A stretch of 64,000 nt of DNA from the NCBI RefSeq assembly GCF_005503555.1, contig NZ_SCNG01000006.1, positions 124,001 to 188,000 of the forward strand. The letters are read 5' to 3'. The position numbers and the translations under genes are program-made. The notes under the pieces were generated by a model that did no database searches, had not been told where the DNA came from, and saw only the letters and a list, made by a program, of their open reading frames with translations. Source of the stretch: Rudaea sp. 3F27F6. GTDB taxonomy: Bacteria > Pseudomonadota > Gammaproteobacteria > Xanthomonadales > Rhodanobacteraceae. Positions 1 through 64,000 of the stretch are shown in pieces (position 1 is the first letter of the stretch; each line of letters starts with the position of its first letter).

Positions 1-434
1 ACTGGTTCGTCACGGGCTGGGGCACAGGCGGCACCGCGACCGGCGCGGGCGAAATCATCCGCCTCGCGCGACCGGACACCAAGATCGTGCTGACCGAGCC
101 GGCGACCGCCGCACTCGTCTCGGGCCAGGAGTGGAAGCCGCACAAGATTCAGGGCTGGACGCCGGACTTCGTTCCGGCCGTACTCAACAAGAACGTCGCT
201 CACCAGATTCTGCCGGTCGACGAAGTGCTTGCACGCGACACCGCGCGCGCGCTGGCCAAGAGCGAAGGCATCTTCTGCGGCATTTCCTCCGGCGGCACTT
301 TCGCTGCGGCGCTCGAAGTCGCCAAGCAGGCGAAGCAGGGCGACGTGATTCTCGCCATGCTGCCCGACACGGGCGAGCGCTATCTTTCGACCTTCCTGTT
401 CGAGGGCGTCAACGAAGGCTCGGACGAAGCGTAA
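1..434 (+). CDS. cysK: Cysteine synthase A (O-acetylserine sulfhydrylase), 3' part
   Basis: PLP enzyme of the last step of cysteine synthesis: O-acetylserine plus sulfide gives cysteine and acetate, in the cytoplasm. The gene enters from the left edge and is open from base 3. The visible part begins WFVTGWGTGGTATGAG, the glycine-rich phosphate-binding loop of the family. Further on are the GISSGGT segment and the C-terminal LPDTGERYLST segment typical of CysK/CysM. About 143 residues remain of a normal 310-320, so the PLP lysine lies outside the window. The wording of the C-terminus fits CysK better than CysM, but the missing N-terminal half prevents certainty. Confidence 0.92.
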   Translation, partial: WFVTGWGTGGTATGAGEIIRLARPDTKIVLTEPATAALVSGQEWKPHKIQGWTPDFVPAVLNKNVAHQILPVDEVLARDTARALAKSEGIFCGISSGGTFAAALEVAKQAKQGDVILAMLPDTGERYLSTFLFEGVNEGSDEA

Positions 435-470
435 CGACCGCGCATCGATCTCGCGACCGCACGGCAGCCT

Positions 471-986
471 TCACGCTGCCGCGCACTTCTTCACCGTTTC
501 CCAGGTGCGCGTCGTCAGTTCGGTGCCGAAAGTTTTTTCGATCAAGTTCATGAAGACGGGATTGCCCGCCTGCGGGACATAGGCGGTGAAGATTTCCTCC
601 GCGCCGATCTTCAAGATGCGAGCACCCCGCACCTCCGCAGGCAAGGCCGGAGGTGACGCGAGCGGCGCACGCAGGAACGTCACCACCCGTTTCGCATTCG
701 CCGGCAAGCGGAAGGCTGCATAGGGGTCGGCTTCGATCAACTCGCGCAGAGCAATGCTCGATCGGACGATCGTGCGGAACGTCCGGTCGAGATTCTTCGC
801 CATCGCCGCCTCGATCCTGCGGGCCAAGGCGGCTTCGGATCCGGCACGCGCGTCGAACGCCACGTTGCCGCTGGAAAGCAGGGTTTTGACCGCGCCGAAG
901 CCCGCGTTCTCGAAGCAGCTTTTCAGCTCCGGCATCTTGGCGTTCATCGGGCTTACGCCGCGCAGGAAGGCTACATAACGAGGCAT
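471..986 (-). CDS. DUF1697 family protein
   Basis: A 171-residue protein starting MPRYVAFLRGVSPMNAKMPE, followed by the LLSSGNVAFDA segment. Both are characteristic of DUF1697, a widespread family of unknown function built on a ferredoxin-like fold. The length is normal. The ATG is preceded by GGAG at a proper distance. It is convergent with cysK, with 36 bases between the stops. No catalytic motif can be assigned, so nothing is proposed beyond family membership. Confidence 0.85.
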   Translation of the reverse strand: MPRYVAFLRGVSPMNAKMPELKSCFENAGFGAVKTLLSSGNVAFDARAGSEAALARRIEAAMAKNLDRTFRTIVRSSIALRELIEADPYAAFRLPANAKRVVTFLRAPLASPPALPAEVRGARILKIGAEEIFTAYVPQAGNPVFMNLIEKTFGTELTTRTWETVKKCAAA

Positions 987-1024
987 CGAAATCTCCTAAG
1001 CGGGCTCGGACGCGATGCAGCCGC

Positions 1025-1273
1025 TCACTCCATCTGCCGCATGCGCCAGCCGCGCACCATGCCGTAGATGCTGATTGCGACCCATACGGTTTCGACGATG
1101 AACGCCGACAAGTTGAAATTGTAGATCAGCGACAACACCACGGCTGCGGCGCCGACGGCATTCATCGCCTGATAGATGAAACCGGTGCCGTGCAGTTTTC
1201 CGGCCTGCAACAGGAAGAAGGCGGTCAAGGTGACGACGACGCCGAACATTCCCACCCAATCGTGCCACTGCAT
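1025..1273 (-). CDS. Small integral membrane protein, CBU_0592-like
   Basis: An 82-residue protein made almost wholly of hydrophobic segments: residues about 6-24, 34-50 and 53-72 look like three membrane spans, ending in a basic tail (RGWRMRQME). The middle NAVGAAAVVLSLIYNFNLSAF segment resembles the small CBU_0592-type family found beside unrelated genes in many proteobacteria. Function is unknown. An overlapping 90-residue frame in the same strand lacks the regular hydrophobic pattern and is taken as a shadow. It lies 38 bases upstream of the DUF1697 gene in the same direction, so the two may be co-transcribed. Confidence 0.7.
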   Translation of the reverse strand: MQWHDWVGMFGVVVTLTAFFLLQAGKLHGTGFIYQAMNAVGAAAVVLSLIYNFNLSAFIVETVWVAISIYGMVRGWRMRQME

Positions 1274-1364
1274 TTTGTGCTCCTCATTTGGCCAGGACGC
1301 GATACATCGCGCCCGATTTCCGCGTGGGCAAAAGATCGAGCATCAAGCTCGATGAATCGGATTG

Positions 1365-2102
1365 CTACGAACGCTGGCGCAAGGCCTCGAACAAGGCCAC
1401 GCCGGTCGCGACCGAGACGTTGAGGCTTTCCACCCCACCCTTCATCGGAATCTTCGCCAAAAAATCGCAAGCCTCGCTCGTCAACCTACGCATGCCCTCG
1501 CCTTCGCTGCCCATAACGATGCCGAGCGGGCCTTTCAGGTCGAGCTTATAGAAATCCTGCGCCGATTCGCCCGCCAGGCCGACCAGCCAGACGCCTTGTT
1601 CCTTGAGCGCCTTGAGCGTGCGCGCGAGATTGGTCACGGCAAAGAAGGCGACACGATCGGCCGCGCCACTCGACGCACGACGCACAGTCGGCGTGATGCC
1701 CGCAGCGCGGTCCTTCGGCACGACGACCGCGGTGACGGCGGCCGCTTCCGCGCTGCGCAGGCAGGCGCCGAGATTGTGCGGATCGGTCACGCCGTCGAGC
1801 ACGAGGATCAAGGTGTCCTTCTGTGCCTTTTCCACGAGCTCGTACAGTTCGCTCTCGGTCCGCGGCGGCGGTGCGCGGTAGCGTGCGACCGCGCCTTGAT
1901 GGCGCGCGCCGCCGGTCATGCGATCGAGCGCTTCGCGCGGACGCGCGTGCGGCTTCAAGCCGAGTTCGCGCGCCTTCTCCGAGAGCTCCTTGATGCGCGC
2001 ATTGCTGCTGTCGGACTCGAAATAGAGTTCGAGGATGTTCTTCGGATCATTGCTCAACGCGGCATCGATCGAATGGATGCCGAACAAAAGTTCACCGCTC
2101 AT
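1365..2102 (-). CDS. rlmB: 23S rRNA (guanosine-2251 2'-O)-methyltransferase RlmB
   Basis: SPOUT-class methyltransferase that methylates G2251 in the peptidyl-transferase P loop of 23S rRNA using S-adenosylmethionine. The 245-residue protein starts MSGELLFGIHSIDAAL, the usual N-terminal substrate-binding domain. It then shows the SpoU motifs LVLDGVTDPHNLGACLRSAEA (about 101-120), IVMGSEGEGM (195-204) and IPMKGGVESLNVSVA (218-232), the knot that binds the cofactor. Length is normal. The start at 2102 was chosen because it begins the conserved domain and overlaps the rnr stop by four bases (ATGA), a common rnr-rlmB arrangement implying translational coupling. The longer open frame upstream is rnr shadow. 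Confidence 0.96.
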   Translation of the reverse strand: MSGELLFGIHSIDAALSNDPKNILELYFESDSSNARIKELSEKARELGLKPHARPREALDRMTGGARHQGAVARYRAPPPRTESELYELVEKAQKDTLILVLDGVTDPHNLGACLRSAEAAAVTAVVVPKDRAAGITPTVRRASSGAADRVAFFAVTNLARTLKALKEQGVWLVGLAGESAQDFYKLDLKGPLGIVMGSEGEGMRRLTSEACDFLAKIPMKGGVESLNVSVATGVALFEALRQRS

Positions 2103-4600
2103 TTGCGTTTCTTCTTCCCGGGTTTGACCGAATCGCGCGTTTCGACTGCGACATCGGGCGCTTTCGTTTCCTGCTTCTGCACCAGCCTGAAATCGATCTT
2201 GCGATCCTCCATGCTTGCGCGCAGCACCTGGACGCGCACTGCGTCGCCGAGACGGAACTGCAGGCCGCGCCGCTCGCCGCCGAGCAGATGCCGTACCGGA
2301 TCGAAATGATAGTAGTCGTTCGGCAGCTGCGTGATGTGCACCAGGCCCGACACCTGCGATTCGGTCAGCTCGACGAACAGGCCGAACGAAGTAACGCCGG
2401 AGACGATGCCGTCGAACTCGCTGCCGACATGTTTTTCCATCCACGCGCACTTGTAGCGTTCATCGACGTCGCGCTCGGCTTCGTCGGCGCGGCGCTCGTT
2501 GTGCGAGCAATGCGTGCCGAGGCTGGTTATGTCGTTCGCGCTGTATGTGTAGTCCTTGGCCTTGCCGTGTGCAAGCGCATGGCGGATCGCCCGATGCACG
2601 AGCAGATCGGGGTAGCGCCGGATCGGCGAAGTGAAATGCGCGTAGTGTTCCAGCGCGAGGCCGAAATGCCCCGAGTCCTGCGGGCTGTAGACCGCAAGCG
2701 ACTGCGAGCGCAGCAACACCGACTGGATCAGGCCCGCATCGGGGCGCTTCTTGATCTGCTTGAGCAGGTTCGAGAAATCCTTCGGCTCGACCTCGGCGTG
2801 CGGCGGCATGCGCAGGCCGAACTCGAGCAGGAACTCCTGCAGATCCTCGTACTTCGACTCGGGCGGCGGCGCATGCACGCGAAACAACGCGGGCACCTTG
2901 GCTTGGTCGAGGAACTTCGCCGCTTCAACGTTCGCCGCGATCATGCACTCTTCGATGAGCTTGTGTGCATCGTTGCGCGGCTCGGCGCCGAGCTGCACCA
3001 CCTCGCCCGACGCGGCGAGACGGAACTTCACCTCGGTACTTTCGAAATCAATTGCACCGCGGCGTTCGCGCGCCTTGGCGAGTATTTGATAGAGCTGATG
3101 CAGGGTCTCAAGCTGCGGCAGCAGATCGGCCAGCTCGGCGCGTGCATCTGCGTCTTTCTCGCCGAGCGCTTGCCAGACGCGCGTGTAGGTCAGGCGCGCA
3201 TGCGAACGCATGATCGCCTGATAGAACTTCGCTTTCGCCACCTCACCCGAATAGCCGACCTGCATATCGCAAACCATGCACAGTCGCTCGACCTTCGGAT
3301 TGAGTGAGCAGATGCCGTTCGACAACGTCTCGGGCAGCATCGGCACGACATAGCCCGGGAAATACACCGACGTCGAGCGTTTCTGCGCTTCGTCGTCGAG
3401 CGCGGTGCCGGGGCGCACGTAATGCGACACGTCGGCAATCGCCACGACGAGGCGGAATCCGCCCGGAGTCTTCTCGGCATAGACCGCGTCGTCGAAGTCG
3501 CGCGCGTCTTCACCGTCGATGGTCACCAACGGCAGCTTGCGCAAATCCACCCTGCCCTTGATCTCTTCCTTGGCGACCTGCGGTTCGACCTGCGCGGCTT
3601 CGCGCAGCGTCTTGTCGGGGAACTCCGACGGCAGGCCGTGGCCAGCGATCGCCATCTCGACGATGATCGAGGGCGTCAGCCGCTCGCCGAGCACGCTGAC
3701 CACTTCGCCGATCGGACCACGCTGCGCGGTCGGCGGCTGGGTGATCTCGGCGACGACAATCTGGCCGGAGCGCGCACCGCGATCCTTGCCGGGCGGAATC
3801 AAAATGTCCTGGTGCATGCGCCGATCGTCCGGCGCGACGACGACAATGCCGTTCTCGATCACGATGCGACCGACCAGACGCGTCACGCGCCGTTCCAGCA
3901 CTTCGCAGATGGCGCCCTGCTTGCGCCCGCGCCGGTCGACGCCGACGATGCTGATCAGGGCGCGGTCGCCGTGCAGCACCTTGCGCATCTCCGCCGGCGA
4001 AATATAGATGTCGTCGCCGCCAGCATCGGGACGCAGGAAACCAAAACCCTCGGCATTCGCGATCACCGACCCCGGAATCAGGTCGAGCTTGGAGGCAACG
4101 CCGTAGGCACCGCGACGGTTCTGCAGCAATTGCCCGTCGCGCAGCATGGCGGCGAGGCGCTTGGTCAGCGCCTCGACATCGCGCGGATGCTTCAGTCCCA
4201 GCCCGCGCGCGAGATTTTCCGCGGTGAGCAGCTGACCATGCTCGCCGAGAAACGCGAGAATCGCCTCGCGGCTCGGTATCGGGAATTCGTAGCGCTGCGC
4301 CTCGCGCTCGATATGCGGATCGGCGGCCGTCCGGGCTTTCGGCGACTTCTTCGCCGGCAGTTTCGGCGGCGCCGGACGGTCGGGTTTCGCGAGCGCAACG
4401 GCGCCGCGCTTCGGCGCTTTTTCCGACGTGGGCTTGTTCACTTGCACAGGAGGAAACTCGGGCAGAAACCCGGGGCGCTTCGATGCCGTTTTTTTGCCGC
4501 GACTCGCGGACGGCCCGGCGCTGGCCACATCAGGCAGCCAACCGGGCAACTTTGTATTCGTTGTGCCGCGTTTTGCCGCGGCAGGATTTTTCTTCTTCAA
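2099..4600 (-). CDS. rnr: Ribonuclease R
   Basis: Processive 3'-5' exoribonuclease of the RNase II/RNB family. It degrades structured RNA, including rRNA fragments and mRNA. The 833-residue protein has, in order: a basic Lys/Pro-rich tail (1-100), an HTH_12 winged helix (about 105-165), cold-shock domains (about 175-310), the RNB catalytic domain with IDGEDARDFDD (361-371, the metal-binding aspartates), a C-terminal S1 domain (GSEFDGIVSGVTSFGLFVEL), and a basic end (KPGKKKRK). The N-terminal tail is longer than in E. coli RNase R and of low complexity; it may help RNA binding. It is the first gene of the rnr-rlmB pair. Confidence 0.97.
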   Translation of the reverse strand: MKKKNPAAAKRGTTNTKLPGWLPDVASAGPSASRGKKTASKRPGFLPEFPPVQVNKPTSEKAPKRGAVALAKPDRPAPPKLPAKKSPKARTAADPHIEREAQRYEFPIPSREAILAFLGEHGQLLTAENLARGLGLKHPRDVEALTKRLAAMLRDGQLLQNRRGAYGVASKLDLIPGSVIANAEGFGFLRPDAGGDDIYISPAEMRKVLHGDRALISIVGVDRRGRKQGAICEVLERRVTRLVGRIVIENGIVVVAPDDRRMHQDILIPPGKDRGARSGQIVVAEITQPPTAQRGPIGEVVSVLGERLTPSIIVEMAIAGHGLPSEFPDKTLREAAQVEPQVAKEEIKGRVDLRKLPLVTIDGEDARDFDDAVYAEKTPGGFRLVVAIADVSHYVRPGTALDDEAQKRSTSVYFPGYVVPMLPETLSNGICSLNPKVERLCMVCDMQVGYSGEVAKAKFYQAIMRSHARLTYTRVWQALGEKDADARAELADLLPQLETLHQLYQILAKARERRGAIDFESTEVKFRLAASGEVVQLGAEPRNDAHKLIEECMIAANVEAAKFLDQAKVPALFRVHAPPPESKYEDLQEFLLEFGLRMPPHAEVEPKDFSNLLKQIKKRPDAGLIQSVLLRSQSLAVYSPQDSGHFGLALEHYAHFTSPIRRYPDLLVHRAIRHALAHGKAKDYTYSANDITSLGTHCSHNERRADEAERDVDERYKCAWMEKHVGSEFDGIVSGVTSFGLFVELTESQVSGLVHITQLPNDYYHFDPVRHLLGGERRGLQFRLGDAVRVQVLRASMEDRKIDFRLVQKQETKAPDVAVETRDSVKPGKKKRK

Positions 4601-4812
4601 AAGATTCTCTTAGATCTGGCTTCGCCGGGCTCGGCCCGGACGCGAAGCGGTGGTTGAAACAAGTTCCGTGGCGCTGCGTTCACCCGCCAAGCGGGCGATC
4701 TTCGCCGGGAACGAAAGAAATATGGCCGCCATTATAGGCCGAACGTTGACACCCGCGCGGAGGAGCGGTATCTTGCGCGGCCCTCGCAGGGCAAAGCCCG
4801 CGAGCGCACCTA

Positions 4813-4897
<85 letters not shown>

Positions 4898-4942
4898 ACA
4901 GTCAGTCCAGAGCAGTCCAACGACATCTGGAAGCTCTCTCGA

Positions 4943-4967
4943 AAGCCCGCTCTCATGCGGGTTTTTT
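4943..4967 (+). terminator. Intrinsic terminator after tRNA-Leu(CAG)
   Basis: The inverted repeat aagcccgc/gcggg is followed by a run of T about 46 bases after the tRNA 3' end. It is placed as the tRNA terminator. Confidence 0.75.
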
Positions 4968-5140
4968 GTTTTCTGGCGCATCTCTCAGCACTACCAGGAA
5001 GCTTCCGTCGCATTGCACGAAATCCGCGTGGATACGTTGCCGCGCTTGCCCTCGCCACTTGTCATTGCAAGCGCGAGTCAGACCTGGGCGTCCCGTCGCT
5101 AGACGCACGCGGCCTGTCCTTCTTCTCGATGCTGCCACCG

Positions 5141-5162
5141 AAAATGCGGGCTGAGCCCGCAC
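5141..5162 (-). terminator. Intrinsic terminator of the H-NS-like gene
   Basis: On the minus strand the palindrome gtgcgggctcagcccgcat is followed by tttt, directly after the stop codon of the gene at 5169. About 170 bases between this and the tRNA terminator hold no gene. Confidence 0.65.
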
Positions 5163-5168
5163 TCTCCG

Positions 5169-5489
5169 TCACTTGATCAACAAATCCTGTTCTTTCTTGC
5201 CGGCTTTGATGGCCGCCAGGAACCAGCGCGGGCGCTTTCCGCGCCCCGACCATGTCTGCGAGGCATCGGCAGGATTGCGATACTTCAGCGCAGCTGGCCG
5301 TCTCACCTTCCCTTTGCGGGCGCTGCCAAACAACTCGTCCAGAGTGAGCCCTTCCGCTTTGAGCAATGCGAGAATTTTCTCTCGCGCTTTTGCAATGCTC
5401 TCCCTTGCAACCTCCAATTTTCTCTGTTCTGCTTTCTCGATAAGCTCGGCAAGCTGCTTGTGATTGAGAGATTTCAGATCAATTGCCAT
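5169..5489 (-). CDS. H-NS family nucleoid-associated protein (HvrA/BpH3 type)
   Basis: A 106-residue DNA-binding protein. Residues 8-46 form a charged coiled coil for dimerisation (KQLAELIEKAEQRKLEVARE). Residues 69-90 carry the H-NS C-terminal domain YRNPADASQTWSGRGKRPRW, where the TWSGRG..P.W core inserts into the minor groove of AT-rich DNA. Family members silence AT-rich, often foreign, genes. The ATG at 5489 has a strong ribosome site, cggaggacctt. The 740 bases upstream are AT-rich for this genome, as expected for autoregulation, but no operator can be defined by eye. Confidence 0.92.
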   Translation of the reverse strand: MAIDLKSLNHKQLAELIEKAEQRKLEVARESIAKAREKILALLKAEGLTLDELFGSARKGKVRRPAALKYRNPADASQTWSGRGKRPRWFLAAIKAGKKEQDLLIK

Positions 5490-6230
5490 AAGGTCCTCCG
5501 TCTTTCCGAGAGATAAATCTCCAAACTATGGGTCGAGGGCACAAGTGTGAGCGTCACACTAAATGAAGCAGTATGCTTATTTTTCCCCAAATCCATTCTT
5601 TCATAACAACAGGCAGTGAATTTTTTACAACACAGGGGACTGAATTTGGATTCGTGATCAATGATTTATGTCGGCATCTGCGATCCGTCCGAACGGACGG
5701 TTACTGCCGTTCTTGCACGCGCCTGAAACAGACAACCGATGGCACCGGAAATTTTTCATCTAAAAATAAACGGCTCGCCAACGGATATTTAATAGACGAT
5801 TGAGAAAATACTGCGCAGCTTTCCATATGCACGCCCTGATTAAGCAGCCCAATAGGCGCCGCTCGTCTTCATCAACCAGTTCAAGATGCTTTCGGTTTAG
5901 GGGAACACGTTGCTCCTAGGTGCTGTTCGGAGTTTGCGGAAATCGTTTGAACTGCCGACTCGCCTGCGGTACTGACTCGTAGTGAGCCTCCGGTTTAATT
6001 TCATGCAGTTCCACATAATGAATTACCGTTGCTCTCTACAGCCTGAGGCCCCCACTCTGCCCACCACATAAACTCAACGTGGCGGCTGCCGCCGAGCCCG
6101 GCACGCCTATTGCCATACCACCTACTCGCGTGAATCGTGCCGCACTACTGCGCGCTTGCCGCTCGCAATTTCTGTCGGAATCGTTATGATGCGGCGGGTC
6201 AACGATGCGTTAGCTTCCAGGGGGATTCAA
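5490..6230. other. Gene-poor stretch upstream of the H-NS-like gene
   Basis: About 740 bases without a convincing gene. The first 330 bases are clearly richer in A and T than the surroundings (for example a run around 5573-5650). Two short palindromes are visible: gtgtgagcgtcacac near 5546 and ccgtccgaacggacgg near 5685. A 76-codon frame at 5573-5803 has no ribosome site or family resemblance. The rest (5804-6230) shows nothing recognisable. Confidence 0.5.
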
Positions 6231-6623
6231 ATGCATATCTGGCGCGCGAGCCTTTGCGTGCTCTTTTTCGTGTGCGCGATTGCTCGTGCCCAAACCGCCG
6301 TTTTCGCAGCAGTCTCGATGCCACTGGCGGGACAGCACGCTGTCCACGCAGTCGATATTTCGATCTCGCCAAGCGGCTTGGTCGATGTCGGCGGCAACTG
6401 CATTGGCTGCGCGCGCAGCATCGATTTCGTCGGCACGCCGAACACACACGCGACCGATGAGCAATTCCCACCGAACTTGACTGACGAGGGCGGCAGCGAC
6501 AACGCGCTCGGCTCGTTCGCCGCGGTCATTTCCAAGCCGATGGCTATGCCCGCGCTGTCGGATTGCCTGGCACCGCTCAATGGCCTACGGCATCGCGACC
6601 GTATGCCCCGACTGCACGCTTAG
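6231..6623 (+). CDS. Small secreted protein, unknown function
   Basis: A 130-residue frame starting [21 protein letters not shown], a clear type I signal peptide with cleavage probably after ARA. Ribosome site agggggatt lies just before the ATG. The mature part is rich in small residues and has one CxxC (NCIGCARS), with no recognisable domain. The last 20 residues are basic and unlike the rest, so the C-terminus may be worn or frame-altered. It ends 62 bases before the collagen-like gene on the same strand and may share its promoter. The start at 6231 was preferred over an upstream ATG because it begins the signal peptide. Confidence 0.5.
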
Positions 6624-6685
6624 TTCACAGCATCCACCGACCTAACGGTTTCTTCCTTGCCTCGCCGAATACCGGAGAACTTACG

Positions 6686-8578
6686 ATGACTGCCCTATTC
6701 CAACGCCCTTCGATGTTGACGCTTGCCATCACCGCTGCTTTGACCTTTGCCAACGCGTCCGCACAGGATGTCGCAGTCACGCCGCCGAGCGGCGGCGGTT
6801 TCGTCGTCAAGGACAGCAGCGGCAATGCAGTCCGTTTTCGTATCGATGCAAGCGGCAATCTGATCCTGCCCGGTCTCGGCGGTGCGGCTCAGCAAGGCGC
6901 ATTGGTCTGCTTCAACTCGGCGACCGGAACGCTAGGCCCCTGTGTTCCCGGCACGGGAGCGGGTAACGGGCCTGCCGGTCCGACCGGCGCTACCGGTCCC
7001 GCCGGATCGACCGGTCCGACAGGTGCAACCGGCGCAGGAGCGACAGGTGCGACCGGCGCCACGGGACCGATCGGTGCAACAGGACCGATCGGTGCAACCG
7101 GGCCCGTGGGACCGACCGGAGCGGGCGGAACCGGCAGCGTTGGTCCGACCGGCGCAACAGGGCCGATCGGTGCAACCGGTCCTGCCGGGCCGACGGGCGC
7201 CGGCGGAACCGGCAGCGTCGGCCCTACTGGCCCGACCGGACCCAATGGCGCAGCCGGAGCGACCGGTCCGACCGGGCCACAGGGTATTCAGGGCATTCAA
7301 GGTGTCACTGGACCCACAGGCGCAACGGGTACGACAGGTGCAACAGGCGCGGCCGGCTTGGTCTATCAAGGCGTGTGGAATAGCGCAACGGGCTACGCAA
7401 TGAACGATGTCGTGTCCCATAACGGATCGAGCTACGTTGCAGCGACGAACAATTTCAATAATGCGCCCGACTCCAACCCCACGGTATGGAGTGTTCTGGC
7501 GCAACAGGGAGCAACCGGTGCGACGGGCGCGGTCGGGCAAACGGGTGCAGCGGGTCCGGCGGGCACGATTGGCGCAACCGGTGCGACGGGACCCGTTGGA
7601 ACGGCAGGCTCGGCCGGGGCAACCGGTCCTACTGGAGCAACCGGCGCGCAGGGTACGACGGGCCAAGTCGGCCCGCAGGGTCCGCAAGGACCCGCAGGCG
7701 TTTCGGGTTCGGGTGCCGTTTACGGGGACGGCTCTGCCGGCGCGCTGACCGTCAGCGGCATCACCGACTTCAGCCAGCTTTTGTCGAATTACAACTTCCA
7801 GTTCACGACGATCAACATTAATGCCGGCGCTACCCTGATCGTGCCAAGTGGGATGGTGCTGCGCGCGACCGGCAATTGCACAATCAACGGCACCATCGTC
7901 GTGTTGAACGGTGCGCAGACCAGCAACAACGGCACGGCGACCCTCGGTATCGGCTCGGCCATCCCGGGCTCACCGTTCGGCGGCATCGGATCGAATGTGT
8001 CTCAAGCTGGGCAGATCTCGAAATCCATTCTCGGCGGCGGTAGTGGCGCGCGTTCGACGTCGGTCACCAGCGGCTCGGCCGGCGGTGGTTCGGTCTCGAT
8101 GCTATGCGGTGGTATCTACACGCTCGGTGCCGCGGGCGCCATCAACGTCAATGGTCAAAACGGTGTCGCGGCGACCGGAACCGGCACGGTGGGCGGCGCT
8201 GGCGGCGGCGCTGGTGGCTTTGTCGCGATCGCCGGCAAGACCAGCATCACCGTCAACGGCACCATTCTCGCCAACGGCGGTACGGGCGCGAACGGCTTCA
8301 GTTCGGCAGGCAACAACGCGCTTGGCGGCGGTGGCGGTGGCGGCGGTGTCGTGCACTTCTTCTCGCCGTCTACGCCAGTCGTCGGCGGCAGCGTGCAGGT
8401 CAACGGCGGATCGGCAGGTAGCGCCAGCGGTGGCACCGGCACTACTCCCGCGTTTGGCGGTGGCAGCAGCGGCGGCAATGGCGGCAATGGCGGCAGCACA
8501 ACGGTCACCGCGACCGGTGGTTCCAACGGCTATATCTTGACGACGATTGTGAGCAGCCCGGAAAACTTCTTCCTCTAA
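6686..8578 (+). CDS. Secreted collagen-like (Gly-X-Y repeat) protein
   Basis: A 630-residue exported protein. Residues 1-26 are a signal peptide ending ANASA. A small domain follows ([29 protein letters not shown], then two cysteines). Next come Gly-X-Y triplets rich in GPT and GAT (about residues 95-225). They are broken by a 50-residue insert, [20 protein letters not shown] onward, which resembles the small carbohydrate-binding fold seen in chitinases and phage fibres. A second Gly-X-Y block (about 276-340) leads to a Gly/Ser/Thr-rich C-terminal half with NGTI/NGGTG repeats, probably a beta-helix. The GPTGAT pattern recalls BclA-type collagens and suggests a trimeric surface fibre. Start: ATG after ggagaacttacg. 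A strong terminator follows. Confidence 0.85.
6968..7705 (+). repeat. Tandem Gly-X-Y coding repeat, in two blocks
   Basis: Degenerate 9- and 18-base units of the type ggtccgaccggcgcaacc run from 6968 to about 7358 and again from about 7512 to 7705. They are separated by the non-collagen insert. The blocks are prone to slippage, so length may vary between strains. Confidence 0.8.
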
Positions 8579-8605
8579 GGCACGTTCGGCTCTCGCTTCG
8601 CATGC

Positions 8606-8630
8606 AAAAGCCCCCGAATCGGGGGCTTTT
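8606..8630 (+). terminator. Terminator of the collagen-like gene
   Basis: aaaagcccccgaatcggggg followed by ctttt forms a perfect 9-bp hairpin with a short loop and T-run, 27 bases after the stop codon. Confidence 0.9.
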
Positions 8631-8700
8631 CTTTTGCCGGCGCGTACCGATGAACTGTGCCCTGGCGCAGTTGCAATATCAGATCACTCAGTGTCTGTGA

Positions 8701-9495
8701 TCACGGCGAACCAGCGGTCGGATCGGCCTCGTGCATTTGAATCTCGCGCGCGCGAAATGCCTCGATCTGCGCCGCGGCTACATCTTTTTCGACAACGATG
8801 TGGCTGATCGCGTCGAGTTCGACAACCTGGTAGGCGGACAGCGCGCCCAGTTTGTCGGTGGTGACGACCACGGCGGTCTCGCTGCTGACTTCGATCATTC
8901 TTCGTTTGAACAGCGCTTCCTCGCTGTCCGTTGCCCATAATCCGTATTCCGCATCGACGGCGCAGGCGCCCGGGAAACACAGATCTGCTCGCAGGCGTCG
9001 AAGCTGCTCCAACGCCTGCGCGCCGATCACGGCGCCGATGCGGGGTTCCATGCGGCCGCCGATCATGAGGATCTCGAATCCTTCGCGTGCCATCAGGCAT
9101 TGGGCGATGTCCGGGGCGTTGGTCACCACGGTCAATTGCTGCCTTTCTGGCAACGCGGTCGCGATAGCGTAGTTGGTAGAGCCGGCATCGAGCAGCAGCA
9201 CTTGGCCCGGCCGCACCAACTTGACCGCAGCACGCGCAAGCGCTTGCTTGCGTGCCGAGTTTTCTTCGCGGCGTTGCGGGAGCGGCGCGAACGCGGGTGT
9301 CGGCAGCAAGGCGCCGCCGTAGACGCGGCGGCACACCCCCTGCGCGGCCAGCTTATGCAGATCGCGTCGGATGGAGTCCTCGGACACTCCGAACAACGCG
9401 GCAAGTTCGGTCGCCGTCACGCGGCCATGTTCGCGTAGCCGATCCAAGATGGCTTGTTGGCGTTCCTGCGGAAGCGTTTCGGCCGAGGTACTCAT
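8701..9495 (-). CDS. DeoR/GlpR family transcriptional regulator
   Basis: A 264-residue sugar-phosphate-sensing repressor. Residues about 8-62 form the DeoR helix-turn-helix (ERQQAILDRLREHGRVTATE, then LAALFGVSEDSIRRDLHKL, the family signature). A linker RRVYGGALL leads to the DeoRC sensor domain with LLLDAGSTNYAIATALP, the phosphosugar-binding loop. Length is normal. The ATG at 9495 follows ggag. It is divergent from the MFS permease at 9747, with 251 bases between, and probably controls it; the inducer is unknown. Confidence 0.92.
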   Translation of the reverse strand: MSTSAETLPQERQQAILDRLREHGRVTATELAALFGVSEDSIRRDLHKLAAQGVCRRVYGGALLPTPAFAPLPQRREENSARKQALARAAVKLVRPGQVLLLDAGSTNYAIATALPERQQLTVVTNAPDIAQCLMAREGFEILMIGGRMEPRIGAVIGAQALEQLRRLRADLCFPGACAVDAEYGLWATDSEEALFKRRMIEVSSETAVVVTTDKLGALSAYQVVELDAISHIVVEKDVAAAQIEAFRAREIQMHEADPTAGSP

Positions 9496-9746
9496 ATGGC
9501 GCCGCTCCTATGCGGAGATGTGTCTACCAGTTTGCAGCATTGTACGCGTTTGAGCGCATTCTTGCGATATTTTGCATTAAATTGCGCATTTATATTGAAA
9601 TTAATGCATGATTCGGCATACATTTCACAATATCACGAACAATCGTGCAGAAAATCAGAACTGATTTTCGAGCCCATGAGATCGACGCCTCCTTTGACGC
9701 ATTCGTCCGACATCTGTGCGCAACCCTCCCTTTTTTGATTTCCGAT
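9496..9746. promoter_or_regulatory. Divergent control region between deoR-type gene and MFS gene
   Basis: 251 bases, AT-rich in its middle (9560-9640), with repeated tgcat/ttgc elements such as ttgcattaaattgcgc and aattaatgcatgattcggca. These are candidate operators for the DeoR-type repressor. No promoter with correct spacing could be fixed by eye. A longer in-frame start of the permease at 9645 lies in this region and is considered unlikely. Confidence 0.4.
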
Positions 9747-10889
9747 ATGTCTGCCCAATCCGCCACAACTTCTCTCCGCGCTCAGCAGCATGCAACGCGC
9801 GCCGCCTTTTTCGTCCCCGGCTTTGCCCTGGCTGCCTGGGCGCCCATCGTGCCATTCGCCAAGGCAAGTGCCGGCCTCGACGATGCCGCTCTCGGCTTGG
9901 TTCTTCTGTGCCTCGGCACCGGTTCATTGCTGGCGATGCCGCTTGCCGGGGTCATAACCTCACGCGAAGGCTGCCGCAAAGTACTCGTAGCGACCGCGCT
10001 GCTGATTTGCGCGACGCTGCCGCTACTCACCATCGCCGCTTCGCCCTGGTCGCTCGGCGCAGTGCTGTTTCTTTTCGGCATGGGTGTGGGTGCGATGGAC
10101 TGCACCATGAACATGCAGGCGGTCATGGTCGAGCGCGATAGCGGCAAGGCCATGATGTCCGGCTTCCACGCCTTCTACAGCATCGGCGGTTTTGTCGGCG
10201 CCATGGGGATAACGGCCCTGCTGAGCGCCGGCGTTGGGCCCTGGGCGTCGTACCTGCCGATCGTCGCAGGTATCTTGGTCGTGTTGGTTTCGGCGTCGAA
10301 GTACTGGCGCGCCGATCGAGTGTCCCAGGACGTCCCTGCTCTTGCGCTGCCCAAGGGCGTGGTCATCTTTATCGGCATGCTTTGCTTCGTCACCTTCCTC
10401 GCCGAAGGATCGATGCTCGATTGGAGCGCCGTGTTTCTGCACGAGGTTCGCGGCGTGGACGCGTCGCGCACCGGCATCGGATTCGTCGTGTTCTCGCTGA
10501 CGATGACGATTACGCGCCTCTTCGGCGATCGCTTGGTCCAGCGCCTCGGACGCCTGCTTGCGGTTGTCCTCGGCGGAGTTCTGGCGTCAACGGGGTTTTT
10601 GATCGCCACCTTGGTAACGCAGTGGGAGGCGGCGTTGTTCGGCTACGTCCTGGTCGGTCTGGGCTGCGCCAACATCGTGCCGGCCATGTTCTCGCTGGCA
10701 GGCCAGCAAAAAACCATGCCGGAAAATATCGCCATCCCGGCGATCACGACCTTGGGCTACGCCGGAGTTCTGGCGGGGCCTGCGCTGATCGGTTTCGTCG
10801 CGCAGGCCACGAGCCTCGTGACTGCGTTCGTCGGCGTGGCCGTCGCCATGCTCGGCGTGGCCCTGTCGATGCGCTGGCTCAAAGTCTGA
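9747..10889 (+). CDS. MFS transporter, YbjJ/fucose-permease-like
   Basis: A 380-residue inner-membrane protein with about 12 hydrophobic spans in the two-halves pattern of the major facilitator superfamily. The opening AAFFVPGFALAAWAPIVPFAK, the first-half GMGVGAMDCTMNMQAVMVER and FHAFYSIGGFVGAM resemble the YbjJ branch, related to fucose permeases. The start at 9747 (MSAQSATTSLRAQ) was chosen because the preceding 34 in-frame codons are polar and lie in the divergent control region. The neighbouring DeoR-type repressor suggests uptake or efflux of a sugar or sugar derivative; the substrate cannot be read from the sequence. Confidence 0.85.
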   Translation: MSAQSATTSLRAQQHATRAAFFVPGFALAAWAPIVPFAKASAGLDDAALGLVLLCLGTGSLLAMPLAGVITSREGCRKVLVATALLICATLPLLTIAASPWSLGAVLFLFGMGVGAMDCTMNMQAVMVERDSGKAMMSGFHAFYSIGGFVGAMGITALLSAGVGPWASYLPIVAGILVVLVSASKYWRADRVSQDVPALALPKGVVIFIGMLCFVTFLAEGSMLDWSAVFLHEVRGVDASRTGIGFVVFSLTMTITRLFGDRLVQRLGRLLAVVLGGVLASTGFLIATLVTQWEAALFGYVLVGLGCANIVPAMFSLAGQQKTMPENIAIPAITTLGYAGVLAGPALIGFVAQATSLVTAFVGVAVAMLGVALSMRWLKV

Positions 10890-10973
10890 GCAAAGTCGCA
10901 GATGTCGGCTTCCCGCGTTGAGCAAGCTATCTCGACGCAGGCGAGCTGACGCTTTAGGTATGCCGTAGAAAAC

Positions 10974-11000
10974 AAAAATGGGCCATTCGGCCCATTTTTT
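10974..11000. terminator. Bidirectional terminator at the left edge of the element
   Basis: aaaaatgggccattcggccc and then attttt form a perfect hairpin with A-run before and T-run after. It serves the MFS gene on the plus strand. It lies 14 bases outside the left att repeat, in the position expected for the terminator of tRNA-Ser before integration. Confidence 0.85.
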
Positions 11001-11014
11001 ATCCTTCTTGCAAT

Positions 11015-11037
11015 TCTGGCGGAGAGAGAGGGATTCG
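11015..11037. repeat. attL: 23-bp copy of the tRNA-Ser 3' end
   Basis: A 23-base direct repeat of 23478-23500, starting tctggcggagag and ending gggattcg. It reproduces the CCA end, acceptor strand and part of the T-arm of tRNA-Ser(GCT). The match stops at 11037, where the following bases differ from the tRNA. This is the left junction of the integrated element. Confidence 0.92.
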
Positions 11038-11348
11038 TATGCACTCTCTCCCACTCCCCATCCGCCGGGCTTCCTTCGCGTCGAACCCTACCGGTCGATG
11101 ATCCAAGGTAGTGGTCCAAGCGCAGAGCCTACCACAGCCCGCCCGTCTTCTTCCGTTCCTGCCGAACCCCTGCCGGCGCAGCCGGTGCTTCGGGCGCGCC
11201 GGACGCGCGCCCCAGGGGCACGAAGTGCCCGCCCGCGCCCGGAGGGCGCAAGGAGGGGGCCGGTCTGCTTCAATGCGGCAGCCGGTCACCCCTGTGCGAC
11301 GCCCCGGCCACCTTCCGGGTTTTCGTCAGGTGCCTAATCTCATAGAAA
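11038..11348. other. Left end of the element, no gene seen
   Basis: About 310 bases between attL and the IS21-type insertion. Very GC-rich with several short palindromes (for example gggcacgaagtgccc near 11216). Open frames here have no ribosome site or recognisable product. Confidence 0.5.
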
Positions 11349-11466
11349 TGTTCCCCCTTCTCGCATGAGGAAGAACCGGGCCTCGCACTCCAGGAGTCCG
11401 GTCGCCCAAGCAAAAGGCCCGCCTAGGCGGGCCTTGTCTCAGGTCGGGGCGGCCGGGGCTTCGGGG

Positions 11467-12183
11467 TCAAGAGCGGGGCGAACGAACCCCGCTCAGTTCC
11501 AGACGCTGGGAACGAGCCACCAGCCGATCGGCCAGGTGTTCCAGCAGAACCGCATCGGCACACCGCTCATACCATTCGGGCACCGGCAACGGAGAGGCGA
11601 CGAGCAGGGATTGTGCTCTGGCTTTTTTCGGCCGTTGAGTGAGCACGGCCAGCATCAGGTTCAACGCTTCCGCGTCCAACGGGGTCAAGGCGAAATCATC
11701 CACGATCAGCACATCCTGCCGCGTCCACTCCTTCCAGAACGCCGGCTCTGCTTTCCGGTCCCGCGCTGCCTGCCGCTCCTCCACCAGGCCCCGCAGCGTG
11801 GCATACCGCACGCGCCGGCCCGCCCGCAGGGCCTGGTTCCCCAGGGCGCACAACAGCCAGGTTTTTCCCGTGCGGACGGGGCCCGTAAACAGCATGTGGT
11901 GCCCCTGAGTGAGCCACGTGCCGGATTTCCAGCCGTCCAGCACCGTGGGGGACAATCCCCCGCCGGTGCCGGTCTCCTCCAGGCAGGCCGCCTGCGGCAA
12001 TCGGGCCCGGAGACAGGCCCGCGCCAGACGTCGGCCCTGCCGGCCCTGCTCCTGGGCCTCCAGCAACACGTGAAGGGTGGCCTCTCCGGGCGCGGCCACC
12101 TCGGGCGACAGGTGGGTCCAGGCCTGGGCCATGTCCGACAAACGCAGACGGCGCAGGCGATCGGCTTGCGTTCCGGTCAACAT
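11467..12183 (-). CDS. istB: IS21-family ATP-binding helper protein IstB
   Basis: A 238-residue AAA+ ATPase (DnaC-like) that helps the IstA transposase choose and capture target DNA. Walker A is GPVRTGKT, Walker B is VLIVDDFAL, and the C-terminal LLEHLADRLVARSQRLELSG is typical. Length is normal for IstB. The ATG at 12183 overlaps the istA stop by seven bases, so translation is probably coupled. The longer frame extending to 12612 in this phase is shadow of istA. Confidence 0.92.
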   Translation of the reverse strand: MLTGTQADRLRRLRLSDMAQAWTHLSPEVAAPGEATLHVLLEAQEQGRQGRRLARACLRARLPQAACLEETGTGGGLSPTVLDGWKSGTWLTQGHHMLFTGPVRTGKTWLLCALGNQALRAGRRVRYATLRGLVEERQAARDRKAEPAFWKEWTRQDVLIVDDFALTPLDAEALNLMLAVLTQRPKKARAQSLLVASPLPVPEWYERCADAVLLEHLADRLVARSQRLELSGVRSPRS

Positions 12184-13685
12184 ACCGCCTCCCCCGCCGC
12201 CTGGCGGTAGAACTCCGGACCGCGCAGCGCGGGGCGGACGGGCGGATCGAGTGCGGCCACGATCGCCCGCAACGCCCCGATCGACCGGCTGCGTTGCGCG
12301 AGGGCTTGCGCGGCCGCCCGCTCCAGCGTCACCGCCCCATGCCGGTGGGCCAAGCCCCGCATGCTTTGGACTGCGGGCATGCCCTGAAGCGGGATCTCCT
12401 GGGCGAAATGGTGGGCGGCCAGCGACCGGGTGGCGGGGCCGATGGTGTCCGCCCAGGCCAGCAAGGTGGCCGGCGACTGGCCGACTTGGGACCGATGGGA
12501 TTCGGGCAGATGGGCGATGTCGGTCGTGCGCCCGCCGCGCACCGTACTCGCCGCATGATCGGCCACACACTGGCCCTCGCAGAACAACCGCACGCGGTCC
12601 GCCACCCGGCACGGCTCGACGGGTTTTCCCGCCCAGGTGTGCGGCACACTGTAGTAGTGCTTACCCACGCAGACGTGGTAGTCCGGCGGCACGGTCTGCG
12701 CGCCGCCCCAGGACGCATAGGCGAACGGTGTGGCGGGCAACGGCACCAGTGCCGCCCGCTCGGTGGCCTCGAACACCGCCCGCCGAGTCCCGGCGCGCTT
12801 CTGGAACGGACGCTCATTGAGCCGGGTCAAGAGTTCGGCGACCGCCGCGTTGGCTTCGGCCAGCGAGAAAAACACGCGGCGGCGCAACCGGGCCAAAATC
12901 TGCCGCTGGACCATCAAGACGGCACCCTCTACCGCCCCTTTGTCGCGGGGGTGGCCGGGGCGCGCGGGCAGCACGGCCATGCCGTAGTGCCGGGCGAAAT
13001 CCAGATAGTTGCGCTGGATCGTCGGGTCGCGTCCTGCCTTGGTGACGGCCGCCTTCAGGTTGTCGGGGACCAGCATGCGCGGAGCCCCACCGAAGAACGC
13101 CAGCATGCGGACATGGGCGTCGAGAAAATCCGGCACGCTTTGGCTGGCGCAGCCGCAGGCAAAGATGTAGTTCGATGCGGGCAAGACCGCTACGAAGATT
13201 TCGATGGGCACCCGCTCTCCGGTTTCCCGGTCCTGATAGCACAGCCGCCGGCCGGAAAAGTCCACGTAGACGCGATCGCCGGGCAGGTGGTGCTGGCGCA
13301 GACTCAGGCCGCGCGGCTGCCCGTAGGCGGCCTGGTTGAGCCGCCGCAGAAACTGGGCATAGGACAACCGTTCCGCCTCCGGGCGCGCCTGTGCATATTC
13401 CTCCCAGAGCAGGCGGCCGGTCACGCCGGGTTCCTCCAACTGCGGCACCAGGGCAGCGAAATCCGGCAGAGGTTTGCGCGCGAGCGGCCGGGGCTGGCGG
13501 AAACAGGCGCTCAGCGCCGAGGCCGGCAGATGGCGCAGGGCCTCCCACGTGTAGCCGCGTTCCCGAATCCGGCGGCGGTATCGGCCCACGGTCGTTTTGG
13601 ATACAGCCAGGGAGGTGGAAACCAGCCGCGCGGACAAGTCGGATGCGGCCAGACGAACCAGGTCAAACAATAAGGGATGATTCAC
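12177..13685 (-). CDS. istA: IS21-family transposase IstA
   Basis: A 502-residue DDE transposase. An N-terminal helix-turn-helix (LVSTSLAVSKTTVGRYRRRI) is followed by the integrase core with catalytic acidic residues at RVYVDFSG, LVPDNLKAAV and DKGAVEGAV, then the Mu-type beta-barrel region. The GTG at 13685 was chosen because gaggag lies eight bases upstream; an in-frame start at 13718 adds 11 residues with no support. All three catalytic segments are intact, so the insertion may still be active. Confidence 0.92.
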   Translation of the reverse strand: MNHPLLFDLVRLAASDLSARLVSTSLAVSKTTVGRYRRRIRERGYTWEALRHLPASALSACFRQPRPLARKPLPDFAALVPQLEEPGVTGRLLWEEYAQARPEAERLSYAQFLRRLNQAAYGQPRGLSLRQHHLPGDRVYVDFSGRRLCYQDRETGERVPIEIFVAVLPASNYIFACGCASQSVPDFLDAHVRMLAFFGGAPRMLVPDNLKAAVTKAGRDPTIQRNYLDFARHYGMAVLPARPGHPRDKGAVEGAVLMVQRQILARLRRRVFFSLAEANAAVAELLTRLNERPFQKRAGTRRAVFEATERAALVPLPATPFAYASWGGAQTVPPDYHVCVGKHYYSVPHTWAGKPVEPCRVADRVRLFCEGQCVADHAASTVRGGRTTDIAHLPESHRSQVGQSPATLLAWADTIGPATRSLAAHHFAQEIPLQGMPAVQSMRGLAHRHGAVTLERAAAQALAQRSRSIGALRAIVAALDPPVRPALRGPEFYRQAAGEAVC

Positions 13686-13769
13686 GGTAAAGCTCCTCAA
13701 GCAAGACGCGGAGCACACACCCGCCCGAGCCGCCCAGCGGGCCGCTTGACAAAAAGGGGGGATGAACCA

Positions 13770-14260
13770 GAATGGCGCCGCGGTGCGTCTACAGTCCGCA
13801 GCATCATCGAAAGGCCCGGGTCTCGATCCCGGGCCTTTCGTCGTTTTGGGGGGAAGAATCGGGGCGGTCGCGTCCTGGGCGGGCGGTCTCCTGAGGCGAA
13901 AACGGGCCTCACCTTAGCCGCAGACCGGGCGCCGTCAAGGCCCCGATTTTTAGGCGGAAACAGCCCTATGGCGAATTGACTTTGGAGCGCCGTTTGTGGA
14001 GAACGGCCCTTCGCAAAACGGCGTCAGAGATGGATTTTCGTAAGGCCGCCGAAAAGGAACCTCCAAAAACCCAAGCGCGCTGCGGCTTCCACAGGGGCAG
14101 AAAGTATACAAATCCCTAAATCCCTTTTTCCGCATCGGCGGCGGCTGGGCACTGTGGGCCTGGACGAAAAAAGGCCGCCATAAAGGCGGCCTTTTCGCAA
14201 AGGTCGCAACTTCCTCGGCTACGCTACGCACGTGCGACGGTCATATAAACCATACGAAGA
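13770..14260. other. Non-coding stretch of the element with two hairpins
   Basis: About 490 bases without a convincing gene. It holds two terminator-like hairpins: 13809-13847 (aaggcccggg/cccgggcctt followed by tcgtcgtttt) and 14167-14197 (aaggccgcc/ggcggcctttt). A 93-codon minus-strand frame (13950-14231) has no ribosome site or recognisable motif. Confidence 0.5.
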
Positions 14261-14333
14261 GCCCCGGGTGGGACTCGAACCCACAACCTCCAGATTGCGA
14301 ATCGTGTGCTCTATCCACTTGAGCTACCGGGGC
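14261..14333 (-). tRNA. tRNA-Arg-like gene with defective anticodon stem
   Basis: A 73-base cloverleaf on the minus strand. Acceptor gccccgg/ccggggc and T-arm gtggg-ttcgagt-cccac are perfect, and the D-arm gctcaagtggatagagc has the A20 typical of tRNA-Arg. The anticodon arm cacga-ttcgcaa-tctgg has two non-pairing positions out of five. The loop reads CGC, an alanine anticodon, inside an Arg-like body. No CCA is encoded and the base at position 73 would be U. Probably a degenerate or specialised element-borne tRNA. Confidence 0.5.
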
Positions 14334-14403
14334 GCCTAACCGCGCGTGAACTTTATCACGCCTATCCCTTGCGTTTCGAGTAATGTTGTGGATAATGGCG
14401 GTC

Positions 14404-14438
14404 GCGAATCGTGTGCGAACCTTCGGGTTCGAGCTACC
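14404..14438. repeat. Partial second copy of the tRNA-Arg-like anticodon/D-arm
   Basis: gcgaatcgtgtgc (14404-14416) repeats 14297-14309 of the tRNA-like gene exactly. gagctaccg follows 14 bases later, as in the D-arm and acceptor of the same gene. The rest of the tRNA is absent. This may be a scar of integration or excision at that tRNA. Confidence 0.55.
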
Positions 14439-14439
14439 G

Positions 14440-14470
14440 AAAAGGCCAGTGAAAACTGGCCTTTTTCTTT
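14440..14470. terminator. Terminator next to the kinase gene
   Basis: aaaaggccagtgaaaactgg and then cctttttcttt: hairpin ggccagt/actggcc with T-run on plus and tttt on minus. It stands 57 bases beyond the kinase stop codon. Confidence 0.65.
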
Positions 14471-14526
14471 GCCTTAAAGAAAACTTCTGGGTATCCGCGA
14501 ATGGGTCTCATGGTTTCTATCCGTGC

Positions 14527-17289
14527 CTACATCGCCGATGCCTTCCGTTCTCCCGCCCTTGTCTCCGTGACCGCCGCCCGAAGTTCCTCGGCTTCCCGCG
14601 CCGGCACATAGTCGGCCGGACTGTCGGCGGCCTGGAAGCCCGCCACGGCCCGGTTGGCCCAGGTCAAGGCCGCGGCGCGGTCGCCTCGGCCGGAAGCCAG
14701 CATCGCCTGGGCCAGGCTCCACTTGGCCACGCCATCCTCCCCCGTCAGATACGCTCGGTTTGTTCGCACCCGATTCGGATCGAGCCGGCCCAGCAGTTCG
14801 GCCGCCTCGTCCCAATGTTGGCCGCGCAGGGCGACGATGGCAGCCACGTAGTCGATCATGTCCCCGTATTCGCCTTGGTCGTTCTCATGCTGGTGCGCCA
14901 GAGCCCGCACGTCGGCCACCTCTTTGCGGGCATCGTCCGCCCGGCCCAGACGGGCCCAGACGCCGGCACGGGTCAACCGGGCGGTGAGCACGGCCGGCTC
15001 CCACCCCTCGGCCAACGGCTGATAGAGACGCAAGACCTCCTCGATCGCCCCTTGCTGCTCGCCCCACTTCCCCAATCCGCCTTCAACCGTGGCCAGATTC
15101 GAGAGGGCGTCGATCGTGTCCGTATTGCCTGGGCCGAGCGCCTTCCGGCGGCCATCGCGAACCGCCTCGGCCACCGGCTCCGCTTCACGGTAGCGCTTTT
15201 GGAAGGTCAGGCTCATGACGAGGCGGTGTTGGAAATCCAGCGTGATCGGGTGTTCCGGCCCTTTCTCCCGGGTGTATTGCTCGATGGCGTCGCGGAACAC
15301 CCGATCGGCCTCGGCGTAGCGCTTCAACCGCAATAGGTCCACACCGTAGTTCATTCGCGCCCCGCTTTCCTGCGGGCCGTGTTCGGCGATCGCCCGTTCA
15401 TAACTCGCATGGCTATACGGCAGCGCCGCGGCGGGATCGTGTTGCCGGTCGGAGTAGTAGATGGTCCACAGCGAGTTCAGCGAATAAAACACGCCGGCTC
15501 CGCCGTCCTCGGCCGCGTGCGCGGCCTGCGTCAACGCATCCAGTTCCGGTTTGAACTCCACCTGGTCGTTGCGGGGATCGACGAGCCGCCGGGCCAGCAA
15601 GGCCATACGGGTCTTGAGGGTGGGCGTGGCGGACGGCCCGAGCGCGCGTTCATACAGCGCCGCCGCCTGGGCGTATTGCTGTTCCGTACCGTTCGCGTCG
15701 TTGCGGCTGGCCAGCGCCTTGGCAATCGACTCATGGAGCCGGGCGGCCACCTCGGGGTCCTGGGGGAACGCCGAATCGATGCGGCCGGCGGCGGTCTGGA
15801 TCGCCTCCCCCAGGGACCGCGTGCCCGTGCCGGCCTGGTCGACGTCGGCTTGGCCCAGCACGTCTTTGGTCAAAAACCCGAGCATGGCCCCCGACCCGCG
15901 CGCCTCTTTCTGCGCGGCGGCCGTGGCGGTTCGGGCTTGGACGAAAAGCACCGTGGCGACGACGAAGCCCACGATCAGCGCCGCCCACGCCGTGAGCACC
16001 CACGGCCGGCGGGCACGCGCCGCGGCCCAGCGCCGGGCGGCCTCCTCGGCCTGGGCGCGCTTCACTGCGTCCCGCTCGGCGGCCTGCCGCCGCTCGTCCA
16101 GGGTGCGCAGGCGCACCGCCAGCGTGCGCGCCGCCTCCAGCCGCAGGGCCGGGTTGCCGTTGGCGCAGGCGCCGATGTCCTCGCGCAGCAGCGGATCGGA
16201 AACGTCCGCTTCCCACCCCGCCGACAAGGGGCGCCTCAGGTCGCCGGCCACCAGTTGGAACAGGAGCACGCCCAGGGCGTAAAGGTCGGATTTGACGGTG
16301 GCCGACTGGCCGGCCAAGACCTCGGGCGCGACGTAGAGCGGCGTGCCGGTGAGCGAACCGGTGGCATCGAGGGTCGTGCCGGTTCGGGTGATGCCCAGAG
16401 CGTCCAGGCGCTCCGGTTCGAGCAGGCGCGCGCTGCCGAAATCGACCACGCGGGGGAGCCAGTGGCCCTCCTCTCCGTAGATCAGCAGATTGGTAGGCTT
16501 CAAGTCCTTGTGAAGGACGCCGAGCTCGTGCGCGGCGCCCACGGCGTCGGCCACCTCGGCGAGCCACGCCAGCCGTTCGGCCAGGGGCCAGGATTCCAGC
16601 CCGCCCCGCGCCCCGGCCCAGGTCTCCAGGTCCGGACCGCCGTCGTCGGCCTCCAGGAAATACGGCGCATCTTCGAAATCCCATTCCCGCACGCGCACGA
16701 ACGCGGGCACGTCGCCCAGGCTTTCATACAGCAGCCGGGACAACGTGGCCTCCCGCTTCAACGCGCTCAGGCGGTAGCCGTCCAGGCTGAACTTGAACAC
16801 CCGGGACTCTCCGGTTTTGGTGTGCTGGGCGCGCCAGACCTCCCCATGCTCGGACTGGTCCAAGGCGGCCATCAGGCGCCATTGCGGCCGGCGCGGCACG
16901 GCCTCGCCCGCCCGCAGGGCACGGCCAAGCGGCGCGCGCGGCAGGTGCTTGCCCTCCACCGGGCCCAGGATTCGATAGCCGACGCGGGCCACCGTGGTCA
17001 GCAGGGTTTGTGCCTCGTCGCCCAGGGCGCGGCGCAGTTTGCCGATGGCGTTGGTCAATGCACCTTCGACGACGATGCGGCCCCGCCAGACGTGATCCAA
17101 CAGTTCGTCTTTGGTGACGGTTTCGCCCGCGTGGCGCAGAAGCAACCCGAGCACTTCGAGCGGCTTGCGTTCGAGTTCCGTGGGCACCCCGCCGACGGTC
17201 AGTTCCCATTTGCCTTCATCGAACACCGCCGCGCCCGCGCTCGTGCCGAAACGCCACCGCATCAGCGGCTCCCCCCGATTCTCTGCCAC
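14527..17289 (-). CDS. Winged-helix / Hanks-type Ser-Thr kinase / TPR membrane protein
   Basis: A 920-residue multidomain protein. Residues 18-110 form an OmpR/CadC-type winged helix (RKPLEVLGLLLRHAGETVTK and VARVGYRILGP). Residues 136-400 are a protein kinase: lysine in VFKF (166), catalytic HKDLKPTN (260-267), DFG (283-285), APE (321-323). The glycine loop is degenerate; only HGEVW remains. A coiled basic stretch leads to one membrane span (429-450), then about 450 residues of TPR-like helices, probably periplasmic. DNA-binding, kinase and sensor parts in one chain suggest envelope-to-gene signalling. GTG start with strong aggaggg. It faces a three-gene envelope block at 17484. Confidence 0.88.
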   Translation of the reverse strand: MAENRGEPLMRWRFGTSAGAAVFDEGKWELTVGGVPTELERKPLEVLGLLLRHAGETVTKDELLDHVWRGRIVVEGALTNAIGKLRRALGDEAQTLLTTVARVGYRILGPVEGKHLPRAPLGRALRAGEAVPRRPQWRLMAALDQSEHGEVWRAQHTKTGESRVFKFSLDGYRLSALKREATLSRLLYESLGDVPAFVRVREWDFEDAPYFLEADDGGPDLETWAGARGGLESWPLAERLAWLAEVADAVGAAHELGVLHKDLKPTNLLIYGEEGHWLPRVVDFGSARLLEPERLDALGITRTGTTLDATGSLTGTPLYVAPEVLAGQSATVKSDLYALGVLLFQLVAGDLRRPLSAGWEADVSDPLLREDIGACANGNPALRLEAARTLAVRLRTLDERRQAAERDAVKRAQAEEAARRWAAARARRPWVLTAWAALIVGFVVATVLFVQARTATAAAQKEARGSGAMLGFLTKDVLGQADVDQAGTGTRSLGEAIQTAAGRIDSAFPQDPEVAARLHESIAKALASRNDANGTEQQYAQAAALYERALGPSATPTLKTRMALLARRLVDPRNDQVEFKPELDALTQAAHAAEDGGAGVFYSLNSLWTIYYSDRQHDPAAALPYSHASYERAIAEHGPQESGARMNYGVDLLRLKRYAEADRVFRDAIEQYTREKGPEHPITLDFQHRLVMSLTFQKRYREAEPVAEAVRDGRRKALGPGNTDTIDALSNLATVEGGLGKWGEQQGAIEEVLRLYQPLAEGWEPAVLTARLTRAGVWARLGRADDARKEVADVRALAHQHENDQGEYGDMIDYVAAIVALRGQHWDEAAELLGRLDPNRVRTNRAYLTGEDGVAKWSLAQAMLASGRGDRAAALTWANRAVAGFQAADSPADYVPAREAEELRAAVTETRAGERKASAM

Positions 17290-17483
17290 GCGATCCCTCC
17301 TGTGTGAAGGGGCGGGAGTCTAGCGCGACCGCGTCCGAGGTTTCCACTGCCGAACGTCGGAAAAGTGCAGAAAAATCAATGCACTGGAATCCGTGTGGTT
17401 TTCGTGTGGACTCCGTGCGGACTCTTTGCCGGCCGCTGGGCGAGCGTGCGCGCCTGCCCTTTCCACCGTTCCCGGAGTGTGCC

Positions 17484-17822
17484 ATGCGTCGCCTGTTGCC
17501 TTTGCTGCTGTTCGCCGCCGCCCCTGCTGGGGCGAATCCCGCGCCGCACTATCTGAACGTGGTCAACAACTCGCCGGACACCCTGGCGGCGTTGGCCGCC
17601 CGGGTCCACGGCGGTGATCAGTGGACGCCCTTCGATGTCGGGCCGGACCGCACCTCCACGGTGCTTCTGGGCGGACAAACCGCCACCTTGGCTCTTCGGG
17701 GTGGGTGCGTGTTCGACCTGCGCGCCACGTTCCGGAACGGCCGCACCGTGACGGTCACGGACTTCAACGCATGCACAACGGCCACGCTCCATCTGGAGCA
17801 AGTCTTGCGAAAAGCCCAATAG
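17484..17822 (+). CDS. Small exported protein of the kinase locus, unknown function
   Basis: A 112-residue protein starting MRRLLPLLLFAAAPAGANPA, a signal peptide probably cut after AGA. The mature part (HYLNVVNNSPDTLAALAARV, later GGCVFDLRATFRNGRTVTVTDFNAC) looks like a small beta-rich periplasmic domain with two cysteines that could form a disulfide. Ribosome site ggagtgtgcc precedes the ATG; a longer in-frame start at 17304 is less likely. It is the first gene of a plus-strand block, divergent from the kinase gene with 194 bases between. No family recognised. Confidence 0.65.
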   Translation: MRRLLPLLLFAAAPAGANPAPHYLNVVNNSPDTLAALAARVHGGDQWTPFDVGPDRTSTVLLGGQTATLALRGGCVFDLRATFRNGRTVTVTDFNACTTATLHLEQVLRKAQ

Positions 17823-17876
17823 CCGAATGGTCCGCACCGCCCTGCGTGGCACGTCTTTCTCTCTTCCGGAGTTCTC

Positions 17877-18257
17877 ATGCGTTTCGTTCTGCTCCCGCTT
17901 TTCCTGTTGTCCTTGATGGCTGGTTGCGTGTCGTCCGGCACGAAGGTCGATCCTGACAAACTGGCCGGCTTCCAAAAAGGAAAAACGACCTACGACGACG
18001 TGGTGCGCGAACTGGGGCCGCCAAATCAGTCAACTGTGAACTCCGACGGGACGCGCACCGTGTCTTACACGTATTTTCAATCGCAGTCGGATGCGCGGTC
18101 CTTCATCCCCGTGGTCGGTGCCCTGGTCGGCAGCGCCCACACCGAAAACACCACCGTACTCGTGCTCTTCGATCGCCACGGCGTCCTGACGTCCTACCAG
18201 GCCACGCAGGGCGGCAGCACGCTCGGCACGGGATTGATCAGCGGGCAAAAGCAGTGA
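17877..18257 (+). CDS. SmpA/OmlA (BamE-like) domain lipoprotein
   Basis: A 126-residue lipoprotein. The signal MRFVLLPLFLLSLMAGC has the lipobox LMAGC, so Cys17 is likely lipidated. The mature part (DKLAGFQKGKTTYDDVVREL, then GPPNQSTVNSDGTRTVSYTY) follows the SmpA/OmlA pattern: a G-x-T-x-x-D-V-x-x-x-L-G-x-P segment and then beta strands. The hydrophobic stretch FIPVVGALVGSA is unusual. Strong cggag ribosome site. BamE relatives work in outer-membrane assembly; here the role is unknown. The next gene starts inside its stop codon. Confidence 0.75.
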   Translation: MRFVLLPLFLLSLMAGCVSSGTKVDPDKLAGFQKGKTTYDDVVRELGPPNQSTVNSDGTRTVSYTYFQSQSDARSFIPVVGALVGSAHTENTTVLVLFDRHGVLTSYQATQGGSTLGTGLISGQKQ

Positions 18258-19111
18258 GTTCCGTCTACGCGCTTCTCCTGCTTCTCCTCGTCTTTTGCGC
18301 CTATCAGACGGTGGTTCGACCGCGGCGGCCGGAGTTTTCCAGCGGCAAACTGCGGGTGTGGATCGACGAGGCCTCCCGCGAGTTTTGCGTGTCCACGGCC
18401 GAGGCCATCACCCCGTATCGGATCCCGCTCGGTTGCGTCGATGTCGATTGGTCGACCATGACCCAGAAGAAGGAGGTCTACGTCTCCCATCCCGGATCGC
18501 CCGGCTATTTTTCCGGAACCTCGGTGAACGCAGGAAGCACCAGTTATACCTCCGGACTCGTGGTTCCGGGGCTTCCCCCTGTCGCAGGCTGGATCAAAAA
18601 GACGGTCAAGACCGGAGAAACGTTGGTGGGCTTCTATCGCCTCACGGTGCCGGACTATTTCCATCGGAAATGGAGCGGCAACGAGTTCACCGCCCATGAA
18701 TCTTTTCGGGAACGGGTGGCGGCGGAGTTGATTGGCAACCGGGTTCTGATCGTGTTCCGGCTTTGGATGTTCCACCACCGCAAACGCCTGCGGCCGGACG
18801 CGTCGGCCCTGATGGCCGAATGGAACCGGGCGACCGGGCGGTTGCGCGACGAAGCGCAGCAGCGGGCGCGCGGCCTTCTGCATCCGATCGTGCTGTGCCG
18901 GTTCGTCGGGACGGTCCAGCCCGGCATCCGGTATCTGGCGATCGGCAAGGACGGCCGCGCCTTGTTCTTCGATGGCTCTCGATCGACGTCCCTGACCACG
19001 GCGGACATATCGGCGGTGGGCAAAACCCTGACCTTCCCCGTCGCGGATACGCGCGTGGAGATGCCCGTGCCGGACTATCTGGTGCGCGACGTCCAGAAGC
19101 GGTTTGCCTGA
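18254..19111 (+). CDS. Membrane-anchored protein of the kinase locus, unknown function
   Basis: A 285-residue protein. The GTG at 18254 overlaps the stop of the lipoprotein gene (GTGA), so the two are translationally coupled. Residues 4-21 (VYALLLLLLVFCAYQTVV) are a single N-terminal membrane anchor. The remainder is soluble, with a Ser/Gly/Tyr-rich middle (PGYFSGTSVNAGSTSYTSGL), a basic helical stretch (RLWMFHHRKRLRPD) and a beta-rich end. No cysteine lipobox and no recognised domain. Its place suggests partnership with the lipoprotein and possibly the divergent kinase. Confidence 0.65.
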   Translation: MSSVYALLLLLLVFCAYQTVVRPRRPEFSSGKLRVWIDEASREFCVSTAEAITPYRIPLGCVDVDWSTMTQKKEVYVSHPGSPGYFSGTSVNAGSTSYTSGLVVPGLPPVAGWIKKTVKTGETLVGFYRLTVPDYFHRKWSGNEFTAHESFRERVAAELIGNRVLIVFRLWMFHHRKRLRPDASALMAEWNRATGRLRDEAQQRARGLLHPIVLCRFVGTVQPGIRYLAIGKDGRALFFDGSRSTSLTTADISAVGKTLTFPVADTRVEMPVPDYLVRDVQKRFA

Positions 19112-19129
19112 TCGCCCCCCATCATCGAG

Positions 19130-20719
19130 TCAATGCCAGCGAGGACGATGCGCTGTCACGCCGGGATGGGCAGCGCGCGCCGGTGGGGGTGAGCCCGGAA
19201 GAGGCTCGTCCAGCCGGATGGGTCGGGCCGCGGCGGCCGGGCGTGGATCGGACGGAAGCGGATAGCGTTCCCGCCGGCGTTGCTCCCAGCGGTGCCACGC
19301 CTCACGGGCTTCCCGCTCGGTGGTCGCATACGCGGCCATGGCTTGGTCGCTGACCGCTTGGGCCGCCTGGCGTTCGCGCTCCTGGGCTTGCTTCAACCGT
19401 TCGCGCTGCCGGCTGCGGCGTTCGGCCCACTGCCGCCGGCTCGCCCGTTGCCATGCCTTGGGCTGCGGCTCTGCGTGGACACCCTCCCAGGCGCGTTGGG
19501 CCTTGGTGCTTTCGACCATGGCCAAGCCATGCGCATCACGTCGCCGGAGCGGCCGCGTTTGCGCACGCTCCCAAGTCGTTCGGGCTTCCTGCGCGTGCCG
19601 GAGCAGTCCCACGCACCGCGCATCTCGGTGGCAGTGCCGCGCCAGCGCCCGGAAATCGTCCCCTCCCAGCCGGTACTGCTGGGCATACGCCTCCAGTATT
19701 CGCCGACTGGCTTCGTCGAGGTGGGCGAGGTAATCCCGCACAAGATCGGCCTGGATTCTGAGTGTTTCCTCGGAGGCCCTTGCCTGTTCGTTCAATACCT
19801 GACTGCCTGCACCTTGGGCCATGCCCAGCCGGATGGGTGCTTGACCGGTAAATGTCCGAGAGTGTGGCGGCACGTTTTCGCGCCGACGGTCGGCTCGGGC
19901 TTGCGTCAACCCAGACCGCGTGGGGGTGGGCATCAAGCGGCCCTCTCGGTCAGCATGGGCCAAGATGGCCGCCAACCCCGTGCGATTCTGGTGGGCAATG
20001 GCCTCGTTTCCGGCAGCCCGATCGGCAGGCGCACCGCGGCGCCCCAGGGCCGTGGCCGACTTGCCGGCGTGCCGGGTCGCTTGGCGGGTCAAGCGTATGG
20101 CTTGGGCCACGTCGCCCGCATCTTCGGCGCTGCGCGCTTGTGCGGTCAGGGTGCGATGATCCACCCGTTCCGGCCGGCCCGCGCGTTCCAGATGCATATT
20201 GGTCAACGCTGCCACCGCGGCGCGCAGGGCTTCGACCTCCCGGGGACCGGTTTTCCGATCGTCCAGTTCGCGCACCTTCGTGGTGAACCCACCGGCATCG
20301 AGCCGCCGCGTGGAAAGGAGAAGATGAGCGTGGTGGTTTCGATCGTCGCCCCGGGTGTCGGGCGCGTGGATTGCGGCGGTCACCGCCACGCCATAGCGAT
20401 CGACCAGGAAACGGCTCAGATCGGCGGCGAGGGCTTCCCGTTGCTCGGTGGACAGTTCGACCGGTAAGGCGATTTCCAGTTCTCGGGCGACGGCGGCATT
20501 TTTGCGGGTTTCGATCCGCTCGGCGGCGTTCCAGACGGCGGAGAAGTCCGACGCCCAAGCCGGGGCGGATTCGGGGGCGAACGTGTGCACCGAGACGACG
20601 CCTTTTCGATGCCGGTAGTCATGCACCGTGCCGGTTCGGGCGTCCTGGATTTTCGCTCCGGCCCGGTAGGCAGCCGCGGCCGTCGCCGCATGTCCGCGCG
20701 ATCGGCTGAAGACCTTCAA
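19130..20719 (-). CDS. MobA/MobL family relaxase
   Basis: Mobilisation relaxase that nicks the element's oriT and leads single-stranded DNA to a recipient. The N-terminus KVFSRSRGHAATAAAAYRAG is the MobA/MobL signature; the catalytic Tyr lies in this region and the metal-binding histidines in DRNHHAHLLLSTRRL. The C-terminal half is Arg/Gln-rich coiled coil. As read, the gene starts at TTG 20719, but sequence typical of the family's first residues (AIALFHASLKVF) lies in frame upstream, where no ATG or GTG is found. The oriT is 160 bases upstream. Confidence 0.88.
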   Translation of the reverse strand: MKVFSRSRGHAATAAAAYRAGAKIQDARTGTVHDYRHRKGVVSVHTFAPESAPAWASDFSAVWNAAERIETRKNAAVARELEIALPVELSTEQREALAADLSRFLVDRYGVAVTAAIHAPDTRGDDRNHHAHLLLSTRRLDAGGFTTKVRELDDRKTGPREVEALRAAVAALTNMHLERAGRPERVDHRTLTAQARSAEDAGDVAQAIRLTRQATRHAGKSATALGRRGAPADRAAGNEAIAHQNRTGLAAILAHADREGRLMPTPTRSGLTQARADRRRENVPPHSRTFTGQAPIRLGMAQGAGSQVLNEQARASEETLRIQADLVRDYLAHLDEASRRILEAYAQQYRLGGDDFRALARHCHRDARCVGLLRHAQEARTTWERAQTRPLRRRDAHGLAMVESTKAQRAWEGVHAEPQPKAWQRASRRQWAERRSRQRERLKQAQERERQAAQAVSDQAMAAYATTEREAREAWHRWEQRRRERYPLPSDPRPAAAARPIRLDEPLPGSPPPARAAHPGVTAHRPRWH

Positions 20720-20877
20720 GGAAGCATGAAACAGGGCGATGGCGGGCGCTCCGGTGGGGCTGCTTTCCAGCCTATCGGGTGCCGGCGAATCGGCAAGGCC
20801 TCAGAGACGCGAGAGATCAGGAAAGCCCAGGGGCGGCGGCGCGCAGCGCCGGGGTCTGGGGCGGAGCCCCAGCGCAC

Positions 20878-20904
20878 GCAAACCGAAGGTTTGCCTAAGT
20901 GCGC
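20878..20904. other. Putative oriT of RSF1010/R1162 type
   Basis: A perfect 7-bp inverted repeat with GAA loop, gcaaaccgaaggtttgc (20878-20894), is followed at once by ctaagtgcgc (20895-20904). The IncQ oriT has the same order: an inverted repeat with GAA loop, then the nic core taagtgcgc. It sits between the relaxase start and the element tRNA, as usual for oriT. A further GC hairpin (ggggtctggggcggagcccc, near 20851-20870) precedes it. Matching of a MobA-type relaxase with this core supports the call. Confidence 0.7.
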
Positions 20905-21017
20905 TATTTGCTTTCCCGATTCTTTCAGGAGTAGGCTTTTCCGCACGGAGTGCCCAGTTTTGAAAGTGGCCTTATCACCCACACTATTTTCAAGATGATG
21001 GCAGCCACCACTCCTGT

Positions 21018-21090
21018 GCAGGTGTAGCTCAGTTGGTAGAGCGGAGGTGTGATAAACCTCGCGTCGACGGTTCGATTCCGTTCGCCTGCA
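21018..21090 (+). tRNA. tRNA-Ile(GAT), element-borne
   Basis: A 73-base cloverleaf. Acceptor gcaggtg/cgcctgc with one T-G pair, D-arm gctcagttggtagagc, anticodon stem gaggt/acctc closing gtgataa (anticodon GAT), T-arm gacgg-ttcgatt-ccgtt, discriminator A. CCA is not encoded, unlike the chromosomal tRNAs here except the defective one at 14261. The body is not the usual rRNA-operon tRNA-Ile. Confidence 0.8.
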
Positions 21091-21195
21091 CTTTGTGTTA
21101 GACTACTTGCACACAATCAGGCAGCTGCATGGAGCCAATGGCTCTGTGTTTTATCAGCCCCTAGCCCAGTGGGGGTTTGCCGAATAGATTGGGAG

Positions 21196-21227
21196 AAAAA
21201 ATGGCCCTATGCGGGGCCATTTTTTTT
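21196..21227 (+). terminator. Terminator after the element tRNA region
   Basis: aaaaaatggccctatgcggg then gccatttttttt: a 6-bp hairpin with a T8 run, about 105 bases after tRNA-Ile. It insulates the tRNA from the next genes. Confidence 0.8.
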
Positions 21228-21307
21228 GCTCAGTTTTACAGGGTGCAACCTTGCGCCCCTTCGTTTTTTTGCTATCAAGGTAGGAGCCCCCTCGCCGGAC
21301 TCCACGC

Positions 21308-21643
21308 ATGCCTTGCCCCGACGAAATCCGCCCGCTGCTCCACGAACTCCTCTACGTCATCGAGCGCACCCAGCGCGTCTATCGCTCTACCTTCGTTCAC
21401 GCCCCGCCACCCGATCGCGGTGATGGTTTCGCGCGCCTGATCGATCTGGCTGACCGAACGGCTCATCAGACCCGCACGGTCCTGGATGCGGACAGCGCGG
21501 CCCGGAGCCCCGCCTACGAGTTCCGGCCCTTTGGGCCGTTCCTGGGTCCGACACTGGCCCAACGCATGCGGGCTCGGCGCATGGCCAGCCCTCCGCCTAT
21601 GCCGCCGCCCTCGTCGCCGCGCCCTGGCCGGAGCCTCCATTGA
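21308..21643 (+). CDS. Hypothetical protein next to TraD-like gene
   Basis: A 111-residue protein (MPCPDEIRPLLHELLYVIER at its start). The first 70 residues look helical; the last 35 are Pro/Arg/Ser-rich and may be unstructured. No signal peptide, membrane span or recognised family. The following gene begins inside its stop codon (TTGA), so both are probably one transcript. Position beside integrase, TraD-like and mob genes suggests an accessory role in transfer or maintenance, which is inference only. No clear ribosome site before the ATG. Confidence 0.5.
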   Translation: MPCPDEIRPLLHELLYVIERTQRVYRSTFVHAPPPDRGDGFARLIDLADRTAHQTRTVLDADSAARSPAYEFRPFGPFLGPTLAQRMRARRMASPPPMPPPSSPRPGRSLH

Positions 21644-21906
21644 GCGCGCCGGATGAGGGAACGGACCGTCTGGCCGATCAGGTGACCAAGGCCGCCGAGC
21701 GTCTGGGGCAACTGCGCGCCCGGCAACTGCTGCGGCAGATGCGCATCGACACGCGGGCCCGGGAACAGGCGCGGCGGGAGGCTCATCGGCGCCGGCTGGA
21801 AATCGGCGCGGCCGTGTTGGAAGCCGGGTTCGATCTACCGGCCGCACACATCGTCGCTCGTCTGCGCCATTCGCTGGCGTTCGAACCCGGAACCTCAGCC
21901 CCGTGA
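21640..21906 (+). CDS. TraD/MobC-like conjugal transfer accessory protein
   Basis: An 88-residue, strongly helical and basic protein. The pattern AAERLGQLRARQLLRQMRID followed by RREAHRRRLEIGAAVLEAGF matches the small conjugal-transfer TraD proteins coded beside MobA/MobL relaxases, which end in R-x-x-x-L-G-x-x-V-x-x-A-G. Such proteins help relaxosome formation. TTG start overlapping the upstream stop by four bases. It is convergent with the integrase gene, 16 bases away. Confidence 0.65.
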   Translation: MSAPDEGTDRLADQVTKAAERLGQLRARQLLRQMRIDTRAREQARREAHRRRLEIGAAVLEAGFDLPAAHIVARLRHSLAFEPGTSAP

Positions 21907-21922
21907 ACGCAGGGGGTAGACC

Positions 21923-23392
21923 CTAGAGGACGCGGGCGATCGCGTCCAGGTCGATCCCCTCGAACGCCAGCACCCGCACGCCCACCGTGGTGAACGGCCC
22001 CGTGCCGACGCCGTGGAGCAACTCGGGCATCGACAGCGGACGGCTATAGACCGCCCGGTGCTCGTCGTCGATCTCGTGCCCGACGTATTGCGCCCGCGCC
22101 TCGGCCGCCATGCCCGCGGCCTGCAGATGCTCAATGGCGGTTCTCCGCAACGAATGAAAGCCCACCTTGGGGCCCTTTTTCCGCGAAGACGGGGGAAGCT
22201 CGACTTTGATGCCCAACGCGACCAGATACCGGCCAAAAGCCGAACTCAGCCAGCCGCCCAGGCCGTTCGCGGCCCCCGGCTGGACACCGGGCAAGAGCCG
22301 GGTTTCCCCCGCGGCCCGCAGCGCGGCCACGCGATCGCGCAAGCCGAGCCGGATCAAATCCGGGTGAACCGGCACCTCGCGGATGCTCACCTCGTTCTTG
22401 AGGCTCTGCCCTTCGCCCTCATCCGTGATCCGCACGCACCAGAGGCCGTGGACGTCCACGAAATCCACCAGGGCGATCTGCCCCACTTCGCTCACCCGGG
22501 CCCCCAGATAGAGCCCCAGGACGGCTCCCCATCGGGTCTTGTCGTTGAGGCGGGCCAACGCATCCGGGGAATAGATTTTCTGGAGTTCCTGGGGCGTGAA
22601 CGAGCGGAAGCCGAGTTTCTTCCGCTGCCGTTTTTCCCGCGCCAGATAGACGACGTGCCGGGCACCGGGGTTGTCGTCCCGGTCAAAGTGGTAGTAACCC
22701 GCCCCCTTGGCCCAGAGAAAGAATGCGGTCAAGTAAGACCCCTTATTGGTGAGGGTCGGCGTCGCGAGGCCGTTGCCGCGCAATGCAAGAAACCATTCGC
22801 TCACGTCCGTGCGGGTCACTTCGGACAGCGGCGCCTTCACCCCTTTCCAGGTGGCGAACCCATTCACGGCCGCCATTTTCTGGGTCAGGGTCTTGCGCGG
22901 CATCGTCGCCGGATCGAGGGTCAGCCGGTATTTTTGCGCCGCCTCGCCCAAGGCGATCGCCTTCACCTTGACCGCCGGGGGCGCCGCGGGGGACACGGCC
23001 ACCACCGGCTGCGCCGTCATCAGGCGCAATGCAGCCAACAGGTCGGCGTTGTCCTGGGGAGTACCGTCGCTCTTGGCCTTGAGGACCCGCCCCGTCAGCG
23101 GGTCGGCTTCGTATTCAAAGCGCCGAGTTTCTCCGCGTTCGACCTCCGCAAGGATGCGGTCCACGGAAGGAATCGGCGAACGCGGCATGAGGGCATCTCG
23201 GGCAGCGACGAAGAGCGCAGCATAACGCACCGTCAGCGTGTAGGCGCGCACCCGCGCCGCCTGCGGGCAGGTGGTCTGAAGGCTGCGCTTCACCACGCGC
23301 AGACCGAGTGCCGATTGGAGAACAGCCGGAACCCGAAGACGAAAATGCCAGGTGCCGGACGAGTGGCGAATCACATGATGAGCCAGGCGCAT
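21923..23392 (-). CDS. Tyrosine site-specific integrase of the element
   Basis: A 489-residue phage-type integrase with a DUF6538-like N-terminus (HHVIRHSSGTWHFRLRVPAVL), a SAM-like core-binding domain (about 150-245) and a C-terminal catalytic domain. The six residues of the active site are all visible, numbered from this start: Arg in GARVSEVG (299), Lys in SLKNEV (332), HxxR in HSLRRT (413/416), His in VGHEID (439) and Tyr in AVYSRP (449). It lies 88 bases from tRNA-Ser, the usual place for the integrase that inserted there. ATG 23392 was chosen; an in-frame TTG at 23410 adds six residues. Confidence 0.92.
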   Translation of the reverse strand: MRLAHHVIRHSSGTWHFRLRVPAVLQSALGLRVVKRSLQTTCPQAARVRAYTLTVRYAALFVAARDALMPRSPIPSVDRILAEVERGETRRFEYEADPLTGRVLKAKSDGTPQDNADLLAALRLMTAQPVVAVSPAAPPAVKVKAIALGEAAQKYRLTLDPATMPRKTLTQKMAAVNGFATWKGVKAPLSEVTRTDVSEWFLALRGNGLATPTLTNKGSYLTAFFLWAKGAGYYHFDRDDNPGARHVVYLAREKRQRKKLGFRSFTPQELQKIYSPDALARLNDKTRWGAVLGLYLGARVSEVGQIALVDFVDVHGLWCVRITDEGEGQSLKNEVSIREVPVHPDLIRLGLRDRVAALRAAGETRLLPGVQPGAANGLGGWLSSAFGRYLVALGIKVELPPSSRKKGPKVGFHSLRRTAIEHLQAAGMAAEARAQYVGHEIDDEHRAVYSRPLSMPELLHGVGTGPFTTVGVRVLAFEGIDLDAIARVL

Positions 23393-23446
23393 GCGGTCGG
23401 AAGGGTCCAACCGATGGGTCCAACGCCTCTTAGCCGTAAAAACGAC

Positions 23447-23470
23447 AAAGCCCCGAAAAATCAGGGCTTT
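23447..23470 (-). terminator. Element-supplied terminator for tRNA-Ser
   Basis: aaagccccgaaaaatcaggg then cttt; on the minus strand it is followed by gtcgttttt. It stands 10 bases after the tRNA-Ser 3' end, just inside the element, and would replace the ancestral terminator moved to 10974. Confidence 0.7.
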
Positions 23471-23477
23471 GGAAACA

Positions 23478-23500
23478 TCTGGCGGAGAGAGAGGGATTCG
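23478..23500. repeat. attR: 23-bp repeat within tRNA-Ser(GCT)
   Basis: Identical over 23 bases to 11015-11037. It covers the encoded CCA, the acceptor 3' strand and part of the T-arm, so integration leaves the tRNA intact. Confidence 0.92.
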
Positions 23501-23572
23501 AACCCTCGATAGAGCTTTTGACCCTATACTCCCTTAGCAGGGGAGCCCCTTCGGCCTCTCGGGCATCTCTCC
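23480..23572 (-). tRNA. tRNA-Ser(GCT)
   Basis: A 93-base class II tRNA with encoded CCA: acceptor ggagaga/tctctcc, anticodon stem ctccc/gggag with loop ctgctaa (GCT), long variable arm, T-loop ttcgaat. It follows csrA on the same strand, the common gammaproteobacterial order csrA-tRNA-Ser. It is the insertion target of the element. Confidence 0.96.
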
Positions 23573-23676
23573 GGGATTTTCAGGCTGCCATCACCGACAG
23601 CGCATTCCCGCTGCGGACTCGCCGGCAACGGGGCGCATAAGATAGCCAGTTCGGCCGCCTGGGTAAAGACTATTCT

Positions 23677-23880
23677 TTACGCGGCGGGAGGTGTAGGGGT
23701 TTCGCCTTGTTCGGAATGTTCACGTTTGATACGTTGAAAGATCTCTTCGCGGTGAACTGCGACATCCTTCGGCGCGTTGATTCCGATGCGGACCTGATTT
23801 CCTTTGACGCCGAGAACCGTCACGCTGACCGACTCTCCTATCATCAATGTTTCGCCAACGCGGCGGGTCAAGATAAGCAT
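23677..23880 (-). CDS. csrA: Carbon storage regulator CsrA
   Basis: A 67-residue RNA-binding dimer that represses or stabilises mRNAs by binding GGA in hairpin loops. The N-terminus [20 protein letters not shown] and [15 protein letters not shown] are near-universal CsrA sequence, with the RNA-contacting Arg44-type residue in VHREE. The C-terminal tail ([12 protein letters not shown]) is variable as usual. The ATG at 23880 has ggagattt upstream; the longer open frame is not part of the gene. It follows alaS as in most gammaproteobacteria. Confidence 0.97.
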
Positions 23881-24131
23881 ACAAATCTCCTTCAGCCAAC
23901 TCGTCGTTCCAAACGACTCAATGCGCAACATCAGCCATGACGGCACGCACACGGCAACGGCTAAAACGCTACGGGTATTGATCACCCGCCCCCTGAAGCA
24001 GACCGGACTACTCTAATTAATCTTGCAGAAGTAATCTGCATGTACCGGCCGGATCAATCAACCGATACTATCCGACGAATAACAGGCGTGCAATGAACCG
24101 GACATGATCGAATCCGCGCATGTGACCGGCT

Positions 24132-27315
<3,184 letters not shown>

Positions 27316-27348
27316 GCCGGTGCGCCCTGCCCTCGTTCGCCGGCCGGA

Positions 27349-28626
<1,278 letters not shown>

Positions 28627-28790
28627 GCCGGGCCCCGGTTCCTTTACAGAGAAATGTCAAATGGAAGAATAGCATAGGCCGGCCGGATTGCCAGGCAATC
28701 CAGCGGACCGTGCGGATGAACGGATTCGGTCGTGGAAGGACGCTGTGGCGCGGCTGGCTACGCGCCCTTCCGATCGGCGAACGTCTGCGC

Positions 28791-29426
28791 TCAGGCGGTC
28801 TTGACCGACTCGGCCGGGCGCGACTCGAATACGGAATCGATCAGGCCGTAGGCCTTCGCGTCCTCGGCGCTCATGAAGCGGTCGCGCTCCATGTCCTGCT
28901 CGATCTTTTCGAGCGGCTGGCCGGTGTGCTTCACGTAGATGCCGTTCAGGCGGTTGCGCAGATACAGAATCTCACGTGCCTGAATCTCGATGTCGGTAGC
29001 CTGGCCCTGCGCGCCGCCCGAAGGCTGGTGGATCATCACGCGCGAGTTGGGCAGCGCGTAGCGCTTGCCCTTGGTGCCGGCCATCAGCAGCAGCGACGCG
29101 GCGCTGCAGGCTTGGCCGATGCACATCGTGCTGACGTCGCAGCGGATGTATTGCATCGTGTCGTAGATCGCCAGGCCCGCGGTGACGACACCGCCCGGGC
29201 TGTTGATGTAAAGATTGATGTCCTTTTCGGGATTTTCCGATTCGAGGAACAGCAACTGGGCGACGATGACGTTCGCCATCATGTCGTCGATCGGACCGAC
29301 CACGAATACGACGCGCTCCTTGAGCAGGCGCGAATAGATGTCGTAGGCGCGCTCGCCGCGCGAGGTCTGTTCGACCACCATCGGCACAAGGTTGAGACTG
29401 CGGGTGGGTTCGTGGGTGGCGGTCAT
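28791..29426 (-). CDS. clpP: ClpP, proteolytic subunit of Clp protease
   Basis: Serine peptidase of 211 residues forming a 14-mer chamber. The family segment [23 protein letters not shown] is at the N-terminus. Catalytic Ser lies in [11 protein letters not shown], His in MIHQPSGG and Asp in the following MERDRFMS region. The bases around the serine give ACSAAS rather than the E. coli AASMGA, but the nucleophile is kept. It lies between tig and clpX, the standard order. Confidence 0.96.
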
Positions 29427-29523
29427 ACGTTGCTCGCTATATCGTCGATCCAGTGCAGGAAGCTGAGGGCGAAGGGCTGAAGATCAAGGGCGCGTTTCGG
29501 CCCATGCCCTCAGCCCGGTCTCC

Positions 29524-30828
29524 TTACGACGGACGCATCGCCTCGCCGAAGCTCAACGGCTGCTCGCTGACCTTGGCGTGATCGGCGATCCAATCGGCGA
29601 CCTGATCTTCCATGACGCGGCTCTGCAGCCCGCTCATGAGCTGCGGATCGCGCTGATACAGTTCGACCACGCGCTCGGGCTCCTCGTAAGTCGAGGCGAA
29701 CGAGGCCAGCGTTTCGGCAACGCGGCGGTTGTCGAGGCGGATGTTGTTCGCACGCGCGATTTCGCCGACGAGCACGCCCGCGGCGACACGGCGGCGCGCG
29801 ATGTCGAGATAAGCCTCCGGACCCGGAGCGACCTGGCCCTGCTGCTTGGCCTGTTCCTGCGCCTGCTGGGAAAGCATCTGCGCCTCACGGTCGATCATGC
29901 CCTGCGGCAGGTCGATCTGCGGGTGCGCGTCGACGAGCTTGCCGACCACCTCGTTCTTCAGGCGAGCCAGGAGCATGCCCTTGAGTTCGCGCTCCAGATT
30001 GGCACGCACGTCGCTGCGGAATTTCTCGATGCCGCCGTCCTTGATGCCGAACGCGGCAATGAAGGCGTCGTCGATTTCGGGCAGCTTCGATTCCTGAATG
30101 CGGATGATCTTCGCTTCGACCTGCGCGCGTCGGCCGGCCAGCGAGGGCTCGCGGAAATCCGCGGGAAACTCGACTTCCGCGGTCACCGCTTCACCGGCGG
30201 CATGATTGACCAGCGCGTCTTCGATCCCGGTCGTCATCGCGCCCGAACCGATGATCGTGCCGACGCGGTCGGCGCCTTCGGCCGGATGGCGGAAGCTGCC
30301 GCTCGCATCGGCGCCCTGCGCCGAATATTCGAACAGGGCCATGTCGCCGACTTGCGCGGCGCGCTCGACCGGCGCCCACTCGCGGCGCTGCGCGCGCAGG
30401 GTCTCGATCATCGCGTCGACGTCGCCGTCGGCCACGCTGGACGTCGCCTTGCTGATCTCGAGCTGGCTGACGTCGATCGCGCCGATTTCCGGCAGCACTT
30501 CGAACTTGGCCGTGTATTCGATCTGGCCGTCGGTCGGCTGGCCCGTCGTGTCGATCTCGGGCGCCATGGCCGGGCGCAGATTTTCCTTGCCGACCGCTTC
30601 GTTGAAGCTGTTGCGGATCAGTTCCGAGATCGCTTCGCCGCGCACCTGCGGACCGAAACGCTGTTCGATCACCTTGGCCGGAATCTTGCCGGGACGAAAA
30701 CCCTTCAGACGGACGCTGCGCGCCACTTCGGCGAGACGAGCCCTCACCTGAGATTCGTACTGTTCGGCGGGAACGCGTACGGTGAGTTTACGTTCGAGTT
30801 TGCCCAGGTTTTCGACGGAAACTTGCAT
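29524..30828 (-). CDS. tig: Trigger factor
   Basis: Ribosome-bound chaperone with peptidyl-prolyl isomerase activity. The 434-residue protein has the N-terminal ribosome-binding domain with the GFRPGKIP signature, the FKBP-type PPIase domain (VGDMALFEYSA...GSGAMTTGIEDALVNHAAGE) and the long helical C-terminal chaperone arms. ATG 30828 (MQVSVENLGKLERK) is the standard start; a GTG three codons upstream is also possible. First gene of tig-clpP-clpX, downstream of the tRNA cluster. Confidence 0.97.
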   Translation of the reverse strand: MQVSVENLGKLERKLTVRVPAEQYESQVRARLAEVARSVRLKGFRPGKIPAKVIEQRFGPQVRGEAISELIRNSFNEAVGKENLRPAMAPEIDTTGQPTDGQIEYTAKFEVLPEIGAIDVSQLEISKATSSVADGDVDAMIETLRAQRREWAPVERAAQVGDMALFEYSAQGADASGSFRHPAEGADRVGTIIGSGAMTTGIEDALVNHAAGEAVTAEVEFPADFREPSLAGRRAQVEAKIIRIQESKLPEIDDAFIAAFGIKDGGIEKFRSDVRANLERELKGMLLARLKNEVVGKLVDAHPQIDLPQGMIDREAQMLSQQAQEQAKQQGQVAPGPEAYLDIARRRVAAGVLVGEIARANNIRLDNRRVAETLASFASTYEEPERVVELYQRDPQLMSGLQSRVMEDQVADWIADHAKVSEQPLSFGEAMRPS

Positions 30829-30936
30829 AGTTGGCACCTAGAATTTGATTCGAAAATTATACCGCGTGCCAGCGAGCACGCGAGGTAGAAAAACATAAAT
30901 CGCGTGACCGCTTGCGCGATCGAAACTGTATATAAA

Positions 30937-31021
30937 TGGTGCGAATGGAGAGACTCGAACTCTCACGGGTTGCCCCGCTGGAACCTAAATCCAGTGCGTC
31001 TACCAATTCCGCCACATTCGC
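30937..31021 (-). tRNA. tRNA-Leu(TAG)
   Basis: An 85-base class II tRNA with encoded CCA; anticodon stem ctgga/tccag enclosing tttaggt (TAG). Last of five tRNA genes before tig. Confidence 0.96.
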
Positions 31022-31168
31022 CCTGCTTACATTTATTGGCGCTCGTCGCGCCGAACGCGGCGGCCGCGCGGCCTGCTGTCTCGCTGGCGATGCACAGAGT
31101 CGAGGGCGGCGTGGCGAAGCGCTGTCGCAACGGCGCATATGATGGCCGATTCGCCGCAGGGGGGAAAG

Positions 31169-31244
31169 TGGTGGGCCGTCTAGGACTCGAACCTAGGACC
31201 AAGAGATTAAGAGTCTCCTGCTCTACCAACTGAGCTAACGGCCC
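31169..31244 (-). tRNA. tRNA-Lys(CTT)
   Basis: 76 bases with encoded CCA; acceptor gggccgt/acggccc, anticodon loop ctcttaa (CTT), T-loop ttcgagt. CTT-type Lys tRNAs are usual in high-GC genomes. Confidence 0.94.
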
Positions 31245-31248
31245 CCGA

Positions 31249-31326
31249 TGGGGTGGATGATGGGACTCGAACCCACGACAACCGGAATCACAATCCGGTA
31301 CTCTAACCAACTGAGCTACACCCACC
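31249..31326 (-). tRNA. tRNA-His(GTG)
   Basis: Acceptor gtgggtg/catccac with the extra G at -1 facing C73, as in all bacterial tRNA-His. Anticodon loop ttgtgat (GTG), encoded CCA. Only four bases separate it from tRNA-Lys. Confidence 0.95.
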
Positions 31327-31391
31327 ACCGAGCCGGCAATTGTAGCGCAAGTTGTGGGTCGAAATACAACAGTCTTTCATCAATCTTGCAA

Positions 31392-31468
31392 TGGCGCGCC
31401 CGGAGGGAATCGAACCCCCAACCCCGGACTTAGAAGGTCCGTGCTCTATCCGGTTGAGCTACGGGCGC
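31392..31468 (-). tRNA. tRNA-Arg(TCT)
   Basis: 77 bases with encoded CCA; acceptor gcgcccg/cgggcgc, anticodon stem cggac/gtccg with loop cttctaa (TCT). Confidence 0.95.
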
Positions 31469-31547
31469 ATCCGGGTAGTGTAACGCACCGATTCCTCTAC
31501 TCTCACGAAATCCGAAACGCTGAAAATCGAGAGCGGAGATAAATCGA

Positions 31548-31575
31548 AGAAAAGCGCCGCGCGCGGCGCTTTTCT
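31548..31575. terminator. Hairpin between tRNA-Pro and tRNA-Arg
   Basis: agaaaagcgccgcg paired with cgcggcgcttttct, a near-perfect palindrome with A and T runs. It probably terminates tRNA-Pro separately from the four downstream tRNAs. Confidence 0.75.
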
Positions 31576-31586
31576 AACTTTATCAG

Positions 31587-31663
31587 TGGTCGGGGCAGAG
31601 GGATTCGAACTCTCGACATCCAGCTCCCAAAGCTGGCGCTCTACCAGGCTGAGCTATGCCCCG
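31587..31663 (-). tRNA. tRNA-Pro(TGG)
   Basis: 77 bases with encoded CCA; anticodon stem ccagc/gctgg enclosing tttggga (TGG). First of the tRNA cluster upstream of tig. Confidence 0.95.
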
Positions 31664-31802
31664 ATACGCCGCAGGCGCTATGCCGTGCGAGGGCGAGCAT
31701 GGTAAGAGCGCGCCTCGATTGAGTCAACGCGAACCTTGCGTGCATGACACCCGCCGACGCGCTGCGCTAGCATCGGCGCCCCTTACGATGCGGAGACGGA
31801 CG

Positions 31803-32492
31803 ATGAACCTTCAGGGCAAGAAGATCGCGGTTACGGGCGCTGCGGGCAGCCTCGGCGCAGCGATCGTGCATGCCGCGCTCGACGCGGGCGCTGTAGTCGC
31901 CGCGGTCGATCATGCGCCGGTCGCAGCGGTGGACTCGAAGAATCTGCACGAATTCGGCGGCGTCGATCTGGCCTCGGACGAAGCGGCGCAGAAGGCGTTC
32001 GCAACCATAGACGAAAAGCTCGGCGGCCTCGATGCGCTCGTCAACGTCGCCGGCACGTTCCGCTGGGAGAAAGTCGAACACGGCCGCCTCGCGACCTGGG
32101 ACCTGCTGTTCAACGTCAACCTGCGCACCGCGGTCGCTTCGAGCATGGCTGCCCTGCCCCTGCTTGCGCAGAGCAAGGCCGGACGCATCGTCAACATCGG
32201 CGCGGCCGGCGCGACGAAGGCCGCTGCGGGCATGGGCGCGTACGCGGCGTCGAAAGCCGGCGTCGCCAAGCTCACCGAGGCGCTGGCCGAAGAACTGAAA
32301 GACCGCGGCGTCACCGTCAACGCGATCCTGCCGACGACGATCGACACGCCGGTCAATCGCAAGGACATGCCCGATGCCGACCACTCGCGCTGGGTGAAGC
32401 CGGAGCAGATCGCCGCGGTCATTCTGTTTCTGCTCTCGGACGAGGCGCAGGCCGTGACGGGCGCGCTGATTCCGGTCGCGGGCCGCACCTGA
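31803..32492 (+). CDS. SDR family oxidoreductase
   Basis: A 229-residue short-chain dehydrogenase/reductase of unknown substrate. The nucleotide-binding TGAAGSLG is at 11-18, the NVAG motif at 81-84, and the active-site YAASK has Tyr147 and Lys151. At the position of the catalytic Ser (about 134, in RIVNIGAAGA) there is Ala, so activity may differ from classical SDRs. The ATG at 31803 begins the Rossmann fold and was preferred to an upstream frame that runs through tRNA-Pro. It precedes the prpD gene by 80 bases on the same strand. Confidence 0.88.
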   Translation: MNLQGKKIAVTGAAGSLGAAIVHAALDAGAVVAAVDHAPVAAVDSKNLHEFGGVDLASDEAAQKAFATIDEKLGGLDALVNVAGTFRWEKVEHGRLATWDLLFNVNLRTAVASSMAALPLLAQSKAGRIVNIGAAGATKAAAGMGAYAASKAGVAKLTEALAEELKDRGVTVNAILPTTIDTPVNRKDMPDADHSRWVKPEQIAAVILFLLSDEAQAVTGALIPVAGRT

Positions 32493-32572
32493 TTGTCTGG
32501 CTGCCGCGGCCGCTAGAGTAAAATCTCCAGTTTTCCCCAGTACTTTTCTTTCGTTCTCTGCCAAGGATCTCC

Positions 32573-34024
32573 ATGAGCTCGCACATTTCCAACGTCCGCC
32601 CCAAGCCCGATCAAGTTCTCGTCGACATCGTCGACTACGTGACCAAGTACAAGATCACGTCCAAGCTCGCCTATGAAACGGCGCGCAACTGCCTGATCGA
32701 CACGCTCGGCTGCGGACTCGAAGCTCTGGAGTATCCAGCGTGCACCAAGCTGCTCGGCCCGATCGTGCCGGGCACCGTGGTGCCGAACGGCGCCAAAGTG
32801 CCGGGCACGCAGTTCCAGCTCGATCCGATCCAGGCCGCGTTCAACATCGGCGCGATGATTCGCTGGCTCGACTTCAATGACACTTGGCTCGCCGCCGAAT
32901 GGGGCCACCCTTCCGACAACCTCGGCGGCATTCTCGCCGTGGCCGACTGGATCAGCCGCAACAACCTTGCCGCCGGCAAGAAGCCGCTGACGATGAAGGA
33001 CGTGCTGACCGCGATGATCAAGGCCCACGAAATCCAGGGCTGCATCGCGTTGGAAAACTCGTTCAACAAGGTCGGCCTCGACCACGTCGTGCTGGTCAAA
33101 GTGGCGAGCACGGCCGTTGTCGCCGAAATGCTCGGCCTGTCGCGCGACGAAATCATCAATGCCGTCTCGCTGGCCTGGGTCGACGGCCAGTCGCTGCGTA
33201 CCTACCGGCATGCGCCGAACACCGGTTCGCGCAAGTCCTGGGCCGCGGGCGATGCGACCAGCCGCGCCGTGCGTCTGGCCCTGATCGCCAAGACCGGCGA
33301 GATGGGCTATCCGTCGGTGCTCAGCGCGAAGACCTGGGGCTTCTACGACGTGCTGTTCAAAGGCAAGCCGTTCGAGTTCCAGCGCAAGTACGGCAGCTAC
33401 GTGATGGAGAACGTGCTGTTCAAGATCAGCTTCCCGGCAGAGTTCCACAGCCAGACCGGCGTCGAAGCGGCGATGACCCTGCATCACGAGTTGAAGAAAC
33501 TCGGCCGCTCGGTCGAGGACATCAAGAAAATCACGATCCGCACGCACGAAGCCTGCATCCGCATCATCGACAAGAAGGGCCCGCTCAACAATCCGGCCGA
33601 TCGCGACCACTGCATCCAGTACATGGTTGCCGTGCCGCTGATCTACGGACGCCTCACCGCGAGCGATTACGAGGACAGCGTCGCCTCCGATCCGCGCATC
33701 GACACCTTGCGCGACAAGATCGTCTGCGTCGAGGACAAGCAATTCACCAAGGACTATCACGATCCGGAGAAGCGCTCGATCGCCAACGCGATGACGGTCG
33801 AATTCAACGACGGCAAGAAGCTCAAGGAAGTCGTCGTCGAGTACCCGATCGGCCACAAGCGCCGCCGCAAGGAAGGCATCCCCGTGCTGGTCGAGAAGTT
33901 CAAGACCAACCTCGCGCGCCGCTTCCCGGTCAAGCAGCAGAAGACGATTCTCGATCTCTCGCTCGATCAGAAAAAGCTCGAGGAAACGCCGGTCAACGAG
34001 TACGTCGATCTGTACGTGATTTAA
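32573..34024 (+). CDS. prpD: 2-methylcitrate dehydratase, MmgE/PrpD family
   Basis: A 483-residue enzyme of the PrpD type, which converts 2-methylcitrate to 2-methyl-cis-aconitate in propionate breakdown. Conserved segments are [34 protein letters not shown] (active-site region), [19 protein letters not shown] and [20 protein letters not shown]. Length is typical of PrpD. The other prp genes (prpB, prpC) are not in the window; the next gene is malate synthase, so a link to acetyl-CoA or propionyl-CoA metabolism is plausible. The role in citrate dehydration is an alternative, as some PrpD enzymes also act on citrate. Confidence 0.9.
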
Positions 34025-34045
34025 AAGCAAAGCCGAGCCGGCCAA

Positions 34046-34104
34046 GGATTGCGCGGATGAACACGGACAGAGCGATTTGCTCTGCGTCCAAATCCGCGTA
34101 ATCC
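34046..34104. repeat. 59-base nested palindrome (REP-like)
   Basis: Outer arms ggattgcgcggat and atccgcgtaatcc, with an inner pair ggacagagc/gctctgcgtcc, can fold into one long imperfect hairpin. It sits between prpD and the malate synthase gene and looks like an interspersed extragenic palindrome. No second copy is seen in this window. Confidence 0.6.
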
Positions 34105-34138
34105 GTGGTTAACGATCTTCACTTTTCCAGGAGCAACG

Positions 34139-35736
34139 ATGTCCACCACCCCCCCCCCGGTGTTGCGATAAACGCCCCCCTGCATCCGCGTTTCGATGAA
34201 ATCCTCACGCACGACGCGCTGGCTTTCGTCGCCAAGCTGCATCGCGCTTTCGAGACGCGTCGCCAGGAACTGCTGAAAGCCCGCATCGCGCGCCAGGCCC
34301 GCATCGACGCGGGCGAGATGCCCGACTTCCTGCCCGAGACCAAGCACGTGCGCGAAGGCGACTGGAAAATCGCGCCGCTGCCGAAGGCGCTCGAATGCCG
34401 CCGCGTCGAGATCACCGGGCCGGTCGAGCGCAAGATGATCATCAACGCGTTCAACTCGGGCGCGGATTCGTACATGACCGACTTCGAGGACTCGAACAGC
34501 CCGAACTGGCTCAACCAGATCCAGGGCCAGGTCAATCTCTACGACGCGATCCGCGGCACGATCAGCCACACCAACGAAGCCGGCAAGGTCTACAAGCTCA
34601 ACGACAAGATCGCGACCTTGCAGATCCGTCCGCGCGGCTGGCATCTCGACGAGAAGCACGTGACCGTCGACGGCCAGCGCGTTTCCGGTGGCATCTTCGA
34701 TTTCGCCCTGGTCTTCTTCCACAACGCCAAGGAACAGATCGCGCGCGGCTTCGGCCCGTTCTACTACCTGCCGAAGATGGAGAGCCATCTCGAAGCACGG
34801 CTGTGGAACGACATCTTCGTGCTCGCGCAGAAGGAACTCGGCGTCGCCCAGGGCACGATCAAGGCGACTGTGCTGCTCGAAACCATCCTCGCCACGTTCG
34901 AGATGGAAGAAATTCTCTACGAACTGCGCGAGCATTCGGCCGGCCTCAACGCCGGACGCTGGGACTACATCTTCAGCGCGATCAAGAAATTCAAGAACAA
35001 GCCCGGCTTCTGCCTGGCCAACCGCGTCGCGATCAATATGGAAGTGCCGTTCATGCGCTCGTACGCGCTTGCACTCGTGCAGGCTTGCCACAAGCGCGGC
35101 GCGCCGGCGATCGGCGGCATGGCCGCGCTGATCCCGATCAAGGGCGACGCGGCGGCGAACGAAAAGGCGCTGGCCGGCGTGCGCCACGACAAGAAGCGCG
35201 ACGCCAACGACGGCTTCGACGGCGGCTGGATCGCGCATCCGGGCCTGGTTCAGATCGCAATGGAAGAATTCACCGCCGTGCTCGGCGACAAGCCGAATCA
35301 GTGGGGCAAGCAGCGCGACGAGAAATTCGCGGCAGCCGACTTCCTCAACTTCGTGCCCGAGGCGCCGATCACCGAAGCCGGCCTGCGCAACAACATCAAC
35401 GTCGGCATCCACTATCTCGGCAGTTGGCTCGGCGGCAATGGCTGCGTGCCGATTCACAACCTCATGGAAGACGCCGCGACCGCGGAGATTTCGCGCTCCC
35501 AGGTCTGGCAGTGGGTGATCAGCGACAAGGGCGTGCTCGACGATGGACGTAAAGTCGACGCTGCCTTTGTGCGCACACTGATTCCCGAGGAACTCGCCAA
35601 GGTCAAAGCGACGGTCACGGCGCAAGGCGAGAACGTCGACACTTACGACCAGGCTTCGAAAATCTTCGAGGAGATGGCGTTGTCGAAGAACTTCCCCGAG
35701 TTCCTGACTTTGCCTTTGTACGAAGCGATGGCCTGA
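34139..35736 (+). CDS. aceB: Malate synthase A, start frame broken by a poly-C tract
   Basis: Glyoxylate-shunt enzyme: glyoxylate plus acetyl-CoA gives malate. Motifs of the A type are present (FDEILTHDALAFVAKLHR; TDFEDSNSPNW; GRWDYIFSAIKKFK; FMRSYALALVQ; CVPIHNLMEDAATAEISRSQ), about 530 residues, normal length. The best start is ATG 34139, with aggagcaacg before it. However, from that ATG the frame runs into a stop at 34169-34171 because of ten C at 34149-34158; one more or two fewer C would join it to the long frame. The only in-frame start upstream is GTG 34105, at the edge of a palindrome and without a ribosome site. Confidence 0.85.
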
Positions 35737-35775
35737 CCGCCGATTGCGGCGCGATTCGTCAAACCGGTCGTGTTG

Positions 35776-35804
35776 GACTTCGCGGAGCAACACTCCGCGA
35801 AGTC
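35776..35804. terminator. Terminator-like palindrome after malate synthase
   Basis: gacttcgcggag and ctccgcgaagtc flank a five-base loop, 40 bases after the malate synthase stop. The segment that follows (cttcgacttcgccgctgcgcggctacgctcagggcgaac, 35840-35880 region) resembles extragenic repeats common in proteobacteria. Confidence 0.55.
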
Positions 35805-35894
35805 GAAACAATCGAGTTGCCGTATGCGGACGGGGCACTTCGACTTCGCCGCTGCGCGGCTACGCTCAGGGCGAACGGAAACTCGGGGTAGCTT

Positions 35895-36713
35895 TCAGGG
35901 CTTGTCGTCGGCCGTGCCGATCACGCGATAGTTGCCGGACTTCTCGTCTCGTTCGAGACGCAGAAGTCCGCGCTTCTTCCCCTCCTCGAGCAGCGCACTG
36001 AACGATTTAAAGCCGTAGTAGCTCTCGTTGAACCCCGGCTTGCGGCGTTTCACCGCCTGCTTGACCATCGAACCCCAGATCGTTTCGTCTTCGCCGCGTT
36101 CCTCGATCAGCGCATCGACGGTTTCGACGACGAGGTCGATCGCCTCCTGTCTCTTCGCCGCGTCGCGATCTTGAGGAGCCGGAGCCGCTGCCTTGACCGC
36201 TTTTTCCTCCGCCTTCTTTTTCGGCGGCTGGCGCTTCTTCTGCACGCGCACGAGGTCGTCGTAGTAGATGAACTCGTCGCAGTTCGCGATCAGCAACTCC
36301 GAGGTCGAGTTCTTCACGCCGACACCGATCACGAGCTTGTTGTTCTCGCGCAGCTTGCTCACGAGCGGGGAGAAATCCGAATCGCCGCTGAGGATTACGA
36401 AGGTATCGACGTGCTCCTTGGTGTAGCACAGGTCGAGCGCGTCGACGACCATGCGGATGTCGGCCGAGTTCTTGCCCGACTGGCTGACGTGCGGCACTTC
36501 GATCAGCTCGAACGAGGCGTAGTGCATCGCCGGACGGAATTCCTTGTAGCGCTCCCAGTCGCAGTACGCCTTCTTCACCACGATGCTGCCCTTGAGCAGC
36601 AGGCGTTCGAGCACCTTGGTGATGTCGAACTGCGCGTAATTGGCTTCCCTCACGCCGAGCGCGAGATTCTCGAAATCGCAGAACAGCGCGAGATTGCGCG
36701 ATTCGGTCTGCAT
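35895..36713 (-). CDS. NYN-domain (LabA/DUF88) protein with OST-HTH domain
   Basis: A 272-residue predicted RNA-processing nuclease. Residues 6-160 form a NYN/PIN-like domain with acidic residues Asp13, Asp85, Asp111 and Asp113 (FCDFENL; ADIRMVVDAL; LSGDSDFSP), which should bind metal. A Lys/Ala-rich linker (160-185) leads to an OST-HTH/LOTUS-like domain (about 188-265: TIWGSMVKQAVKRRKPGFNESYYGFKSF), a fold that binds RNA. ATG 36713 was chosen because the NYN fold begins right after it. It is divergent from the DUF155 gene with about 100 bases between. Confidence 0.88.
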   Translation of the reverse strand: MQTESRNLALFCDFENLALGVREANYAQFDITKVLERLLLKGSIVVKKAYCDWERYKEFRPAMHYASFELIEVPHVSQSGKNSADIRMVVDALDLCYTKEHVDTFVILSGDSDFSPLVSKLRENNKLVIGVGVKNSTSELLIANCDEFIYYDDLVRVQKKRQPPKKKAEEKAVKAAAPAPQDRDAAKRQEAIDLVVETVDALIEERGEDETIWGSMVKQAVKRRKPGFNESYYGFKSFSALLEEGKKRGLLRLERDEKSGNYRVIGTADDKP

Positions 36714-36813
36714 GGCTCTCTCCGCGGCGAAAGACGTCACTGTGCACCGGTCGGCGCGAGGCATCAAGCCCGGCGACATGCGGTCGCCATCGCGTCGGCA
36801 TACACTGCCGGGC

Positions 36814-37938
36814 ATGGACCCGTCGTCGCTTCTGCATATCCGTTCCGGCGAGTTGCTCGCGCTGCGCCTGTTCGATATCGCCTATTCGATCGACCTGACC
36901 CGCGCTGCCGAACTGTGGTCGGCGCGGGCCGGACGCGAGAGCCGGCGCAGCCGCCTCGCTACCGCCGCGCCGAAGGCGCTCGCGTTCGACGTGCCGCCTC
37001 TGCTGCTCGATCTGCCGCCGGCGACGATCGATATTGACGGCACGCCGGTCAGCGCGCAGATCAGCGCACGGCTGCACGATTTCGGCGTCGTCGCGCTGGC
37101 CGCGCGCATTCCGCTCGCCGATCTCGACTGGGCGCAATTCGCCGAGCGCTACAACGCACTCGACCGCACCATCGGCGCCAAAGTCGCGACGGCGTTCTGG
37201 ATCGACCTGCTCGATCAGGTGCGACATACACTGCAACCGGCGCTCGATCGCCCCGCGGCGAATACGCTCGAAGAGGACTATCTGATCGGCATCGTGCAAA
37301 CGCTGGCCGAGCCGCTGAGCGCGGAGCAACTGCGCGAGCGCGCCGACATTCCGGCATTGCTCGCCGGCGAGTCGCGGCCGCTGTCCGACGCCGCGCGGCG
37401 CGAGCTGATGCAGCGCAGTTATTCGTACTACGCCGACGACCTCGTCGTGCTCGGCTGGGACCGCGCCTTCGTCTACGAGCCGCGCGGCGACTCCGACGTC
37501 GCCGACATTATCGAGATCGCGAATGCCCAGCTTGTCGAATTTCGCTACTACGACGAGTTGCTCGACGCCGAACTGCCGCGCATGTACGACCGTGTCGAGG
37601 ATGCGCGGCGCACGGTGTCGCTGCTCGCCTCGCGTCGCGTGGCACAGCTTGCGCACAAGCTCTATACCCTCGTCGCCGAGGTCACCGAATTGACCGAGAA
37701 GGTCGACAACGCGCTGCAGGTCACCGAAGACGTGTATCTCGCGCGCGTCTACAGCGGCGCTCTCGAACTGTTCCGCGTGCCGAGGATCGCCGCCGCCGTC
37801 GACCGCAAGCTCGCGATCATCCGCGATACCTATGCTGCGCTGTACGACGAGGCGTCGAGCCGGCGCGCGGAAATTCTCGAAATCGCCATCGTGCTGCTGA
37901 TCGTCGTGGAGATCGTGCTCGCCCTGCTGCGGCATTGA
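36814..37938 (+). CDS. RMD1/DUF155 family membrane protein
   Basis: A 374-residue protein of the DUF155 (RMD1) family. The C-terminal half has the typical ...DDLVVLGWDRAFVYEPRGD, a coiled segment (LYTLVAEVTELTEKVDNALQVTEDVYLARVYSG) and one membrane anchor at the very end (EILEIAIVLLIVVEIVLALLRH). Yeast members tether mitochondrial ribosomes or nucleus; the bacterial role is unknown. The start at 36814 gives a sensible N-terminus (MDPSSLLHIRSGE); an ATG 12 codons upstream is possible. It is divergent from the NYN gene. Confidence 0.8.
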   Translation: MDPSSLLHIRSGELLALRLFDIAYSIDLTRAAELWSARAGRESRRSRLATAAPKALAFDVPPLLLDLPPATIDIDGTPVSAQISARLHDFGVVALAARIPLADLDWAQFAERYNALDRTIGAKVATAFWIDLLDQVRHTLQPALDRPAANTLEEDYLIGIVQTLAEPLSAEQLRERADIPALLAGESRPLSDAARRELMQRSYSYYADDLVVLGWDRAFVYEPRGDSDVADIIEIANAQLVEFRYYDELLDAELPRMYDRVEDARRTVSLLASRRVAQLAHKLYTLVAEVTELTEKVDNALQVTEDVYLARVYSGALELFRVPRIAAAVDRKLAIIRDTYAALYDEASSRRAEILEIAIVLLIVVEIVLALLRH

Positions 37939-37954
37939 CCGCGGGCGCATAAAC

Positions 37955-37988
37955 AAAAAGGCCGATGCGCGTTGCATCGGCCTTTTTG
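37955..37988. terminator. Terminator between DUF155 gene and tRNA-Arg(ACG)
   Basis: aaaaaggccgatgc pairs with gcatcggccttttt around a short loop; A-run and T-run make it bidirectional. It serves both convergent units. Confidence 0.9.
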
Positions 37989-37996
37989 CTCTTGTA

Positions 37997-38073
37997 TGGC
38001 GCGCCCGGAGAGATTCGAACTCCCGACCACCAAGTTCGTAGCCTGGTACTCTATCCAGCTGAGCTACGGGCGC
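37997..38073 (-). tRNA. tRNA-Arg(ACG)
   Basis: 77 bases with encoded CCA; acceptor gcgcccg/cgggcgc, anticodon stem ccagg/cttgg with loop ctacgaa (ACG, read as ICG). Confidence 0.95.
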
Positions 38074-38264
38074 GTTGTGATCCGCTTTTTTCAACCTTCC
38101 CTGGCTGAGCCCACGTCGCCCGATCGATCAGGTTCGGTGTGCAGCGAGCCGCGTATTATCCCGACGCCCCTACCCGTCGTCAACAGGTGCGCCCGAAATT
38201 TTCCTACGCGGTGCCTCCGCGCCGGCGGTAGGCGGGCGCGGGCCGATCCGCTAACCTCGCCGGA

Positions 38265-39704
38265 ATGAGCCAAACCAGCTTTTTCTGGCACGACTACGAA
38301 ACCACGGGCATCGATCCGCGCCGCGACCGCGTCGTGCAGTTCGCCGGCCAGCGCACCAGCCTCGATCTCGAGCCGATCGGCGAGCCTGTTTCCATCTTCT
38401 GCAAGCCCGCCGCCGACGTGCTGCCGCACCCGGCCGCCTGCCTGGTCACCGGCATTTCGCCGCAGCACGCCGAACGCGAGGGCTCGATCGAAGCGGAATT
38501 CGCCGCTCGCGTCGCCGAGGAACTGGCCGAGCCCGGCACCTGCGGCGTCGGCTACAACTCTTTGCGCTTCGACGACGAGTTCACCCGCAACCTGCTCTAC
38601 CGCAATTTCTACGACCCGTATGAGCGCGAGTGGAAGGGCGGCAATTCGCGCTGGGACCTGATCGATCTCGCGCGCATGTACTACGCGCTGCGCCCGCAGG
38701 GCGTGCAATGGCCCGAGAAGGAACCCGGCGTGCCGAGCTTCAAGCTCGAAGACCTTGCGGCGGCCAATCATCTGAGCCACGAGCGTGCCCACGACGCGCT
38801 GTCCGACGTGCAGGCGACGATCGCCTTCGCCCGCCTGCTGCGCGTGCGCCAGCCGCGCCTGTGGCAGTTCTACTTCGACCTGCGCCGCAAGCAGCGCGCC
38901 TTCGAACTGCTCGACTACGCGCACCGCGCACCGGTGCTGCATGTGTCCTCGCGCTATCCGGCCGAGCGCGGCTGCCTGGCGATGATCGTGCCGCTGGCCG
39001 CGCATCCGACCCAGAACAACGGCGTCATCGTCTACGATCTCGACGTCGATCCCGCGCCGCTGCTCGAACTCGACGCCGACGAAATCGCCGACCGCGTATT
39101 CACTCCACGCGCCGATCTGCCCGAGGACGTCGCGCGCATTCCGCTCAAGACCGTGCACGCGAACAAGTCCCCTGCCCTCGCGCCATTGTCGGCGTTGAAC
39201 GGCGTGGACACGGCGCGCATCGGTCTCGACGTCGAACGCGGCAAAGCCCACCTCGAACGGCTGCAAGGCGCAGAAGGTCTCGCGGAGAAACTGCGCCAGG
39301 TCTTTGCCGCGCCGCGCGACGATCGCGCGACGGTCGACGCCGATCTCGCGATTTATTCCGGTTTTCCGTCCGATGCCGACAAGCGTCTGTTCCGCGAAGT
39401 GCACCGCACGCCGCCCGAGCAACTCGGCGGGCGCAAGTTCGCCTTCGCCGATCCGCGCTATGCCGAGCTGCTTTTCCGCTACCGCGCGCGCAACTGGCCG
39501 CAGACCCTTGACGCCGCGGAGACCGAGCGCTGGATCGATCTGCGCCGCACGCGGCTGCACACGCAAACCGAGGCGACCGCGCTGACCTTCGCCGACTACT
39601 TCGCCGCTATCGCCGGCCTGCGCGCCGCGCCGGCCACGCAAGCCGCGCACTTGCCGCTGCTCGATCAACTCGAAGCCTGGGGACGCGAACTCGAATCGCG
39701 ATGA
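38265..39704 (+). CDS. sbcB: Exodeoxyribonuclease I
   Basis: A 3'-5' single-strand DNA exonuclease used in mismatch repair and recombination. The 479-residue protein opens with the DnaQ-fold Exo I motif FFWHDYETTGIDPRRDR (Asp and Glu bind metal), has Exo II in VGYNSLRFDDEFTRN and Exo III in HERAHDALSDVQATI. SH3-like and C-terminal ExoI domains follow (YPAERGCLAMIVPLAAHP; YRARNWPQTLDAAE). Length is normal. ATG 38265 begins the exonuclease fold. Confidence 0.95.
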   Translation: MSQTSFFWHDYETTGIDPRRDRVVQFAGQRTSLDLEPIGEPVSIFCKPAADVLPHPAACLVTGISPQHAEREGSIEAEFAARVAEELAEPGTCGVGYNSLRFDDEFTRNLLYRNFYDPYEREWKGGNSRWDLIDLARMYYALRPQGVQWPEKEPGVPSFKLEDLAAANHLSHERAHDALSDVQATIAFARLLRVRQPRLWQFYFDLRRKQRAFELLDYAHRAPVLHVSSRYPAERGCLAMIVPLAAHPTQNNGVIVYDLDVDPAPLLELDADEIADRVFTPRADLPEDVARIPLKTVHANKSPALAPLSALNGVDTARIGLDVERGKAHLERLQGAEGLAEKLRQVFAAPRDDRATVDADLAIYSGFPSDADKRLFREVHRTPPEQLGGRKFAFADPRYAELLFRYRARNWPQTLDAAETERWIDLRRTRLHTQTEATALTFADYFAAIAGLRAAPATQAAHLPLLDQLEAWGRELESR

Positions 39705-39752
39705 CGCGCTAAACTCGCCTTCAGTGCATTTATTTCGACGGAGCGATCGATC

Positions 39753-40442
39753 ATGGCTGCCACGACCTACTTCACGCCTGCCAGCCTGAAGCTGATGCGC
39801 GAGTTTGCGCGCAACAACAATCGCGAGTGGTTCAACGAACACAAGGCGCGCTGGGAAGCCGTGGTGCGCGACCCGTTCCTGCACCTGATCGGCGATCTCG
39901 CCACGCCGCTGGCCAAGATCAGCAAGCATTTCCGCGCCGATCCGCGCCCGCACGGCGGCTCGATGTTCCGCATCTACCGCGACACGCGCTTCGCCAAGGA
40001 CAAGACTCCGTACAAGACCTGGCTCGGCGCACGTCTCTATCACGAACGTGCGCCGCAGGTGCATGCGCCGCTGTTCTATATGCACATCCAGCCCGGCGAG
40101 AGTTTTGCCGGCGGCGGCCTCTGGCATCCCGAGCCGCCGACGCTTGCACGCCTGCGCGAATTCCTCGCCGACAATCCCGCTTCGTGGAAGAAGGCGACGC
40201 GCAGCAAGCGCTTTCTCGACACCTTCGAGCTCGGCGGCGATTCCTTGTCGCGGCCGCCGCAGGGTTTCGACCCCCAGCACGAATTGATCGAAGACCTGAA
40301 ACGCAAGGACTTTGTCGCCTCGCGCGAGCTGACCGACGCGCAGATCACCTCGACCGAACTCGCGACCCTGATGGTCGAGAGCTTCAAGGGCGTGGCACCG
40401 CTGGTCGACTATCTCTGCGCTTCGCTCGACCTCGAATTCTGA
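39753..40442 (+). CDS. DUF2461 (TIGR02453) family protein
   Basis: A 229-residue protein with the family segments SLKLMREFARNNNREWFNEHKARWE, GSMFRIYRDTRFAKDKTPYKTW and HIQPGESFAGGGLWHPEPPTLARLREF. DUF2461 is widespread but its function is unknown. The next gene starts inside its stop codon (TGATG). Confidence 0.9.
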   Translation: MAATTYFTPASLKLMREFARNNNREWFNEHKARWEAVVRDPFLHLIGDLATPLAKISKHFRADPRPHGGSMFRIYRDTRFAKDKTPYKTWLGARLYHERAPQVHAPLFYMHIQPGESFAGGGLWHPEPPTLARLREFLADNPASWKKATRSKRFLDTFELGGDSLSRPPQGFDPQHELIEDLKRKDFVASRELTDAQITSTELATLMVESFKGVAPLVDYLCASLDLEF

Positions 40443-40894
40443 TGGCCGGCCAAGCGCATGCCGCGCTGCGCTGGATCGCGGCGTTCAAATTCGCCAAGGC
40501 ACTCGGCCTCTTCATCGTCGCCGCCGTCGCATTCGGCCTCGTGCATACGCCATGGCTGGAGCGGCTCGCCGACTGGCTGCTGCACCTGCCGCTGCAGAAC
40601 GGCCGCGTTTTTCTCAGCCACTGGGTCGAGCAATTGCTCGACCTGACGCCACGCCGCTTCGAGCTGATCGGCGGCGCCGCCTGTGTCTACGCCAGCGTAT
40701 TCGCCGTCGAAGGCTGGGGCTTGTGGACCGGCCGGCGCTGGGCGGAATACCTCACCGTATTCGCCACGGCCTCACTGATTCCGTTCGAGGCCTGGGAAAT
40801 CTGGCATCACTTCGGCTGGCTCAAGGTACTCGCACTGGCGGTCAATGTGACGATCGTCGTCTATCTGTGGCGTCTCGTTCGCCGCGAACGCTAG
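40442..40894 (+). CDS. DUF2127 family membrane protein
   Basis: A 150-residue inner-membrane protein with about four spans (residues about 17-35, 70-88, 95-112, 120-140). The openings RWIAAFKFAKALGLFIVAAVAFGL and GWGLWTGRRWAEYLTVFATASLIPFEAWEIWHH are characteristic of DUF2127. The ATG overlaps the upstream stop by one base, so the two genes are coupled. Function unknown. Confidence 0.85.
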   Translation: MAGQAHAALRWIAAFKFAKALGLFIVAAVAFGLVHTPWLERLADWLLHLPLQNGRVFLSHWVEQLLDLTPRRFELIGGAACVYASVFAVEGWGLWTGRRWAEYLTVFATASLIPFEAWEIWHHFGWLKVLALAVNVTIVVYLWRLVRRER

Positions 40895-40941
40895 CCGTCG
40901 CGGCGGTGTAGTTTCGCCCCCGTGAAAACCACGCCGGGAAG

Positions 40942-44275
<3,334 letters not shown>

Positions 44276-44425
44276 TTATGAGGAATTTCCGCGCCTGTGC
44301 AGAGTTTTGCGACGGCAACGTGCCGACCTGACCGGCGCAGCCCGGGCTCATGCGGGCCGCCCGTGGCGTCTTGCATGTTGCACCGCGCTTGTTCGATCCT
44401 TGCCGCATCCTGTGGGGAGATCACG

Positions 44426-45268
44426 ATGGCGAAATCAAACTGGAAGGCATTTCCGCATCCCGACAAAGCCTACGACTACGCGGGCGACAAGCTCGCCAAG
44501 GCCTGGGCCAAACTGCATGCCGGCGACCAGGAGCCGCTCCCCGACGAAAAACATGTCTCCAAGCTGCTCAAGGCCAATCCGAAGCTCGGCAAAGACGCCG
44601 GCAAGATCGCCGAAGAGCTGCAGGAAGCTTGGCGCTCCTTCCACCGCGGCGATTTTCACGAAGCCTACGAGGCGGGCGTCGCGCTGAAGGCGCTCGGTGC
44701 CTCAGTCGCGATCAAGGCCGGCGGCATCCATGCAACCTATCTGGTCGGCAGCGACAAGGAAAAGACCACGCGCTTCCAGGCACTCGCAGCCCTCGCCGAC
44801 GACGCGATCGCCGCGCTGCCGGGCGAGGCAAACTCGCACTATCGCCGCGCCTTCGCGCTCGGCCGCTACAGCCAGACCATCTCGATCACCCAGGCGCTGG
44901 CCCAAGGCATTGGCGGCAAGGTCAAGGAATCGCTCGACCACACGCTCAAGCTCGCGCCGAAGCACGCCGAGGCACGCACGGCACTCGGTCTCTACCACGC
45001 CGAAATCGTCGGCAAAGTCGGCGGCTTGCTCGCCAAACTGACCTACGGCGCGAGTGCGGGCGAGGCAGAGAAACAGCTGAAAGAAGCGCTCAAACTGACG
45101 CCCGACTCACCGATCGCCTGGGTCGAATACGGCAACGCCCTGCTGCTTCTGCACGGCGACAGCCGCGAGGACGACGTTGCCGAAGCCTATGCAAAGGCCG
45201 CGAAGCTCAAGCCGAAGGACGCGATGGAAGCGCTCGATGCAGCGTGGGCGAAGGAACAGATTGAATAG
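44426..45268 (+). CDS. TPR-like protein (RMDN-like), unknown function
   Basis: A 280-residue protein without signal peptide. A Lys/Ala-rich N-terminus (MAKSNWKAFPHPDKAYDYAG) is followed by helical repeats of TPR type: ALAALADDAIAALPGEANSHYRRAFALGRYSQ, TLKLAPKHAEARTALGLYHAEI and KEALKLTPDSPIAWVEYGNALLLL. TPR domains bind protein partners; the partner is unknown. ATG 44426 has ggggagatcacg before it, so the longer upstream frame was not used. Divergent from ligA. Confidence 0.75.
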   Translation: MAKSNWKAFPHPDKAYDYAGDKLAKAWAKLHAGDQEPLPDEKHVSKLLKANPKLGKDAGKIAEELQEAWRSFHRGDFHEAYEAGVALKALGASVAIKAGGIHATYLVGSDKEKTTRFQALAALADDAIAALPGEANSHYRRAFALGRYSQTISITQALAQGIGGKVKESLDHTLKLAPKHAEARTALGLYHAEIVGKVGGLLAKLTYGASAGEAEKQLKEALKLTPDSPIAWVEYGNALLLLHGDSREDDVAEAYAKAAKLKPKDAMEALDAAWAKEQIE

Positions 45269-45295
45269 CTCGCAGCGAGTCTCGGAGACGGTATC

Positions 45296-45784
45296 GTGAA
45301 AGGAAGGTTGTTTCTCGCAGCTATTTTGACCCTGATGGCTTCGATGGCGAGCGCACAAGTCGGCCATAAAGCTGTTCGGGCATATCCGATGTTCAGTGCA
45401 GCGAGCTTGTCTTACAGCATTGACTTGCGTAGCGTCGAGTTCAAATCAGGGCATCCCAGCAAAGGCGAAGATCTTTCGACCTCGATGAAAGCGCCGACTG
45501 CCGCTTGCTTCCAAATTTTGAGGGATAACGTCGAGACATTGAAGCAAAACCCGGACATCAGGATCGAGATTCGTGGTCATGCCCATGTGCAGGAAGGCTC
45601 TGAGGCCGGTCGAATTGCCCTCTCGGAACGTCGAGCGAAGCTGATTTACGACTATCTGATTGCCAATGGCGTTCCGAGTGCCCAGGTCGGCGGCCCCAAA
45701 GGATTCGGCAGCGCGGACCCCATCGATACGAATGAAACGGAAGAGGGTCGCCAGCGCAATGCGCGCGTCGATTTCTTCATGTAG
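45296..45784 (+). CDS. OmpA-family peptidoglycan-binding protein
   Basis: A 162-residue exported protein. The signal KGRLFLAAILTLMASMASAQ starts from GTG 45296. The mature part has one OmpA C-terminal domain: LKQNPDIRIEIRGHAHVQEGSE, ALSERRAKLIYDYLIANGVP and GFGSADPIDTNETEEGRQRNARVDF. The Asp and Arg that hold diaminopimelate correspond to this last stretch. It ends at once after the domain. Its codon use (more TTG, GAA, TCG) is looser than its neighbours. No membrane barrel is present, so it is a periplasmic or lipoprotein-free anchor. Confidence 0.85.
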   Translation: MKGRLFLAAILTLMASMASAQVGHKAVRAYPMFSAASLSYSIDLRSVEFKSGHPSKGEDLSTSMKAPTAACFQILRDNVETLKQNPDIRIEIRGHAHVQEGSEAGRIALSERRAKLIYDYLIANGVPSAQVGGPKGFGSADPIDTNETEEGRQRNARVDFFM

Positions 45785-45988
45785 CAACGAATCTCCGCGC
45801 TTCGTTCACCGCCTGTTCGCCGTGATCGTTTCTCGGTTCCTTGCCGGGCGTTGATCTTTGTCGCACCTGCATACCGTGCGGAGAACTGCTTGCTGGCCGG
45901 CATGCGACTCGATTTCTCCGAGCTGTGGAGTGCGGCCGCGCATTTCGGCATCGCGACGACCGTGCATGTCTACGGCCCCCGCATCGGC

Positions 45989-46024
45989 AAAATGAAAATC
46001 GCGCCTCGCGGTTATGAGGCGCGG
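45989..46024 (-). terminator. Terminator of the M13 peptidase gene
   Basis: On the minus strand cgcgcctcataaccgcgaggcgcg forms an 8-bp stem, followed by attttcatttt. It lies 60 bases after the stop at 46083. The region 45785-45988 holds no gene. Confidence 0.65.
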
Positions 46025-46082
46025 CGGTCGGCTATCGATCCGAGTGTTCGCCCGGGACGCTCAAACAGCCCGGACGGAATAT

Positions 46083-48137
46083 TTACCAGACGCGCACGCG
46101 CTGCTCTGGCGCGAGATAGAGCTTTTGTCCCGGCTTGACCGCGAACGCCGGATACCAGACGTCGAGATTGCGCACGGTATCGGCGCGGTACATTCCCGGT
46201 GCATGACCGTCGGTGACAATGACGCTGCGCAGCGCGCCCTCGCGCAGTTTGCTGCGCCAGGCCTGGGCGAAGGCGAGGAAGAAGCGCTGATCGCCGCTCA
46301 ATCCCTGCAGGGTCGCGGCGGGTTTGCCGCCGAGCGACAGCAGGTACGCGTCGTGCGCCGCGGACAGGCCGGCCACGTCGGAAATATTTTCGCTCAAGGT
46401 CTGCTTGCCGTTGACCGCGAGATCGGGAAACGGCCGGTACGCGCTGAACTGATCGGCGAGCCGCGCGCTCGCTTCCTCGAAGTGTCTGGCGTCCTCGGGC
46501 GTCCACCAGTTCACAAGGCGGCCCTGCGCGTCGAACTGGCTGCCCTGGTCGTCGAAGCTGTGGCTGATCTCGTGGCCGATAATCGAGCCGATGGCGCCGA
46601 AATTGACCGCCGCGTCCGCTTCCGCGTCGAAGAACGGCGGCTGCAGGATCGCGGCGGGAAAATTGAGCGCATTCGCCATCGGCAGGTTGACCGCGTTGAC
46701 CGTCTGCGGCGTCATCACCCATTCGCCGCGGTCCGGCGCCTTGCCGAGTTTGGCGAGCGCCTGCTTGTAGGCGAATTCCTGCGCGCGCCGCGCGTTGCCG
46801 TAGGCATCGCCGCGCACGATGCTCAACGTGGAATAGTCCTGCCACTTATCCGGATAACCGACACCGACCTTGAGCGTGGCGAGTTTGGCGAGCGCCTTCT
46901 CCTTGGTCTGCGGCGTCATCCAGGCGAGTTTTTCGATGCGTACGCGGTAGGCGCGGATCAAGTCCTGCACCATCGCCTCGATCTTCGCCTTGGATTCGGG
47001 CGGGAAATACTTTTCGACGTAGAGGCGGCCGACGACTTCGCCGATCGCGCCATTGGTCGCCGTCACCGCGCGCTTCCAGCGATCGCGAATCGCCGGCGTA
47101 CCGTAGAGCGCCGTGCCGTAGAAAGCGAAGTTCTCGTCGACGAAGGCCTTGGGCAGGAGGCCCGAGTTGTGGTCGAGCAGGCGCAGTTGCAGATAATCCT
47201 TCCATGTCTGCACCGATTCGCTGCCGACGAGCGCCGAGATGCCGATGATTGCGCTCGGCTGCCAGAGAATGAAGCGCGGCTGCTCGGCCAATCCGGCCGC
47301 TTCGAAATACGCGTTCCAATCCAGGCCCGGCGCCTTCGCCGCGAATTCCGTGCGCTGCCACGGATTGTTCGCCTTGTGCACGTCCTCGGATTCGACGCGT
47401 GGCCAGTGCGCTTTGGCGATCTTCATTTCGAGATCGAAGATGCGGCCGGCCTTGGCCTCCGCATCGGCGCTGCCGGCGAGCTTGAGCAGCGCGGCGATGT
47501 GCGCGCGATACTTGATGCGCAGCTCGGCCATCTTCGGCGAATCGGAGGTGTAGTAATCGCGGTCGGGCATGCCGAGGCCGCCCTGCAGCAGGTACGGCAT
47601 CGTGCGGCCCGGATCGTCGAGTGCCTGGCTGATCCAAACGCCGAAAATATTGTCGGTATAGAAATTGGTCGCGTTGAGCGCATCGACGTCGGCGCGCAGG
47701 GTCGTGCCGAGATAGGCGCTGAGTTCCGCCTTGTCCTTGATCGCAGCTATGCGGTCGAGATCGGCCTTGATCGGCGTCATGCCCTTGGCTTCAATGCCCG
47801 CCTCGTCCATGTAGCTCGCATAGTAGTCGCCGACTTTTTGTGTGTCGGAGCTTTCGGGCGCCTTCGCCCCGGCGGCGTTCTCGATCAACTCGCGCAGGCG
47901 CTTGCTGTTGAGTTCCGACAAGATGGCCGAGGAGCCCCAGCTCGATCGGTCGGCCGGAATTTCGTTCGTCTTGATCCAGCTGCCGTTGGCGTAGTCGAAG
48001 AAATCGTCGCCCGGTTTGACCGCATGATCGATACCGGCGAGATCGATGCCGTGAGGCATATCGGCATCCTTCGCAAACGGCGCGGAGACAGCCAGCATGG
48101 CGATGGCAGCGACTAGGCAGGAGCGATGAACGCGCAT
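46083..48137 (-). CDS. pepO: M13 family (neprilysin-like) zinc metallopeptidase, exported
   Basis: A 684-residue endopeptidase. It starts with a signal peptide (MRVHRSCLVAAIAMLAVSAPFA). Peptidase M13 N-terminal domain: GIDLAGIDHAVKPGDDFFDYANGSW. Catalytic domain: zinc motif HEISH in IIGHEISHSFDDQGSQFDAQG, third ligand in ENISDVAGLSAAHDAYLLSL, and C-terminal QAWRSKLREGALRSVIVTDGHAPGMYRADTVRNLD. Length is normal. It cleaves small peptides in the periplasm or outside. The ATG follows ggagagcaaacc. Confidence 0.95.
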   Translation of the reverse strand: MRVHRSCLVAAIAMLAVSAPFAKDADMPHGIDLAGIDHAVKPGDDFFDYANGSWIKTNEIPADRSSWGSSAILSELNSKRLRELIENAAGAKAPESSDTQKVGDYYASYMDEAGIEAKGMTPIKADLDRIAAIKDKAELSAYLGTTLRADVDALNATNFYTDNIFGVWISQALDDPGRTMPYLLQGGLGMPDRDYYTSDSPKMAELRIKYRAHIAALLKLAGSADAEAKAGRIFDLEMKIAKAHWPRVESEDVHKANNPWQRTEFAAKAPGLDWNAYFEAAGLAEQPRFILWQPSAIIGISALVGSESVQTWKDYLQLRLLDHNSGLLPKAFVDENFAFYGTALYGTPAIRDRWKRAVTATNGAIGEVVGRLYVEKYFPPESKAKIEAMVQDLIRAYRVRIEKLAWMTPQTKEKALAKLATLKVGVGYPDKWQDYSTLSIVRGDAYGNARRAQEFAYKQALAKLGKAPDRGEWVMTPQTVNAVNLPMANALNFPAAILQPPFFDAEADAAVNFGAIGSIIGHEISHSFDDQGSQFDAQGRLVNWWTPEDARHFEEASARLADQFSAYRPFPDLAVNGKQTLSENISDVAGLSAAHDAYLLSLGGKPAATLQGLSGDQRFFLAFAQAWRSKLREGALRSVIVTDGHAPGMYRADTVRNLDVWYPAFAVKPGQKLYLAPEQRVRVW

Positions 48138-48203
48138 GGTTTGCTCTCCGTGGCAAGACTTTCAATCTAGCTCGCCGGCGAACAGGCCCGCATGGGCTGA
48201 AAG

Positions 48204-49232
48204 TCACTTCCGCAGCATCCGCTCCGTCGCCGCTTGGCGGAAATCCCGCGGCGATTGCCCGGCCCAGCGCTGGAACGAGCGCGAGAACGCACTCGGCTCG
48301 GAATAGCCGAGCAGCCAGGCGATCTCGGCGAAAGTCAGCCGCGGATCGGCGACGTATTCGAACGCGAGCCGGCGCAGGGTGTCTTCGCGCAGATCGCGGA
48401 AACTGCATCGGGCTTCGGCGAGGCGCCGTTGCAGGCTGCGCGGCGACAAGCCCATGCGGGCGGCGACGTCGCGGATGTTCATCTCGCCGACGCGCGATAT
48501 CTGCATCAGCGCCTCGCGCACAGACCGTTCGAGATCGCCGCTGCGCGGCAGTTCGCCGAGCAGCATCTGCGCCTGCCGCTCGACGATGCCGAGCAAAGTC
48601 GCATCGGGCTGACGCAGCGGCCGTTCGAGGAATTTCGAGGCGAAGCGAATCGAGGTCGTCGGCTGGTCGAACCGCACCGGGCAGCGGAAGAACTGCCGAT
48701 AGGGGCGCAGATCGGCCGGGCGCGGATTGCGAAAGCACACCTCTTGCGGCGATTCGTCGCGTCCGCTGATATTGCGCGCGAACTGGACGTAGGCGGCCAG
48801 CGCCGTCTCGTCGACCAAGGACCCGAGACGCTTGGCCCCCTTGCTCCAGACCACGCGCACCGAATCGCCTTCACGGCGCACCGCGGACGAGACGCTGCTG
48901 ACGAGCGCTTCGAGCTGCAGCCAGCGCGACAAGGCGCCACCGACATCCGGGCAGGCCAGCAGGACGTAGCCGAGAACGCCGAGATGAGCCGGCGTGATCG
49001 TGCGGCCGAGATGCAAGCCGAGCAGCGGATCGTCGAGCGCCTCCGCGGCTTTCTTCAGCAGTCGCCGCCAATGCGCGGAGGTGTAGCGCGTAAGCCCGTT
49101 GTCGTTCGGCGCGGGCGGCGGCTCGCCGAGTACGCGTTTCGCGTTCAGTCCCTTCGCTTGCAGATAGTCGAACAGCAGCCGCACATAGCTGCTCGAATAT
49201 TCCGCCACAGCGTCTTGCGCACTGGATGCCAT
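48204..49232 (-). CDS. AraC family regulator with arabinose-binding-type N-terminus
   Basis: A 342-residue transcription factor. The N-terminal domain (YSSSYVRLLFDYLQAKGLNAKRVL to about residue 190) is of the PF12625 type found in OruR/ArgR-like and lipid-responsive AraC regulators. The C-terminal two helix-turn-helix units are clear (MNIRDVAARMGLSPRSLQRRLAEARCSFRDLR; FAEIAWLLGYSEPSAFSRSFQRWAGQSPRDFR). ATG 49232 begins the domain; the longer frame is shadow. Divergent from the sterol-desaturase-family gene at 49326, which it may control, with about 93 bases between. Confidence 0.9.
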   Translation of the reverse strand: MASSAQDAVAEYSSSYVRLLFDYLQAKGLNAKRVLGEPPPAPNDNGLTRYTSAHWRRLLKKAAEALDDPLLGLHLGRTITPAHLGVLGYVLLACPDVGGALSRWLQLEALVSSVSSAVRREGDSVRVVWSKGAKRLGSLVDETALAAYVQFARNISGRDESPQEVCFRNPRPADLRPYRQFFRCPVRFDQPTTSIRFASKFLERPLRQPDATLLGIVERQAQMLLGELPRSGDLERSVREALMQISRVGEMNIRDVAARMGLSPRSLQRRLAEARCSFRDLREDTLRRLAFEYVADPRLTFAEIAWLLGYSEPSAFSRSFQRWAGQSPRDFRQAATERMLRK

Positions 49233-49325
49233 GGCGCAAACTGTCAAGAGATTGTCGGCGATTGTCAACGTCACGCGCTGCCGGCGGCGATACAGTTCGC
49301 TTCGATTTTCCGCGAAGGCTTCGTC

Positions 49326-50312
49326 GTGGCTCCCGACAACTGGCAGTGGCTGCATTCCCTCTTCGGCAGCGACGTGGATTGGAAGCAGGTGTTCCTGATC
49401 GGCATGACGCCGATCTTCCTGATCGCTCTCGTGCTCGAGTTCGGCGTGCAGAAAAAACGCGGACGCGGCGACCAGTTCCCTTTGAAGGAAATCGTCGCGA
49501 ATCTGTCGCTCGGCGCGGGGTATCAGATCGCCGAGGCGCTGATGTGGCTCGCGATCAACGGTGCGATCTTCGCCTGGGTTTACCAACACAGGCTGTTCGA
49601 TATCCCGGTGAACGGCTGGACCATCCTGCCGATCTTCGTGCTCGTGGAGTTCTGCTACTACTGGTTCCACCGCAGCTCGCACCGCATCCGCTGGTTCTGG
49701 GCGGCGCACGTGCCGCATCACAGCGGCGAAGTCATGAACTTCTCCACGGCGATGCGCCAGTCCCTGCTCAATGCCTTCGTCGGCATCTACGTTTTCTATC
49801 TGCCGCCGGTCGTGCTCGGCGTGCCGCCGGCCGTGGTGATGTTCTGTCTCGCCGTCGATCTCGCCTATCAGTACTTCGTGCACACCGAAAGCGTCGGTCG
49901 CCTGCCCGCTTGGTGCGAGTATATTTTCAACACGCCGTCGAACCATCGCGTCCACCACGGCCGCAACGCGCGTTACATCGACAAGAACTACGGCGGCGTG
50001 CTGATTATTTTCGACCGCTGGTTCGGCACCTGGGAGGCCGAAACGGAAGCGGTCGACTACGGCATACCGTCACAGATCAAGTCGTACAACTTCCTCGTGC
50101 TCAACCTGCACGAGTTCGTCGATCTATGGCGCGACGTGCTCGCGCCCGGCCCGCTGGCGCAGCGACTGAAGCATTTTTGGATGCCGCCGGACTGGCGACG
50201 CGACCAGCACGCGCCCGTGCACACCTGGACGGTCGAGGAAAAAACCTCGCCGCGCCCTGCGGAATCAGTGCAAACGCCGGCTGCGGTTCCCTCAACTGCC
50301 GGTCGAGCCTGA
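49326..50312 (+). CDS. Sterol desaturase / fatty acid hydroxylase family protein
   Basis: A 328-residue membrane di-iron oxygenase. Three histidine clusters are all present: HRSSH, HVPHH and HRVHH (in FHRSSHRIRWFWAAHVPHHS and NHRVHHGRN). There are about five hydrophobic spans. The GTG at 49326 was chosen (APDNWQWLHSLFG follows); no ATG is available. Substrate is not known; relatives act on sterols, carotenoids or plasmalogen-type ether lipids. The next gene is a lysoplasmalogenase 32 bases away, which favours an ether-lipid or membrane-lipid role. Confidence 0.88.
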   Translation: MAPDNWQWLHSLFGSDVDWKQVFLIGMTPIFLIALVLEFGVQKKRGRGDQFPLKEIVANLSLGAGYQIAEALMWLAINGAIFAWVYQHRLFDIPVNGWTILPIFVLVEFCYYWFHRSSHRIRWFWAAHVPHHSGEVMNFSTAMRQSLLNAFVGIYVFYLPPVVLGVPPAVVMFCLAVDLAYQYFVHTESVGRLPAWCEYIFNTPSNHRVHHGRNARYIDKNYGGVLIIFDRWFGTWEAETEAVDYGIPSQIKSYNFLVLNLHEFVDLWRDVLAPGPLAQRLKHFWMPPDWRRDQHAPVHTWTVEEKTSPRPAESVQTPAAVPSTAGRA

Positions 50313-50344
50313 GCCAACGCTTTCCATTCAAACCGAAGAAATCC

Positions 50345-50995
50345 ATGCCGATATCGACTGTCCTGTATGCCGCCGCCGCGCTCTCGGCCTTGCTCGCGAT
50401 CGGCGCAGACTGGGAAGAGCGGCGCCATCGCGCCTATTACATTCTCAAGCCGCTCACGACTCTGCTGATCCTCGGCGCTGCCTTGGCGCAAGTACCGACG
50501 GCAGGCGGCGACTATCGGTTCTGGATCGTGCTCGGCCTGGGACTGTCGCTGCTCGGCGATATCTGCCTGATGTTCGAGGGCGACGGCTGGTTCACCGCGG
50601 GGCTCGCGAGCTTCCTGCTCGCGCACCTCGGATTTATTGTCGCTTTCCTGCAGGGAATATCGCTGGGCTTGCCGCCTGCCTGGACGATACTCGTCCTGGC
50701 CTATGCCATTGGGCTCTGCACTTGGCTGCTGCCGCGCGCGGGCGAGCTGCGCATTCCGGTCGCGGTTTACTGCCTCGTTTTGCTCGCGATGGTGCTCGCT
50801 GCTGCGATGCGGCTACAGACGCTCGGCAATGTCTCGGCAAAGCTCGCTCTCGCCGGCGCGCTGCTGTTCGTTCTGTCGGATTCGTGCCTCGCGATCCGCC
50901 AATTCGGCGGACCGTATCGTGGCGCGCAACTGATTATCCTGCTGAGCTATTGGCTCGCGATCGGATTGATCGCCGCTTCCATTTCATCGTTCTAG
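50345..50995 (+). CDS. Lysoplasmalogenase family protein (YhhN/TMEM86)
   Basis: A 216-residue protein with about eight membrane spans. The segments YYILKPLTTLLILGAAL, FWIVLGLGLSLLGDICLMFEGDGWFTAGLASFLLAHLGFI and ALLFVLSDSCLAIRQF are the YhhN family pattern, with conserved Asp in GDICL and SDS. Members cleave the vinyl-ether bond of lysoplasmalogens. It follows the sterol-desaturase-family gene by 32 bases and is probably co-transcribed. Confidence 0.9.
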   Translation: MPISTVLYAAAALSALLAIGADWEERRHRAYYILKPLTTLLILGAALAQVPTAGGDYRFWIVLGLGLSLLGDICLMFEGDGWFTAGLASFLLAHLGFIVAFLQGISLGLPPAWTILVLAYAIGLCTWLLPRAGELRIPVAVYCLVLLAMVLAAAMRLQTLGNVSAKLALAGALLFVLSDSCLAIRQFGGPYRGAQLIILLSYWLAIGLIAASISSF

Positions 50996-51042
50996 AAATT
51001 CTCCGATCGACGTCAATCGGCTCGACGGCCGCTGCACAGACG

Positions 51043-51069
51043 AAAAGCCCCGCCAAAGCGGGGCTTCTT
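51043..51069. terminator. Terminator between convergent lipid genes
   Basis: aaaagccccgccaaagcggg then gcttctt: 7-bp GC stem with flanking A and T. It serves the lysoplasmalogenase gene (plus) and the acyl-CoA reductase gene (minus). Confidence 0.8.
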
Positions 51070-51105
51070 CGATCGGCATGCAACGCTTCGATTTCGGCGC
51101 AGCGC

Positions 51106-53103
51106 CTACCAATGCACTCCGCGCATAATCGACGCGAACGCGACCTGCTCGCTCGTCGGCTGCTGCTGTTCGAGCGCCGCCCTGCCCTTCATGCCCTGCG
51201 ACGCGGCCGAGTCCGGGAACATACGGAATGCGGTGTTCATGATGACTTCGTACAGGCGCGGTGCGCAGGCGTAGAGCAGTTGCGCGAAGACGCCCGTACG
51301 CGTGGCGATGCGCACGGGGCGCTCGATGATCGCTTCGGCGATCATGTCGGCGGCCTCGTCGGGCGTCAGCGTCGGCACCGACTCGTACATCTTAGTCGGC
51401 GCGATCATCGGCGTCTTCACCAGCGGCATGTTGATCGTGGTGAAGTTGATGCCGTTGTCGGAATATTCGGCCTGCGCGCAGCGCGAGAACGCGTCGAGCG
51501 CGGCCTTCGAAGCAACATAGGCCGAGAAGCGCGGCGCATTGGTCAGCACGCCGATCGAGGAGATGTTGATCACGTGGCCGCGGTGCCTTTCCGCCATGCC
51601 GGGCAGGAAGCCCATGATCAGGCGCAGCGAGCCGAAGTAGTTGAGCTGCATCGTGCGTTCGAAATCGTGGAAGCGGTCGTAACTCGACGCGATCGCGCGG
51701 CGGATCGAGCGGCCCGCGTTGTTGACGAGGATGTCGACGCCGCCGTGCTCGGCGATGATTTTCGCGACCAGTTCGTCCGCCGATTTCAGGTCGGAAAGAT
51801 CGGCGATATAGGTGTGGCACTCGCCGCCCGCGTCGACGATCTCCTTCTTCGCCGCGGCGAGTTCTTCTTCGCCGCGTGCGCAGATCAGCACCTTCGCACC
51901 CGCGCCGGCGATCTTGAGTGCCGCGGCCTTGCCAATGCCGGACGATCCGCCGGTGATCAGCGCGGTGCGGCCCTTGACCTTGCCGCTCAGCGAGTGATCG
52001 ACGAACAGGTCGGGATCGAGATTGCGCTCCCAATAATCCCAGAGGCGCCAGGCATAGCTTTCGAGCTTCGGCAGCTTGATCTTCGAGCCGCGCAGCGCGC
52101 GCTCGGTATCGCGCGAGTCGAAGCGCGTCGGGTAATTGATGAGCTTCAGCGCCTCGGCCGGAATGCCGAGGTCGCGCAGCACTGCATTGATGAAGCGCTT
52201 CACGGGCGGCAAGCTCGCAAGGCCCTGCTTCACCGCGGCCGGAATGAAGGCGAACATGCGCGCGTCAAGGCGCATCGACATCTGCGGCGCGTGGCCCGCA
52301 TGGGCAAAGATGTTGAGCACTTGGCCGATGCGCATCGGCGCCGGATCGGTCAGGTGGAAACAGTCGCCGTCGAGGCCCGGCTTGTGCGCGATGTGGTCCA
52401 TCGCGGCGACGACGTAGTCGACCGGCACCATGTTGACGCGGCCGCCTTCGATGCCGAGCACCGGCATCCACGGCGGCAGCATCTGGCGCAGTTTCTTCAG
52501 TGTGCGGAAGAAATAGTACGGCCCGTCGATCTTGTCGATCTCGCCGGTCTGCGAATGGCCGAGCACGGCGGCCGGCCGGTAGATGCGGTACGGACGCGTG
52601 CATTCCTTGCGCACCACGGCTTCGGATTCGTGCTTGGTCTTGAAGTACGGGTTCTCGCCGAGGTCCTCGGCTTCTTCGAACATGTCTTCGCGGAACACGC
52701 CGGGATAGAGGCCGGCGACGGCGATCGAACTCGCATGATGGAAGCAACCGGCCTTGGTCTCCGCCGCGACCTGCACGGCATGACGCGTGCCGTCGACGTT
52801 GGCCTTGTACTGGCTCTCGGCGTCGGCGGTAAGGTCGTACACGGCGGCGAGGTGGAAGAAATGCTTGATCTTGCCGGCCAGCGCCTTGCGCTGCGCGGGC
52901 GTGAGGCCGAGCATCGGTTTGCCGATATCGCCCTGCACGGCTACCAGACGTTTGCCGTCGTCGCCGAGGCGTTCGCGCAGCGCTTCGAACTTCTCCGTCG
53001 ATCCCTTGCGCACGAGGCAGTAGATCGTGCCCTTGCGCGCATAGAGTTTTTCAACCAGGTGGCGACCGATGAATCCCGTTGCGCCGGTGACGAAATAAGT
53101 CAT
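51106..53103 (-). CDS. Bifunctional fatty acyl-CoA reductase (alcohol-forming)
   Basis: A 665-residue protein with two nucleotide-binding domains. The N-terminal extended SDR domain has TGATGFIG (7-14), YRPAAVLGHSQTGEIDKIDGPYYF and VNMVPVDYVV. The C-terminal classical SDR has TGGSSGIG, NNAGRSIRR and YVASKAALD. It ends EQVAFASIMRGVHW, as in the Marinobacter aldehyde/acyl-CoA reductases that make fatty alcohols for wax esters. It is divergent from the acyl-CoA-binding protein gene with 151 bases between. Sequence resemblance is close along the whole length. Confidence 0.9.
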   Translation of the reverse strand: MTYFVTGATGFIGRHLVEKLYARKGTIYCLVRKGSTEKFEALRERLGDDGKRLVAVQGDIGKPMLGLTPAQRKALAGKIKHFFHLAAVYDLTADAESQYKANVDGTRHAVQVAAETKAGCFHHASSIAVAGLYPGVFREDMFEEAEDLGENPYFKTKHESEAVVRKECTRPYRIYRPAAVLGHSQTGEIDKIDGPYYFFRTLKKLRQMLPPWMPVLGIEGGRVNMVPVDYVVAAMDHIAHKPGLDGDCFHLTDPAPMRIGQVLNIFAHAGHAPQMSMRLDARMFAFIPAAVKQGLASLPPVKRFINAVLRDLGIPAEALKLINYPTRFDSRDTERALRGSKIKLPKLESYAWRLWDYWERNLDPDLFVDHSLSGKVKGRTALITGGSSGIGKAAALKIAGAGAKVLICARGEEELAAAKKEIVDAGGECHTYIADLSDLKSADELVAKIIAEHGGVDILVNNAGRSIRRAIASSYDRFHDFERTMQLNYFGSLRLIMGFLPGMAERHRGHVINISSIGVLTNAPRFSAYVASKAALDAFSRCAQAEYSDNGINFTTINMPLVKTPMIAPTKMYESVPTLTPDEAADMIAEAIIERPVRIATRTGVFAQLLYACAPRLYEVIMNTAFRMFPDSAASQGMKGRAALEQQQPTSEQVAFASIMRGVHW

Positions 53104-53254
53104 GTTCTACCCCGTTGTTGTCCCTGAAGCGAGTATTGCAATGCTGCCTGAAGATTGCTTGCTGCGCTGCATCGCGGCGAGGATCGAATCTGCGCTCGCG
53201 TTGACCGTGCATCGAACGCATGCGTAAAATTCGCAAAGCAATCCGGGGATTATC

Positions 53255-53512
53255 ATGGCCGACCTGAAAGCGAAATTCGAAAAAGCCGGTGAAGACGTCA
53301 AGCTGCTCAAGGAGCGGCCGGACAACGACACTCTGCTCAAGCTCTACGCGCTGTACAAGCAGGGTTCCGAAGGCGACGTCTCCGGACCGAAGCCGGGCTT
53401 CTTCGATTTTGTCGGCACCGCCAAGTACGAAGCCTGGGCCAAGCTCAAGGGCACCAAGGCCGACGAAGCGCAGCAGAAATATATCGATCTCGTGAAAAAG
53501 CTCGGCAGCTGA
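53255..53512 (+). CDS. Acyl-CoA-binding protein
   Basis: An 85-residue ACBP. The hallmark helices are present: MADLKAKFEKAGEDVKLLKE, LLKLYALYKQGSEGDVSGPKPGFFDFVGTAKYEAWAKLKGTKADEAQQKYIDLV. The residues that hold the CoA adenine and phosphate (Tyr-x-x-Tyr-Lys-Gln and Lys-x-x-x-Trp) are kept. ACBPs are mainly eukaryotic but occur in some proteobacteria. The position next to the acyl-CoA reductase suggests acyl-CoA handling for storage lipids. Confidence 0.95.
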   Translation: MADLKAKFEKAGEDVKLLKERPDNDTLLKLYALYKQGSEGDVSGPKPGFFDFVGTAKYEAWAKLKGTKADEAQQKYIDLVKKLGS

Positions 53513-53528
53513 GCCGCCCGCGGCGCAC

Positions 53529-54173
53529 ATGGCCCGCGAGACGAAGGATCGCATCCTTGAGATCAGCCTCGCGATGTTCAATGCGCAGGGCGAGCCCAAC
53601 GTCACCACGAACCACATCGCCGACGAGCTGGAAATCAGCCCCGGCAATCTGTACTACCACTTCCGCAACAAGGAAAACATCGTCGAGCACATCTTTGCGC
53701 GCTTCGAGGCGCGCATGGATCAGGCCCTGCTCGTGCCCGACGACCGCCTGCCGAATCTCGAAGACGTGTGGCTACAGCTGCACATGGTGTTCGAGTGCAT
53801 GTGGGACTACCGTTTTCTCTACCGCGACCTGGTCGACATCCTTTCGCGCAACCGCAAGCTGCGCACGCACTTCGCGCGCATCCTCGCGCGCGCCGGCGCG
53901 AGCACGCGTGACGTGCTCGCCGGGCTGGCCCAGGCCGGCATCGTGCGCGCGACCGCGGACGAAATTCGCGCGACCGCCGAAAACGTCCTGCTGGTGACGA
54001 CGTTCTGGCTCAACTTCAATGCCGTACGTTCGAGCGGCGACCTGCACAAGATCGCGCCGAGTCAGGAAGACCTGACCCACGGCATCTACCAGGTGATGCT
54101 GCTGATCGCGCCGTTCCTGCGCGACGCCGAGCGCGTGCATCTCAATACGCTGGCCCAGGCCTACCGGCGTTGA
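53529..54173 (+). CDS. TetR family transcriptional regulator
   Basis: A 214-residue regulator. The N-terminal helix-turn-helix is ARETKDRILEISLAMFNAQGEPNVTTNHIADELEISPGNLYYHFRNKENIV. The rest is an all-helical ligand domain with LWLQLHMVFECMWDYRFLYRDLVDIL. It starts 17 bases after the ACBP gene and probably senses an acyl-CoA or lipid and controls ACBP and the divergent reductase; that role is inference. Confidence 0.9.
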   Translation: MARETKDRILEISLAMFNAQGEPNVTTNHIADELEISPGNLYYHFRNKENIVEHIFARFEARMDQALLVPDDRLPNLEDVWLQLHMVFECMWDYRFLYRDLVDILSRNRKLRTHFARILARAGASTRDVLAGLAQAGIVRATADEIRATAENVLLVTTFWLNFNAVRSSGDLHKIAPSQEDLTHGIYQVMLLIAPFLRDAERVHLNTLAQAYRR

Positions 54174-54308
54174 TGCCGGACGGCGCGGCGGCCGCCTCGG
54201 CTCCCCCTCACTTCTACCCCTCGACCGCGACATTTCGCTGCGCAACGAAATGCCGTATCGCACGCTTGCCTACGATCGCCGCTCTCCTTCACCGAGCGAG
54301 CATCGTTC

Positions 54309-55307
54309 ATGTACGCACTTTTGTTGAGCAGCCTGTTTTCCGCGGCGGCGATCGCCGCGCCTACAATCAAAACCGTCGAACTGCCGGTGAACGGCTCGGC
54401 GGAACACGTCGCCCTAAATTGCGTCGCGCCGGCGCAACGCACGGACAAGGCGCTGTTGTTCGTGCACGGCGCAACCTTTCCCACGCGACTCGCGTTCGGA
54501 TTTGAATTCAGCCCGGGCGACTCATGGCTGCATTTCGTCGCCAAGCAAGGCTATCTTGCCTGCGGCGTGGACTTCCGCGGATTCGGCACATCGAGCCGGC
54601 CGGCGCCGATGCGTGCTGCGGCCGGCGCGGCGGCACCACAGGAACGCGCGAACGATGCTGCAGACGACATCGCCGCCGCCATGCAGTACCTGCGAACGAA
54701 GCAAAACATCACCGCGATCCATCTGGTCGCGCATTCCTGGGGCACGATTCCGGCAGCGACCTACGCGTCGCGGCGGCCCCCAGGGCTCAAGTCACTGACG
54801 CTGTTCGGTCCGGTCGTCCCGGACGGCTCGCCCGGACCGCACGAAGAGGTCAAAGGCGCCTGGTTCTTTCTCACCGCGCCGCAGCGTCTCGAAGGTCTGC
54901 GCTTCAAATCGGTGCTCCCGCCCGGCAAGGTTTTGCTCGAACCGCAGATGGAAACGCGCTGGGCAGCCGAGTTCGCAGCATCCGCAGTGCACGAAGCGGG
55001 CGACGCACCGGGGCAGATGCGCATTCCGAACGGGCCCAATGCCGATATCGCCGATGCCGAGGCCGGGCGTTACCCTTACGAGCAGAAAGCGATCGACGTT
55101 CCGCTGTTCGTGGTGTACGGAAACTACGACACGGTCGTCAACGATGCGCAGGCATCGCAGTTTCTCGCGAAGTTCACCGGCACCGCGTTCAAGTGGCGAC
55201 TACGCATCGACGACGGCACCCACGTCATGCATCTGGAACATCAGCGGCGATCGTTGTATGAAAGCGTCGCCGCCTTTGTCCGCACCGTGTCGGAACGACA
55301 GCCTTGA
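54309..55307 (+). CDS. Exported alpha/beta hydrolase
   Basis: A 332-residue protein with a signal peptide (MYALLLSSLFSAAAIAAPTI). Alpha/beta-hydrolase features: oxyanion segment LLFVHGATFP, nucleophile elbow AHSWGT (Ser), acidic residue in VYGNYDTVVND and His in DGTHVMHLE. Substrate unknown. The following ArsR-type gene begins inside its stop codon (TTGA), suggesting a coupled pair. Confidence 0.85.
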   Translation: MYALLLSSLFSAAAIAAPTIKTVELPVNGSAEHVALNCVAPAQRTDKALLFVHGATFPTRLAFGFEFSPGDSWLHFVAKQGYLACGVDFRGFGTSSRPAPMRAAAGAAAPQERANDAADDIAAAMQYLRTKQNITAIHLVAHSWGTIPAATYASRRPPGLKSLTLFGPVVPDGSPGPHEEVKGAWFFLTAPQRLEGLRFKSVLPPGKVLLEPQMETRWAAEFAASAVHEAGDAPGQMRIPNGPNADIADAEAGRYPYEQKAIDVPLFVVYGNYDTVVNDAQASQFLAKFTGTAFKWRLRIDDGTHVMHLEHQRRSLYESVAAFVRTVSERQP

Positions 55308-56002
55308 ACGACGACGAACCCGATCTGAAGCTGTCGAAACTCGCCGCGGCGATCGCCGAGCCCGCGCGCAGCCGCATGCTCTGCAGCCTGCTCGACGGCA
55401 GCGCGCGCACCGCGACCGAGCTGGCAGTCACCGCGCAGGTCGGAGCCTCGACGGCCAGCGTGCATCTGGCGCGACTGCTGCAGGCAGGTTTATTGCAGGT
55501 CGTCGCCCAGTCGCGCCATCGCTACTATCGGCTGGCCGGCGAAGACGTCGCACGTTCGCTGGAGGCGCTGCTCGTCCTCGCCGACGCCTCGCCGCGGCGC
55601 CTCGTCCGCCGCGTGCCGACGGAGCTCGTGCCGGCGCGCACCTGCTACGACCATGTAGCGGGGCGACTCGGCGTGGCCTGGCACGACCGCCTCCTTGCGC
55701 TCGGCTGGCTGGAACGCAGCGACAGCGACAATGCCTACGTGCTCAGCGCGCGCGGAGAGCACGGCGCAGCGAAGTACGGACTCGACTTGTCTCTTCCGCA
55801 GCGCCGCCACCTCGCCTACGCGTGCATGGACTGGAGCGAGCGCCGCGCGCATTTCGGCGGCAGGCTCGGCGCAGCGCTATTGCAACTGGGCCTGCGCCGC
55901 CAGTGGCTGCGCAGGCGCATGGACAGCCGCGCCCTGATCGTCACGGCCAAAGGCCGGCGCGAGCTGGAAGCGCACTTCGGCGTTGTGCATCAGGCGGACT
56001 GA
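55304..56002 (+). CDS. ArsR family transcriptional regulator
   Basis: A 232-residue regulator. The N-terminal 90 residues are an ArsR-type winged helix (LSKLAAAIAEPARSRMLCSLL DG, TATELAVTAQVGASTASVHLARLLQAGLLQVVAQSRHRYYRL). A C-terminal extension of about 140 residues is helical and Arg-rich (RRHLAYACMDWSERRAHFGGRLGAALLQLGLRRQWLRR), as in YczG-type members. There are no metal-binding cysteine pairs. TTG start overlapping the hydrolase stop by four bases. Confidence 0.88.
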   Translation: MNDDEPDLKLSKLAAAIAEPARSRMLCSLLDGSARTATELAVTAQVGASTASVHLARLLQAGLLQVVAQSRHRYYRLAGEDVARSLEALLVLADASPRRLVRRVPTELVPARTCYDHVAGRLGVAWHDRLLALGWLERSDSDNAYVLSARGEHGAAKYGLDLSLPQRRHLAYACMDWSERRAHFGGRLGAALLQLGLRRQWLRRRMDSRALIVTAKGRRELEAHFGVVHQAD

Positions 56003-56026
56003 GCGCACCGCACCCGACGGTTGTGT

Positions 56027-56800
56027 TCAGAATGCCGGCAGCACCGCACCGTGGTATTTCTTCGCGATGAAGTCCTTCACTTCGGCGCTGGTCAGCGCCG
56101 CGGCGAGTTTCTTCACCGCCGGCGCATCGCGGTTGTCCGGCCGGCCGACGAGAAAGTTCACGTAGGGCGACTTGCCGTCTTCGATCGCGAGCGCGTCCTT
56201 GGTCGGATTGAGTTTGGCGTCGAGCGCGTAGTTGGTGTTGATCACGGCGAGATCGATCTGATTGAGCACGCGCGGCAGCATCGCGCCTTCGAGTTCCTTG
56301 AACTTGAGATGTTTCGGATTCGTCGCGACATCGCGCAGACTCGAAACCGGGTTGTTTGGGTCTTTCAGCGTGATCAACCCGGCCTTCTGCAGCAGAAGCA
56401 GCGCGCGACCGCCGTTGCTCGCTTCGTTCGGGATCGCCACGCTGGCGCCGTCCGGCAACTCAGCCAGCGACTTGTACTTGGTCGAGTAGGCGCCGAGCGG
56501 CTCGATATGCACGCCGATGATGCGCACGAGGCTGGTGCCTCTGCCCTTGTTGAACTCGTCGAGGTACGGACCGGTCTCGAAGTAACTCACGTCGATGCGC
56601 TTCTCCGCCACCTGCACGTTCGGCTGCACGTAGTCGGTGAATACCTTGATCGAAATATCGACGCCGTTGGCGGCGAGCTTGGGCTTGATGAATTCGAGGA
56701 TCTCGGCGTGCGGAATCGCAGTCGCGGCGACGGTGAGTTTCTCCGCAGCGTAAATCGGCAGCGCGGCGAAGGCGGCAAGGAGGAGAATCAGGCGTTTCAT
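56027..56800 (-). CDS. metQ: D-methionine ABC transporter substrate-binding protein
   Basis: A 257-residue NlpA/MetQ-type periplasmic protein. Signal MKRLILLLAAFAALPIYAAEKL, mature domain with VAATAIPHAEILEFIKPKLA, VFTDYVQPNVQVAEKRIDVSYFETGPYLDEF and VPNEASNGGRALLLLQKAGLI-type pattern (here VAIPNEASNGG). No cysteine lipobox is visible, so it is probably not lipidated, unlike E. coli MetQ. It is downstream of metI by 115 bases on the same strand; metN-metI-metQ is the usual order. Confidence 0.92.
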   Translation of the reverse strand: MKRLILLLAAFAALPIYAAEKLTVAATAIPHAEILEFIKPKLAANGVDISIKVFTDYVQPNVQVAEKRIDVSYFETGPYLDEFNKGRGTSLVRIIGVHIEPLGAYSTKYKSLAELPDGASVAIPNEASNGGRALLLLQKAGLITLKDPNNPVSSLRDVATNPKHLKFKELEGAMLPRVLNQIDLAVINTNYALDAKLNPTKDALAIEDGKSPYVNFLVGRPDNRDAPAVKKLAAALTSAEVKDFIAKKYHGAVLPAF

Positions 56801-56915
56801 GGGACGGATCACAAAAAAGAGGTAATCGCCTATTCTCCGCCGATTATGCCGGCGCCGCGATGACCCGGCGGCACAAGCATATGCCGACGCCGCCTATTCC
56901 TGCGTCAGCCGCGGT

Positions 56916-57581
56916 TTAGCGTCGGCTCGCACGCGCCACGAGCCAGTCGCCGAACGACTGCAATGCCTGCACGAGCACGAGCAGCAGCACAACGGTGACG
57001 ACCATCACGTCGGTCTGGAAGCGTTGATAGCCGAAGCGCATGGCGAGGTCGCCGAGGCCGCCCGCACCGACGACGCCGGCCATCGCCGTGTAGCCGACCA
57101 GGGCAACTGCCGTGACCGTGATGCCGGCGAGTATGCCCGCGCGCGCCTCGGGCAGCAGCACGCCGAGCACGATCTGCCGCGTCGTCGCGCCCATCGCCTG
57201 GCTCGCCTCGATCACGCCGCGGTCGACCCCGCGCAGCGCCGTCTCCACGAGGCGCGCAAAGAACGGCGCGGCGCCGGCGACCAAAGGCGGAATCGCACCG
57301 GCGACGCCGAGCGAAGTGCCTACGAGCAGCAGCGTCAGCGGAATCATCACGATCAGCAGGATGATGAAAGGCAGCGAACGCAGCACGTTGACGAGAAACG
57401 ACAAAGCCATGTTCACACCGCGCTGTTCGAGCAACTGCCCGCGCCCGGTCAGGAACAGCAGCACGCCGAGCGGCAGGCCGAGGATCACGCTGAACAGCAA
57501 CGAGCCGCCGAGCATCAGCAAGGTGTCGACGCCGGCCGCGCCGATCTCGGCCCAGTCGATGTTGGCGAAAAATCCGTCCAT
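56916..57581 (-). CDS. metI: Methionine ABC transporter permease
   Basis: A 221-residue inner-membrane permease with about five spans. The BPD-transport signature EASQAMGATTRQIVLGVLLPEARAGI couples to the ATPase. It starts with [24 protein letters not shown]; the longer frame upstream is metN shadow. The start overlaps the metN stop by one base (TGATG). Confidence 0.93.
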   Translation of the reverse strand: MDGFFANIDWAEIGAAGVDTLLMLGGSLLFSVILGLPLGVLLFLTGRGQLLEQRGVNMALSFLVNVLRSLPFIILLIVMIPLTLLLVGTSLGVAGAIPPLVAGAAPFFARLVETALRGVDRGVIEASQAMGATTRQIVLGVLLPEARAGILAGITVTAVALVGYTAMAGVVGAGGLGDLAMRFGYQRFQTDVMVVTVVLLLVLVQALQSFGDWLVARASRR

Positions 57582-58585
57582 CAGCCGATTTCCTCGACGA
57601 CGGCACCGCCTTCGCGCAAACCGCGCAGCGCGGCATCGACGTCGCCGCCGCTCAGTGCCAGCGTGAGTTGCGCGTACGCCGTGTCCTTGATCTTGTCGAC
57701 ACGTCCGCCGATCAGGCCAAAGTCGACCTGGGTACCGCGCGCGATGCGGGCGAGCAGCGGCGCATGCACCGAATCGCCGCGCAACGTGACGCGGATGCGC
57801 TTCGCCGCCGCGACCGATTCGCCGGCGTCGTTCAGCACATCCTCGTGTTCGTATTCCTGGACGAAGCGGCGCGTCGTCGCATGCTGCGGATGCAGGAACA
57901 CGTCGGCGACCTTGCCCACTTCGACCGGCCGTCCCGCATCGAGCACGGCGACGCGGTCGCAGATGCGCCGGATCACGTCCATCTCGTGCGTGATCAGCAC
58001 GACGGTCAGGCCGAACTCGCGGTGGATCTCGCCGATCAGGCGCAGCACCGAAGCCGTGGTCTCCGGATCGAGCGCGCTCGTCGCTTCGTCGCAGAGCAAA
58101 ATCGACGGCTCGCAAGCCAGTGCGCGCGCGATGCCGACGCGCTGCTTCTGTCCGCCGGAAAGCTGCGCCGGATAGTGATTCGCATGCCCACCGAGGCCGA
58201 CGCGCTCGAGCAGTCCGGCGACGCGCCGTTCGACCGCGGCGCGGTCGGCATCGCCGGCGAGGCGCAGCGGAAACGCGACATTCTGCGCCACTGTTTTCGA
58301 GGCGAGCAGGTTGAAATGCTGGAAGATCATGCCGATGCCGCGGCGCTTCTCGCGCAGCGCGGCCCCGTCCAGCGCGGCCATATCGATGCCGTCGATCAGC
58401 ACGCTGCCGCCACTCGGGCGTTCAAGGCCGTTGATCAGGCGCAGCAGGGTCGACTTGCCCGCGCCCGAGCGGCCGATGATGCCGAACACCTCGCCGGTTT
58501 CGATGCGCAGGTCGAGCGGATGCAGCGCGACCACCTCGCGCCCGTCGACGCGATAGCTCTTGTGGATGTTCTGGAAATGAATCAA
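57581..58585 (-). CDS. metN: Methionine ABC transporter ATP-binding protein
   Basis: A 334-residue ATPase. Walker [12 protein letters not shown], signature LSGGQKQR, Walker [15 protein letters not shown]-loop LITHEM. The C-terminal 70 residues form the NIL/ACT-like domain that binds methionine for trans-inhibition. First gene of metNIQ. No SAM or T-box type riboswitch was recognised in the short upstream region. Confidence 0.95.
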
Positions 58586-58658
58586 GCGAGCGGCCCGTGA
58601 CGAATCGCCGCGACCTTAGCCGGGCGCGGCCGCGGCCGCAAGAACCGCGTGCGCGTAA

Positions 58659-58691
58659 ACGAAAGCGGCCGCACGCGGCGGCCGTTTTCGT
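58659..58691 (-). terminator. Terminator of the phasin gene
   Basis: acgaaa and ttttcgt flank a GC-rich stem (gcggccgc/gcggccg region) just after the phasin stop at 58712 on the minus strand. Confidence 0.6.
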
Positions 58692-58711
58692 GCAGTCGAA
58701 ACAAGCTCAGG

Positions 58712-59107
58712 CTATTTCGCCGCCTTGTTGAGCCGGCGGCTCAGCGCCGCGATCTGGCGACTCAGGTCATCGATCTCGCGCTTGGTCGGAATGCCGAAGT
58801 AGTTCAACGCGCGACCGAAACCGGTTTCCACGGCCTGGGCATAGCTGCCGAACTGCTTTTCGATGCGCTCCACGATCGCGACGACGCCGGTCGCCTGCGC
58901 GCGCGCATCGGCCACGCTCTCTTGCGCAAACTGCGCCGTGCGCGTGACGAGTTCCTGGCCTTCTTCGGCGAAACGGCCGAACCATTGGCCGCCGTGTTTG
59001 CGTGTCAGCGAAAACGCGCCGAGTCCGGCAAGCCATACGCGGCGCACCTGCTCCGCCGGAGTATTCGCAAGCTCGATCTTGACGTTCTTGGTCTTCTTGC
59101 CAGCCAT
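58712..59107 (-). CDS. Phasin family protein (PhaF/PHA granule type)
   Basis: A 131-residue amphipathic helical protein with AEQVRRVWLAGLGAFSLTRKHGGQWFGRFAEEGQEL, the pattern of the PF05597 polyhydroxyalkanoate-granule-associated phasins. The Ala/Lys-rich tail often seen in PhaF is absent. ATG 59107 starts MAGKKTKNVKIEL; the longer frame is rejected. It coats PHA granules and controls their number and size in related bacteria. Confidence 0.85.
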   Translation of the reverse strand: MAGKKTKNVKIELANTPAEQVRRVWLAGLGAFSLTRKHGGQWFGRFAEEGQELVTRTAQFAQESVADARAQATGVVAIVERIEKQFGSYAQAVETGFGRALNYFGIPTKREIDDLSRQIAALSRRLNKAAK

Positions 59108-59181
59108 GCCGCTACCTCGTTTTTGGGGAGTGACGAGGAAGCTAGCGGGCGGGACTAGAACATTCACACTAACCTGCGGCG

Positions 59182-59748
59182 TCACTCAATCGCCGTTCTC
59201 GGCAGACGCGAAGACAGTTCGCGAATGAGCAGCTTGGCTTCCGCCTCTTCAAGTGATTGCCCCATTCTCACAGTTTGCGCGCCGTAGTCGAAAACGATGG
59301 GACCGATTTGCGGTCCGAAGAACGGCGGGAAAAATTTTTGCTGACTGGTGAAGGGATTCGCCGATGAGTCGCTCGTTCGCAGCGACCTCACTTCGGATGC
59401 GCGATACGTAAAGGTGCGACCGAAACTCATTATTTCGATGCGACGAGACAATTCGGAAAGATTGGCTGTAATGATCTCGCGGCCGACAAACTGCCAAAGC
59501 ACGGTGATTGCCGCCCAGGCTCCTCCCAAAGTCCAGAAGGCAAGCCAAAATGAGAGAAACGCCATTGGCGTTTTTTCATTCGGATTCGTCAGCTCACGTA
59601 AAACCGTGATCTCGCCGAACGCCCAGCCGCCCATCCACACGATGAGAAACAAGATTGCGAACCAGTTTCGCTGAGCCGGGATCACGGCACGGAATCCGTC
59701 GGAAGTATTTTCAATCTGAAATCGGGCAGCCTGCGGTTCGACGAGCAT
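59182..59748 (-). CDS. Membrane protein of unknown function
   Basis: A 188-residue protein. Two membrane spans (NWFAILFLIVWMGGWAFGEI at about 27-47 and FLSFWLAFWTLGGAWAAITVLWQF at about 63-87) are followed by a beta-rich domain (RRIEIMSFGRTFTYRASEVRSL, YGAQTVRMGQSLEEAEAKLLI) like the small PH-like membrane proteins found in many bacteria. ATG 59748 was preferred to a TTG two codons upstream. AT-richer than its neighbours. Function unknown. Confidence 0.7.
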   Translation of the reverse strand: MLVEPQAARFQIENTSDGFRAVIPAQRNWFAILFLIVWMGGWAFGEITVLRELTNPNEKTPMAFLSFWLAFWTLGGAWAAITVLWQFVGREIITANLSELSRRIEIMSFGRTFTYRASEVRSLRTSDSSANPFTSQQKFFPPFFGPQIGPIVFDYGAQTVRMGQSLEEAEAKLLIRELSSRLPRTAIE

Positions 59749-59775
59749 GGACAAGAACTCAATAGGTCACAAGGA

Positions 59776-60540
59776 TCAGCGCAACTTGATCTGATTGCTC
59801 TCGTACTTGCGATCGTAAGCACGCAATTCATCGCGGATATGCGCGATGCGCTGGCGGCCGAGCACGCTGCGCTCCTCGTCGAGCACATTAGCGCCGAGCA
59901 GTTCGGCCATGCGCTGCGCGGTCGGCAGCAGCGCGTCCCAGCCGTCGAGTGCGGTCACCGGGCCCGGCAGGGCCATGAAAAAGGTGACGCCAGGCGACTG
60001 CAGCGTGTCGATCTCGCGCATGTCGAAGCTGCCGGGCTTGATCATATTGGCCATGCTGAAGATCGGGCCGGCTTCGGGGCGGCCGGCGACGAGGCGGTGG
60101 AAGATACCCTTGTCGCCGAAGACGAGGCCGGCTTTCTCCGCGGCGACGATCAGGCTGGCGCCGTGGATGGTTTCTCCGGGGCGCGCGGCGACATGCAGGG
60201 TGACGATGCGTTCGACCGCCTGCGTGTCCGGACGCACGCCGGGCAGCGGACCCTTGCGCACCGGCGGCGCCGGCGTCGGTGCGCTGGCGCGCCCGGCCGA
60301 GATCGTCGCGCCGAGTTTGTCGAGTTCGTCCTGGATGCCAACGTCGAGTTCGCCCTGCGGCGGCACGGCGTCCGGATCGGGCATTTCGCCGAAAGACGGC
60401 TCGACGCGTTCGCCGCCTTCGCTCTGGAACAGCTTGCGCTTGCCCTGCCCCGGTCTGCGCGGGCGGCCGAAGAAATAGATCAGTGCGAGGATGGCAACGC
60501 CGGCGACGGCGAGGATGATGCGCAGCTGGGTTGGGTCCAT
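59776..60540 (-). CDS. zipA: Cell division protein ZipA
   Basis: A 254-residue inner-membrane protein that anchors FtsZ. N-terminal span LRIILAVAGVAILALIYFFG, then a Pro/Arg-rich flexible linker, then the ZipA C-terminal domain (RIVTLHVAARPGETIHGASLIVAAEKAGLVFGDKGIFHR; IDTLQSPGVTFFMALPGPVTALDGWDALLPTAQRMAELLGANVLDEE). It follows smc on the same strand with 93 bases between, the xanthomonad order. ligA, usually next, is far downstream. Confidence 0.95.
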   Translation of the reverse strand: MDPTQLRIILAVAGVAILALIYFFGRPRRPGQGKRKLFQSEGGERVEPSFGEMPDPDAVPPQGELDVGIQDELDKLGATISAGRASAPTPAPPVRKGPLPGVRPDTQAVERIVTLHVAARPGETIHGASLIVAAEKAGLVFGDKGIFHRLVAGRPEAGPIFSMANMIKPGSFDMREIDTLQSPGVTFFMALPGPVTALDGWDALLPTAQRMAELLGANVLDEERSVLGRQRIAHIRDELRAYDRKYESNQIKLR

Positions 60541-60633
60541 CTTCCGGCAACTCCGATCGGTTTTGTACGGCTTTGGCGCGGTGGTTTCCGCGCGGGCGGC
60601 AGAGCCGGGTAAAAGTACACCGGCCGAAATGAA

Positions 60634-64000
<3,367 letters not shown>

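Follow-up and report, generated by a model that had tools for sequence, protein, structure and literature searches.

A candidate membrane regulator with a built-in Hanks kinase and its predicted operator on an integrative and mobilizable element

Introduction

The route from bacterial Ser/Thr kinases to transcription is usually traced via separate substrate regulators. In PknB, a cytoplasmic kinase core is joined through one membrane span to a sensor part outside the cell. Another arrangement is that of CadC, in which an N-terminal OmpR-type winged helix and a single span are followed by a C-terminal domain on the far side of the membrane (PMC5430869). As to the DNA sites of OmpR/PhoB-type regulators, 7-bp repeats with a 4-bp spacer have been described for PhoP (PMC4832192). 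Envelope proteins are also carried by mobile DNA, as with the surface-exclusion lipoprotein Sfx, which is found on IncC plasmids and IMEs (PMC11493245).

Here we describe a locus in which a winged helix, a Hanks kinase core, a membrane span and a TPR region are found in one protein that faces three envelope genes. The term window is used for the whole stretch of DNA that was analysed, with a length of 64,000 nucleotides.

Results

By its ends and gene content, the segment 11015-23500 of the window is an integrative and mobilizable element of 12.5 kb, with perfect 23-bp att repeats at 11015 and 23478, and located at a tRNA-Ser gene. Its features are as follows.

11015-11037, no strand: att repeat at the left element end, TCTGGCGGAGAGAGAGGGATTCG; perfect 23-bp repeat; in a genome of the same genus (L235), the left flank directly adjoins the tRNA-Ser side
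11467-13718, minus strand: IS21 insertion within the element, istA/istB pair (domain matches)
14527-17289, minus strand: winged helix - Hanks kinase - membrane span - TPR protein, 920 aa (Pfam domains, span and motif reading)
17392-17420, no strand: predicted operator, CGTGTGG N4 CGTGTGG N4 CGTGCGG, on the kinase strand CACG N7 CACG N7 CACG (11-bp period)
17484-17822, plus strand: exported protein, 112 aa (signal peptide; family in 80/234 genomes of the bacterial family)
17877-18257, plus strand: BamE-like lipoprotein, 126 aa (lipobox LMAGC; BamE matches in relatives)
18254-19111, plus strand: membrane-anchored protein, 285 aa, no known family, predicted C-in (N-terminal span, charge pattern)
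19130-20719, minus strand: MobQ / MobA-MobL relaxase (domain matches)
21308-21906, plus strand: two small ORFs in the relaxase-integrase gap that may encode accessory proteins for mobilization (without a Pfam family)
21923-23410, minus strand: tyrosine integrase with DUF6538, adjoining tRNA-Ser (domain matches)
23478-23500, no strand: att repeat at the right element end; shares positions with the 3' end of tRNA-Ser(gct) 23480-23572

The L235 genome provides an empty site, where both flanks are contiguous with a single repeat copy. An integrase, att repeats at a tRNA gene, this empty site in a relative and an own MobQ relaxase are thus found together, no ORF of 11015-23500 was seen to encode a transfer apparatus, and the carriage by a mobile element that the initial annotation had claimed is borne out. 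A phage or plasmid origin was rejected: no plasmid match was found for either the anchored protein or the kinase, and no viral contig was found to encode the anchored protein.

Two further tRNA genes, Ala-cgc (14259-14333, minus strand) and Ile-gat (21018-21091, plus strand), lie inside the element and flank the block of kinase, cassette and relaxase; a tRNA-like fragment follows at about 14400-14450. Outside the element, the window contains at 6965-7690 a coding region with collagen-like Gly-X-Y repeats (9-nt period).

The 920-aa protein was assigned Trans_reg_C at residues 36-107 (E 2e-13), Pkinase at 241-350 (E 9.7e-21) and TPR_10/TPR_12 by Pfam, and has a single membrane span at about 430-449. 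Its kinase motifs comprise VFKF with Lys 166, KREATL (178-183), HKDLKPTN (260-267), DFG (283-285) and APE (321-323). The set that marks a Hanks Ser/Thr kinase (catalytic Lys, HxDxKxxN, DFG) is therefore present, and the catalytic Lys, Asp and Asn and the DFG motif are invariant across the four family members compared. The Gly-rich loop GxGxxG has no match in the window kinase, where the corresponding stretch reads LDQSEHGEVW. Both the architecture of OmpR-type winged helix, Hanks kinase, one span and TPR, and the degenerate glycine loop within an otherwise complete core, had been proposed beforehand and are confirmed. Because the positively charged residues ARARRPW precede the span, the positive-inside rule would place the winged helix and the kinase inside and the TPR part outside.

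With scoring confined to the few best kinase candidates of each genome, members of the kinase family were found in at least 39 of 234 genomes of Rhodanobacteraceae (NCBI taxonomy; the family shared with Pinirhizobacter soli), and five further families of this order also have members. The kinase family is order-wide (Lysobacterales) and mostly chromosomal. Three further full-length paralogues are encoded in the same genome as the window kinase, and its closest full-length relatives, about 38-42% identical, are chromosomal in the loci read. The window kinase forms a long branch within its family, and its function may therefore have diverged. Of the 26 family genes that could be assessed, 15 were divergent to a gene for an exported protein, compared with 76 of 875 control genes, as judged for related sequences by a crude signal-peptide predictor that missed the window lipoprotein. 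A literature search, with most subscription journals outside its coverage, found no described winged helix-kinase-TPR family.

Opposite the kinase gene, the ORFs agree with the claim of three facing genes for a small exported protein, a lipoprotein and a coupled anchored protein. The ORF of the exported protein opens at 17304, with ATG 17484 as the likely start of a 112-aa product with a signal peptide and one Cys pair. The three genes are in operon spacing, and the anchored-protein gene overlaps the lipoprotein stop by 4 bp. The lipoprotein had been described as BamE-like: 10 of 18 members of its family match the BamE domain, and the window protein taken alone has no Pfam match; a BamE-like fold is thus supported at the level of the family.

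No Pfam family was found for the 285-aa anchored protein, in accordance with the description of this protein as one without known family. Because its N terminus is uncharged and RPRRP follows the span, its body is predicted to be in the cytoplasm, a prediction that goes against the location at the outer face once proposed for it. AlphaFold models were too poor for use (mean pLDDT of 43 for three sequences of the anchored protein and 55 for one sequence of the exported protein), and a sequence search of solved structures gave no convincing match.

The intergenic region between the kinase and exported-protein genes contains three heptamers, CGTGTGG TTTT CGTGTGG ACTC CGTGCGG. This site is the best one of 11-bp period in the whole window, with only 1 of 2000 shuffles reaching its score; the 5.7-Mb genome holds no second perfect match to it, nor any other site with at most two mismatches. 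It looks like an operator with the geometry of OmpR/PhoB-type sites, and is predicted as such. No sigma-70-like promoter was found in the kinase/cassette intergenic region.

A similar periodicity was observed across the kinase family, as the 11-bp period alone stands out in the upstream regions (score at least 12 in 15 regions; other periods 0-2). AACG-N7-AACG occurs upstream of 22 of 41 family genes and 7 of 600 controls, with 0-1 for other spacers, and MACG-N7-MACG-N7-MACG in 18 of 39 family upstream regions and 3 of 957 controls, on the kinase strand only and with spacer 7 only; the members are related, and these counts are not phylogenetically independent. The signature is not plain sequence relatedness because the spacers differ between members. 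Within 1.32 Mb of loci, three of the four MACG triples lie at winged-helix loci. The signature is absent from the upstream regions of five kinases (L229-L233) and from a few more. Closest to the winged helix of the window are those of L021 (66%) and L106 (65%), both with CACG-type sites, whereas the main chromosomal group mostly has AACG; the sharing of CACG by the window, L021 and L106 fits co-variation of domain and site. The kinase protein thus probably binds DNA directly, as the initial annotation had held, a claim strengthened by the operator signature. The MACG signature may serve autoregulation alone.

Relatives of the cassette were then compared by their neighbours. The anchored family is present in 10 of the 234 genomes, and a scan of named genomes with this family gave Pinirhizobacter soli, which had already been found, as the sole match. 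In the loci of the family, the anchored gene is typically accompanied by XRE and by a gene for an exported protein or a lipoprotein, and frequently by a MobA/L relaxase and an integrase as well (L014, L015, L073, L074, L076, L077 and L079). The lipoprotein family, in 49 of the 234 genomes, adjoins XRE in the relaxase-bearing loci L181-L186 and L188-L190. The exported family (80 of 234) is often found beside a regulator, be it a sensor histidine kinase, LuxR, XRE or a sigma factor. Judged by gene neighbourhood, other mobilizable elements have the lipoprotein/anchored pair as an accessory module too, there under different regulators.

Two side observations concern these families. In L181-L190, XRE is divergent to a BamE-like lipoprotein, with a MobA/L relaxase several kb away. 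This arrangement is repeated in many of the family's elements, and no description of so common a module was found. The small exported protein represents a widespread family with an invariant Cys pair and no Pfam match (L036-L065), with a LytS-like histidine kinase among its neighbours.

The elements most similar to that of the window are MobQ-type and also located at tRNA-Ser (L014 and L015), with a 43% identical integrase and a MobA/L relaxase. There, a PAS-LuxR gene is divergent to the exported gene, followed by XRE, lipoprotein, anchored, relaxase and integrase genes, and the PAS-LuxR regulator (assigned by weak Pfam matches) occupies exactly the position of the kinase here. The exported and anchored genes have the same order beside the relaxase as in the window, and L015 shares the lipoprotein as well, while L014 has an unrelated 253-aa lipoprotein-like protein. 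The two elements thus differ from that of the window in having PAS-LuxR and XRE where the latter has the kinase. L014 also carries, at 3901-8793 between integrase and relaxase, what appear to be genes for a double-glycine-leader peptide and a C39-type peptidase ABC exporter, a bacteriocin-like cargo.

With the best few kinase candidates per genome scored, no kinase was found beside any other exported, lipoprotein or anchored gene examined, and none of the other elements identified carries the kinase. A fixed four-gene system was consequently rejected: the initial annotation had proposed such a module and had itself made it depend on co-occurrence of kinase and cassette in other genomes, and none was found in the loci examined.

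Among the loci examined, only L021, elsewhere in the same genome, has a winged-helix membrane protein (202 aa, without a kinase) facing an exported protein, the latter about 49% identical to that of the window. A MACG triple site is located between these two genes. UmuC-like and large relaxase-like genes occur in the region of the 202-aa protein (L021, 7557-9057, own genome C9; L246; L247).

Discussion

We consider it fairly probable that the 920-aa protein acts as a membrane regulator of the ToxR/CadC-like kind with a kinase of its own, which would bind 17392-17420 and control both itself and the envelope operon of the element. It is an element-borne member of a Lysobacterales family with a Hanks kinase between winged helix and span and the TPR part predicted outside. 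In this reading it would bind tandem 11-bp-spaced half-sites (core MACG) in its own divergent intergenic region, governing its own gene and, in a MobQ mobilizable element, the facing exported/lipoprotein/anchored operon. The TPR part would sense a periplasmic signal and so alter the state of the kinase, and DNA binding would change with it. In the window element, the kinase stands in the position of the PAS-LuxR regulator of the relatives, and the XRE gene is absent. The sequence itself shows the architecture, the family, the operator signature, the exchange of regulators and the repeated occurrence beside relaxases; binding, sensing, the link through phosphorylation and the action of the operon are inferred.

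The operon is most plausibly an envelope accessory of mobilizable elements that would act on mating, through exclusion or mating-pair effects. We favour a mating-related envelope role since relaxases accompany the module and since a lipoprotein exclusion factor, Sfx, is already known from mobilizable elements (PMC11493245). The full account, in which a TPR sensor would drive the Hanks kinase to set the binding of its own winged helix at the 11-bp-period operator, and the element would have recruited this regulator for an envelope operon acting on conjugation, is put forward as a tentative conjecture.

A more specific claim at the level of the operon is drawn by analogy, namely that the lipoprotein and anchored protein form a surface- or entry-exclusion system in the recipient, directed against the conjugation apparatus of a helper, with the kinase setting its level. 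In at least ten genomes, the lipoprotein/XRE pair is found in a locus with a relaxase, which would be consistent with this claim. However, the lipoprotein is BamE-like, and BamE-like lipoproteins are also found in phages and phage-like plasmids, while a cytoplasmic body is predicted for the anchored protein; this form of the mating role is possible and, in our judgement, somewhat unlikely.

It seems unlikely to a greater degree that the kinase is chance cargo beside the cassette, with an operator serving autoregulation only and a cassette under its own control. The lack of kinase and cassette co-occurrence elsewhere, the mostly chromosomal nature of the kinase family and the unrelated partner genes that most family operators adjoin all agree with such an accident. 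On the other hand, the distance of 64-92 bp from the operator to the start of the exported protein is in the range of activators, related elements have LuxR in this regulator position, and the closest relative of the exported protein in the same genome likewise faces a winged-helix membrane protein, again with a triple site. An anti-phage defence module with the kinase as sensor, a role raised by the initial annotation, finds no support and is very improbable: PADLOC PD-T4-6 models do match the kinase domain (E 1e-28), but these matches are generic, being centred on and largely confined to the kinase region, where dozens of kinase models match alike, and no full-length match with partner genes of PD-T4-6 or another kinase defence was found by PADLOC; the three cassette proteins have no PADLOC match, and the partners elsewhere are regulators and relaxases.

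The regulator reading is of interest since it brings a kinase and a DNA-binding domain together in one membrane protein, with a concrete operator predicted for dozens of family members, and points to an unstudied route by which bacterial kinases might switch genes directly. The cassette loci further suggest that mobilizable elements may swap whole regulator types (PAS-LuxR, XRE, winged-helix kinase) while keeping the envelope genes behind them. They likewise suggest that, across the bacterial family, MobA/L relaxases may be accompanied by a travelling lipoprotein/XRE module.

Compared with described systems, a mobilizable element with an accessory module is of a known kind, and what appears new is the family of kinase-bearing membrane regulators with a predictable operator. 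Like ToxR/CadC-like one-component regulators, the 920-aa protein has an N-terminal winged helix, one span and a far-side C-terminal domain; unlike them, it has not a linker alone but a Hanks kinase core between winged helix and span, and its far-side domain is TPR. With OmpR/PhoB-type response regulators, it shares the winged-helix domain and tandem direct repeats of 7 bp with 4-bp spacing (PMC4832192), whereas it lacks a receiver domain, is membrane-bound and carries a kinase in the same chain. The window lipoprotein resembles Sfx in that its gene is carried by a mobilizable element (PMC11493245), a likeness of context, and differs in being BamE-like and paired with an anchored protein. As in membrane-bound Hanks kinases of the PknB/Stk1 type, the 920-aa protein combines a core predicted to be cytoplasmic, one span and a putative outer sensor; it departs from them by its N-terminal DNA-binding domain, its TPR in place of PASTA and its degenerate Gly loop.

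Follow-up and report, generated by a model that had tools for sequence, protein, structure and literature searches.

The window analysed here, i.e., the whole stretch of 64,000 nucleotides from Rudaea sp. 3F27F6, harbors an integrated element of 12,463 bp that is bounded by a 23-bp direct repeat. One copy of this attachment-site repeat (23478..23500) is located at the 3' end of a tRNA-Ser(gct) gene (23480..23572, minus strand), which is the integration target, and the identical copy marks the far end of the element (11015..11037). In L135, a locus from the same genus, the site is empty and the sequence left of position 11015 runs straight into the tRNA-Ser gene at the matching base. In another genome of the same genus (L142), an integrase with 52% identity is encoded at this tRNA, and in three related loci a homologous integrase is encoded directly beside a tRNA gene, namely tRNA-Gln in L113 and tRNA-Ser in L122 and L125. 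The integrase of the window is a tyrosine integrase with an N-terminal DUF6538 domain (21923..23410, minus strand; PF20172; phrog_1 integrase, E 9e-24). Apart from this enzyme, the element contains an IS21-type istB/istA pair (11467..13718, minus strand; PF01695, rve, Mu-transpos_C_2), a cargo encoding a winged-helix protein, a Ser/Thr kinase and a TPR protein (14527..17289, minus strand), a tRNA-Ala(cgc) gene as further cargo next to the kinase gene (14259..14333, minus strand), a relaxase gene, a putative origin of transfer (oriT), a tRNA-Ile gene and two small ORFs. The matches of the kinase in PADLOC comprise the generic kinase domain only and no defence function is claimed for it.

On the plus strand, the element encodes a TraD-like relaxosome accessory protein (21640..21906), which aligns with four homologues that all match PF06412 TraD, two of them above the cut-off. 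As the window protein has no credible Pfam match itself, its TraD-like identity rests on the alignment and on the shared position. Upstream of this gene lies a small conserved ORF of 111 amino acids (21308..21643, plus strand), which gave no credible Pfam match; L113 and L119 carry homologues of it in an identical order. No coupling protein and no mating pore were detected among the element proteins. With its integrase, defined ends, own relaxase and predicted oriT, and with coupling protein and pore lacking, the element is by its gene content a canonical integrative mobilizable element. Known elements of this type likewise combine a tyrosine integrase, a tRNA 3'-end as target and their own relaxase and do without coupling protein and pore, and in a review from 2017 it was stated that none were known from Proteobacteria (PMC5704250).

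The relaxase gene (19130..20740, minus strand) encodes 536 amino acids counted from a proposed ATC start and is the only gene for a MobA/MobL relaxase in the genome (MOBQ; Pfam PF03389, E 1.7e-46). The protein can be aligned to the domains of known structure from NES (PDB 4HT4) and R1162 MobA (PDB 2NS6). The motif-I tyrosine is residue 25 counted from the ATC, and the protein also has the E-x-E and histidine motifs; Tyr25 is also found in R1162 MobA and the MOBQ4 relaxases, for which the roles of the residues have been described (PMC6856555). About 140 bp upstream of the gene and on the opposite strand lies a perfect inverted repeat with 7-bp stem, GCAAACC and GGTTTGC around a GAA loop (20878..20894, plus strand), followed by a single C as spacer (20895) and the nic core TAAGTGCGC (20896..20904, plus strand). 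A sequence-only reading of this DNA had placed a repeat with GAA loop and adjoining core at 20878-20904, next to a MobA/MobL relaxase, and the coordinates proved to be exact and the neighbour to be present. The 9-mer agrees exactly with the core of NWACCNNTAAGTGCGCCCTYNN, a published consensus for MOBQ oriT sites (PMC3832669). After TAAGTGCG the window reads CTATT versus CCCTY in the consensus, which was counted against an interpretation as oriT. As the outer arm GCGCAC (20872..20877, plus strand) is complementary to GTGCGC at 20899-20904, a longer hairpin that includes the core is possible, and the DNA fold of this extended hairpin has a predicted energy of -14 kcal/mol with a z of -5.0.

The sequence-only reading had itself raised the objection that such a motif might be common by chance, in which case the window would merely show a fortuitous repeat beside an unrelated relaxase. 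The core by itself is indeed common, with 18 copies of TAAGTGCGC in the 5.7-Mb genome. However, repeat plus core occurs only once in the genome with up to three mismatches allowed, and the arrangement is conserved at homologous relaxases. When the window was shuffled 200 times by dinucleotides, the 9-mer occurred on average 0.34 times per shuffle and never had a stem of 6 bp or more before it. A chance origin was rejected on these grounds and has, in our view, a negligible probability.

Homologous relaxases from several phyla have the same architecture upstream, with a repeat, usually with a GCA or GAA loop, a spacer of 0-2 nt and the core. If sites were taken without asking for a repeat, i.e., as all exact copies of AAGTGCGC that lie on the strand opposite to a relaxase and no more than 400 bp upstream of it, the core was adjoined by a perfect stem of 6 bp or more in 49 of 54 sites, a set that includes near-copies, so that 49 is not the number of independent cases. 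The arms differ from those of the window at related relaxases, with 35 distinct arm sequences in 94 loci, and since they vary so widely it is the pairing rather than the sequence that is kept. The outer arm is complementary in at least five of six bases in 28 of the 45 non-redundant sites. Within the order, the site is present in 17 of 18 related chromosomal loci, some of them with a variant core, e.g., TAGATGCGC. Whole loci were scanned for this, whereby no site was found in L113, and in seven loci the site is located 2-6 kb from the relaxase gene with other genes in between. This spacing bears on the possibility that the hairpin works as RNA, i.e., that the relaxase transcript has an attenuator, a terminator or a regulatory leader here. 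In the window the hairpin lies within the relaxase leader and folds well, but a distance of several kilobases with intervening genes, as in several relatives, is unexpected for a leader structure; moreover, no T-run follows the hairpin on either strand, it is absent from the terminator-like sites found and it has no Rfam match. A terminator or leader is thus unsupported and we consider a function as RNA to be very improbable. The hairpin is almost certainly a MOBQ oriT, i.e., the predicted site at which the relaxase cuts to start conjugative transfer. The location of this oriT on a chromosomal element, as had been claimed from the sequence, is corroborated by the comparison with homologous relaxases and by the defined element ends.

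Over 32 bp, sites on plasmids of Paracoccus and Aeromonas are about 91-94% identical to that of the window. A 4.9 kb Paracoccus plasmid typed as non-mobilizable (L130; NZ_CP067231.1, 113-144) carries a nearly identical oriT; it has no annotated relaxase and may be mobilized in trans.

The site had been described as RSF1010-type, with agreement in loop, core and arm length. For the comparison with IncQ1 (RSF1010/R1162) the site of pSRC15 (NC_013104) was used. Loop and core do agree: pSRC15 has a GAA loop and the TAAGTGCGC core right after the repeat, it encodes a MobA/MobL relaxase with Tyr25, and its layout is the same, with the relaxase on the minus strand and, to the right of it, the oriT on the plus strand, about 100 bp from the relaxase start. 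Arm length does not agree, as pSRC15 has 10-bp arms with one mismatch and no spacer versus 7 bp and a 1-nt spacer in the window. It also differs in the bases after the core and lacks an outer arm immediately adjoining the stem. Furthermore, RSF1010 is a replicating plasmid with MobB/MobC, in contrast to the TraD-like protein encoded here. In a relaxase tree of 64 sequences rooted on RSF1010 MobA, which covers relaxases other than those of MOBQ4, the window relaxase groups with those of the Rhodanobacteraceae loci L114 and L115 (90% SH-aLRT), and RSF1010 MobA is a distant outgroup on a very long branch, far from the window relaxase. This long branch and this grouping argue for a site of MOBQ class and not for an IncQ origin. 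The label is therefore appropriate as far as the MOBQ class is concerned, whereas arm length, spacing, outer arm, the bases after the core and the distant relaxase speak against IncQ proper, and an oriT of the RSF1010/IncQ1 type in the strict sense (MOBQ11) was rejected. The site probably works like the RSF1010 oriT.

Cryptic chromosomal origins used by the Mob proteins of R1162 were reportedly described by Meyer in 2009 in J Bacteriol 191:1574. These, too, are reported to be RSF1010-like transfer origins in a bacterial chromosome; in contrast to the element in the window, which has its own relaxase, they are reportedly used in trans by the relaxase of a plasmid. The MOBQ4 plasmids resemble the element in a small accessory gene beside the oriT and opposite to mobA and in a MOBQ relaxase with Tyr25, but they are small and replicating and encode their own MobC without homology to other accessory proteins (PMC6856555). 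For the Paracoccus plasmids pHAE1, pMARC3 and pMOS6 an oriT with TAAGTGCGC or TAAGTGGGC core was predicted upstream of mobA, and pMARC3 and pMOS6 carry a divergent mobC; unlike the element, these are non-integrated plasmids (PMC3832669).

Taken together, the motif very probably serves as oriT for the 12,463-bp element at the 3' end of tRNA-Ser(gct), a canonical integrative mobilizable element. We infer that such an element would be excised as a circle by the DUF6538 tyrosine integrase, and that the hairpin would be bound by the MOBQ relaxase, aided by the TraD-like protein. The plus strand would then be nicked via Tyr25 at a position predicted to lie within TAAGTGCGC, with the relaxase staying on the 5' end. 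The coupling protein and mating pore of another element in the cell could carry the strand to a recipient, in which it would be closed and integrated at tRNA-Ser. Against this scenario stand the IS21 insertion in the element and the absence of a direct sign of recent excision from the data. A potential helper is at hand in the same genome. Members of the coupling-protein family were found only on contig C14 and, weakly and below the cut-off, on C9. C14 (L189, G000:C14:195001-215000) encodes a coupling protein, VirB4-, VirB11- and TrbL-like proteins, RepA and ParAB, a gene set that indicates the presence of a conjugative plasmid or element; its own relaxase is VirD2-like with DUF3363. This conjugative system could help the transfer of the element. 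With this analysis, a probable cut site and the ends are defined for an integrated relaxase-bearing element that has many relatives in Xanthomonadales, and as the location of the site is known, transfer becomes directly testable.

An oriT that is well conserved and belongs to a known class, on an element whose ends are newly defined, is ordinary in kind and useful in detail; the unusual features belong to the relaxase gene and its relatives, foremost a rare start codon, and it is the start codons that are the surprise. The relaxase frame of the window is open to position 20800, and the 20 open codons that precede an ATC (20738..20740, minus strand) include no ATG, GTG or TTG. This ATC directly precedes the conserved A-[IL]-[FY]-H and has a GGAG (20749-20752) 8 nt upstream, and translation of the relaxase probably starts here. 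Use of the first standard start, TTG at 20719, would remove the conserved N-terminal residues. With no ATG, GTG or TTG at the conserved N-terminus, the relaxase could be poorly expressed or dead, and the site could be a former oriT on a degenerate element that has lost the start codon of its relaxase and can move only with the help of a relaxase supplied in trans. However, the frame is free of stops over the full length of the relatives (536 amino acids), and ATC, ATT or CTG occupies the same codon in other intact relaxases. Furthermore, close sisters swap the start codon, ATC in L113 versus TTG in L150 and ATG in L114 versus CTG in L115, and dN is well below dS over the gene (0.083 versus 0.293 for L113/L150 and 0.154 versus 0.934 for L114/L115). 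We therefore regard a degenerate relic as unlikely.

Of the MOBQ relaxases examined from Rhodanobacteraceae, roughly half have no standard start codon at this position. Besides that of the window, these include nine relatives: ATC in L113, L116, L128, L006, L156 and L151, ATT in L119, CTG in L115 and GTC in L120. For this comparison the start codons of the window and of L151 were placed by hand and L153 was taken as a duplicate of L006. In six of the nine (L113, L115, L119, L120, L006, L151), as in the window, there is no in-frame upstream ATG, GTG or TTG. L116, L128 and L156 have an upstream in-frame standard start, so that an N-terminal extension is possible for these three. The gene in L120 also contains an internal stop, as found in the genome search, and this relaxase may be dead. 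All 26 relaxases examined from the rest of the order have ATG at this position. ATC is also found at the start position of two rhizobial relaxases (L054 and L062). If the start codons are placed on the tree, its starred branches require six or more changes of state. It is an even call whether the relaxases of a family of chromosomal MOBQ elements in Rhodanobacteraceae use weak near-cognate starts, above all AUC but also AUU and CUG, as a built-in translational throttle on transfer, which would have arisen or been lost several times and be missed by standard gene callers. In a limited literature search, no paper on near-cognate starts of relaxases was found. Initiation at AUC that recurs in this way would, if confirmed, be rare, and it would provide a simple means to keep a DNA-cutting enzyme scarce.

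In four of the related loci, defence-model matches are located between the oriT and mobA: OLD/Gabija-like in L114, Lamassu LmuA and LmuB in L115, PD-Lambda-5 in L116, and QatC and RmrA-like in L121. L114 and L115 encode sister relaxases and carry different defence genes in this slot. The slot of the window element itself is empty. As some related elements carry phage-defence genes in this slot, it is plausible that defence systems spread by way of these elements.

On the other side of the oriT, the element carries a tRNA-Ile(gat) gene (21018..21091, plus strand) and, downstream of it, a conserved stretch of 45 nt (21151..21195, plus strand) that is common to four other loci. The stretch can form an H-type pseudoknot with stems at columns 8-11/22-25 and 15-20/38-43 of the alignment, with one covarying pair among only five sequences. 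It has no Rfam match, and no further copies were found in 369 genomes of the class and in 23 related loci. The tRNA gene together with the 45-nt stretch is found on mobile DNA in the window (21018-21195), in L201, in L198 (4995-5214), in L203 (about 4850-5043) and in L199 (342-455). In genome G503 (L202) the pair likewise adjoins a MOBQ relaxase; the other copies are on two plasmids and one viral contig. If the strand enters as in RSF1010, a polarity that we assume, tRNA-Ile and stretch presumably lie on the leading side of the oriT.
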